Shown here piece after piece: positions 1-37,356 of a stretch of 37,356 nucleotides of DNA. Origin of the DNA: a virus; IMG/VR virus record IMGVR_UViG_3300025694_000013, positions 1-37,356 of that record; one strand, given 5' to 3'. The notes under the pieces were generated by a model, which was not told the origin of the DNA, ran no database searches, and worked only from the letters and a program-made list of their open reading frames with translations. Numbering within the stretch: the stretch's first letter is position 1; each line of letters begins with the position of its first letter. The translations under genes were made by a program, and so were the position numbers.

Positions 1-51
1 GCTAGTAAATATTGTAAGGACCCTAACTACGCTAAAAAATCAAAGAAATAA
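1..51 (+). CDS. 3' end of an upstream gene, product unknown
   Basis: An open frame enters at base 1 and stops at TAA 49-51, leaving only the last 16 residues, ASKYCKDPNYAKKSKK. The tail is Lys-rich with one Cys, like the small basic proteins that follow, so it is probably another member of this cluster. The next ATG follows 2 bases after the stop, consistent with one transcript. The peptide is too short to assign a function, and because it starts at the window edge it could be a chance open frame. Confidence 0.5.
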   Translation, partial: ASKYCKDPNYAKKSKK

Positions 52-53
52 TT

Positions 54-467
54 ATGGCAAAGAAAAAAACAAAAGTTACTGGCGCTAAAACATCTATTAA
101 TACCCCTTCAGAGGCTAAAGAGGCAGGACAAGGGTATATGATGGCTGCTGCGGCAGGCTCGGCTAATAGAGCGGCTAAAGCGATAAAAAAATCAAGCCTT
201 GGTGGAACAGCACAAAATCCTAGCCCTGCAATGTACGGTGCTAGAGTAGCTGCGTCAGTGTTAGGTGAAGACTCTTCACGGATTCCTATGCGAAAAAAAA
301 CAGTACGCTCTCTCACAACTGACGGCCCTAAGCCAAGTTTACAAAAAAGTCCTATGTCGGGACGTGACGTTCCGCTGCCAAAAACTTCAGACAAGCAACT
401 TGTGAAGAACGCTAAAGCTGCTTTGAAAACTGCTCGTAAAACAATGCGTCAAAAACGAAGAGGATAA
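54..467 (+). CDS. Small highly basic protein, unknown function
   Basis: This 137-residue protein is very rich in Lys, Arg, Ala and Ser. It starts MAKKKTKVTG and ends in a strongly basic tail, residues about 118-137, containing KTARKTMRQKRRG. There is no signal peptide, and only the Ala-rich stretch at about residues 29-43 (MMAAAAGSANRAAKA) could be an amphipathic helix. The composition suggests binding of nucleic acid, for example DNA packed in the head, but no named domain is recognised. The start follows an A/T-rich leader typical of this genome. The stop overlaps the next start as TAATG (465-469), indicating translational coupling with the next small gene. The function is inferred from charge only. 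Confidence 0.75.
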   Translation: MAKKKTKVTGAKTSINTPSEAKEAGQGYMMAAAAGSANRAAKAIKKSSLGGTAQNPSPAMYGARVAASVLGEDSSRIPMRKKTVRSLTTDGPKPSLQKSPMSGRDVPLPKTSDKQLVKNAKAALKTARKTMRQKRRG

Positions 468-637
468 TGCCTACAGTAAATTACAAGTGTGGAGACACAG
501 GAAAGATGAAGACTAAGGTCTTCCCTTATAACGCAGTCGGTAAAGCTCAGGCTTCTACCTTTGCGAGCACTATGGGTGGTTCTGTGAAGAACAACCCAGG
601 ATATGGTATGGAGAAAAAGATGAAGTCGTCTTATTGA
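467..637 (+). CDS. 56-residue basic protein with one Cys, unknown
   Basis: The frame begins at the ATG inside TAATG and ends at TGA 635-637, which again overlaps the next ATG as TGATG. The protein starts MPTVNYKCGDTGKMKTK and ends with a Lys/Met-rich tail (MEKKMKSSY). It contains one Cys and several Gly, with no membrane segment. Its reality is supported by the perfect fit between two neighbours with overlapping stop/start codons on both sides. Small proteins of this kind are common beside structural genes of marine phages. I cannot assign a function. Confidence 0.65.
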   Translation: MPTVNYKCGDTGKMKTKVFPYNAVGKAQASTFASTMGGSVKNNPGYGMEKKMKSSY

Positions 638-879
638 TGGGAGAGCTAAAGAAATGGCGGGACCAGAAATGGGTTCGTATTGGGACGGACGGTTCTATCC
701 TTGGTGCTTGCGGCACGAGCAAGGACACAAAGAACCCTGACCGCTGCCTGCCATTATCTAAGGCTAATTCTATGAGTAAATCTGAGCGAGCTGCTACAGC
801 CCGTAGGAAGAAACGACGAGGAGGAAGCAGGCGTCAGTTTGTTTCTAATACGGCGGCAGGACGAGTAACGAATAGTTGA
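637..879 (+). CDS. Small Lys/Arg-rich protein, DUF6321/DUF5872-like
   Basis: This 80-residue protein starts at the ATG in TGATG; a TTG one codon earlier is unlikely to be used. Residues about 4-43 follow a pattern I know from short proteins of large marine phages and giant viruses: LKKWRDQKWVRIGTDG, then GACG, a Cys-Leu-Pro segment (RCLPLSKAN), and a SKSERAATARRKKR helix. The C-terminal third is extremely basic (KKRRGGSRRQF). That family is uncharacterised; positive charge and phage context suggest binding DNA or packaging with it. Two Cys (CG at about 25 and RC at about 37) could pair or bind metal. The family call is from memory of the motif, not a search. Confidence 0.7.
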   Translation: MGELKKWRDQKWVRIGTDGSILGACGTSKDTKNPDRCLPLSKANSMSKSERAATARRKKRRGGSRRQFVSNTAAGRVTNS

Positions 880-880
880 T

Positions 881-1171
881 ATGGCGAATAAGAGCAAGAT
901 GAAATGCAACAGCCCTACTCGGTCGGACCGAGCGGGCAAGAAGATGATGGTCAAAGCTTGCTCTGGCGGCAAAGAGAAGCTCATTCATTTCGGCGCCAAG
1001 GGTTATGGACATAACTATTCTGCTGCTGCGCGTAAGAGCTTTAAAGCTCGTCATAAGTGTGGGACGGCTACCAATAAACTTACGGCGCGTTACTGGGCTT
1101 GCAAAAAGTTGTGGGCTGGTAAGGGCGGTTCTAAGAAGAGCTCTCCGTCCAATAGGCGTGGGAAATATTAA
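881..1171 (+). CDS. Small basic protein, DUF5872-like
   Basis: This 96-residue protein has two blocks. Residues about 11-45 read PTRSDRAGKKMMVKACSGGK and then EKLIHFGAKGYGHN. Residues about 46-80 read SAAARKSFKARHKCG followed by KLTARYWACKKLWAGKG. The combination of a 'K-[IL]-I-x-FG-x-KG' core, a 'RKSFKARH' helix and a 'ARYWA-x-K-x-W' block is a recurrent signature of small basic phage/viral proteins (DUF5872-like), whose role is not established. The C-terminus is Ser/Lys-rich. The start lies one base after the previous stop. A promoter-like box follows immediately downstream, so this gene probably ends its transcription unit. Confidence 0.75.
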   Translation: MANKSKMKCNSPTRSDRAGKKMMVKACSGGKEKLIHFGAKGYGHNYSAAARKSFKARHKCGTATNKLTARYWACKKLWAGKGGSKKSSPSNRRGKY

Positions 1172-1172
1172 G

Positions 1173-1180
1173 TACATTTG
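1173..1180 (+). promoter_or_regulatory. Bacteroidota-type promoter box (TAnnTTTG)
   Basis: TACATTTG fits the Bacteroidota -7 consensus TAnnTTTG exactly. It lies in a 24-base gap between genes, with 15 bases between the box and the ATG at 1196. Three similar boxes in this window have gaps of 14-16 bases. No clear TTTG -33 element is visible upstream. Confidence 0.5.
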
Positions 1181-1195
1181 TAAAAACAGAATATA

Positions 1196-1366
1196 ATGCC
1201 CTCACGTTCTCGCCCTTCAAAAGGATTAGGGGATACCGTTGAAAAAATTACTAGAGCAACAGGTATCAAGCAGGTAGTGGAGAAGGTCTCCCAAGCTACA
1301 GGCTCCGATTGTGGCTGCGGCCAACGCCGCGACACGTTAAACAGAATTTTCCCATACGATAAATAA
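1196..1366 (+). CDS. 56-residue protein with CxC motif, phage conserved
   Basis: The frame runs from ATG 1196 to TAA 1364-1366. The protein begins MPSRSRPSKGLGDTVEKITR, followed by a helix (TGIKQVVEKVSQAT). It ends with a Cys pair and a basic/aromatic tail: DCGCGQRRDTLNRIFPYDK. The 'GLGDTVEKIT-x-ATGI-x-x-VVEKV ... CGC-x-x-R-x-x-x-LN-x-x-FPY' pattern recurs in Bacteroidota phages in my memory, but without a known function. The CxC could coordinate metal. The frame is short but well supported by pattern, by the promoter-like box 15 bases upstream, and by the next start 2 bases after its stop. Confidence 0.7.
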   Translation: MPSRSRPSKGLGDTVEKITRATGIKQVVEKVSQATGSDCGCGQRRDTLNRIFPYDK

Positions 1367-1368
1367 TT

Positions 1369-1935
1369 ATGCCAAACATCCCTTTAACCAATAAGATTCA
1401 CACCGTAACATCGGGAGTGGAAACCGTAAACAAAGGCTCTGCTCAAGCAAACGCTGGGCGAGAAGCATACACTATCCAAGACCTAGCAGATACTATTGGC
1501 GGCGGTGTTGATTCTATTGCAGCAGGAGACGGAATTACCGTTAGCGAAGCAACAGGTGACGTAACTGTATCTGCTAAGATTGGTGGTGCTAGCGCGGATA
1601 GCTATATAGGTGAGTTTACCGCTGACGACGCTATAGGCGCTTCTAAGATATTCAGCAGCACTACCACTTCGAGCGACCCAACAGGGTCGTCCTTAACGTA
1701 TGCAAACTATTTGTTTGGAGACCTTAGCAACCCTGGCATAGCTACATTCCAAAAAACGTCTATGGTTTTAATGCAAACCCAAGACACAGCCCCTAGGAGT
1801 ACGTCGACGGGAGGGTTTACAGGTCAGATAGTTATCTTTCATGATGGAACTGCGGATGATGGTATTTATGTGTGTACTTCAGGGGGCGCTGCGGGCAGCG
1901 CTACGTGGAAAAAAGCGGCATTAACATTAGTATAA
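1369..1935 (+). CDS. Small virion fibre-like protein
   Basis: This 188-residue protein is rich in Thr, Ser, Gly and Ala. Residues about 25-60 (AYTIQDLADTIGGG, then SIAAGDGITVS and DVTVSAKIGG) resemble the shaft/neck start of phage fibres. The C-terminal segment GQIVIFHDGTADDGIYVC, followed by WKKAALTLV, matches the C-terminus of the long tail fibre encoded at 12008-14695 (GDVVWTTDYIYVC, then WKRVAIATW), suggesting the same terminal assembly or binding unit. No signal peptide is present. It is probably a head or tail fibre, transcribed with the spike-base and adhesin genes that follow. The role is inferred from composition and the shared terminal motif. Confidence 0.6.
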   Translation: MPNIPLTNKIHTVTSGVETVNKGSAQANAGREAYTIQDLADTIGGGVDSIAAGDGITVSEATGDVTVSAKIGGASADSYIGEFTADDAIGASKIFSSTTTSSDPTGSSLTYANYLFGDLSNPGIATFQKTSMVLMQTQDTAPRSTSTGGFTGQIVIFHDGTADDGIYVCTSGGAAGSATWKKAALTLV

Positions 1936-1941
1936 GAAACT

Positions 1942-2463
1942 ATGGCATATCAAAAATTACAGGTAGGACTAGCGCTAGAAATAGTTCCATTCGACTACGA
2001 CATCCCGAACCCTGCGGGACCTATCTTCGAAAGTACGAGCACGGTAGGAACGCAATCTAACGTAACAACGCTTACGCTTATTGACGCTAACGCTGATTTT
2101 ATTAAGGAAGGTATAAAGCCTGGGATGGTTATTAAGGGGGGCGGTGCAAATTTTACTTTTGCTCTCGTTAGCTCCGTAGATAGCGCAACGCAGTTAACGG
2201 CTTCGGTAGAAGACGGATATTCCTGGACAGAAGAATACGGATACACTATATACGCAGAGACTACCGACGGTTGCGTTTTATATGTAGGGGGTACGCTTGC
2301 GCCTAACACACCAGGATTTAAGATTCCAATAATTACCGCTTCGGGCTCTCGCGTTACGCTAGAGGGCGTCTTGCCAGGCTCCTTTATACCCGTTCAGGTA
2401 CGAAGGGTAAGCGCACGGACACCAATCGCGGGTGAAGAATTAAAAATTGTAGCTTTCTGGTAA
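1942..2463 (+). CDS. Spike-base-like virion protein
   Basis: This 173-residue protein begins MAYQKLQVGLALEIVP. Its C-terminal third has GCVLYVGGTL, then RVTLEGVLPGSFIPVQVRRV and KIVAFW. The order 'LYVGG ... V-x-[FL]-x-GV-x-PG-x-x-[IL]-PV-x-VRRV ... IVA[LF][WY]' is that of the spike-base family (RCAP_Rcc01079 type), first known from gene-transfer-agent head spikes and found in many phages. Residues about 35-105 form an inserted beta-rich segment (TTLTLIDANADFIKEGIKPG) seen in other virion proteins. It likely sits on the virion surface as a base for a fibre. Its neighbours, a small fibre and the giant adhesin, suggest those as partners. The family call is by pattern. Confidence 0.6.
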   Translation: MAYQKLQVGLALEIVPFDYDIPNPAGPIFESTSTVGTQSNVTTLTLIDANADFIKEGIKPGMVIKGGGANFTFALVSSVDSATQLTASVEDGYSWTEEYGYTIYAETTDGCVLYVGGTLAPNTPGFKIPIITASGSRVTLEGVLPGSFIPVQVRRVSARTPIAGEELKIVAFW

Positions 2464-2464
2464 T

Positions 2465-5400
2465 ATGAGCGGAACTATCATAGGTATTGCTAACGCGTTT
2501 GGCGCCAGTATTTCGCCTGGCGCTGCTCAGGGTTCGGCTCCTGGCCCTCCCCCTAGCCAAGACCCTATGAATTTTTATGTCACCCCGTATAACTCGGCGG
2601 GGACTTCAACCCCTAGCGGTCAGTATAAACTTGGTTTGTACTCTACGGGAACTTATGATTTTACGGTTGATTGGGGCGATGGCAATACCGACGTTATTAC
2701 ATCGTATAACCAACCCGAGGTTACGCACGACTACGGAACGGTTTTGCCTACGGATAATTTTGAAATTACCATTACGCCTAACGTAGTGTTTCCGCTTCAA
2801 GCGGTAAACAGTTGGTATTTCGGAAATCGAAACGAAGGAGACGGGGTTAAAGTAAGGTCTATTGACCAGTTTGGCGCTACCGTTTTTTATGCTGACCAAG
2901 ATATATTTTACGGATGTGAGGCCCTAGGTACTTTTGCTTCTACCATAAGCAACGTCCCCACTATTTTAAACAAGGTTATTGGAGACGGATTTTTCTTTAA
3001 TTGCGACGAGCTTGCCCCTGCTTTTTATACGGCTTACTGGGTAGGGCCATTTACTGGTACCGCAGAATCATTTAACGAAGGAAAATCCGTTGCGGGGCTT
3101 CCTGTGGGAAATTCTAGAGGAAAGTTCCAGCTTGACTTTACTCCTACCAATATGTTTAGGGCATTTAAAAATCAAGCGATTTTTAACCAAAATGATGCAG
3201 GTCTTTACTGGGACGTTTCTAGCTGCAACAACTTTACGGAATGTTTTTCTTCTTGTTTGCGCTATAACCAGCCGTTCCCCAACTGGACCTTTTTGACGGG
3301 TACGCCTGTTTTTGCGGCGGATATGTTTAAAAACGCCGTAGACTTCAATCAAAATATAACGGGTTGGAATACGTCTGCGTTTCAGGATATGGGTGGGATG
3401 TTTGCCCGTACGTTGCCCGTTGGTTCGGGAGGGGTGACGGACTCTGTATTTAACCAAGCTATTGGCGTTTGGAATACAGATAACGTACGTGACGCAAGCG
3501 CTATGTTTTTTAACGCCGTCAACTTCAACCAAGATTTGAGCAATTGGTTTAGTACGGGTTCTTTACAAAATATAGGCCCTAGCTCAGGCGGCATAGTAAG
3601 TATGTTTTCTGGCGCTACTTCTTTTAATGGCTCTGTAGCTAACTGGGACCTTACCAATCCTTTGCTTACTTCTGTTTCTTATGTTTTTAACGGCGCCACT
3701 TCATTTGACCAGCCTCTTAATTCGTGGGACGTTTCTGGCGTTTCTTTTTTTGTAGGCACTTTTAACGGCGCTACTGCATTCAACCAAAATTTAGCGCTTT
3801 GGGACGTTTCCTCGGGGCTATTTTTTAGTGAGATGTTTAAGGGCGCTACTTCTTTTGTGGGTACTTCGCTTACTTCGTGGAACGTGTCTTCTGCTACTGA
3901 TATGCAGGATATGTTTAACGGGGCTACTTCTTTTACAAATTCACTTGTTTTTTGGAACCCGTCTAGCGTGACCAATATGTCGGGGATGTTTAACGGCGCT
4001 ACCCTTGCCAACCCCAACGTAAGCGGATGGAATATATCTAGCTTAGCGAACGCTTCGGATATGTTTACGAATAGCGGGCTCAGCTCTTTTAATTACCAAG
4101 CGCTTTTGGTGGCTTGGGCGGCTCAGGCGCCTAACATACAAAGCGGCGTAACGCTTTCTAGTATTAACCAATACGCAAACTTTGGCGCTCCTGCCGACGC
4201 CAAAGCGAAGTTGGTTAATGATTATGGATGGACTATTACCGACTTGGTAAACCCGAATTTGCCTCCGCCTGCTTTAACTTTTACTATTGACACTACGGCT
4301 ACCGAAGTCGGGAGCACGGCAAACAATCAATACCGCCTTCCCTTAATTTCATCTGGCACTTATGATTTTTACGTCCAGTGGGGCGACGGCGATGCCGAGC
4401 AAATTACGAGTTGGAACCAAGCAGAAGCTACGCATACGTATGCTGCTGCGGGTACGTATACAGTAAAGATGTTTGCGGTAGCGGCAACTACTACCCCTAT
4501 TATCGACCATATTAGCTGGGCTTCTCAAGACGGCACTACGCTAAGTGCTGCCAACGACAGGCTTAAGGTTCAGGATATTTCTGGATGGGCATCGGCGGTT
4601 TTGTATCTCAACGAATATGTCTTTACTAATTGCGAAAATTTAAATATTACGACTACTTCTTCTCCTACTTTTGGAAGCAAGGTATTGAGGACGTCTGCTT
4701 TTGAAAATTGCGATAACTTAAGTGGTGATTTAAGTGGTTGGGGAACTGTTGGGTCTCCCATTACGGGCTTGGCAGGGACTTTTTATAAAAACTCTACTTC
4801 CAACCCCAACTTTAATTTTGTTTTGCAGCATAACGTCGGGAGCCTTATACAGCCATTTCAAAATTGCGCGGCATTTAATAATCCTTTAAATAACTGGGAC
4901 GTCTCTAGCGTTATCGGTTTTACGGCTGCTTTTAGTGGCGCTAGTGCTTTCAATCAAGATATTAGCGGTTGGGATACGGGCAATTCAAGTGCTTTTAACG
5001 CGATGTTTAGTAACGCTTTAGCGTTCAATCAAAACATTAGTTCTTGGAATGTTGCTAGCGTAACTACGTTTAGCCAAATGTTTCAAGGCGCCACTTTATT
5101 TAATCAACCTGTAGGGGCTTGGACGACTACGTCTTTAACGAATTTGTTTTCAACGTTTAAGAACGCTGCTGCGTTTGACCAGGATTTAGCGAACTGGGAC
5201 GTAAGCGGGGTTACTACTGCTGTCGATATGCTTACTGGCAGCAACATAAGTGCTGCTAACTGGGACGCTTTGCTTATTGGCTGGGCGGCTCAAGGGACTG
5301 GAGCGGGCTCTTTACAAGCTAATGTTACGCTATCGAATATCAACCAGGTCCACGGTTCGGTAGACTCGGCGGCTACAGCTGCTTATAACAAGTTAACTTC

Positions 5401-8400
5401 TGCTCCATACAACTGGACTATTGTCGATTTGGGTGGCGCTCCTGTAGGGAACCTACTTTTGGACACTAGCTACGGAAGCGGAGCTGAGGCTGCTTACTCG
5501 GTCCGTAAGTTGCGCACCGCGTATACGGGGCCTGCTATAAAAGTCCAGGACACCGTAGGAGGTGCTACGCAGGACATCTATTTCGACGCTAACGACAACC
5601 TTGACGAAGCTGCCATAATCTCTTACGGGGGCTCTAACGACGTTTTCGTAGAGACCTGGTACGACCAGTCAATCAACGGCAATGATGCTACACAGGGTAC
5701 GTCTACTGCTCGTCCAAAGATTTACGACGGTACAACTGGCGCGTTGGTGAAGGAGAATGGGAAGTTGGCGTTAGACTTTGATGGGGTATCAGAGAATTTC
5801 ACAAGCACAATCAGTAACATAACTCAAAGTTTCGACGTCTACACAGTCCACAACTTCAACACCACACCAACAGCAACGCAACGACTTTACGACAGCGACA
5901 ACGGAGGAAGAATAACCAGAGGCTCAAACAGTACTGCAAACAATTTCGCATTCGCGGGTACAGTATTAAGTTGGTCACCACAGCAAACAGGACAAGTTCA
6001 AGAAACAACGGTATACAACGGAGTCTCATCACTTGTTAGGGTAAGCGGAACACAAACCGCGAGCGGGGACGCTGGTACAAACGCAACGGGTACGGATTTA
6101 GTTATTGGCGCAGATAAAACCGCAAGCACTCAATTCATAGATGGTCAGATTCAAGAATTAATTATTTTCGATAACAGCAAAAACGCAACCGACCGCACCG
6201 ACATCGAAGAAAACGTAGGCGACTACTTCACCCAAAACACGCCACTGCTCGACACGTATTCAGGTGCGGCGGCGGCGTACTCGTTGAGGCTTTTGGATTC
6301 GAGCTATGTTGGTTCAGCGGTAGAGGTTCAGGATACGGTAGGTGGAGCAACTCAGGATATTGGGTTCAATGTATTCGGTGAGCTCGATACGGTAGCCCTG
6401 GCTGCTTACGGGGGTTCTAATGATGTGTTTGTAGCTACCTGGTACGACCAATCAGGCAATAGCAATGACGCAACACAGGGTACGTCCGCTAATCGTCCAA
6501 AGATTTACGACGGTACGACTGGGGTCGTGTTAGAGAACGGGAAGCCTATCATAAATCTCGTATCGGGTAACAGTTGCACGTTGCTGTTGAATACAACGAT
6601 AACTAGCTCAACAACTCACATTTTTGGAGTCGCTGAATTAGACAGCACATCGAACAAAGTCATGATTGGCACAGCTGCTGGAAGTGGTATATATATTGCT
6701 AATAACTCTGACTCAAATAATGCTGTTGTTGGCAGTTCACTTTATATAAATGGGGCAAGTTCGTCAATTTCAACTAGAGACCAATTAAGCGACCAATTTC
6801 AAAATCAAACATCCTTTAATAGTATTCAAAATCTATCTGCTGCGAGCCAAACGCGTATTGGTATGCAAAATGGCGCAGGTGATAGTTATAAAATGTTTAA
6901 TACTCAAGAGTTTATTCTTTATACATCCGCGCAATCAGCCTCCAACCGCACAGGCATTGAAACCAACATCAACACGTTCTACGACATCTATACTGAGCCT
7001 GTAGCGCCTTTGTTGTTGAATAACTATCCTGGTGCTGCTGCGGCTTACTCATTGCGTAGGATTAACTCTAGCTATCAGGGTTCTGCTGTACTGGTGCAGA
7101 CGGCCCTTAACACTAAGGGACCAGTCTATATCGGCTTCGATTCCAATAACGACTTGGACACTACTTCATTGGCTACCTACGGAGGTAGCGAAGACGTGGT
7201 GGTAGCGGGATGGTTGGACCAGTCGGGCAACGGGAACGATGCCTCTCAAGCTACATCCGCTAATCGTCCTAAGATTTACGACGGGACGACGGGCGTGGTG
7301 ACGGAGAACGGGAAGCCTGCGGTTGACTTTGACGGTACTGATGACCAATTAGAAATAACTCGGTTCTCATATACTGCACTTACAGCAATCGCAGTTGCAA
7401 AAACAAGCACGCCCGCAGCGGACAACGCTCAGGTTATTGCTCAAGTTGATGGTTTTCTATTGAAGTCAGCCCAAACAGGAACGGACTATCCAAGATTCCA
7501 AGCATACGACACAGCGTACAGAACGGCAGAGTATCAGGTCGACAGTTCGGACACCCAGCTTTTACTGTTTGGATTTATTAGCGGAGGCAACGCGAATATT
7601 TACGTCAACGGAACGGCAGGAACAACGGCATCGGTTGGAGCGTTAAACAATCCAACAAATAACATTTTCATCGGTAAATTTCCCACCCTGAGCAACAGCG
7701 GCAACATCGGGCCAATTCAGGAGGTAATAATTTACGACAGCGACCAATCCGCCAACCGCACCGACATCGAGGATAACATCGGAGGCTACTATGACATCCC
7801 ACTGGCTGGCTTGTTGGACGAGAATCCAGGAGCGGCTGCTGCTTATAGCTTGCGTAGACTAAGCTCTACGTACACAGGCAGTGCTATACAGGTACAGCGA
7901 GCAGATAACGTTGGTGGAACGACTGACATAGGCTTCGACTCTTACGGAGACTTAGACACTACGGCTTTGACTACAGCTGCTCAAGGGAATGATATGGTGG
8001 TGGCTACGTGGTATGACCAGAGTGGTAACAGCAACGATGCCTCTCAAGCTACATCCGCTAATCGTCCAAAGATTTACGATGCTACGACGGGTGTGGTAGA
8101 TGATAACGGAAAGCCTGCGGTTGAGTTTGATGGTTCAAATGATGCTTTAACAAACACAGGCTTAACGACAAACAGCAACGAGACTTTCACAATCGTAGCG
8201 AATTACAACAACGCTTCGTCTTCAGGTACTTTGTTTGACAGCGCACAGACTGACGAGCATACTGCATTTCTTATCCAATCCGAATTTCGCGCAAAGTTTG
8301 GAAGTAACACGGATATGAAATATGGAGACGCGGCAACGGGTCAAAAACTGCACTGGATATATAAAGACAATACAACATCGAGCAGCAGTTACGGAGCAAT

Positions 8401-10222
8401 TGACGGAGGCGCAACGAACGCACTGAACTCAGGCACAAACAACGCGAACGGCATAACGTTAGGAAACAACAGAGTCTCAAGTTTTTCATTAAACGGTCAG
8501 ATGCAAGAGTTAGTTTTATTCGGTGAAAACAAAACAGCCAACCGCACCTCCATCGAAGAAAACATTGGCGGCTACTATGACATCCCACTCCCAGGTCTCT
8601 TAGACGAGAATCCAGGAGCGGCTGCTGCTTACAGCTTGCGTCGCCTGAGCTCTACCTACACAGGCAGTGCTATACAGGTACAGCGAGCTGACAACGTAGG
8701 CGGTACGACTGACATCGGCTTCGATGGTTACGGCAATCTAGACACAGCTGCACTTACGACGGCAGCTGCTGGCAATGATATGGTGGTGGCTACGTGGTAC
8801 GACCAGAGTGGTAACAGCAACGATGCTACACAGATTTCGTCTACTGCTCGTCCTAAGATTTATGACGGCACTACGGGCGTGGTGACGGAGAACGGGAAGC
8901 CTGCGGTGCAGTTTGATGGTAGCAACGACAGCCTCAAGTATACAGGTAATTTCTTTGGAGGTTCGGCGGCTTCAGGTTTTAGCGTTTCTTCATTTGATAA
9001 TGCAACCCGTGCAGCGAGGGAAATTATCTACGGATTACAAGACAGCACGGGGGCGCGTTATGATTTTCTATTGACGAGGCAACCAAGCAACGCAGGCGCT
9101 GGAACTACTCAAAATGGAATTGACTTCTATGTTGAAGGTGACTTTGAGCAAGGATTACACATTATAACGGATGTGAATCAGCATCTTTTGACTGCTGTTT
9201 ATTCAGACACCGTGAAACGTGACGTTTTTGATAATGGCGTTTTGGCTCATTCTTATTCTGATTTCAATCTCGGAACGCTTACAGATGGAACTGATTTTTT
9301 GATTGGTGAAGACATAAACGGCGGAAACGGAATCGACGGAAACATTCAGGAAATTGTTATTTACAACACCGACCAATCCGCCAACCGAACGAACATCGAG
9401 GATAACATCGGCGGCTACTATGACATCCCACTGGCTGGCTTGTTGGACGAGAACCCAGGAGCAGCAGCGGCATACTCACTGCGTCGCCTGAGCTCTACGT
9501 ACACAGGTTCAGCCATTCAAGTCCAGCGAGCAGATAACGTTGGTGGAACGACAGACATCGGCTTCGACTCTTACGGAGAGCTGGACACTACGGCCTTAAC
9601 TACAGCTGCTCAGGGTAACGATATGGTAGTGACGACTTGGTATGACCAGTCTGGTAACGGGAGAGATGTTACACAGGGTACGTCTGCTAATCGTCCTAAG
9701 ATTTACGACGGGACGACGGGCGTGGTGACGAATAACGGAAAGGCGTCAACATTATTCAACGGCACAAGTTCAAACATAGGCAGAAATAACGCGGATATGC
9801 AAAACCCTGCGCCGCTATCGACTTTTACCGTCAACGACCATACAAGCACGGGAGTAATTCAAGCAATTCATTCGCAACTAACAAGCCCTATTTTAAGATA
9901 TACGACTGCGAATAAATTGGAGTTAAGATTGTCCAGCACGAGTTATTTTAGCGCAAATGTTATAAGCGGACAGGTCAACACTTCGCTTGTAATTACAGCG
10001 AGCAACACCGCCACAATGCACGTCAATTCCTCGCAAGAATTTAGCGGCTCGGTTACAACGTATTCGAACGATAACAGGTTCAGCATCGGTTCGTATGTTA
10101 CTGGAGGCGCAGGATATTATTTCAATGGTTATATACAAGAGGTTGTTATTTACCGCACCGACCAATCCGCTAACCGCACCGACATCGAGGACAACATCAA
10201 CACGTTTTACGACATATACTAA
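2465..10222 (+). CDS. Giant modular adhesin/receptor-binding protein
   Basis: This 2585-residue protein starts one base after the previous stop. Residues about 63-92 form a PKD-like strand (YDFTVDWGDGNTD ... VTHDYG). Residues about 230-590 are BspA/DUF285 repeats of the type 'W[ND][VT]SS[VA]T-x-M-x-x-MF-x-GATSFN'. Near residue 631 a second PKD-like strand (YDFYVQWGDGDAEQ) begins a second copy of the module, with BspA repeats at about 800-950. From about residue 998 to the end come six units of about 260 residues. Each has 'GAAAAYSLRRL', '[DI]IGF', 'VATWYDQSGN' and 'RPKIYDGTTG', which resemble the arabinofuranosidase AbfB-type fold, followed by a variable lectin-like half. No signal peptide is present. 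It is probably a virion adhesin binding host glycans or surface protein; enzyme activity is unproven. Confidence 0.8.
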   Translation: MSGTIIGIANAFGASISPGAAQGSAPGPPPSQDPMNFYVTPYNSAGTSTPSGQYKLGLYSTGTYDFTVDWGDGNTDVITSYNQPEVTHDYGTVLPTDNFEITITPNVVFPLQAVNSWYFGNRNEGDGVKVRSIDQFGATVFYADQDIFYGCEALGTFASTISNVPTILNKVIGDGFFFNCDELAPAFYTAYWVGPFTGTAESFNEGKSVAGLPVGNSRGKFQLDFTPTNMFRAFKNQAIFNQNDAGLYWDVSSCNNFTECFSSCLRYNQPFPNWTFLTGTPVFAADMFKNAVDFNQNITGWNTSAFQDMGGMFARTLPVGSGGVTDSVFNQAIGVWNTDNVRDASAMFFNAVNFNQDLSNWFSTGSLQNIGPSSGGIVSMFSGATSFNGSVANWDLTNPLLTSVSYVFNGATSFDQPLNSWDVSGVSFFVGTFNGATAFNQNLALWDVSSGLFFSEMFKGATSFVGTSLTSWNVSSATDMQDMFNGATSFTNSLVFWNPSSVTNMSGMFNGATLANPNVSGWNISSLANASDMFTNSGLSSFNYQALLVAWAAQAPNIQSGVTLSSINQYANFGAPADAKAKLVNDYGWTITDLVNPNLPPPALTFTIDTTATEVGSTANNQYRLPLISSGTYDFYVQWGDGDAEQITSWNQAEATHTYAAAGTYTVKMFAVAATTTPIIDHISWASQDGTTLSAANDRLKVQDISGWASAVLYLNEYVFTNCENLNITTTSSPTFGSKVLRTSAFENCDNLSGDLSGWGTVGSPITGLAGTFYKNSTSNPNFNFVLQHNVGSLIQPFQNCAAFNNPLNNWDVSSVIGFTAAFSGASAFNQDISGWDTGNSSAFNAMFSNALAFNQNISSWNVASVTTFSQMFQGATLFNQPVGAWTTTSLTNLFSTFKNAAAFDQDLANWDVSGVTTAVDMLTGSNISAANWDALLIGWAAQGTGAGSLQANVTLSNINQVHGSVDSAATAAYNKLTSAPYNWTIVDLGGAPVGNLLLDTSYGSGAEAAYSVRKLRTAYTGPAIKVQDTVGGATQDIYFDANDNLDEAAIISYGGSNDVFVETWYDQSINGNDATQGTSTARPKIYDGTTGALVKENGKLALDFDGVSENFTSTISNITQSFDVYTVHNFNTTPTATQRLYDSDNGGRITRGSNSTANNFAFAGTVLSWSPQQTGQVQETTVYNGVSSLVRVSGTQTASGDAGTNATGTDLVIGADKTASTQFIDGQIQELIIFDNSKNATDRTDIEENVGDYFTQNTPLLDTYSGAAAAYSLRLLDSSYVGSAVEVQDTVGGATQDIGFNVFGELDTVALAAYGGSNDVFVATWYDQSGNSNDATQGTSANRPKIYDGTTGVVLENGKPIINLVSGNSCTLLLNTTITSSTTHIFGVAELDSTSNKVMIGTAAGSGIYIANNSDSNNAVVGSSLYINGASSSISTRDQLSDQFQNQTSFNSIQNLSAASQTRIGMQNGAGDSYKMFNTQEFILYTSAQSASNRTGIETNINTFYDIYTEPVAPLLLNNYPGAAAAYSLRRINSSYQGSAVLVQTALNTKGPVYIGFDSNNDLDTTSLATYGGSEDVVVAGWLDQSGNGNDASQATSANRPKIYDGTTGVVTENGKPAVDFDGTDDQLEITRFSYTALTAIAVAKTSTPAADNAQVIAQVDGFLLKSAQTGTDYPRFQAYDTAYRTAEYQVDSSDTQLLLFGFISGGNANIYVNGTAGTTASVGALNNPTNNIFIGKFPTLSNSGNIGPIQEVIIYDSDQSANRTDIEDNIGGYYDIPLAGLLDENPGAAAAYSLRRLSSTYTGSAIQVQRADNVGGTTDIGFDSYGDLDTTALTTAAQGNDMVVATWYDQSGNSNDASQATSANRPKIYDATTGVVDDNGKPAVEFDGSNDALTNTGLTTNSNETFTIVANYNNASSSGTLFDSAQTDEHTAFLIQSEFRAKFGSNTDMKYGDAATGQKLHWIYKDNTTSSSSYGAIDGGATNALNSGTNNANGITLGNNRVSSFSLNGQMQELVLFGENKTANRTSIEENIGGYYDIPLPGLLDENPGAAAAYSLRRLSSTYTGSAIQVQRADNVGGTTDIGFDGYGNLDTAALTTAAAGNDMVVATWYDQSGNSNDATQISSTARPKIYDGTTGVVTENGKPAVQFDGSNDSLKYTGNFFGGSAASGFSVSSFDNATRAAREIIYGLQDSTGARYDFLLTRQPSNAGAGTTQNGIDFYVEGDFEQGLHIITDVNQHLLTAVYSDTVKRDVFDNGVLAHSYSDFNLGTLTDGTDFLIGEDINGGNGIDGNIQEIVIYNTDQSANRTNIEDNIGGYYDIPLAGLLDENPGAAAAYSLRRLSSTYTGSAIQVQRADNVGGTTDIGFDSYGELDTTALTTAAQGNDMVVTTWYDQSGNGRDVTQGTSANRPKIYDGTTGVVTNNGKASTLFNGTSSNIGRNNADMQNPAPLSTFTVNDHTSTGVIQAIHSQLTSPILRYTTANKLELRLSSTSYFSANVISGQVNTSLVITASNTATMHVNSSQEFSGSVTTYSNDNRFSIGSYVTGGAGYYFNGYIQEVVIYRTDQSANRTDIEDNINTFYDIY
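2640..5445 (+). repeat. Duplicated PKD-like + BspA module in adhesin gene
   Basis: Two copies of the same architecture lie in tandem (about 2640-4250 and 4340-5445). Each has a PKD-like 'WGDG' strand, a linker, BspA/DUF285 repeats of about 25 residues, and the same C-terminal cap: NYQALLVAWAAQ in copy 1 and NWDALLIGWAAQ in copy 2, each followed by 'NVTLS-x-INQ'-like and 'W-T-I-x-DL' segments. Copy 1 has roughly twice as many BspA repeats. Unit boundaries are approximate. Confidence 0.7.
5458..10219 (+). repeat. Six tandem AbfB-like/lectin-like units
   Basis: Units start at about 5458, 6247, 7012, 7804, 8593 and 9433. Each begins 'LLD..PGAAAAYSLRRL' and ends 'NRT[DS]IE[DE]NIGGYYDIP' or 'NINTFYDIY'. 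The first about 110 residues are strongly conserved; in units 4-6 this extends to the DNA, with long near-identical stretches. The remaining about 150 residues differ strongly between units, though they keep a jelly-roll-like pattern. This is a conserved frame carrying exchangeable binding faces. Confidence 0.75.
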
Positions 10223-10317
10223 TGAAGCCTAAGGTCATACCAATTTCGCAGAAGCCTCAGAAGCCTAAGCTAGAAAGCAATATCTTTACGTATTACAACA
10301 TAAACAATTCAAAATGA
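10222..10317 (+). CDS. Possible 31-residue basic protein
   Basis: The frame starts at the ATG overlapping the adhesin stop (TAATG) and ends at TGA 10315-10317, overlapping the next ATG as ATGA. The peptide begins MKPKVIPISQKPQKPKLE and ends FTYYNINNSK. It is Pro/Lys-rich, with no domain or membrane segment. The support is the double stop/start overlap, which is how most genes here are joined. It could instead be only a coupling leader for the downstream gene. The function is unknown. Confidence 0.45.
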   Translation: MKPKVIPISQKPQKPKLESNIFTYYNINNSK

Positions 10318-10748
10318 GTAATTACCTCATCGTACCTCCCGAAGGAGGGCTTACCTCAGAAGAGCGAGCAGCAGCCATCTCTCGTCAACTCTACTGTATC
10401 ACCCGTCCAGAGTCTATCCAGAACCCTGACGAGGCTAACTTCAACCTATTTGGCTCTGTCATCCACCCTACTACAGGGGAGGCAGCACTGTCGATTATCT
10501 TAGATTGGCTTATCTATGTCAACCCAGCGGTAGATTTGACGGAGCTACAGCTTTTGTTCCCATTGATGCCAGAGGCGGAGAAAGACTCGCTTACTACGCT
10601 TATCACCACGTCGCCGACGGTTCTCTTTGAACAGATTATCCCGACCGAGTGTACGGTCCACGACCAGGCGTATATGGAAGCCAACGGATGGTTCCCGCCA
10701 GAGCCAGAAGAAGTAACTGAGGACCAAATTGGAGAAATCGTTGAGTAA
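10314..10748 (+). CDS. Acidic accessory protein downstream of adhesin
   Basis: This 144-residue protein starts MSNYLIVPPEGGLTSEERAA and has an acidic tail, PEPEEVTEDQIGEIVE. The middle (about residues 57-85, GEAALSIILDWLIYVNPAVD, then LLFPLMPEAEK) is hydrophobic but broken by charges, so it looks like a folded core rather than a membrane segment. Two Cys are present. I recognise no domain. Its position directly after the giant adhesin, with overlapping codons on both sides, suggests an accessory, for example an assembly chaperone for the fibre. That is inference from position only. Confidence 0.7.
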   Translation: MSNYLIVPPEGGLTSEERAAAISRQLYCITRPESIQNPDEANFNLFGSVIHPTTGEAALSIILDWLIYVNPAVDLTELQLLFPLMPEAEKDSLTTLITTSPTVLFEQIIPTECTVHDQAYMEANGWFPPEPEEVTEDQIGEIVE

Positions 10749-11032
10749 TGGCTAAGCATACACACGTATTTAAAACGCCCGCCTTTTGGTTCGCCTTTAA
10801 TAACGGCGAAGAAGTAAAGGGCAACCCGCGCAATAACTACGGGTATGCCTCTAAGGGTGAGCTCAGTACAGGGCAAGATTATTTAGATATATTCGATACA
10901 GAAGAAGAAATGGCGGCTTATATCGACCTTCAGGTCGGAGAACCTGGGTGGTATTATAAGTGCGAAAACCGCATCCCTTATCCGCCCAATCCTAACGAGT
11001 GGGAATGTACTGAAGAAGAAGTAGCTCCGTAA
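10748..11032 (+). CDS. Small aromatic-rich protein, unknown
   Basis: This 94-residue protein starts at the ATG in TAATG. It begins MAKHTHVFKTPAFWFAFNNG. It then has YGYASKGELSTGQDYLDIFD, an acidic helix (TEEEMAAYIDLQVG), WYYKCENRIPYPPNPNEWEC and an acidic tail. It has two Cys (in YKCEN and WECTE) and many aromatic residues, and is soluble by composition. No family is recognised. Placement between the adhesin accessory gene and the lysis cassette suggests a virion or fibre-associated role, unproven. Confidence 0.7.
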   Translation: MAKHTHVFKTPAFWFAFNNGEEVKGNPRNNYGYASKGELSTGQDYLDIFDTEEEMAAYIDLQVGEPGWYYKCENRIPYPPNPNEWECTEEEVAP

Positions 11033-11041
11033 CTTTATAAT

Positions 11042-11329
11042 ATGAAATTTAATTCTGATTGCACTTTAAATACGGGGGTGAATTATACTTTGATTGAAAA
11101 AAACAAAGAGCAAAAAGAAAATATGAATTACGAACTTATATCAGTTGGCGTAGGCGCTGCTTCGGGTATTGTTACAACGTACGTCAAGATGCAGAGCGAA
11201 ATTGTTAAAATTAAAAGCCGCCTTTATTCTTTAGAAAAACAAGAAACTAAAGTCCAGCAAACATTGGAGGTATTGCTTGAGGGCGTAAACGAGATTAAAA
11301 TCTTGCTGGCTAAAAAAGGCATAGAGTGA
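11042..11329 (+). CDS. Membrane-anchored coiled-coil protein, possible lysis accessory
   Basis: The frame encodes 95 residues from ATG 11042. An internal ATG at 11123 (MNYELISVGVGAASG) is an equally good start and gives 68 residues with a cleaner topology. That form has a short hydrophobic segment (YELISVGVGAASGIVTTYV), then a charged coiled coil to the C-terminus (EIVKIKSRLYSLEKQ, VQQTLEVLLEGVNEIK). This single-segment-plus-coiled-coil layout is like XhlA-type or other lysis-associated phage membrane proteins. It precedes a tiny membrane peptide and the amidase, with overlapping codons (GAGTGA at 11324-11329). The lysis role is inferred from position and topology. Confidence 0.6.
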   Translation: MKFNSDCTLNTGVNYTLIEKNKEQKENMNYELISVGVGAASGIVTTYVKMQSEIVKIKSRLYSLEKQETKVQQTLEVLLEGVNEIKILLAKKGIE

Positions 11330-11415
11330 ATCGCCAAAAGCAATACAAAGACAGTCTATACCTTGTTAAGGTAGCTGTAATTGGGTTGGCTTTATGTTTA
11401 GTTTGTTTGTTATGA
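11326..11415 (+). CDS. Possible 29-residue single-pass membrane peptide
   Basis: A GTG at 11326, inside the upstream stop region, opens a 29-codon frame ending at TGA 11413-11415. That stop overlaps the amidase ATG at 11412 (ATGA). The peptide has a polar N-terminus (MNRQKQYKDS) and then one hydrophobic stretch, LYLVKVAVIGLALCLVCLL. This is the composition of a minimal holin or spanin-like peptide, or a short inner-membrane anchor. The double codon overlap argues for translation; the GTG start and small size argue for caution. It might alternatively serve only to couple amidase translation. Confidence 0.45.
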   Translation: MNRQKQYKDSLYLVKVAVIGLALCLVCLL

Positions 11416-11831
11416 GAGATATAAGAAGAGTTATAATACATTGTTCTGCTACGCGAGAAGGCCAAGATATATCTGCGGAAACTATTCGGAGATGGCATAC
11501 TTCTTCACCTCGTAATTGGTCAGATATTGGATATCATTTTGTTATAGAGCTAGACGGAACGATAAAAAAGGGCAGGGATATCGATGAAAAAGGCAGCCAC
11601 ACAAAGGGAGAAAACTACGACTCTATTGGCGTGTGTTATATTGGGGGGTTAGAAAGAGACGGCAAAACCCCTAAAGACACGATGACTGAAATGCAAGATA
11701 TTTCAATGCTCGAACTCATTAAAAGTTTACGCCTTATTTTTGGGGAGTTAAGTATCCACGGACATAATGAATATTCTAGTAAGGCTTGCCCTTCATTTCA
11801 GGTCCAGGAAAAATATGAATTTTTAAACTAA
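11412..11831 (+). CDS. N-acetylmuramoyl-L-alanine amidase (endolysin)
   Basis: This 139-residue Amidase_2 (T7-lysozyme-type) enzyme cleaves the bond between N-acetylmuramic acid and L-alanine in peptidoglycan. The start at 11412 gives the family-typical N-terminus (MRDIRRVIIHCSAT); a start at 11394 would add an atypical hydrophobic leader. Predicted zinc ligands are H10 (IIHCSAT), H118 (HGHNEY) and C126 (KACPSF). The eight-residue H118-C126 spacing matches T7 lysozyme. Tyr41 (IGYHFVI) and Lys124 correspond to the T7 catalytic Tyr and Lys. There is no signal peptide, so it needs a holin to reach the wall; membrane peptides lie on both sides. The length is close to the T7 enzyme and no cell-wall-binding domain is present. 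Confidence 0.92.
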   Translation: MRDIRRVIIHCSATREGQDISAETIRRWHTSSPRNWSDIGYHFVIELDGTIKKGRDIDEKGSHTKGENYDSIGVCYIGGLERDGKTPKDTMTEMQDISMLELIKSLRLIFGELSIHGHNEYSSKACPSFQVQEKYEFLN

Positions 11832-11836
11832 AGAAA

Positions 11837-12001
11837 ATGAATTTTTTGACACAATTTTGGAGCGAAATTTTGCTCGCCATTATTACAGCGGCGGGAACAA
11901 TTACTGCTTTGACAGAGACCGAAAAAGACGATAAAGTCGTCAATATATTGTCTCGTATCCTCAACGCAGTAGTAATGGGTAAGAACCGTCGCAATCGATA
12001 A
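11837..12001 (+). CDS. Small holin-like membrane protein
   Basis: This 54-residue frame runs from ATG 11837 to TAA 11999-12001. The N-terminal half is one hydrophobic helix (FWSEILLAIITAAGTITAL). It is followed by a charged segment (TETEKDDKVVNILSR), a second amphipathic helix (ILNAVVMGKN) and a basic end, RRNR. The pattern 'single membrane segment, then TETEKDDKV helix' is familiar from short proteins beside endolysins in Bacteroidota phages. It starts 5 bases after the amidase stop, and its likely role is membrane permeabilisation for the amidase. Holins have little sequence conservation, so this is inferred from topology and context. Confidence 0.65.
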   Translation: MNFLTQFWSEILLAIITAAGTITALTETEKDDKVVNILSRILNAVVMGKNRRNR

Positions 12002-12007
12002 GAACGT

Positions 12008-14695
12008 ATGTCTAAGATTAGCTTATATGCCATAGACGCCAGCCCTACGACTGACGATAAAGTCATAGGGACTGACGTTAACAACAACAATGTTACCAAG
12101 AACTATCGTATTGGCGATATTATAGGGTTGTCTTCTTTTAATATAACGGGCGACACAGGTACTGCGCAAACCGTTGTAAATGGAGATACTATTACCTTTT
12201 CGGGGGGCGTAGGGCTAGTCACGAATGCGTTAAATAACGACACCATTGTCTTTACGCTCGATTTAAATGAGCTTCCTGTTTCTTCTTCGGCAACCGACGC
12301 GGGATATTTTGCGGTAGTAAATAGCACTGGTTCGCAGTACAGGATTGCGTCTCCGCTTATTCCTTTTAGCAACTTTGGGGCAGCAACTAATTCCGTCTTA
12401 ATGGGAGGGAATAGAATTATTAACTTAGGTGCTCCTAGTGCCGCTACCGACGCGGCAACCAAGCAATATGTAGACAATACATTTGCTGGCTCAGGGGCTT
12501 TAATTTTTCAAGGCTCATATGACGCGTCGACTGCTCCACCTACAGGCGCGGGAATATTAACAGGGTTTACTTACGCGGTTACGGTCGCGGGAAACGGCGC
12601 AGGTTTCTGGAGCTCAACTTTAAGTATAGGTGATATTATAATTGCTGACTCGGACAACCCCGTTACCGAATCGGAATGGAGCGTTATTGACAATAACGTT
12701 AATGTAGCAACGGATACGATTCAAGGAATTGCTTCGTTCCCTAACTCGGGAGGGCTTTCTATATCTTCTGGCGCTGTCTCTTTAAGCACTCAAGCTAGCA
12801 GCGGCACCTTTGGAGATGCCGCGAATTCGGTTACGCTTACGATTGATGGAAAAGGAATTGTAACGTCGGCTTCGGAAAGCCCTATCGCCATTACAACGTC
12901 TCAAATTACCGACTTTTGTAGTGCGGTTACCGCTTGCGCTACGTCTATCAATTTAGGTAATTCTAACCTTACCCAAACAGCAGCGACATCGAGAGATTAC
13001 GATTTAAATGGGGGCTCAATAAACTTTACAGAAGGCGTAGATTCTTATTTCGCAATTAAGCAGCCATCCCTTAGCGAACCCGCTTCTGTGCGCTTAGGGT
13101 ACGACAGCGTTACGGGGTCTGCGGTAGAGCTTAGGTTTTATGGCAGCAACGCAGGTTACGTTGCGCTTAAATCACCTGTAGGGGTACCTACGTCTTATAC
13201 CCTTACGCTTCCAGCAGCGGCTGGCGCAACAGGCCAGGTTTTGGTAAACGATGGTTCGGGTACGCTGTCTTGGCAAAACAACTCTACGGCTTCCGTTAAT
13301 TTAGGTAATTCTGACCTTACTCAAACCACATTTCTCAGGAATTACGATTTAGGTTCGGGTACGCTCGCGTTTAATTACGGGGCGAATACAGCCCTTACTG
13401 TTAGCGGCTCTGAAGTTTCTTTAGGGGCTAACGTCCCTTTAAGGCTCAGAGACAACTTAGGAAGCAATTCCGTCGCAATAAAATCGCCTGACTCTTTGTC
13501 GAGCAGCTATACGCTTACGCTTCCCCCCACGGACGGCGTTGCGGGACAGGTATTGAAGACGGACGGCGATGGGGTCTTGGACTGGGTTAATTCAGACGCT
13601 TCTATAAATTTAGGCAGCGCCAACCTTACTCAAGCCGGTATTATAAGGCAATATGATTTAAATGGTGGGACTTCGGTATTGGCTTTTACCAACGGTAGCG
13701 ACTATATACTTACGCTTAATACGGCTGAAGTTTCTTTAGGGGCTAACGTCCCCTTAAGGTTTAAAGACAACTCAGGAAGCAATTCCGTCGCAATAAAATC
13801 ACCTAACTCTTTGTCGAGCAGCTATACGCTTACGCTTCCTGCGAGCGACGGCAATACTGGGCAGGTACTAAAGACGGACGGCTCTGGAGTCTTGGACTGG
13901 ACGAGTGTATCTAATCTCGGAAACTCCAACCTTGTACAATCGGACAATAGCAGAAGTTACGATTTAGGCCCAGGCACATTATCGTTTGCTTCGGGAGGTA
14001 GCTCAGCCCTTACCGTTAGCGGCTCTGAGGTTTCTGTAGGCGCTAACATACCTTTAAAGTTAAAAGATAACACGGGGACCAGCTCTGTCGGTATAGTAGC
14101 TCCTAATAGCTTGAGCAACGTTAGTTATACGCTTACGCTACCCAATACCGACGGCAATACTGGGCAAATATTAAAGACCAACGGCTCTGGGGTATTAGAC
14201 TGGATTGATTATCCGCAAGCCATTAACCTTGGCAATTCTGACCTTACTTTAACTGAAGATTCTTCAAGAAGGTATAATATCGGAGCTAATAAAGATTTGT
14301 CTTTTTGGGGCGACCTCACTAGCGCAACACCTATATTAACTTTAAATTCAGTTTCGAAAAGTCTTGATTTGCCAAGCGGAGTAAGCGACCCAGCTACATT
14401 GCGTTTTGTTGGTGATGCTCACTCACTTAGATTTGGCGCCCAGCCCACCGAAGATTATCACATACGCCTCCCCTCTACTGCGCCGAGCGTTAATCAACAA
14501 TTAAGTGTTGTTCAACAGGTTGGCGGCACCGATATTTTAGACTGGGTTGACTCGGGGTCTAAGGTCACCCTTGGAACAGCACCTGCTTCAGCGACGGCTA
14601 CTGGAGAGCAAGGGGATGTTGTGTGGACGACAGATTATATCTATGTTTGCATTGCGGCTAATACTTGGAAAAGAGTAGCTATTGCTACGTGGTAA
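12008..14695 (+). CDS. Repeat-built tail fibre protein
   Basis: This 895-residue protein has three parts. The N-terminus (MSKISLYAIDASPTTDDKVI, about residues 1-40) is the kind that anchors fibres to the virion. Residues about 140-310 (GAATNSVLMGG, AATKQYVDNTF, FQGSYDASTAPPTGAG) form the typical phage fibre neck. About residues 313-860 hold five repeats of roughly 103 residues starting 'NLGNS[DN]LTQ', each including 'YDL-x-x-G' and 'SYTLTLP-x-x-DG-x-x-GQVLKTDG-x-GVLDW'. The C-terminus (GDVVWTTDYIYVC, then WKRVAIATW) matches that of the small fibre at 1369-1935. It is probably a trimeric fibre for host recognition. It lies 6 bases after the holin-like gene. Confidence 0.8.
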   Translation: MSKISLYAIDASPTTDDKVIGTDVNNNNVTKNYRIGDIIGLSSFNITGDTGTAQTVVNGDTITFSGGVGLVTNALNNDTIVFTLDLNELPVSSSATDAGYFAVVNSTGSQYRIASPLIPFSNFGAATNSVLMGGNRIINLGAPSAATDAATKQYVDNTFAGSGALIFQGSYDASTAPPTGAGILTGFTYAVTVAGNGAGFWSSTLSIGDIIIADSDNPVTESEWSVIDNNVNVATDTIQGIASFPNSGGLSISSGAVSLSTQASSGTFGDAANSVTLTIDGKGIVTSASESPIAITTSQITDFCSAVTACATSINLGNSNLTQTAATSRDYDLNGGSINFTEGVDSYFAIKQPSLSEPASVRLGYDSVTGSAVELRFYGSNAGYVALKSPVGVPTSYTLTLPAAAGATGQVLVNDGSGTLSWQNNSTASVNLGNSDLTQTTFLRNYDLGSGTLAFNYGANTALTVSGSEVSLGANVPLRLRDNLGSNSVAIKSPDSLSSSYTLTLPPTDGVAGQVLKTDGDGVLDWVNSDASINLGSANLTQAGIIRQYDLNGGTSVLAFTNGSDYILTLNTAEVSLGANVPLRFKDNSGSNSVAIKSPNSLSSSYTLTLPASDGNTGQVLKTDGSGVLDWTSVSNLGNSNLVQSDNSRSYDLGPGTLSFASGGSSALTVSGSEVSVGANIPLKLKDNTGTSSVGIVAPNSLSNVSYTLTLPNTDGNTGQILKTNGSGVLDWIDYPQAINLGNSDLTLTEDSSRRYNIGANKDLSFWGDLTSATPILTLNSVSKSLDLPSGVSDPATLRFVGDAHSLRFGAQPTEDYHIRLPSTAPSVNQQLSVVQQVGGTDILDWVDSGSKVTLGTAPASATATGEQGDVVWTTDYIYVCIAANTWKRVAIATW
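12948..14560 (+). repeat. Five tandem fibre-shaft repeats
   Basis: Units begin near 12948, 13295, 13600, 13912 and 14222, with a period of about 310 bases. The signature is 'NLGNS[DN]LTQ', then 'YDL', then 'YTLTLP ... GQVLKTDGSGVLDW'. Units 2 and 3 share a 107-base near-identical stretch (13418-13524 and 13733-13839), pointing to recent duplication or gene conversion. Confidence 0.75.
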
Positions 14696-14709
14696 TTAAA
14701 CTAAATTAA

Positions 14710-14946
14710 ATGAATAAATTAACTGAAGGCGAGTTGAAAGAATTGCGCGATGCGCTAACCGAGCTCAACCAAAACAAAGTTGCTCTGGGCGAATGCTTAA
14801 TGCAGCAACAAGATATCCTCAACAATATCGATAAGATTAAATCTTCTTACTACGATATGGAAAAGTCTTTGATAGAGACTTATGGGGTCAACTCAAATAT
14901 CAATATTGAGACGGGCGAAGTAACTGTTAAAAGTCCGTCTGAATAA
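14710..14946 (+). CDS. Small coiled-coil protein
   Basis: This 78-residue protein is predicted almost wholly helical from LTEGELKELRDALTELNQNK through DKIKSSYYDMEKSLIETYG, with heptad-like spacing of Leu/Ile. It ends in a beta-like tail, SNINIETGEVTVKSP. The sequence 'L-x-x-LRDALTELNQ-x-K-x-x-LGE ... YG-x-NSNINIETGEV' resembles short proteins found upstream of packaging genes in Bacteroidota phages, without known function. It follows the tail fibre by 14 bases. It could be a fibre accessory or a structural linker. Confidence 0.75.
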   Translation: MNKLTEGELKELRDALTELNQNKVALGECLMQQQDILNNIDKIKSSYYDMEKSLIETYGVNSNINIETGEVTVKSPSE

Positions 14947-14964
14947 AGAGTTTCGCCATCTATA

Positions 14965-15186
14965 ATGCTTATTCGAAAAATCTCCATAGGGCCTGATTAT
15001 AAATCGGGGATGCACTACTTATTAGGCCAGGAGGTTCTCGGGGGCAATTATAAAATACACCTCATCAAAATTGAGGAGAAATCAAATTCAATTCAAATAT
15101 GGATAGAGCGCAATAACGAAATAATGCTTTGGAAACATTTTTCGTACACTATGCCGCTATCTGTAGAGTACAACATTAATTTTTAA
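14965..15186 (+). CDS. Conserved small phage protein, unknown
   Basis: This 73-residue protein starts MLIRKISIGPDYKSGMHYLL. It has GQEVLGGNYKIHLIKIEE, a beta-rich centre (NSIQIWIERNNEIMLWKHF), and ends MPLSVEYNINF. The composition is that of a compact mixed alpha/beta domain without membrane segments. I recall this pattern ('IRKI-x-x-GPDYK-x-x-MHY ... VLGG-x-x-KIH ... P-x-x-VEYNI-x-F') as recurrent in marine Bacteroidota phages next to packaging genes, with no assigned role. Its stop overlaps the next start as TAATG (15184-15188), so it is coupled to the GroES-like gene. Confidence 0.75.
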   Translation: MLIRKISIGPDYKSGMHYLLGQEVLGGNYKIHLIKIEEKSNSIQIWIERNNEIMLWKHFSYTMPLSVEYNINF

Positions 15187-15749
15187 TGAGGTCACCAGGC
15201 GCATTTATAGTAAAGCCAAAAAATAGCAGCAGATACGATAACAAACGAAGGGCCGACGACGTTGAGTTTATCGTAAGTTCGTCTCAAGAAGACCACAGGT
15301 TTTCTAACCGCTACGCTATCGTACAGTCCGTCCCACTTTCTTATTCAGGCCCTATAGAGCCAGGGGATACGCTTCTGGTGCATCATAACGTATTTAAATA
15401 TTACTACGATATGTATGGGGCTCAAAAAAGCGGTCGCAGCTATTTTAAGGATGACCTCTTCTTTGTAACCGACGACCAGTTTTTTTTGTACAAAAAAGAT
15501 GACAAGTGGCGAGCGCACGGAAAGTATTGCTTTGTAGAGCCTGTAGAAGAAAAAGAATCGTGGATAGGTAAGTTCTCAAAAGAAGAGCCCCTTATCGGAA
15601 GGCTTAAGTATGGAAATGACGAGCTCTTAGCGCTCGGTGTAAACGAAGGCGATGAGATATCGTTTCTTCCTGATAGCGAGTATGAGTTTACTGTAGATGG
15701 GGAAAAGTTGTACCGTATGTTTACTGACAACATAACGCTGGTATTATGA
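15186..15749 (+). CDS. GroES-like (Cpn10-fold) protein
   Basis: This 187-residue protein has two segments reminiscent of a co-chaperonin barrel. The first is near residues 40-65 (NRYAIVQSVPLS, EPGDTLLVHHNVFKYYYD). The second is at the C-terminus (LLALGVNEGDEISFLPDSEY, then TVDGEKLYRMFTDNITLVL), matching the family order 'GD-x-[IV]-x-F ... [EV]-[YV]-x-[FV]-DG-x-x-[YL]-x-x-[ML] ... DI'. It is about twice the usual GroES length. Phage GroES-like proteins such as T4 gp31 assist GroEL in capsid protein folding. The position just before terminase, portal and capsid genes fits that role. It could also be a virion protein using the same fold. It overlaps its neighbours on both sides. Confidence 0.6.
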   Translation: MRSPGAFIVKPKNSSRYDNKRRADDVEFIVSSSQEDHRFSNRYAIVQSVPLSYSGPIEPGDTLLVHHNVFKYYYDMYGAQKSGRSYFKDDLFFVTDDQFFLYKKDDKWRAHGKYCFVEPVEEKESWIGKFSKEEPLIGRLKYGNDELLALGVNEGDEISFLPDSEYEFTVDGEKLYRMFTDNITLVL

Positions 15750-16030
15750 ACGCGAAAGAACTCAAAGAAAAAATTATAGCTGCGGGTCACAAGGCGGTAG
15801 AGCAGCTTATTAAGGTAGCCAAAGAAGATATCATAAAGCCCGATATAGAAGACGAGCTGGCCGCCGACAGATTAAAGAACGCAGCGGCTACAAAAAAACT
15901 TGCTATATTCGATGCGCTAGAGATACTTAACCGTATTGAGCAGGAGAGAGAAAATTTAGAGGCGATGGAAAAGCGTGGTGATTCATCTACTAATACCAAG
16001 CAAGGATTTGCGGAAAGACGTTCAAAATAA
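15746..16030 (+). CDS. Probable terminase small subunit
   Basis: This 94-residue, mostly helical protein starts MNAKELKEKIIAAGHKAVEQ. The middle contains a conserved-looking helix, ADRLKNAAATKKLAIFDALE, and a basic C-terminus (KQGFAERRSK). It lies directly upstream of and overlaps the large terminase gene, the standard position of TerS. Its 'LAADRLKNAAATKKLAIFDA' helix is, to my recollection, common to proteins in this position in Bacteroidota phages. TerS oligomers recognise phage DNA and activate TerL. No helix-turn-helix is obvious, so the call rests on position, size and composition. Confidence 0.6.
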   Translation: MNAKELKEKIIAAGHKAVEQLIKVAKEDIIKPDIEDELAADRLKNAAATKKLAIFDALEILNRIEQERENLEAMEKRGDSSTNTKQGFAERRSK

Positions 16031-18254
16031 ACTGCTTATTTATCTAAATGATATAGTTCCCCAAAAGGTACTTACAAGGAAGAATAAAGCTAAAAGTTGG
16101 CAATACGGTTATAACGAAGACTATGACTTTGTCGTTATATCAAAAGACGGTACGGTAGGTGATGTGGTAGAGATACAGGGCGTACGTATTGCACTCCCTA
16201 TGGTTTGTAGTAACCCTATAGAGCGAAGCAAATCTAAAAAAGAACAGTACTGGCAGCCCTTAGGGTACCCTAAAGAACTTACACGTATCAAGACGATATT
16301 TCAGTGGAACGAGATGCCCGCTGATTTTAAAGACAGGTGGGTAGATTTCGTGGAGCGCGAGTTCGACAGACGTGAAAGCGGCGCCTGGTTTATGAATAAT
16401 GGAGTCCCTACCTACATAACGGGCTCACACTATACGTACCTCCAGTGGACTAAAATTGACGTAGGGCTCCCTGACTTTCGAGAGGCCAACCGTATATTCT
16501 ATATCTTCTGGGAGGCTTGCAAGGCAGACAGCCGATGTTTCGGTATGTGCTACTTAAAGATTCGTCGTTCAGGATTTTCTTTTATGGGTTCTTCGGAATG
16601 CGTCAATATAGGAACTCTCGCTAAGGACGCTCGAGTTGGAATACTTTCTAAAACGGGTGCTGACGCCAAAAAGATGTTTACCGATAAGGTGGTTCCTATA
16701 TCAGCGAACTACCCGTTCTTTTTCAAGCCCATACAAGACGGTATGGATAAGCCCAAAACAGAGCTTGCATATCGGGTGCCTGCGTCAAAGATTACCAAGC
16801 GCAATATGTACCTCGATGAGTCTGAAGAGCTTGACGGACTTGATACTACTATAGACTGGAAGAATACAGCCGACAACAGCTATGACGGAGAGAAGCTTTT
16901 GCTCTTGGTTCACGACGAAAGCGGTAAGTGGGAGAAGCCAGAGAATATCCTCAATAACTGGCGCGTCACCAAAACTTGTTTGCGATTGGGTAGCCGCATC
17001 ATAGGGAAGTGTATGATGGGTTCTACGTCCAACGCGCTAAGCAAAGGCGGTGGGAACTACAAAACGCTATACTCTCAATCTGACGTAAGCAACCGCAACG
17101 CTAACGGCCAGACCAAGAGCGGTATGTACAGCCTATTTATTCCTATGGAATGGAATTTTGAAGGGTATATCGATAGGTATGGTATGCCCGTATTTATAAA
17201 GCCTTTGCACGATGTTAAAGGTATTGACGGGCAGTCTATAAAGATGGGGGCTATTGAGTATTGGGAAAACGAGGTGGCTTCACTTAAGAACGACCCTGAT
17301 GCGCTCAACGAGTTCTATCGCCAATTCCCGCGTACTGAGTCCCACGCTTTTCGTGACGAGAGTAAGCAGTCTATATTTAACCTGACTAAGATATATCAGC
17401 AAATTGACTATAACGACGAGATGATAAAGGAGCACTACCTTACTAGGGGTTCTTTTCATTGGAAAGACGGCCAAAAAGACAGCCAAGTTATATGGACGCC
17501 AGAGCGTAACGGTCGGTTTTTACTCGGGTGGACGCCTCCCGCTAGGATGCAAAACCACGTCATTATTCGTAACGGGATGAAGTACCCTGGCAATGAGCAT
17601 ATCGGCTCGCTGGGGTGTGACCCGTACGATATCTCGGGTGTCGTAGGGGGGAGGGGCTCAAACGGCTCTCTCCACGGGATGACTAAATTCAATATGGACG
17701 ATGCGCCGAGTAACGAGTTTTTTTTAGAGTATGTCGCTCGTCCTCAGACGGCAGAGATATTTTTTGAAGAGGTACTGATGGCTTGCGTTTTTTATGGTAT
17801 GCCTATCCTTACGGAGAATAATAAACCGAGGCTGCTCTACCACTTTAAGAATAGAGGCTACCGCAAGTTTTCTATGAACCGCCCCGACAAAAAATTCAAT
17901 AAGCTGTCCAAGACGGAAAAGGAGTTAGGCGGCATACCGAATACATCTGAAGACGTTAAGCAGTCTCACGCTTCAGCTATCGAGACGTATATCGAAAAAC
18001 ACGTAGGCATTGATATGGAAGGGACGTACCGAGAACAGGGCGATATAGGTACTATGCCATTTACTAGGACGCTCGAAGATTGGGCTAAATTTGATATCAA
18101 CAACAGGACTCGATTTGACGCTACGATAAGCTCGGGATTGGCTATTATGGCTAACCAAAAACACATCTATCAACCTGTTGAAAAGCAATCGAAATTATCT
18201 GTTACCTTTGCTAGATACAACAATCGTGGAAATATAAGCGAACTAGTTAAATAA
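15975..18254 (+). CDS. terL: Terminase large subunit (packaging ATPase/nuclease)
   Basis: This 759-residue protein is the motor that pumps DNA into the prohead and cuts it. A degenerate Walker A region lies at about residues 195-208 (KIRRSGFSFMGSSE), without the classic GKT/GKS, as in other divergent phage terminases. Walker B is at about 309-315 (LLLVHDE). The nuclease domain begins near D549 (GSLGCDPYD). The start is uncertain: GTG at 15975 overlaps the small terminase gene by 56 bases, and TTG at 16008 is an alternative just before the conserved-looking KLLIYLNDIVPQKVLTRKNK. No ATG lies near. It is followed by the portal gene with a TAATG overlap. The family call is strong; the exact N-terminus is not. 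Confidence 0.85.
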   Translation: MVIHLLIPSKDLRKDVQNKLLIYLNDIVPQKVLTRKNKAKSWQYGYNEDYDFVVISKDGTVGDVVEIQGVRIALPMVCSNPIERSKSKKEQYWQPLGYPKELTRIKTIFQWNEMPADFKDRWVDFVEREFDRRESGAWFMNNGVPTYITGSHYTYLQWTKIDVGLPDFREANRIFYIFWEACKADSRCFGMCYLKIRRSGFSFMGSSECVNIGTLAKDARVGILSKTGADAKKMFTDKVVPISANYPFFFKPIQDGMDKPKTELAYRVPASKITKRNMYLDESEELDGLDTTIDWKNTADNSYDGEKLLLLVHDESGKWEKPENILNNWRVTKTCLRLGSRIIGKCMMGSTSNALSKGGGNYKTLYSQSDVSNRNANGQTKSGMYSLFIPMEWNFEGYIDRYGMPVFIKPLHDVKGIDGQSIKMGAIEYWENEVASLKNDPDALNEFYRQFPRTESHAFRDESKQSIFNLTKIYQQIDYNDEMIKEHYLTRGSFHWKDGQKDSQVIWTPERNGRFLLGWTPPARMQNHVIIRNGMKYPGNEHIGSLGCDPYDISGVVGGRGSNGSLHGMTKFNMDDAPSNEFFLEYVARPQTAEIFFEEVLMACVFYGMPILTENNKPRLLYHFKNRGYRKFSMNRPDKKFNKLSKTEKELGGIPNTSEDVKQSHASAIETYIEKHVGIDMEGTYREQGDIGTMPFTRTLEDWAKFDINNRTRFDATISSGLAIMANQKHIYQPVEKQSKLSVTFARYNNRGNISELVK

Positions 18255-20689
18255 TGAGAGATGTTCAGGTTAATATAGCATCTGCCTCGTTCCCTACCCA
18301 ATTTGTTTCTGACGCTGAAAAAGCGACTTATGAGTATGGATTGCAGATTGGACAAGCCATTCAATATGAGTGGTTTAAGAGGGATGGAAACGGTTGTCGT
18401 TTTTACAGTCAATGGAGAGATTTTAATCGACTCCGATTGTACGCTAGAGGAGAGCAGTCTATTGCTAAGTACAAAAACGAGCTCTCGGTCGATGGCGACC
18501 TTTCTTATTTGAACCTGGACTGGACTCCGATTCCAATCATCCCTAAGTTCGTAGATATCGTAGTAAACGGTATGTCGGACCGCTTGTTTGACGTAAAGGC
18601 TTATGCTCAAGACGCTATGTCGTCGGCGAAGCGCAGTAAGTATCAAGATATGATAGAGGCTCAGATGGTCTCTAAAGACCTTTTGGTGCAAATCAAAGAA
18701 AGCTTTGGCGTAGACCCTTTTACCGTGTCTCCTGACGAGCTTCCCAATAGCGATGACGAGTTGTCGCTGTATATGCAACTCAACTATAAGCCAGCTATCG
18801 AAATAGCAGAGGAAGAGGCTATCAATACGCTGCTTGAGCAAAACAAATACAACGACACGCGCCAGCGCGTAGACTACGACCTTACGGTTTTAGGCGTCGG
18901 TATGGTCAAGCACGAGTTCTTAAAGGGCGACGGGGTACAGGTTAGATATGTAGACCCCGCAAACGTGGTATATAGTTATACTGAAGACCCGTTTTTTCAG
19001 GATAATTTTTACTGGGGAGAAATTAAGACAGTTCCTATCACTGAGCTTATCAAGATAGACCCTACGCTTACTACGGATGACCTCAAGGAAATTTCAAAGC
19101 ATTCCCAGAGCTGGTACGATTATTATAACGTACAGCAATTCTACGATAACGATATCTTCTATCAAGATACCACTACCCTTATGTACTTCAACTACAAGAC
19201 AACGCAGAAGTTTGTCTATAAGAAGAAGGTGATGGATGGCGGAGGAGCCAAGGTGGTTGAGAAAGACGATACGTTTAACCCGCCAGAAGAGATGATGCAG
19301 GAGGGTCGATTCGAAAAAATCGAAAAGACTATCGATGTGTGGTATGAAGGCGTTATGGTTATGGGGACTAATATTATTCTTAAGTGGGAGATGGCGGAAA
19401 ATATGGTCCGCCCTAAATCTGCATCGCAGTACGCTACGCCAAATTACTTGGCTTGTGCGCCACGTATGTACAAGGGTAATATCGAATCTTTGGTTCGGCG
19501 TATGATTCCTTTGGCGGACCAGATACAGATTACCCACCTTAAATTACAGCAAGTAATGTCGCGCATCGTCCCTGACGGTGTGTTCATTGATGCTGACGGG
19601 CTTAACGAAGTAGACCTCGGGACAGGCAATGCATACAACCCCGAGGACGCCTTGCGGCTGTACTTCCAGACGGGTAGCGTAGTCGGGCGTAGCTATACAC
19701 AGGATGGCGAGTTTAATAACGCTCGAGTACCTATTCAGCAACTCACCAGCAACTCGGGGCAGTCTAAGATTAGCGCTTTAATTGGGAACTACAATCACTA
19801 TCTCAATATGATACGTGATATTACGGGCCTCAACGAAGCGCGTGATGGCTCTATGCCTGACCCTAATTCGCTCGTAGGGGTACAAAAGCTAGCGGCACTA
19901 AACTCTAACGTAGCTACTCGACATATCTTAGATGGTAGCTTATTTATCTTGAAGTCGTTGGCTGAAGCTTTGTCGTGCAGGGTAGCCGACATCCTGGAGT
20001 ATGCGGATTTCAAGGAAGAGTTTGCTAATCAAATCGGCAAGTATAATGTTTCTATCTTAAACGATATCAAAGATTTATATATCTACGATTTCGGTGTCTT
20101 TATTGAGATAGCTCCTGACGAAGAGCAGCGGGCTATGCTAGAGCAGAATATCCAGATGGCTTTATCTAAGAACGACATTAACTTGGAGGACGCTATCGAT
20201 ATCAGAGAAATTAAAAACATTAAGTTGGCAAACCAACTCCTCAAGCTCAAGCGCAAGAAGAAGCAAGAGCGCGAGGAAGCTATGCAACTTCAACAGCAGC
20301 AGATGCAGGCTCAGCAGCAGTTCGAGTCGCAGAAGTTAGCCACGGAGGCTCAGATGATGAAGATACAGGCTGAAGGTCAGCAGAAAGTGCAGATTAAGCA
20401 GGCCGAGGTGGCTTTTGATATTGAGCGTATGCAGATGGAAGCCCAGCTTAAAAACCAGTTGATGCAGCAGGAGTTTAATTACAATATGCAGCTCAAGGGT
20501 GTAACTGAGGAACTTATTGCTGGACGAGAGGATATGCGTGAAGACGCTAAAGCAAAGCGTATTAGCCAGCAGAATACAGAGCAGTCGAAACTAATTAATC
20601 AGCGTAAGAATAACTTACCGCCTATCAATTTTGAATCAAATGAGGATAGCCTTGATGGCTTTGACCTTGCTGAGTTCGAGCCACGATGA
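18254..20689 (+). CDS. Portal protein
   Basis: This 811-residue protein directly follows the large terminase (TAATG overlap) and precedes scaffold and capsid genes. The N-terminal region has FYSQWRDFNRLRLYARGEQS, then PIIPKFVDIVVNGMSDRLFD (about residues 90-118), typical of long portals of crAss-like and marine phages. The mid region holds VDPANVVYSYTEDP and LADQIQITHLKLQQVMSRIV (about residues 420-440). Near residue 530 lies TGLNEARDGS-type sequence found in portals. Residues about 660-747 form a Gln-rich coiled coil (QLQQQQMQAQQQFESQKLAT). The portal forms the 12-mer ring through which DNA enters and leaves the head. The length is usual for this lineage. Confidence 0.85.
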   Translation: MRDVQVNIASASFPTQFVSDAEKATYEYGLQIGQAIQYEWFKRDGNGCRFYSQWRDFNRLRLYARGEQSIAKYKNELSVDGDLSYLNLDWTPIPIIPKFVDIVVNGMSDRLFDVKAYAQDAMSSAKRSKYQDMIEAQMVSKDLLVQIKESFGVDPFTVSPDELPNSDDELSLYMQLNYKPAIEIAEEEAINTLLEQNKYNDTRQRVDYDLTVLGVGMVKHEFLKGDGVQVRYVDPANVVYSYTEDPFFQDNFYWGEIKTVPITELIKIDPTLTTDDLKEISKHSQSWYDYYNVQQFYDNDIFYQDTTTLMYFNYKTTQKFVYKKKVMDGGGAKVVEKDDTFNPPEEMMQEGRFEKIEKTIDVWYEGVMVMGTNIILKWEMAENMVRPKSASQYATPNYLACAPRMYKGNIESLVRRMIPLADQIQITHLKLQQVMSRIVPDGVFIDADGLNEVDLGTGNAYNPEDALRLYFQTGSVVGRSYTQDGEFNNARVPIQQLTSNSGQSKISALIGNYNHYLNMIRDITGLNEARDGSMPDPNSLVGVQKLAALNSNVATRHILDGSLFILKSLAEALSCRVADILEYADFKEEFANQIGKYNVSILNDIKDLYIYDFGVFIEIAPDEEQRAMLEQNIQMALSKNDINLEDAIDIREIKNIKLANQLLKLKRKKKQEREEAMQLQQQQMQAQQQFESQKLATEAQMMKIQAEGQQKVQIKQAEVAFDIERMQMEAQLKNQLMQQEFNYNMQLKGVTEELIAGREDMREDAKAKRISQQNTEQSKLINQRKNNLPPINFESNEDSLDGFDLAEFEPR

Positions 20690-20706
20690 TGTCGGTAAAA
20701 AATAAT

Positions 20707-20714
20707 TATCTTCG
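20707..20714 (+). promoter_or_regulatory. Promoter-like box before scaffold/capsid genes
   Basis: TATCTTCG differs by one base from TAnnTTTG. It lies in the 40-base gap after the portal gene, with 15 bases between it and the scaffold ATG at 20730. The context (TAATTATCTTYG, then an A-rich stretch) matches the boxes at 24144 and 31972. No -33 element is evident. Confidence 0.5.
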
Positions 20715-20729
20715 CACAAATTAAATACA

Positions 20730-21818
20730 ATGGAAATTAAAGTACGAGACCTAGGCGTAGTAGAAGAGAAGTCTGTTGCAGAAGTGGAACAGGAGCTTCT
20801 TGAAAAGCACGAAGCCGAAATAAATGGTGAAACACCTGAAGAGCCAGTAACTGAAACTGTGTCGGAGCCGACACACGATGAGCCCACTGGTTTAGATGAG
20901 GAACAAGTTCTTTCATTTCTAAAGGAACGATACGGAAAAGAGATTAACACCGTAGGGGAATTGTTTGAAGAGCGCGAGTCTGCGCCTGAACTCCCTGAAG
21001 ATGTAGACGCTTATTTCCGTTTTAAAAAAGAGACGGGTCGTGGACTCAAAGACTTTGTTGAACTCAACAAGGACTATGACGAGATGAACCCTGACAAACT
21101 CTTAGCGGACTACTATCTCGCTACAGAGGACGGCTTAGATGCCGACGATGTAAAGAGTATGGTAGACGATTTCAGTTACGATGAAGACCTCGATGAAGAG
21201 GCTGTTATTCGTAAGCGAAAAGTCGCTAAGAAAAAAGAGGTTAATAAGGCTAAGAAATACTTCTCAGACCTTCAAGAGCAATATAAGGTACCCCTTGAGT
21301 CAAGCGGTAATCCTTTGTCTGGAGAAGAAAAAGAAAATTTTGAAGCCTATCAACAATACGTGAAGGAGTCTAGTAGTGTCCAACAAGAGAACGCTCGTCG
21401 TAACGAGTGGTTTCGGGATAAGACTGACGAAGTTTTTTCTGATGGATTCAAAGGTTTTGAATTTAAGGTCGGAGATAAGGACGTCACTTTTAACCCAGGG
21501 AATGCTAGCGAACTGAAAAAAAACCAGATTGACATTATGAACTTTATAAATAAGTTTATGGGTGACGACGGTTTGATTCAGGACGCAGCAGGATACCATA
21601 AGGCTTTGAGCGTTGCAATGAATCCTTCTAAGTTCGCACAGTTCTTTTATGAGCAGGGCAAAGCTGACGGAGTCGAAAACATCAGTCGTAAATCCAAAAA
21701 TATAAATATGGATTCGCGAAAGGTGCCTGAGACTTCGAGGAAGGACGGAATGCAAATTCGGAGTGTAAATTCCGATTCGGGACGCGGACTAAAAATTAGG
21801 AGCGCCCGTAGAGTGTAA
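20730..21818 (+). CDS. Probable capsid scaffold protein
   Basis: This 362-residue protein is strongly acidic in its first two thirds (VAEVEQELLEKHEAEINGET, LPEDVDAYFRFKKETGRGLK, DFSYDEDLDEEAVI). It has a helical/coiled-coil middle (KKEVNKAKKYFSDLQEQYKV) and a short basic tail (LKIRSARRV). Acidic N-terminal part, coiled coil and basic C-terminus, immediately upstream of the capsid gene, is the classic layout of phage scaffolds. Scaffolds direct procapsid assembly through a basic C-terminal helix that contacts the capsid protein. No protease domain is visible. The call rests on composition and position. Confidence 0.7.
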   Translation: MEIKVRDLGVVEEKSVAEVEQELLEKHEAEINGETPEEPVTETVSEPTHDEPTGLDEEQVLSFLKERYGKEINTVGELFEERESAPELPEDVDAYFRFKKETGRGLKDFVELNKDYDEMNPDKLLADYYLATEDGLDADDVKSMVDDFSYDEDLDEEAVIRKRKVAKKKEVNKAKKYFSDLQEQYKVPLESSGNPLSGEEKENFEAYQQYVKESSSVQQENARRNEWFRDKTDEVFSDGFKGFEFKVGDKDVTFNPGNASELKKNQIDIMNFINKFMGDDGLIQDAAGYHKALSVAMNPSKFAQFFYEQGKADGVENISRKSKNINMDSRKVPETSRKDGMQIRSVNSDSGRGLKIRSARRV

Positions 21819-21837
21819 TATTTAAAAACTAGAAAAA

Positions 21838-23277
21838 ATGGCTGTATTGACAAACCCAGGGTTTGATTTAACCCCAGCACCAGAGCAAAAAGCTTTGGCG
21901 TCAAATTATATCACTGACTTTAATTTCTTGAACCAGTATCTTCCTGATACTTACGAGAAAGAATTCGAGCGCTACGGAAACCGTACTATCGCTGGTTTCT
22001 TGCGTATGGTAGGAGCTGAGATGCCTTCTAACTCTGACCTCATCAAGTGGGCTGAGCAAGGGCGTTTGCATATTAAGTATGACGCTTGTGTTACAGCAAC
22101 TGCTGACGGAGCGGATACTGCAACGTGGGCTATCACTCTTCCTACTGGAACTGCCAATAGCGCTTTGCGTGTAGGTCAAACTATTATGATTTCTTCTGCG
22201 GCAGGAGCTGCTACGCTTAATAACAAAGCTGTTATTACTCAGGTAGACGCCGTTGCTGGTGGAGCTTTTAGTATTAACGTAGCTTACTATGAGGCTGGCG
22301 GTCAGGCTGCTGGTATGAACGCGTCTGCTGCTTGTACCATCTTCGTTTATGGTTCGGAGTTTGCCAAAGGCACAAATGGTATGGTTGGTTCTTTGGAGGC
22401 TGAGGACAACTTCTTTGAGAATAAGCCAATTATCTTGAAGGATAAGTACGCTGTCAACGGTTCTGATATGGCTCAAATCGGTTGGGTTGAAGTAACTTCT
22501 GAAAACGGAGCTACTGGCTACCTATGGTATTTGAAGTCTGAGCACGAGACACGTCTTCGTTTCGATGACTACTTGGAGACTTCTATGATTGAAGCCGTCC
22601 CTGCGGAAGTAGGCTCGGGTGCTTTGGCAGCTTTGAGTTCTCAAGCAACAGCTGGAGCTGCTGGTAACACCGCCGCAGGTTCTGAAGGTGTGTTCTATGT
22701 AGTTAACAACCGAGGAAACGTATTCCAAGGTATCCCAACTACATTGACTGAGTTTGACACTATCATCCAGCGATTGGATAAGCAGGGTTCTATCGAAGAG
22801 AATGTAATCTTCGTTAACCGTGACTTCTCATTCGCTATCGACGATATGTTGGCTGCTCAGAACTCTTACGGTGCAGGCGGTACTTCGTACGGTCTCTTCG
22901 ACAATGACGAAGAGATGGCGTTGAACCTGGGCTTCCGTGGCTTCCGACGTGGTTATGACTTCTATAAGTCTGACTGGAAGTACTTGAACGACCCAACTAT
23001 GCGCGGTGGTTTGAATGGCGGTAAGGTAGACGGATTGTTGGTGCCAGCTGGCTCAACAACTGTATACGACCAGATTATGGGTAAGAACGCTAAGCGACCT
23101 TTCCTCCACGTTCGGTACCGCGCTTCAGAAACTGAAGACCGCCGTTACAAGACTTGGATTACTGGTTCTGCTGGTGGAGCACGTACTAGCGACCTCGACG
23201 CTATGGAAGTCAACTTCCTGTCTGAGCGAGCTGTATGTACGCTCGGCGCGAACAACTTCTTCTTGTTCCGTGACTAA
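21838..23277 (+). CDS. Major capsid protein
   Basis: This 479-residue protein lies between the scaffold gene and a strong terminator, as expected for the most abundant virion protein. The N-terminus (MAVLTNPGFDLTPAPEQKAL, then FNQYLPDTYEKEFERYGN-like sequence starting NFLNQYLPDTYEKEFERYG) and the middle (ENVIFVNRDFSFAIDDML, NLGFRGFRRGYDFYKSDWKY) resemble capsid proteins of crAss-like and marine Bacteroidota phages, which have the HK97 fold. Residues about 75-165 (DACVTATADGADTATW to AACTIFVYGSEF) look like an inserted beta-rich domain. Synonymous codon choice here seems more uniform than in neighbours, fitting high expression, but this was not computed. The leader is A-rich without a Shine-Dalgarno sequence. 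Confidence 0.85.
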   Translation: MAVLTNPGFDLTPAPEQKALASNYITDFNFLNQYLPDTYEKEFERYGNRTIAGFLRMVGAEMPSNSDLIKWAEQGRLHIKYDACVTATADGADTATWAITLPTGTANSALRVGQTIMISSAAGAATLNNKAVITQVDAVAGGAFSINVAYYEAGGQAAGMNASAACTIFVYGSEFAKGTNGMVGSLEAEDNFFENKPIILKDKYAVNGSDMAQIGWVEVTSENGATGYLWYLKSEHETRLRFDDYLETSMIEAVPAEVGSGALAALSSQATAGAAGNTAAGSEGVFYVVNNRGNVFQGIPTTLTEFDTIIQRLDKQGSIEENVIFVNRDFSFAIDDMLAAQNSYGAGGTSYGLFDNDEEMALNLGFRGFRRGYDFYKSDWKYLNDPTMRGGLNGGKVDGLLVPAGSTTVYDQIMGKNAKRPFLHVRYRASETEDRRYKTWITGSAGGARTSDLDAMEVNFLSERAVCTLGANNFFLFRD

Positions 23278-23287
23278 TCTCTGAAAG

Positions 23288-23319
23288 GGAGGGGGCAGTA
23301 AAACCCCCTCCTTTTTTTT
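23288..23319 (+). terminator. Intrinsic terminator after capsid gene
   Basis: The stem GGAGGGGG (23288-23295) pairs with CCCCCTCC (23304-23311) around an 8-base loop, followed by eight T (23312-23319). It starts 11 bases after the capsid stop codon. It is a textbook rho-independent terminator. Confidence 0.92.
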
Positions 23320-23343
23320 CTTATAAATTCTTAATTCAATAAA

Positions 23344-24084
23344 ATGAAAAAACAAGCTCAACTCGTAGACAAAATCTACAAGCTTAACCGCGACGTGGCA
23401 CCGTTAACTTTTACGCTGTCTTCCCGCAACACTTCTCGTAAGCCGCTTATGTATTTTGACGGACAAGTCAATCGCGCTTTACGGTATGCTCGCAATCAGA
23501 AAACTCCATTCGAGGACGAGCAAGACGGAAACTTTATTTTAGAACCAATCGTCTTTGAAGACGGGTTCCTTTCGGTACCAAAAGAAAACCAGGTACTACA
23601 GCATTTTTTGAGTCTGCACCCTGACTCAGGCTCTACCTTTTCTGAAGTCAATAAAGAGAAGGACGCTCAGGAGGAGCTAGACTATATGGTTGTCGAGGCG
23701 GACGCTTTGGTAGCTGCGCGTAAGATGAGTGTTACGGAGATGGAGATGATTGCTCGGGTTCTCCTAGAGATTGACCCTAGCAAGCTCTCTTCTGCTGAGC
23801 TCAAACGCGATATCTTAATCCTAGCTAAGCGATACCCTTCTGACTTCTTAGAAGCGCTAGAAGACCCCTCTTTGGACCTGTACGGCAAGGTGTCATTAAT
23901 CCTTGACAAAGGTCTTTTGGGTATGCGTAATAACGGACGCGACATCCACTTTAACTTAAAAACCAATAAGAAGCGTATGATGACGGTTCCCTTTGGTGAG
24001 GACCCGAAGTCTGCTATCGCGGCTTACTTGCAGAGCGATGAGGGTATCGAGGTCTTGAAGATGCTTGACAAACAGCTAGAGTGA
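23344..24084 (+). CDS. Conserved virion-region protein, unknown
   Basis: This 246-residue protein begins MKKQAQLVDKIYKLNRDVAP. It contains FDGQVNRALRYARNQKTPFE, then FILEPIVFEDGFLSVPKENQ (about residues 60-79). The centre is helical (KMSVTEMEMIARVLLEIDPS, LKRDILILAKRYPSDFLEAL), and it ends KKRMMTVPFGEDPKSAIAAY. The pattern, in my memory, recurs right after capsid genes in marine Bacteroidota phages, so it is probably a head or head-completion protein. It is bracketed by two strong terminators (23288-23319 and 24108-24139) and has no promoter-like box of its own. It is therefore probably expressed by read-through from the capsid transcript, at lower level. Confidence 0.75.
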   Translation: MKKQAQLVDKIYKLNRDVAPLTFTLSSRNTSRKPLMYFDGQVNRALRYARNQKTPFEDEQDGNFILEPIVFEDGFLSVPKENQVLQHFLSLHPDSGSTFSEVNKEKDAQEELDYMVVEADALVAARKMSVTEMEMIARVLLEIDPSKLSSAELKRDILILAKRYPSDFLEALEDPSLDLYGKVSLILDKGLLGMRNNGRDIHFNLKTNKKRMMTVPFGEDPKSAIAAYLQSDEGIEVLKMLDKQLE

Positions 24085-24107
24085 TTTTTTAAAAGCTCTA
24101 TTTAAGG

Positions 24108-24139
24108 AAAAGGGGTCACAATTTGTGGCCCCTTTTTTT
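24108..24139 (+). terminator. Strong intrinsic terminator
   Basis: AAAAGGGG followed by TCACA (24108-24120) pairs with TGTGGCCCC and TTTT (24124-24136), with one T-G wobble and a three-base loop, then a T run to 24139. The stem extends 13 pairs if the A/T base is counted. It follows the unknown protein gene and lies 4 bases before the next promoter-like box. Confidence 0.92.
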
Positions 24140-24143
24140 GATT

Positions 24144-24151
24144 TATCTTTG
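24144..24151 (+). promoter_or_regulatory. Bacteroidota-type promoter box before connector genes
   Basis: TATCTTTG fits TAnnTTTG exactly. A TTTG at 24122-24125, 18 bases upstream, could be the -33 element; it lies inside the terminator stem. There are 14 bases between the box and the ATG at 24166. It comes directly after a strong terminator, the position where a new transcript is needed. Confidence 0.65.
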
Positions 24152-24165
24152 TCAAAAGCGTCCCT

Positions 24166-24852
24166 ATGATAGATTCGGTAAGAAATACAGTATTGTCGAT
24201 ACTGAACAAGAATAATTTCGGCTATCTCTCTCCAGCAGATTTTAATTTATATGCCAAGCAGGCGCAGCTCGAGATATTCGACCAGTACTTTTACGATTAT
24301 AACTACCAGATTAATAAGGAGAATATTCGGCAGTCTGGTACAGGCTATGCTGATATATCAAGAAGCCTCGAGGAAGTCATCGACACCTTCTCTACGGTAG
24401 CTAATTTTACTACCAATCCGTTTGCGCTTCCAAATGACTACTACCTTCTCAACAGGATTTTGCCCCAAGGAAGTAACTACGAGATGGAGCAGGTATCAAA
24501 CTCAAAGATTAACCTCCTTCTTTCTTCGTACCTCACTGCTCCTTCGTTAAGTTTTCCTGCATACGTACAAAACGGGAATAACGCCACGGCATACCCCGAC
24601 ACTATTACTTCAGGAACAATCCAATACATTCGCTATCCGCTTGCCCCTAACTGGACGTACTCAGTCCTTACGGCGGGCGAACCTGTATTTGACCAAGGGC
24701 AAGCCGACTACCAGGACTTTGAGTTGCCTGCTGATGACGAGCCTCGGTTGGTAAATAAGATTTTAGAGTATTCAGGGGTATCGATACGTGAGATGGATGT
24801 GGTAAATTATTCACTGGCACAAGAACAGCTAGACGACCAAGCAAGCAAGTAA
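24166..24852 (+). CDS. Probable head-tail connector/ring protein
   Basis: This 228-residue protein starts MIDSVRNTVLSILNKNNFGY. It has LSPADFNLYAKQAQLEIFDQ (about residues 20-40) and FALPNDYYLLNRILP (near residue 86). The C-terminal part contains LPADDEPRLVNKILEYSGVS, typical of short helical connector proteins that attach to the portal. It lies directly upstream of a second protein of similar type and of the stabilization-like protein, the order seen for the ring proteins of crAss-like phages. The stop is followed by the next ATG after 1 base. The family assignment is from pattern and order; the exact ring position is not known. Confidence 0.6.
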   Translation: MIDSVRNTVLSILNKNNFGYLSPADFNLYAKQAQLEIFDQYFYDYNYQINKENIRQSGTGYADISRSLEEVIDTFSTVANFTTNPFALPNDYYLLNRILPQGSNYEMEQVSNSKINLLLSSYLTAPSLSFPAYVQNGNNATAYPDTITSGTIQYIRYPLAPNWTYSVLTAGEPVFDQGQADYQDFELPADDEPRLVNKILEYSGVSIREMDVVNYSLAQEQLDDQASK

Positions 24853-24853
24853 T

Positions 24854-25780
24854 ATGGCATACCTAACTCAATACCAATACTACGAAAACGATGGCGCTTC
24901 ACCTGAAGACGCGAACTGGGGCTCCTATCAATACGTGAGCCTGCGCGATATCGTCAGCAACTACCAGCTTATGTACAGCGGTAACAACGAGCTCGTCAAC
25001 GAGAAGTCTCGGTATAAGATTCTGTTTCACGCTAAGCGAGCTATACAAGAGCTGAACTACGACGCATTTAAAGAAATTAAGGTATTGCAGCTTAACGTGT
25101 CGGACGACCTGCGGTTTATTCTTCCAAGCGATTACGTCAATTGGGTCCGTCTTTCTATGTTTAAAGATGGCGTGGTATTTCCCTTGACGGAGAATATACA
25201 GGTTACCAGCGCTCAGGCGTACCTACAAGATTCAAACAATCGCATTTTATTTGACGAGACAGGAGCGGCGTTAAAGCCAGAGTTCTCGCCTATCGATGAG
25301 GCCCGCCTCAATAAAACGTTGAAGTCTATGTACCTCAACGAAAACAGCCCGTATAACGGTTATGAAGGGTGGTGTATCGATGGGATGTGGTATTTTGACT
25401 TTCCTGTAGGGGGCGCTTGGTTTGGTCTTAACACAGAGACTGCCAACGCTAATCCCACCTTTCGAATTGACGCTAAAGCGGGAGTTATAAATTTCAGCTC
25501 TGCTATGTCGGGGGAAAGCTGCATCCTTGAGTATGTAAGCGACGGTATGGAAGGCGGTGATGACTCTTTGATTACGGTCAATAAACTTTTTGAAGACTAC
25601 GTCTATGCGTATATTTCTTACGCTTTGCTAAACTCACATATGGGGACGCAGGAGTACATAGTAAATCGGGCTAAAAAAAATAAATCTGCTTTACTGCGCA
25701 ATGCTAAAATTCGTATTAGCAACATACATCCTGGGCGTCTTTTGATGAACTTGCGCGGACAAAATAAGTGGATTAAATAA
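24854..25780 (+). CDS. Probable head-tail connector/ring protein
   Basis: This 308-residue protein starts MAYLTQYQYYENDGASPEDA. It has RDIVSNYQLMYSGNNELVNE, then RYKILFHAKRAIQELNYDAF (about residues 54-73), and a short segment, RFILPSDYVNWVRLSMF, that echoes the LPNDYYLLNRI motif of the preceding protein, suggesting related folds. The C-terminus is basic (KKNKSALLRNAKIRISNIHP). The helical N-terminal half with 'K-x-x-I-x-x-L-N-x-D' resembles crAss-type connector proteins. Its TAATG overlap with the giant gene that follows (25778-25782) suggests coordinated production. Confidence 0.6.
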   Translation: MAYLTQYQYYENDGASPEDANWGSYQYVSLRDIVSNYQLMYSGNNELVNEKSRYKILFHAKRAIQELNYDAFKEIKVLQLNVSDDLRFILPSDYVNWVRLSMFKDGVVFPLTENIQVTSAQAYLQDSNNRILFDETGAALKPEFSPIDEARLNKTLKSMYLNENSPYNGYEGWCIDGMWYFDFPVGGAWFGLNTETANANPTFRIDAKAGVINFSSAMSGESCILEYVSDGMEGGDDSLITVNKLFEDYVYAYISYALLNSHMGTQEYIVNRAKKNKSALLRNAKIRISNIHPGRLLMNLRGQNKWIK

Positions 25781-28700
25781 TGGGCAACGTAAAGAGACAC
25801 TTTATCAAGGGGCGTATGAACAAGAGCGTCGATGAACGCCTTGTTCCTAATGGGGAGTACATTAACGCTTTGAATGTACGTCTCGGCTCTACTGAAGGCT
25901 CTGAGGTAGGCTCTGTAGAGAATTCCAAGGGAAATACTAAGCTTACTACTTTACAGTATAAAGGTGTTGATTTAAGCGAAGTAGCCCAGTGTATTGGCTC
26001 GTTTGAGGACGGCGTCAAAGAGACTATTTACTGGTTTATTCACGACGGTTCTAATTCAGTCTCTTCAACAGGAAAAGTAGATATGATTGTTTCGTACGAA
26101 ACAAATTCGGACTTGTTGACGTACCACGTAGTTAGCGCTAGCGTACTCAACTTTAATCCGACTTATCTTATTACGGGAGTTAATAAAGTGGAGGACCTTT
26201 TATTTTTTACCGATGACTATAATCCACCACGCAAAATTAACGTTAAACGAAGTTACCCAGCCCCTACCTCAGCGGATAACGACCAAATTGTAGAAGACGA
26301 TATATCGGTTATTAAGAAGCCGCCCAAAAAAGCTCCTACCCTTAATCTTATTGACATACCTGGAGAAGAAAATTATCTCGAGACTAACTTCGTTTCGTTT
26401 GCATATCGCTACAAATATATTGACAACGAGTATAGCGCTCTTTCGCAGTTTACTGACGTAGCTTTTGAAAGCAGCCCCTTTAACTTGGACCCCGACACCA
26501 ACTTCAATGACGGGATGCTTAACCGTTACAACACGGCTGTCGTAGGGTTTAACACGGGAGACTCTAACGTTATAGGGATAGACGTATGCTTTAAGCTAGG
26601 TAACGATTTTGATGTTCGTGTAGCCAAAAAATACATTAAATCTGAGCAAGGGTGGCCTAACGAAATAGTCCAAACGCTCAACTTTACTAACCAAGAAATA
26701 TATACGCTACTACCTTCTTCCGAGATATTGCGTCTATATGATAACGTTCCGCTTATTGCTCAGGCTCAAACGGTTATGGGCAACCGACTGATGTACGGAA
26801 ATTATGAGGACGGATATGATTTAACTAGCTCTTCAGGAGCTTTAATAAAAACAAATTACACGGCTGAGGTAATATCAGAAATTATAAATATAACTCAGGA
26901 CCAAGGCGAACAAGCTACGGGAGTGAATTATACTATTGACACTAACTCTACCGTTACCGCTAATCAAGCTAAAGTTGTTTTTGATTTTACCGACTCTACC
27001 TATGATTTAGTACAGGGAGGCGTCTTTGGCTTTTCGTTTACGGTGTCTCACAAAGGGTTTTCAGGCTCGGGCTGGGGGACTAGCAGCTCTAACCCTCAGC
27101 ACCCTTCGTTTAGTTTGTCGTTTACGTTTAACCTTGCTCAAGACTACAATAGTATTTTTGAAATGGTTAATAGCCCTGAGTTTCAAAATCAAATAGGGGT
27201 TACTAATTTTCAAAGCGTATCAAACTGTTCGTCGGGGAGTACGTTTACCGATATATATAACTGCGCTATTTCAGCGCCAGGCGGGTATACTCTCGCAAGC
27301 ACGGGCATTACTAGCGGTAACCAAGGGTTTCTTATAGGGAGTAGCGCTACTGCGCCCAATGTATTTTCGTTGCAGTTAATGGCGGCTCAATATACTAATA
27401 CCAGTACCGCTTCGAATCAAAATTTTGAGTACTTTAAGATTAGCAATTCCGTATATAGTTTTCAAACAGAATCCAGCAACAAAAGCCTTCATAGTAATAG
27501 GGATTACGAGATAGGCATTGTATATATGGACGAATACAAAAGAGCTACCACAGCTCTTACTAGTACGCAAAATACCGTTTTTGTTCCTCCTACAGCTAGC
27601 TCTTATATAAATAAAATAAGAGCAACATTGCCAGTAGGGATGACTGCCCCTAGCTGGGCACAAACATATAAGTTCGTTCTTAAACAATCCCGAGCTAATT
27701 ACGATGTTATATACTCTAATACGTACTACTATGACAATACCACGTCATCTTACTGGTTTCGACTAGTAGGTCAAGACCAGGCTCTGGTTCAAGCGGGGAC
27801 TGAACTTATTGTAAAGCGCGACTCTTTAGGCACGTTATCCGAGGAGCGCAAGGTGACGGTGTTGGACAAGGTTTCCCAGCCCACTAATTTTTTAAGCCCA
27901 AACTCTGAACCAGTTGTAAATGTCCCAGGTCTCTATATGCGCTTACGTGTACAGGGGTTTTCCGTAAGCCTTAGCTCTCAAAATATATGCTACCCTAGCG
28001 TAGTTAGTGTAGCCGATAATTTTTCAGATTTCTTAAACCCTATTGAAACTGAAAATAAATTCGACGGTTATTCAATAGTAAACTATCCTTTGTTTACGGG
28101 CTCTTCAACCTTTTCCTTTATTGATGTTCCTACTGCTAGCGTCGTAAGAATTAAAATTAAATTTAGAAGGGATGACTCTGGCTTGTGTGGGGGTGCAAAT
28201 GGGGCAGAGCTATGCGTTGTAAACGAAACGTTTACTGCTTCTCAACCATATCAGAATTTTTATACTTTTTGGGAGGGAGAAAATGTAGGACCAGTTTTAA
28301 CTAACGCGTTTAACTGTCAGGTTGCCTGTGAAGATGAAAGTGGGCCTAATGAAATACAGATATTTTCTAACATTGTAGGCGTATCTGCGGGTTACGGCGC
28401 TCCTATATATCCGCCTGAAGAGAATGTAAATAAAATAGGGTTTTACATTATAAATGACGGGACTGAACGTTTGTATTTACAATGTGTAAATGGAAGCAAA
28501 TTTGTTGCAGGAGCTTTTGGCATAGGGACTGAAGATTCTAGAACAACCGTTGAAATTTGTATTCAGGAGCCTGGGAGCCTTGTCGCTTTTGAAACGGTAC
28601 CCAATGAAATTGCAGACGGCGTATTCTTTGAAGGTAGCGAAAACTATGATATAGTAGGTGGATATCATCAGGGGAATGTAACGAACCAGGACGCTACTAC

Positions 28701-31191
28701 TGAAGGCGTCGTTGATTTAGACTTTTTCAACTGCTATTCATTTGGTAACGGAATAGAAAGTTATAAGATTGAGGATTCATCTATTGGTCAGTCGTTCGCT
28801 TTAGGTGAGAGAACGATACTGGTTTCAGCTCAAGACTTTAAGCGGGCAGACCGCTTTGCCGACATCACATACAGTGGCGTTTATAACGACGAGAGCAACG
28901 TCAATAAACTCAACGAGTTCAACCTAGGGCTCCTAAATTTTAAAACTTTAGAAGACGTATATGGCCCCGTTCAAAAAATGGTGGCTCGCGAAACGGACAT
29001 ATTGGTGTTGCAGGAAGACCGCATCTCTTATGTGCTTACGAATAAAGATGCAATTACCGATGCTGAGGGCGGCAACATTCTAACTGCGGCTCCTTTGATA
29101 TTGGGCCAGCAGGTCGCTAGGGTAGAGGAATACGGAATCTCAGCTAACCCTGAGAGTTACGCCGAGTTCGGTATGGATAAATACTTTACTGACGCTAAGC
29201 GTGGTGCTGTCATTCAGTTGCGCGGCTCTAGCTTCAGTAACGAGCAGCTCTCCGTAGTTTCTCAGGCTGGTATGCGTAGTTACTTTAGGGATTTATTCAA
29301 CGCTAACTTCAATACACAAAAGCTGGGTGGCTACGACCCATATATGGACGAGTATGTGGTATCGTCAAATGAGAACAAGCTTCCTGTTGAGGCGGCCTGT
29401 GTGAATTGCGATATATCTCAAACATTTAACGTTTTCCCCAATAGCTTAGGCGAGACGTTTTGTGTAAACCTAGGCGCGGCAGTGGGAGACGTAACTTTAA
29501 GTTGGGGCAACCCTTTCTTGAGTCCAAGCGCTAGCTTCGATGTTGTCGCTACTTATAACGGAACGAGCTTTTCTGCTACACAGCAGAATCAATCGGGAAC
29601 GCTTATCTTCAATAAATCTACTATAAACCCCAATACGGTAGAAATAACTATTACAGCTAACGGAGGCCAGGTAGAAAACTTACAGCTCGGCGTGTCTTGC
29701 CCGAAGGAAAACGAATTAAAAATCGTTATGGTGTGCCTAACGTTAGATTGGCAGAACGGAAATACGATACACAATGAATTTAATTTTACTGAAGGAAGCT
29801 ACAACAGCCCCCTATACCAATCTTTTGTAAGTTTTTCTAGCGGTGACAACCCTGTTGTTTCCGAGTATCAAATGTTGACTGGCAGTCAAGGCGTTGGTGT
29901 TTTTCCTACTAACGGCTCTACGGTTTACGTCCAGTCTAATAAGCTTTCCAGCGACACATTCCAATACAACCCCGTTAATAACGCCAACAGGCTACGTTAT
30001 TTAAGGAGCTCTAACTTGTATGAAAATACCGCGTCTGGAATATCTAATCTTTTATCTGCTGGACCAACAACTTTAGACGTTACCCCAGGCACTACTGGCG
30101 CTTCTCTGTATTCAGGAAGCTTTACGTTGCCTAATAATCTTGACGAGTACCTGTATTTAATATATGATTACAGGGAAGCACAGCCCGCTAAGCTTTGTTT
30201 CGGCTCTTCTGCTGGCCAGGCTTGTTGCGCCTGTAGCGCCCCTTCTTCGTTCTACTTAAACGGAGATAACTTAATGTCTTCTACTTCGGTATATACGGAT
30301 GAGGGTTTGTCTTTGCTCGCGCCCGACCAGTTTTATCAATCTACGGTTAACGGAAACTCTGTAGTTCGTGAACAGTCGGGAGGTGTTCTTTTACCTACTG
30401 TTTCTTGCGCTGCTTGTGATAGAAAATGTACCGACGCTAAGCCATTACCTATAGCGGGGACAACTTTGTCTAATCAACAGATTTATGAAGTTACTTATGA
30501 TTTGGCTACAGGCACAGGCGTGGTAGCAATTCGTTTTACCCCTGGAGCCCCATCTGGTATTTTTGCTACATACAACAACCAAACCACGAGTGTTTCTAGC
30601 GCTACTACAATAACCTCCGGAAACAATCCATCTTCTTCTTATTTCGAAGGTCCATATTACGGTGACGACACAATATGTACCCCCGCGAGTGGTGTGTTTC
30701 CAATTTATAAATGGGATGAAGTTGATGAAAATTTTGAAGATAGCGAAACTACCGATTCTATTAATATAGTCTCTTCCGATTTGGCAAGCCTTACTAGCGG
30801 AGGAGCGGGCAAATATGTTCTTTACGTTTCTAAACTGACAGCTGCTCCTTCTACCTTAGACCTTCGTATAATAAGTGCTTGTCCACCAGCATCAGCGGCC
30901 CCCAACTGGTCAGTCGATGTAGACTGCCCTCGTATCCTCACTGGATTTTCTGCTAGCGTTATGGTAAATGAATCTGGAAACGTATGTTCCGAGCCTATAA
31001 ACCAGACTTTATATAACCTCCCCGTCCTGTCCCCTAATTTATTTGGCATTCCTGAAGTACGCGATTGGGTATTTAAAGATGAGCTAGGTCAGTCATTGGC
31101 GGATGATGGATACTATAATATAGAGGACTTGGGTGGGTTGTGTTTATACATTCACGTTGTAGGTGGAGTTATCGTAGAAAAAACAAGCTAA
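25780..31191 (+). CDS. Large crAss-type stabilization-like tail protein
   Basis: This 1803-residue protein has the N-terminus FIKGRMNKSVDERLVPNGEY (about residues 7-26) and then INALNVRLGSTEGSEVGSVE. This resembles the 'F-x-KG-x-MN-x-x-x-DERL[VL]PNGEY' start of the stabilization (tail) protein of crAss-like phages. A second conserved-looking core lies near residues 1010-1200 (FKRADRFADITYSG, ARETDILVLQEDRISYVL, RSYFRDLFNANFNTQKLGGY, DPYMDEYVVS). After it come about 600 residues of beta-rich sequence with Cys clusters (CVNCD near 1207, CCAC near 1483, CAACDRKC near 1544). Residues about 400-600 also look like inserted beta domains. It probably forms part of the tail hub. It is longer than I expect for the family. 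Confidence 0.7.
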   Translation: MGNVKRHFIKGRMNKSVDERLVPNGEYINALNVRLGSTEGSEVGSVENSKGNTKLTTLQYKGVDLSEVAQCIGSFEDGVKETIYWFIHDGSNSVSSTGKVDMIVSYETNSDLLTYHVVSASVLNFNPTYLITGVNKVEDLLFFTDDYNPPRKINVKRSYPAPTSADNDQIVEDDISVIKKPPKKAPTLNLIDIPGEENYLETNFVSFAYRYKYIDNEYSALSQFTDVAFESSPFNLDPDTNFNDGMLNRYNTAVVGFNTGDSNVIGIDVCFKLGNDFDVRVAKKYIKSEQGWPNEIVQTLNFTNQEIYTLLPSSEILRLYDNVPLIAQAQTVMGNRLMYGNYEDGYDLTSSSGALIKTNYTAEVISEIINITQDQGEQATGVNYTIDTNSTVTANQAKVVFDFTDSTYDLVQGGVFGFSFTVSHKGFSGSGWGTSSSNPQHPSFSLSFTFNLAQDYNSIFEMVNSPEFQNQIGVTNFQSVSNCSSGSTFTDIYNCAISAPGGYTLASTGITSGNQGFLIGSSATAPNVFSLQLMAAQYTNTSTASNQNFEYFKISNSVYSFQTESSNKSLHSNRDYEIGIVYMDEYKRATTALTSTQNTVFVPPTASSYINKIRATLPVGMTAPSWAQTYKFVLKQSRANYDVIYSNTYYYDNTTSSYWFRLVGQDQALVQAGTELIVKRDSLGTLSEERKVTVLDKVSQPTNFLSPNSEPVVNVPGLYMRLRVQGFSVSLSSQNICYPSVVSVADNFSDFLNPIETENKFDGYSIVNYPLFTGSSTFSFIDVPTASVVRIKIKFRRDDSGLCGGANGAELCVVNETFTASQPYQNFYTFWEGENVGPVLTNAFNCQVACEDESGPNEIQIFSNIVGVSAGYGAPIYPPEENVNKIGFYIINDGTERLYLQCVNGSKFVAGAFGIGTEDSRTTVEICIQEPGSLVAFETVPNEIADGVFFEGSENYDIVGGYHQGNVTNQDATTEGVVDLDFFNCYSFGNGIESYKIEDSSIGQSFALGERTILVSAQDFKRADRFADITYSGVYNDESNVNKLNEFNLGLLNFKTLEDVYGPVQKMVARETDILVLQEDRISYVLTNKDAITDAEGGNILTAAPLILGQQVARVEEYGISANPESYAEFGMDKYFTDAKRGAVIQLRGSSFSNEQLSVVSQAGMRSYFRDLFNANFNTQKLGGYDPYMDEYVVSSNENKLPVEAACVNCDISQTFNVFPNSLGETFCVNLGAAVGDVTLSWGNPFLSPSASFDVVATYNGTSFSATQQNQSGTLIFNKSTINPNTVEITITANGGQVENLQLGVSCPKENELKIVMVCLTLDWQNGNTIHNEFNFTEGSYNSPLYQSFVSFSSGDNPVVSEYQMLTGSQGVGVFPTNGSTVYVQSNKLSSDTFQYNPVNNANRLRYLRSSNLYENTASGISNLLSAGPTTLDVTPGTTGASLYSGSFTLPNNLDEYLYLIYDYREAQPAKLCFGSSAGQACCACSAPSSFYLNGDNLMSSTSVYTDEGLSLLAPDQFYQSTVNGNSVVREQSGGVLLPTVSCAACDRKCTDAKPLPIAGTTLSNQQIYEVTYDLATGTGVVAIRFTPGAPSGIFATYNNQTTSVSSATTITSGNNPSSSYFEGPYYGDDTICTPASGVFPIYKWDEVDENFEDSETTDSINIVSSDLASLTSGGAGKYVLYVSKLTAAPSTLDLRIISACPPASAAPNWSVDVDCPRILTGFSASVMVNESGNVCSEPINQTLYNLPVLSPNLFGIPEVRDWVFKDELGQSLADDGYYNIEDLGGLCLYIHVVGGVIVEKTS

Positions 31192-31964
31192 TGGCTGAGA
31201 CACTAACATATTCCCCTGACGTAAAAGGGTGGCCTTCGTTCTACTCGTATATCCCCGAGTGGATGGCTGGTATGAATAACTACTTTTATTCTTTTAAAGG
31301 CGGTAATTTATATAGGCACAACACCAACGAAATCCGCAATCAGTATTACGGAGTAAACTATTCGTCTCAGATGACTAGTATCTTTAACGATAACCCTACG
31401 GACAATACTTTGTGGAAGACGATGGAGTTGGAGTCGGACCAAGCGTGGGAGATTGAGCTGGAGACGGACATTCAAAACGGGTATATCGATGAAGCGTGGT
31501 TTGAAAAGAAAGAGGCTGTGTTTTTTGCCTTCGTTCGCAACCCTGACGGAGAGAACGGAGAGCCCGCCTTAACCATCGACCCTTCGCAGTATGTCCTTCG
31601 CTCGGTCAACGGCATTGGCTCTAATGCCACTGTGGCGGCTGGAGTCATCACCTTTGGCTTCCCCATAAGCAGTATCTTATCTATTGGAGATATCTTGTAT
31701 ACGATTGACCCTAATAATCCAGGCGTCCCTATTGTAGTGGGTCCCGTCACCGCGTTCTCAGCCGATAGGACTGAGGTCAGCTTTACGTTGTCGGCGGGGG
31801 GGACGAATCCGCAAGCCGCTTGGTATATGATGGGCGTAAAGAACGCACAGGCAGAGTCCCACGGTGTACTCGGACACTACTGCAAGTTTATCGCGACCAA
31901 CTCATCGACTATCGCTACGGAACTTTTCGTAGTAGAAAGCCAGATGATGAAATCGTATCCTTGA
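31191..31964 (+). CDS. Tail/ring protein of crAss-like type
   Basis: The start chosen is ATG 31191 in the TAATG overlap with the giant tail gene, giving 257 residues; an upstream start at 31140 would add a basic leader from another frame. The N-terminus has SPDVKGWPSFYSYIPEWMAG, then NNYFYSFKGGNLYRHNTNEI. The 'SFYS[YF]-x-PE[WY]M-x-GMNN-x-FYSF-x-x-GNLYRHN' string recurs in tail proteins of crAss-like and related marine phages. The middle has ELESDQAWEIELETDI and a beta-rich insertion (about residues 120-215), and the C-terminus returns to a conserved-looking GHYCKFIATN and VVESQMMKSYP. A tail-hub or ring role is inferred from position. Confidence 0.65.
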   Translation: MAETLTYSPDVKGWPSFYSYIPEWMAGMNNYFYSFKGGNLYRHNTNEIRNQYYGVNYSSQMTSIFNDNPTDNTLWKTMELESDQAWEIELETDIQNGYIDEAWFEKKEAVFFAFVRNPDGENGEPALTIDPSQYVLRSVNGIGSNATVAAGVITFGFPISSILSIGDILYTIDPNNPGVPIVVGPVTAFSADRTEVSFTLSAGGTNPQAAWYMMGVKNAQAESHGVLGHYCKFIATNSSTIATELFVVESQMMKSYP

Positions 31965-31971
31965 TTCTAAT

Positions 31972-31979
31972 TATCTTTG
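31972..31979 (+). promoter_or_regulatory. Bacteroidota-type promoter box before internal virion genes
   Basis: TATCTTTG fits TAnnTTTG exactly. It lies in the 31-base gap after the tail gene, with 16 bases between it and the ATG at 31996. Its context (TAATTATCTTTGAC) is close to the box at 20707 (TAATTATCTTCGCA). No -33 TTTG is visible. Confidence 0.55.
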
Positions 31980-31995
31980 ACTAAACATAAATCGT

Positions 31996-32952
31996 ATGGC
32001 ATTTGTAACAGCAGCACTACAGTTAGCTTCGGCGGGCGTAAGTACGTACCAAGCCATTGAGGCTAACCGTCGTATTAAAGACGCTCAGAAAGCAGCTCAG
32101 AAGGCGACGCGTGAGGCGAAACGCCTCACCGAGATTAACCCTATGCAGGAGCTTTCTGTCCCTACAGAAGCCTATATGCAGGCACGAGAGAGCCAGCAGC
32201 GATTGATGGCCCAACAGGTGCAGGCGGCACAGGAAGCTGACCCGAGGGGAGCGGCACGTAACGCGGGACTCGCTGTCGGAGGTAGCCTCGCTTTAGAAGA
32301 CCAGTTACGGTCGGCTCAGGAAATGATGCAATACAGAAGGGATATAGCTGTAAAAGGCCAGGACGTAGCTAATATAGATGCTCGGCGAGCCATCGCGGAG
32401 GCGGAGGCTTCTGGGTCTCAGCAAGCTGCTGCTGACTCACAAGAAGCGAAGGCTGAGGCTATCACCTCGGGGGCTGAGATGCTGGCTGGTGTGGGGGCTA
32501 CGATTGATGCTGGACAGGCGTTGTATAAGCAAGGTCGTGATGCTAAGATGATTGGTAAGGAGTTAGGTGGTGACCAACGAAGCCAGTTCCTAGCGCAAAC
32601 CACTCCTATTTTACAGCAACAGATGGCTGGTATGACAGCTGGTCAACGTGAACAGTTCGCTCGGCAATATGGTCTTGACTTAGATACTATGCAAACCGCT
32701 TTAGGAGACGGTGGTAACTTCGGTGATTTCTTTGGCTCACTTGGCGGCCTCACTCAGCAAGAGCTTTTGGGTCAGGTATTGACTAATGACCAGATACGGG
32801 CTGCGAAAAACTACACCCCTCAAAACGCTACACAGGCTTCTCAAGGCTCGCAATATCAGGGTATATATGGGACTTTCCTTACTCCTCAATCCGCTGGTCT
32901 GGCTGGGGTAGGTCAAGAGTTTGTAATGCCGCAACAACTGATAGGTTTATGA
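31996..32952 (+). CDS. Probable internal virion (ejection) protein
   Basis: This 318-residue protein is rich in Ala and Gln. The N-terminus is a hydrophobic/amphipathic helix (MAFVTAALQLASAGVSTYQA), followed by a long charged coiled coil (KDAQKAAQKATREAKRL) and further Ala/Gln-rich helices to residue about 180 (ARRAIAEAEASGSQQAAADS). The last third is Gly/Gln/Ala-rich (TAGQREQFARQYGLDL, NATQASQGSQYQGIYG). This layout is that of the smaller ejection proteins of podoviruses such as T7 gp14, which enter the envelope with the DNA. It follows the tail genes and precedes two larger probable internal proteins. Its stop overlaps the next start (ATGA). The function is inferred. Confidence 0.6.
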   Translation: MAFVTAALQLASAGVSTYQAIEANRRIKDAQKAAQKATREAKRLTEINPMQELSVPTEAYMQARESQQRLMAQQVQAAQEADPRGAARNAGLAVGGSLALEDQLRSAQEMMQYRRDIAVKGQDVANIDARRAIAEAEASGSQQAAADSQEAKAEAITSGAEMLAGVGATIDAGQALYKQGRDAKMIGKELGGDQRSQFLAQTTPILQQQMAGMTAGQREQFARQYGLDLDTMQTALGDGGNFGDFFGSLGGLTQQELLGQVLTNDQIRAAKNYTPQNATQASQGSQYQGIYGTFLTPQSAGLAGVGQEFVMPQQLIGL

Positions 32953-34673
32953 GCTATTATAAGTACGTAAAGAGAGACGAGAAGAGCAGGGTAGACTGGG
33001 GTGCTATCACTACTAACCTTGTTGATACGCTCAGGGAGCAGGAGGCTGAACGCGAGAAACAACGTGAGGAGATTGATGCTTCGTCTCGGGCTACAGGAGA
33101 GGTCTTGTCCGACGCTCCGCAAGGGGCTAATAAAGCTGCGAGTACTTGGATTTTAAACGCTTCATCTGACGCCTCTCAGTACTTAATGTCTCAGAACCGA
33201 TTGCTAAAATCTGGTTTCCTTGACCCCAGAGATTTTACTGTCAATCGACAGAACGTAGAAAACAGCTTTAAGTCTTTGCAGACTATGGCTGAAAGCGCAC
33301 ATAAAGAAAGCCAGCTGACCCAGGATAGGATTAACGAAGGGAAGGCTATGAATTTTGAAGGCGTTGTCGGCCAAAGACTTGATGACTTTCAAAACTTCGA
33401 GAAGACGCAGGTATACTTTAACCCTACCAATGGCGTAGCTAGCATAGGTATTAAAGATAAAGATGGCAAGCTTTCTGATGACCCATCCAAGTTTAGCACT
33501 ATTGAGGGGGCTATTGCTCAGATGCAATCTCGATATGATAAATTAGATTACACATCTCCTCTAGTTAAATGGTCTGAAAGCATTGGCTCTGACGTGCGAG
33601 TTGTACGGGAAAACGGAATACTAACTGTTGAAGACCCTTCGGTTCGAGAGGATGTAAACTCTTCTTTAGATGACGCTATTGGTGCTCTTATGGTAAATGA
33701 CCTAAGAGTATTGAGTATCGCTGAGGACTTAGGTATGGTGGCTCCTGATGATTACGACCTTGGGGCTACAGAAACTACGTGGGGCGATAAAGGCGGAAAA
33801 GTGGGTGTGTCTACTGCTAATGACGGAACGGTAATTCCAAAAGCAAACGAGGCATTAAAAGAAGCTGTTAAGGAAAGACTTAAAAAAGAAGGTATGGCGC
33901 TGCTAGATTATAAGCAGACGGCTATGCCGAAAGACTATTCTAGGGATGCGTATTATAGAAGCTTAGGTGATAAGAATAAAAAGCTAATAAGTAAATTAGA
34001 TAACGTAGCGGGTCTTTATTCTGGGAATGTTGAGGAGTTGCAAAGTACTATACAAGATATAATGGGTGGAAACACTACGGTTACTTACGCAAAAAGGACT
34101 AATAGAGGTATAGAAATAAAAACAGCAGATGGCAAAGGAGACGCTTTCTTAAGTTTTTATACCGAAGATAAAGGTGGGAATGAAATTCTGATGTCAGCCG
34201 CAGACTTTACTAAATCAGCGGTAAAGATTTTAACTGGAGATACTGAAGGTAGTTACGATGACATCCTTGAAGAGGGGATGTGGAGTCCTAAAAGGACAAA
34301 CTTCAATAATATCGACGAGGTAGAGTTTAAAAGAGGCGCAGAGCCCGTTGATTATATGGCTCCATACAGAGAGTTAGAGAATAAAATAACAGCTAAGCCT
34401 TTTACATCCAGTGACAACTCAGCCGCTTCAACATTATCTAAGATATTATCGCCTTTAGGATTTACGGTTGAGCCTGATGGTGGTCCATCGAATAAAATTA
34501 TTGTCAGAGATTTAAGGGGTGATAAGGAATCTATTACAATTCCTACGAAGGAATCTTCCGAGGATGCTGATTATCAAATGGCTAAATTAAAGGCTTGGAT
34601 AAGCGAGCATAGAACAGATATGGAAAAGGCTAGGTTTGGTCAGCAGCAAGGGGGTCGTCCTATATTTAACTGA
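32949..34673 (+). CDS. Probable internal virion protein, shared C-terminal domain
   Basis: This 574-residue protein starts MSYYKYVKRDEKSRVDWGAI, then a charged helix (LREQEAEREKQREEIDASSR). No signal or membrane segment is seen. Most of it is mixed helix and sheet without a recognised domain. Near the C-terminus, about residues 493-560, it has STLSKILSPLGFTVEPDG, then KIIVRDLRG, a variable stretch and LKAWISEHRTD. This resembles a segment near residues 134-213 of the next protein. Codon use looks more A/T-rich in the second half (about 33900-34560) than in neighbours, by eye. Position among ejection-type genes suggests a protein packed in the head. It follows the previous gene with an ATGA overlap. 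Confidence 0.6.
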   Translation: MSYYKYVKRDEKSRVDWGAITTNLVDTLREQEAEREKQREEIDASSRATGEVLSDAPQGANKAASTWILNASSDASQYLMSQNRLLKSGFLDPRDFTVNRQNVENSFKSLQTMAESAHKESQLTQDRINEGKAMNFEGVVGQRLDDFQNFEKTQVYFNPTNGVASIGIKDKDGKLSDDPSKFSTIEGAIAQMQSRYDKLDYTSPLVKWSESIGSDVRVVRENGILTVEDPSVREDVNSSLDDAIGALMVNDLRVLSIAEDLGMVAPDDYDLGATETTWGDKGGKVGVSTANDGTVIPKANEALKEAVKERLKKEGMALLDYKQTAMPKDYSRDAYYRSLGDKNKKLISKLDNVAGLYSGNVEELQSTIQDIMGGNTTVTYAKRTNRGIEIKTADGKGDAFLSFYTEDKGGNEILMSAADFTKSAVKILTGDTEGSYDDILEEGMWSPKRTNFNNIDEVEFKRGAEPVDYMAPYRELENKITAKPFTSSDNSAASTLSKILSPLGFTVEPDGGPSNKIIVRDLRGDKESITIPTKESSEDADYQMAKLKAWISEHRTDMEKARFGQQQGGRPIFN

Positions 34674-34678
34674 TAATA

Positions 34679-37356
34679 ATGAACGAGAAGTACCAAGAGT
34701 TTTACGATTATTTAAAGTCTCAAAACTTAACAGACCTTGATGCGGAATCGTTTCAAATTGCTTACTCAGAGCCAGAGAAGTTTAACGAGCTATGGGGGTA
34801 TATATCTGAGCAAAATCTTACCGACCTAACTAGGGATGAGTTCTTTGACTCTTATTTTAGTGATGTAAAAAAAAAAGATACGGCATCCGTATCGGAGCCT
34901 GGTTCTTTGGTCTCACCAGAGCTTGAAGTTCCTGTTGAGACAGCTATTGCCCCAGCGACTGAAGCTGCTGAACCAGCGACTATCCTAACGGGAGCGGCTG
35001 ACCCTGACTTTTTTGAGGAGCGTATGGAAATGATTTCGCCTCAACTTATCGACCGAGGCGATGAGGACGAAGTGGCTCAAGAGCTTACCGATGTGTTTAA
35101 GCCTTACGGATTTAAGGTTGAGCCCGCTGGTATAGGAGATGCTATAAAGGTAACCGCAGGCAATGGGAAGTCTATTGAGGTTGACCTTGACCCATTTGAG
35201 ATGCCTAAGATTCTAAGCCCCTTTGGCCTAGACTTCAATACCAAAACCGAGACCGCTGAAGCGAAAAAGCTACAAGACTTTTTAAGGGAAAACAGGCAGG
35301 AAGGATTAGACGCTCCCCGCAGGTTTGTAACCAATAAGCAACGAGACGATGAGGTAAAGCGCATTAATCAAAAGCAAAAAGAAATAAACCGCTCCGCTCA
35401 AGACTACCTTAAAAGAAAACTAGAATTTCAAAATAAATACCCTCAGTTTTTAACCTATGACTCAGAGTATATAAAAAACAACCCCGAGGAGTCCCAGAGG
35501 TTTTTGAATGATAGAGACAGCCTCGAAAAAGAACGAGAGTTTCTAGTTGAAATAGACCAAAAGGCAAAAGAAGAAGGGGCTCAGCTAGATAGGCTAGCGG
35601 GAGAGTATACTGAGATGTTAGCCCAAAGAGGTTACTGGAGTGGAGGTGTGTTTAGAAATGAGTTTATTCAAGGCGTCGCTTACATTGCGGCTGGAGCCTA
35701 TGACTTTGGTTTAGATACAGGCTACGACCCTAAGTTTCTTATGGAGACTGACCCCGAGTTCTTTAGGGATAACTACCTTAAAGAAGCTGCGGACAAGGGC
35801 TATGACGTGCCGTCTGCGTCTGATATGACGGTTGATGAGTTTAAAGCTTGGATGAAAACCGACAAGGGTATCCCAGCAAAGGAAAGTATAGCCATACAGA
35901 CTAGTATAGTAGACACCAAGCTCAAGAGGCGTAAGCGCGGAGAACCAATTGATTACGAAGAAGCCTTAAACGCATACTCTCAATACGCTACCTCTAAAAA
36001 TATGGAGGTAACGGACGGTGAGCTTGCTGCTTTACGTCGCGGGCTTGACTTCTTGAAAGACCCCGAGTCTACTCCAGAAGCTGCCGACTTGATGTACGAG
36101 TCGTTTTGGGGTGGAGCTTTGTTAGGGGTTACTCGTTCGCTACCAGCTATACTAGTCCCCGGTGGCTTTATTATTCGTACAGCAGCTATGTACTCTCAAA
36201 TAAGCAGCGCCTTAGAGCAAGAGATGGCTGGAGACCCTGACTTCCAGAATATATCTGAAGCTGAGAGGTTCCGATTGAAATTAGCTATTGGCTCTGTGTC
36301 TTCGGTTTTAGAAGCTGTGGGATTGAGAAACGTTTTGAAACAAAAAGGTTTACTCACGGGTCTCCTTATGAAGGCTTTGAAAAAAACTCCTGCAAATGTC
36401 AAGGGTAAGGCTTTTAATGAAGTTGTTATGCGTGAAGTTGACAGCGCTATCGCTAGGGGAGCGTTGGTTGTAACAAGCGCGGGCTTAGCTGAGTTTGAAA
36501 CGGGATTTTTGCAAGAGGGTGTGGATATAGGTTTTAAGAGTATCTACAACGAGATGAAGGAGAAGGAGATGTTTGAAACTCCAGAAGCAGGATTTTGGAG
36601 TTGGGAAACGCTTAGTAGTATGCTTTATGCAGGAGCTCAAGAGGCTGTGGGTGGTTTTGTACTGGGAACTCCTGGGGCTATCAGCGCAGCGCGAAGGAGC
36701 TATGACTTTACGGCTGTCGATGACGCGACGTTTGAGATGTTTGAAAACGTAAGCTCCCAAACAGCTCGTGGCGAGCTGACTTACCGCCATATGTTTTATA
36801 CAAACCTCCAGGCTAAGATTAACCAAGGCAAAATAAGCAAGGAGGATGCACAGCAAGAGATGGACAACCTCGATGAGGTAATCGCCGTCAACCGAGATAT
36901 CCCGTCCGACTTAACGGTAAGCCAGAAGAAGAAGGCTTTAGGGATATTACTTAGGAAGAAAGACTTACAGGAACAAATTGAAGGGAAAGACCCTATCCTT
37001 GTTAAACGCCAGCAAGAAGAACTGAACAGCCTTAACGGGGAATTAGACCAGATACTATACGGAACACCAGAAACAGATGCCATTCAAGAGCAAGGCCCAG
37101 AGAGCGTGGATGCACCAGAACCTACCCGAGGTAGCGAAGCGGTGGGAGAAGGAGTACCCGACATCGGAGAACCTACCGCAGAGGTTGAAGCCCAAGACGA
37201 CGTTACGGATGAAGCTCCAGCGCCGACGACGGAAGTCGCGGTAGAAGAAACCGTTCCCGTAGAGGTAGAACCTGTAACCGCTCAAAGCGCGAGATATGCT
37301 CAGCTAATCGAGGACACCCCCGATAGTGTAGTTGAGCTGTTCGAGAATTGGACAAA
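34679..37356 (+). CDS. Very large internal virion/cargo protein, 5' part
   Basis: The frame opens at ATG 34679 and has no stop to the window end (892 codons), so only the N-terminal part is visible. Residues 3-32 and 33-62 form a tandem repeat with QNLTDL at 15-20 and 45-50. Residues about 134-213 (ELTDVFKPYGFKVEPAG ... LQDFLRENR) match the C-terminal domain of the preceding protein. Residues about 478-510 (GALLGVTRSLPAILVPGGF), about 590-610 and about 645-670 (SSMLYAGAQEAVGGFVLG) are hydrophobic, possibly membrane-active. An acidic Pro/Glu linker fills about 798-870. Giant proteins in this position in crAss-like phages are cargo or virion RNA polymerase subunits; no polymerase motif is visible here. 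Confidence 0.7.
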   Translation, partial: MNEKYQEFYDYLKSQNLTDLDAESFQIAYSEPEKFNELWGYISEQNLTDLTRDEFFDSYFSDVKKKDTASVSEPGSLVSPELEVPVETAIAPATEAAEPATILTGAADPDFFEERMEMISPQLIDRGDEDEVAQELTDVFKPYGFKVEPAGIGDAIKVTAGNGKSIEVDLDPFEMPKILSPFGLDFNTKTETAEAKKLQDFLRENRQEGLDAPRRFVTNKQRDDEVKRINQKQKEINRSAQDYLKRKLEFQNKYPQFLTYDSEYIKNNPEESQRFLNDRDSLEKEREFLVEIDQKAKEEGAQLDRLAGEYTEMLAQRGYWSGGVFRNEFIQGVAYIAAGAYDFGLDTGYDPKFLMETDPEFFRDNYLKEAADKGYDVPSASDMTVDEFKAWMKTDKGIPAKESIAIQTSIVDTKLKRRKRGEPIDYEEALNAYSQYATSKNMEVTDGELAALRRGLDFLKDPESTPEAADLMYESFWGGALLGVTRSLPAILVPGGFIIRTAAMYSQISSALEQEMAGDPDFQNISEAERFRLKLAIGSVSSVLEAVGLRNVLKQKGLLTGLLMKALKKTPANVKGKAFNEVVMREVDSAIARGALVVTSAGLAEFETGFLQEGVDIGFKSIYNEMKEKEMFETPEAGFWSWETLSSMLYAGAQEAVGGFVLGTPGAISAARRSYDFTAVDDATFEMFENVSSQTARGELTYRHMFYTNLQAKINQGKISKEDAQQEMDNLDEVIAVNRDIPSDLTVSQKKKALGILLRKKDLQEQIEGKDPILVKRQQEELNSLNGELDQILYGTPETDAIQEQGPESVDAPEPTRGSEAVGEGVPDIGEPTAEVEAQDDVTDEAPAPTTEVAVEETVPVEVEPVTAQSARYAQLIEDTPDSVVELFENWT

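Follow-up and report, generated by a model that had tools for sequence, protein, structure and literature searches.

Two neighbouring proteins encoded in the late gene cluster of an IMG/VR virus record (37,356 bases, analysed over its whole length and referred to as the window) carry homologous copies of one domain, here called the module. One copy lies at the C-terminus of a 574-aa protein, A, and the other in the N-terminal region of the giant protein encoded beside it, B. At the level of family profiles and of folds predicted independently for each copy, the homology of the two stretches is confirmed, and the earlier note's proposal that adjacent proteins share a domain thereby gains the backing of both. 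As to function, judgement inclines, by a modest balance, to a small adaptor domain, acidic in most copies, that belongs to internal and probably ejected proteins. It forms a fixed part of the giant and an optional part of its neighbour, where it is swapped together with A's C-terminal half.

The gene order of the window runs from terminase (15975-18254) through portal (18254-20689), a virion structural protein in the capsid position (21838-23277) and a 1803-aa structural protein to three genes on the + strand, C, A and B. C (31996..32952), directly upstream of A, is an open reading frame for a 318-aa protein that profile comparison places in the phi18:3 gp120 family; A (32949..34673) and B (34679..37354) are defined by their open reading frames and their relatives. 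Of B the window contains the first 892 residues, and the frame is still open where the window stops; in the longest relatives the open frame reaches 3205-4163 aa. All three genes lie in the late cluster, downstream of the terminase, portal and capsid genes, a trait of podovirus ejection proteins.

A search with the window's portal protein matched 87 phage records. By portal, the nearest named relatives are MW202828 (73.6%), Maribacter phage Panino (47.6%) and Flavobacterium Elemovirus phages (46%), with Cellulophaga phages of the Pervagoviridae (35.5%) and Pachyviridae phages (27-29%) further away. The relatives compared here come from 20 distinct contigs, which together with the window and MW202828 make 22 records; loci fetched repeatedly from one contig were counted once. 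Counts for A leave out L009 and L011, whose contigs end before A's C-terminus, and counts for B leave out L007, L009, L010 and L011, which do not extend as far as the module of the giant. Bacterial and archaeal genome contigs searched with A gave six pattern matches and no relatives, and viral contigs searched with the MW202828 giant gave no match.

The earlier note had described a series of motifs occurring in the same order in the two proteins, and its motif positions are all right to within a residue or two: STLSKILSPLGFTVEPDG occupies A residues 494-511 (34428-34481), KIIVRD residues 516-521 and LKAWISEHR residues 547-555, while ELTDVFKPYGFKVEPAG occupies B residues 135-151 (35081-35131), AIKVTAG residues 155-161 and LQDFLRENR residues 198-206. 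The extents given there need to be moved, as the domain begins about 20-25 residues earlier; in the AlphaFold2 models it spans A residues about 471-566 (34359..34646, + strand; profile match 34383-34631) and B residues about 109-211 (35003..35311, + strand; profile match 35021-35311).

By themselves, the window's two sequences show no more than a suggestive resemblance. The A and B segments align at E 7e-5 in a single BLASTP comparison, and the Smith-Waterman score of segment against segment is reached in 1 of 2000 shuffles, that of whole A against whole B in 65 of 300. Profiles built with relatives make the homology firm: eight A C-termini against eight sequences of the B stretch align at E 3.6e-6, and eight A against 14 B sequences at E 1.3e-8 over 77 columns. 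When A was cut into 16 tiles and compared with the B profile, the two tiles covering the module scored E 3.6e-6 and 1.6e-8 and the other 14 E 0.15-0.8; among 18 tiles of the giant compared with the A profile, the four covering the module scored E 1.3e-5 to 8.9e-8 and the other 14 E 0.025-0.87. All 28 controls therefore stand at E 0.025 or worse, even though a few of these non-covering tiles touch the module edge. Single-family searches cross over as well: a search with the A HMM recovers the giants of MW202828 (E 5.2e-9), L031 (9.6e-7), L032 (9.2e-6) and the window (1.1e-4), and one with the B HMM recovers the C-termini of A from L004 and L005 (E 4e-6), with no match to the window's own A copy (E 2.3). 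Pfam holds no family matching A or B at E 1 or less; a PHROGs search with 13 module sequences gave a best E of 0.0062 and no family matched by more than two of the 13; and a search of the PDB by sequence with A, the portal and the capsid-position protein of the window returned no significant match. The polyubiquitin rows that topped the PDB sequence search were taken as repeat artefacts, no single stretch passing.

The AlphaFold2 models, computed from an A-only and a B-only alignment, have mean pLDDT values of 78.6 for A and 72.2 for B, the latter a modest confidence with a spacer below 50. Both are predicted to consist of two short helices, a 15-residue helix, three short strands and a long helix, so that the order helix-strand-strand-strand-helix agrees between the two models. 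In B the spacer precedes the last helix, and it is missing in MW202828. A fold search of the PDB with both models gave nothing significant at a limit of E 0.001 (E 0.05 at best for A and 0.84 for B), and VIA-align 2 against the PDB reached best Z scores of 4.0 (A) and 3.8 (B), at which many unrelated rows are tied, among them AcrIF24, release factors, T7 gp1.2, HicA, ribosomal proteins and the polymerase gamma accessory subunit. Among the predicted viral proteins of BFVD the A model finds A0A516L3Q6 (315 aa; E 1.1e-4, rmsd 1.7 Å) as the sole row at E 0.001 or less; five more A0A516 entries and A0A5Q2W6N8 follow with probability 0.99-1.00 but E 0.0011-0.12, and most of these six are pieces of 1124-1481 aa. 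Such look-alikes of the A model make it probable that further long viral proteins contain the domain.

Whole-record searches of 10 records never gave more than two matches in a record, of which one lies in A and one near the giant's start. The giant's copy is clear in 17 of the 18 records that reach the module and weak in L053 (HMM E 0.0028; profile E 2.4e-4). A's copy was found in 11 of the 20 records that reach A's C-terminus, that of L010 being cut by the contig end, and went undetected at profile sensitivity in nine (L013, L031, L032, L038, L039, L040, L041, L053 and MW202828). Both copies are present in nine records, in one of which the giant's copy is cut by the contig end. In the phage collection, a search with the B module matched MW202828 only (E 0.01); the same collection searched with the A module gave no match, and the Elemo, phi38:1, phi18:3 and Panino proteins examined hold no significant module. 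Gundel gp74, with a best E of 7.7e-4 among 59 windows, was not counted as a carrier.

The alternative A C-termini of the L031 group, L053 and MW202828 look similar by eye (strand, I-x-IP, helix), but profiles give only E 0.038-0.64, and the claim that they demonstrably carry the module was rejected; a global-mode profile comparison scored 0.61 against 0.18-0.91 in 15 control windows. A domain with the same order of elements, too diverged to see, may nevertheless sit in these C-termini, and if so, the argument that the module is optional in A becomes weaker. Deep in the giants of the L031 group there is likely a partial further copy, as judged by a profile match of E 1.6e-5, with single-sequence HMM rows at E 0.05-4.6; it lies at residues 1841-1868 in L031, 2283-2323 in L038 and 1836-1876 in L041.

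The sequence of A is mosaic, with a junction that recurs near residue 325. The window and L001 are 98.9% identical in nucleotides over window positions 33913-35400, and their A proteins are 92-98% identical in residues 330-574 and 39-48% in residues 120-330. Other pairs agree before the junction and differ after it: identity before and after the junction is 93-100% and 13-42% for L001 and L005, 83-100% and 11-25% for L013 and L014, and 66-100% and 11-26% for L031 and L040, while L031 and L032 share 21-35% before it and match better after it (41-71%). A's copy of the module is carried on a C-terminal half swapped by recombination at this junction; in this phage the exchangeable half begins at about residue 322 (33913..34673, + strand) and bears the module. 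The contigs are metagenomic, and chimeric assembly could mimic exchange in a single case. A motif beside the junction (e.g. YKQTAMP, YKETAMP, FKETPM) is common to most aligned relatives.

The N-terminus of B (residues 1 to about 63) is swapped separately: L002 and L031 are 89/72% identical there and 52% or less beyond. One version of this N-terminus is present in two distant clades (L002, L031). It consists of two repeat units, each of about 30-35 residues, with KKK after the second; in the window the tandem repeat (34679..34876, + strand), recognised by repeat alignment, has units of about 31 aa and ends in KKK. None of 2000 shuffles reached the repeat score in each of the window, L002 and MW202828. 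Within one protein the repeat halves of L002, L031 and MW202828 are 63-70% identical, against 10-38% between versions, and in the other five versions the halves are 33-45% identical, with an excess over the between-version identity that is small or absent.

The giant's copy of the module is under stronger purifying constraint than A's copy, with dN/dS of 0.05-0.17 (nine pairs) against 0.29-0.67 (eight pairs); these ranges cover pairs with dS under 1, several of which rest on small dS, and leave out the window/L001 pair, in which the A copy gives 1.62 at dS 0.015 and the B copy has no synonymous change. The two copies do not diverge in step. Compared with the window, the L005 contig is 29% identical in the A module and 77-79% in the B module, and L014 is 72% identical in the former and 64-65% in the latter. 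The B modules of L013 and L014 are 100% identical in the module bins (dN 0.010), and their A C-termini are unrelated. Net charge ranges from -10 to -19 in 14 giant copies and from -1 to -10 in eight A copies, and is -2 in the MW202828 giant copy.

The earlier note called A and B internal virion proteins, which is plausible from sequence comparison by way of the relatives of C, along an indirect route. In profile-profile comparison C matches phi18:3 gp120, phi38:1 gp99, elemo gp20 and the Panino counterpart at E 1.2e-9 (controls 0.13-0.51), and the phi18:3 record (NC_021794) marks gp120, gp121 and gp123 as detected by MS/MS. A is tied to gp121 by the same gene order only, the profile comparison giving E 0.081; against elemo gp19 it gives E 0.0027 over 57 columns. 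Residues 1-900 of B, taken as a profile, have no match to phi18:3 gp123 (E 0.24) or elemo gp18 (E 0.062), the controls lying at 0.085-0.45. The giants of relatives do match elemo gp18 by BLASTP (best E 1.8e-30), outside the part of the giant held in the window, and elemo gp18 in turn matches phi18:3 gp123 (E 4e-10).

The favoured adaptor reading can be put as follows. In this podovirus group, the domain is a constant piece of the giant's N-terminal region, placed after the two-repeat N-terminus and a linker, with a second copy at the C-terminus of many, though not all, versions of the upstream protein A. Both proteins would be internal cargo that leaves the particle before the DNA, and the module may serve as a protein-protein adaptor that ties its protein to a third component, such as the portal, a ring or another ejection protein. 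It would act in storage or ejection, and neither by pairing of the two copies nor as an obligatory packaging signal. A third-partner adaptor is favoured on two grounds: the giant's copy keeps a constant position under strong constraint, and phage N4 and crAss001 (below) offer parallels in gp50/gp51 and in gp45/portal; the adaptor role is drawn by analogy, since no solved structure matches.

The earlier note had suggested that the module may be a packaging or docking device that places both proteins in the head. Such a device could act through a common site or through copy-copy pairing, and would imply that both proteins need the module or that its copies match one another. Homologous domains at the facing ends of adjacent genes, the copy clearly kept in 17 of 18 giants and the association proposed in N4 between the giant's N-terminal domain and the neighbouring ejection protein (passages of PMC12633501) all speak for it, and the idea has partial support. 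As a general mechanism it is not supported: no copy was detected in nine of 20 A proteins, the two copies diverge discordantly, and the nearly identical B modules of L013 and L014 beside unrelated A C-termini argue against an obligate shared head-targeting signal and against obligate pairing of copies. A required tag that loads both proteins into the head is thus unlikely, and the packaging and docking explanation as a whole is doubtful, although the module may dock via a third partner.

The module could instead be a generic folded bead, a stable and easily refolded unit in proteins that pass through the portal, partnerless and spread by domain shuffling. The likely partial third copy in the L031-group giants, the BFVD look-alikes that are mostly long viral proteins and the weaker constraint on A's copy would fit such a unit, but the giant's copy is fixed in position, and its dN/dS lies beyond the needs of an arbitrary spacer; this, too, seems an improbable account.

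HicA and dsRBD share the element order helix-strand-strand-strand-helix, which is also that of the module, and weak structural rows include HicA (5yrz, Z 3.6; 4p78, Z 3.0) and dsRBD (2mdr, Z 2.9). Even so, a nucleic-acid-binding domain of dsRBD/HicA-like arrangement is very unlikely. Nucleic-acid binding is disfavoured because the copies are mostly acidic; Z scores of 4 or less are uninformative; and HicA_toxin PF07927 has no match in the window, while seven of 14 control genomes match. Kinship with HicA or dsRBD was rejected on the low Z and the wrong charge. Chance or convergent likeness of a short GF-x-VE motif, to which the insignificant whole-protein comparison and the failure of the B HMM to find the window's own A copy might point, can be dismissed as scarcely credible in the face of the 77-column profile match, its 28 controls and the common element order of the two models.

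An idea that goes further than the adaptor reading is put forward as speculation of low probability: the junction between the two genes would be an interchange site, A's C-terminal half and B's two-repeat N-terminus would be independently swapped cassettes, and the shared domain would be a plug by which new ends are fitted to an ejection machine that stays constant. Each phage could then vary the mode of cargo delivery, or the host envelope partner to which the cargo goes.

Among podoviruses, the ejection (internal virion) proteins include T7 gp14-16 and P22 gp7/16/20, and domain swapping among the ejection proteins of T7-like phages is already known (PMC8954989). As here, the T7 and P22 ejection proteins form a small set of late proteins. 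In those systems a single enzymatic domain passes from one protein to another; in the present phages a domain that matches no enzyme is found in both neighbours at once (nine records), it is one of several alternative C-termini of A, and virion location and ejection are predicted.

For N4 it is proposed that the giant gp50 (vRNAP) associates through its N-terminal domain with the ejection protein gp51 (PMC12633501). The N4 arrangement of gp50 with gp51 and gp52 likewise places a giant beside a middle-sized protein (gp51, 644 aa), but no sequence link to the present system was found. The vRNAP_dom family PF21769 reaches E 0.057 in the L016 giant (14.2 bits against a cut-off of 27), in a region before which the window ends, and a profile of the giants' C-terminal parts searched against the PDB returned no polymerase.

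The crAss001 cargo proteins gp45/gp46/gp47 are stored in head and tail, and a compact gp45 domain (425-552) binds the portal, according to parts of PMC10172136. The nearest portal relatives of the window are other phages, and the PDB search by sequence described above, with A, the portal and the capsid-position protein, offers no significant match that would link the two. Phage polyvalent proteins (PMC5512222, in part) provide another point of comparison: the L016 giant likewise carries an ART-PolyVal domain (residues 1526-1691, E 2.7e-14), behind homologues of C and A, whereas the window's A and B lack Pfam matches and the window stops, at B residue 892, before the ART region. In the L041 giant, residues 827-887 form an FtsK gamma domain (E 1.9e-20). 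Among the titles and abstract openings of the papers searched, no description of the module was recognised, and its absence from print is not claimed.

Little is understood of the middle-sized and giant internal proteins that short-tailed phages encode, and their fast divergence makes them hard to annotate. With the small shared domain as a guide, such proteins could be sought in other viruses, and the A model already has look-alikes in several long predicted viral proteins. A domain fixed in the giant and borne on a cassette in its neighbour also gives a handle on which parts of the ejection apparatus are constant and which are exchanged.

Some further features of these loci deserve mention. 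The C homologue of L053 (2536-5001) is an 822-aa open frame with an extra C-terminal part that, on inspection by eye, resembles a peptidoglycan hydrolase. Its L002 counterpart (9170-10001) is split across two frames. Window positions 2465-10222 encode a protein of 2585 aa that carries DUF285 repeats (E 1.2e-105) and, at the C-terminus, an ArabFuran-catal/Laminin_G_3 region; it may be a surface or fibre protein.
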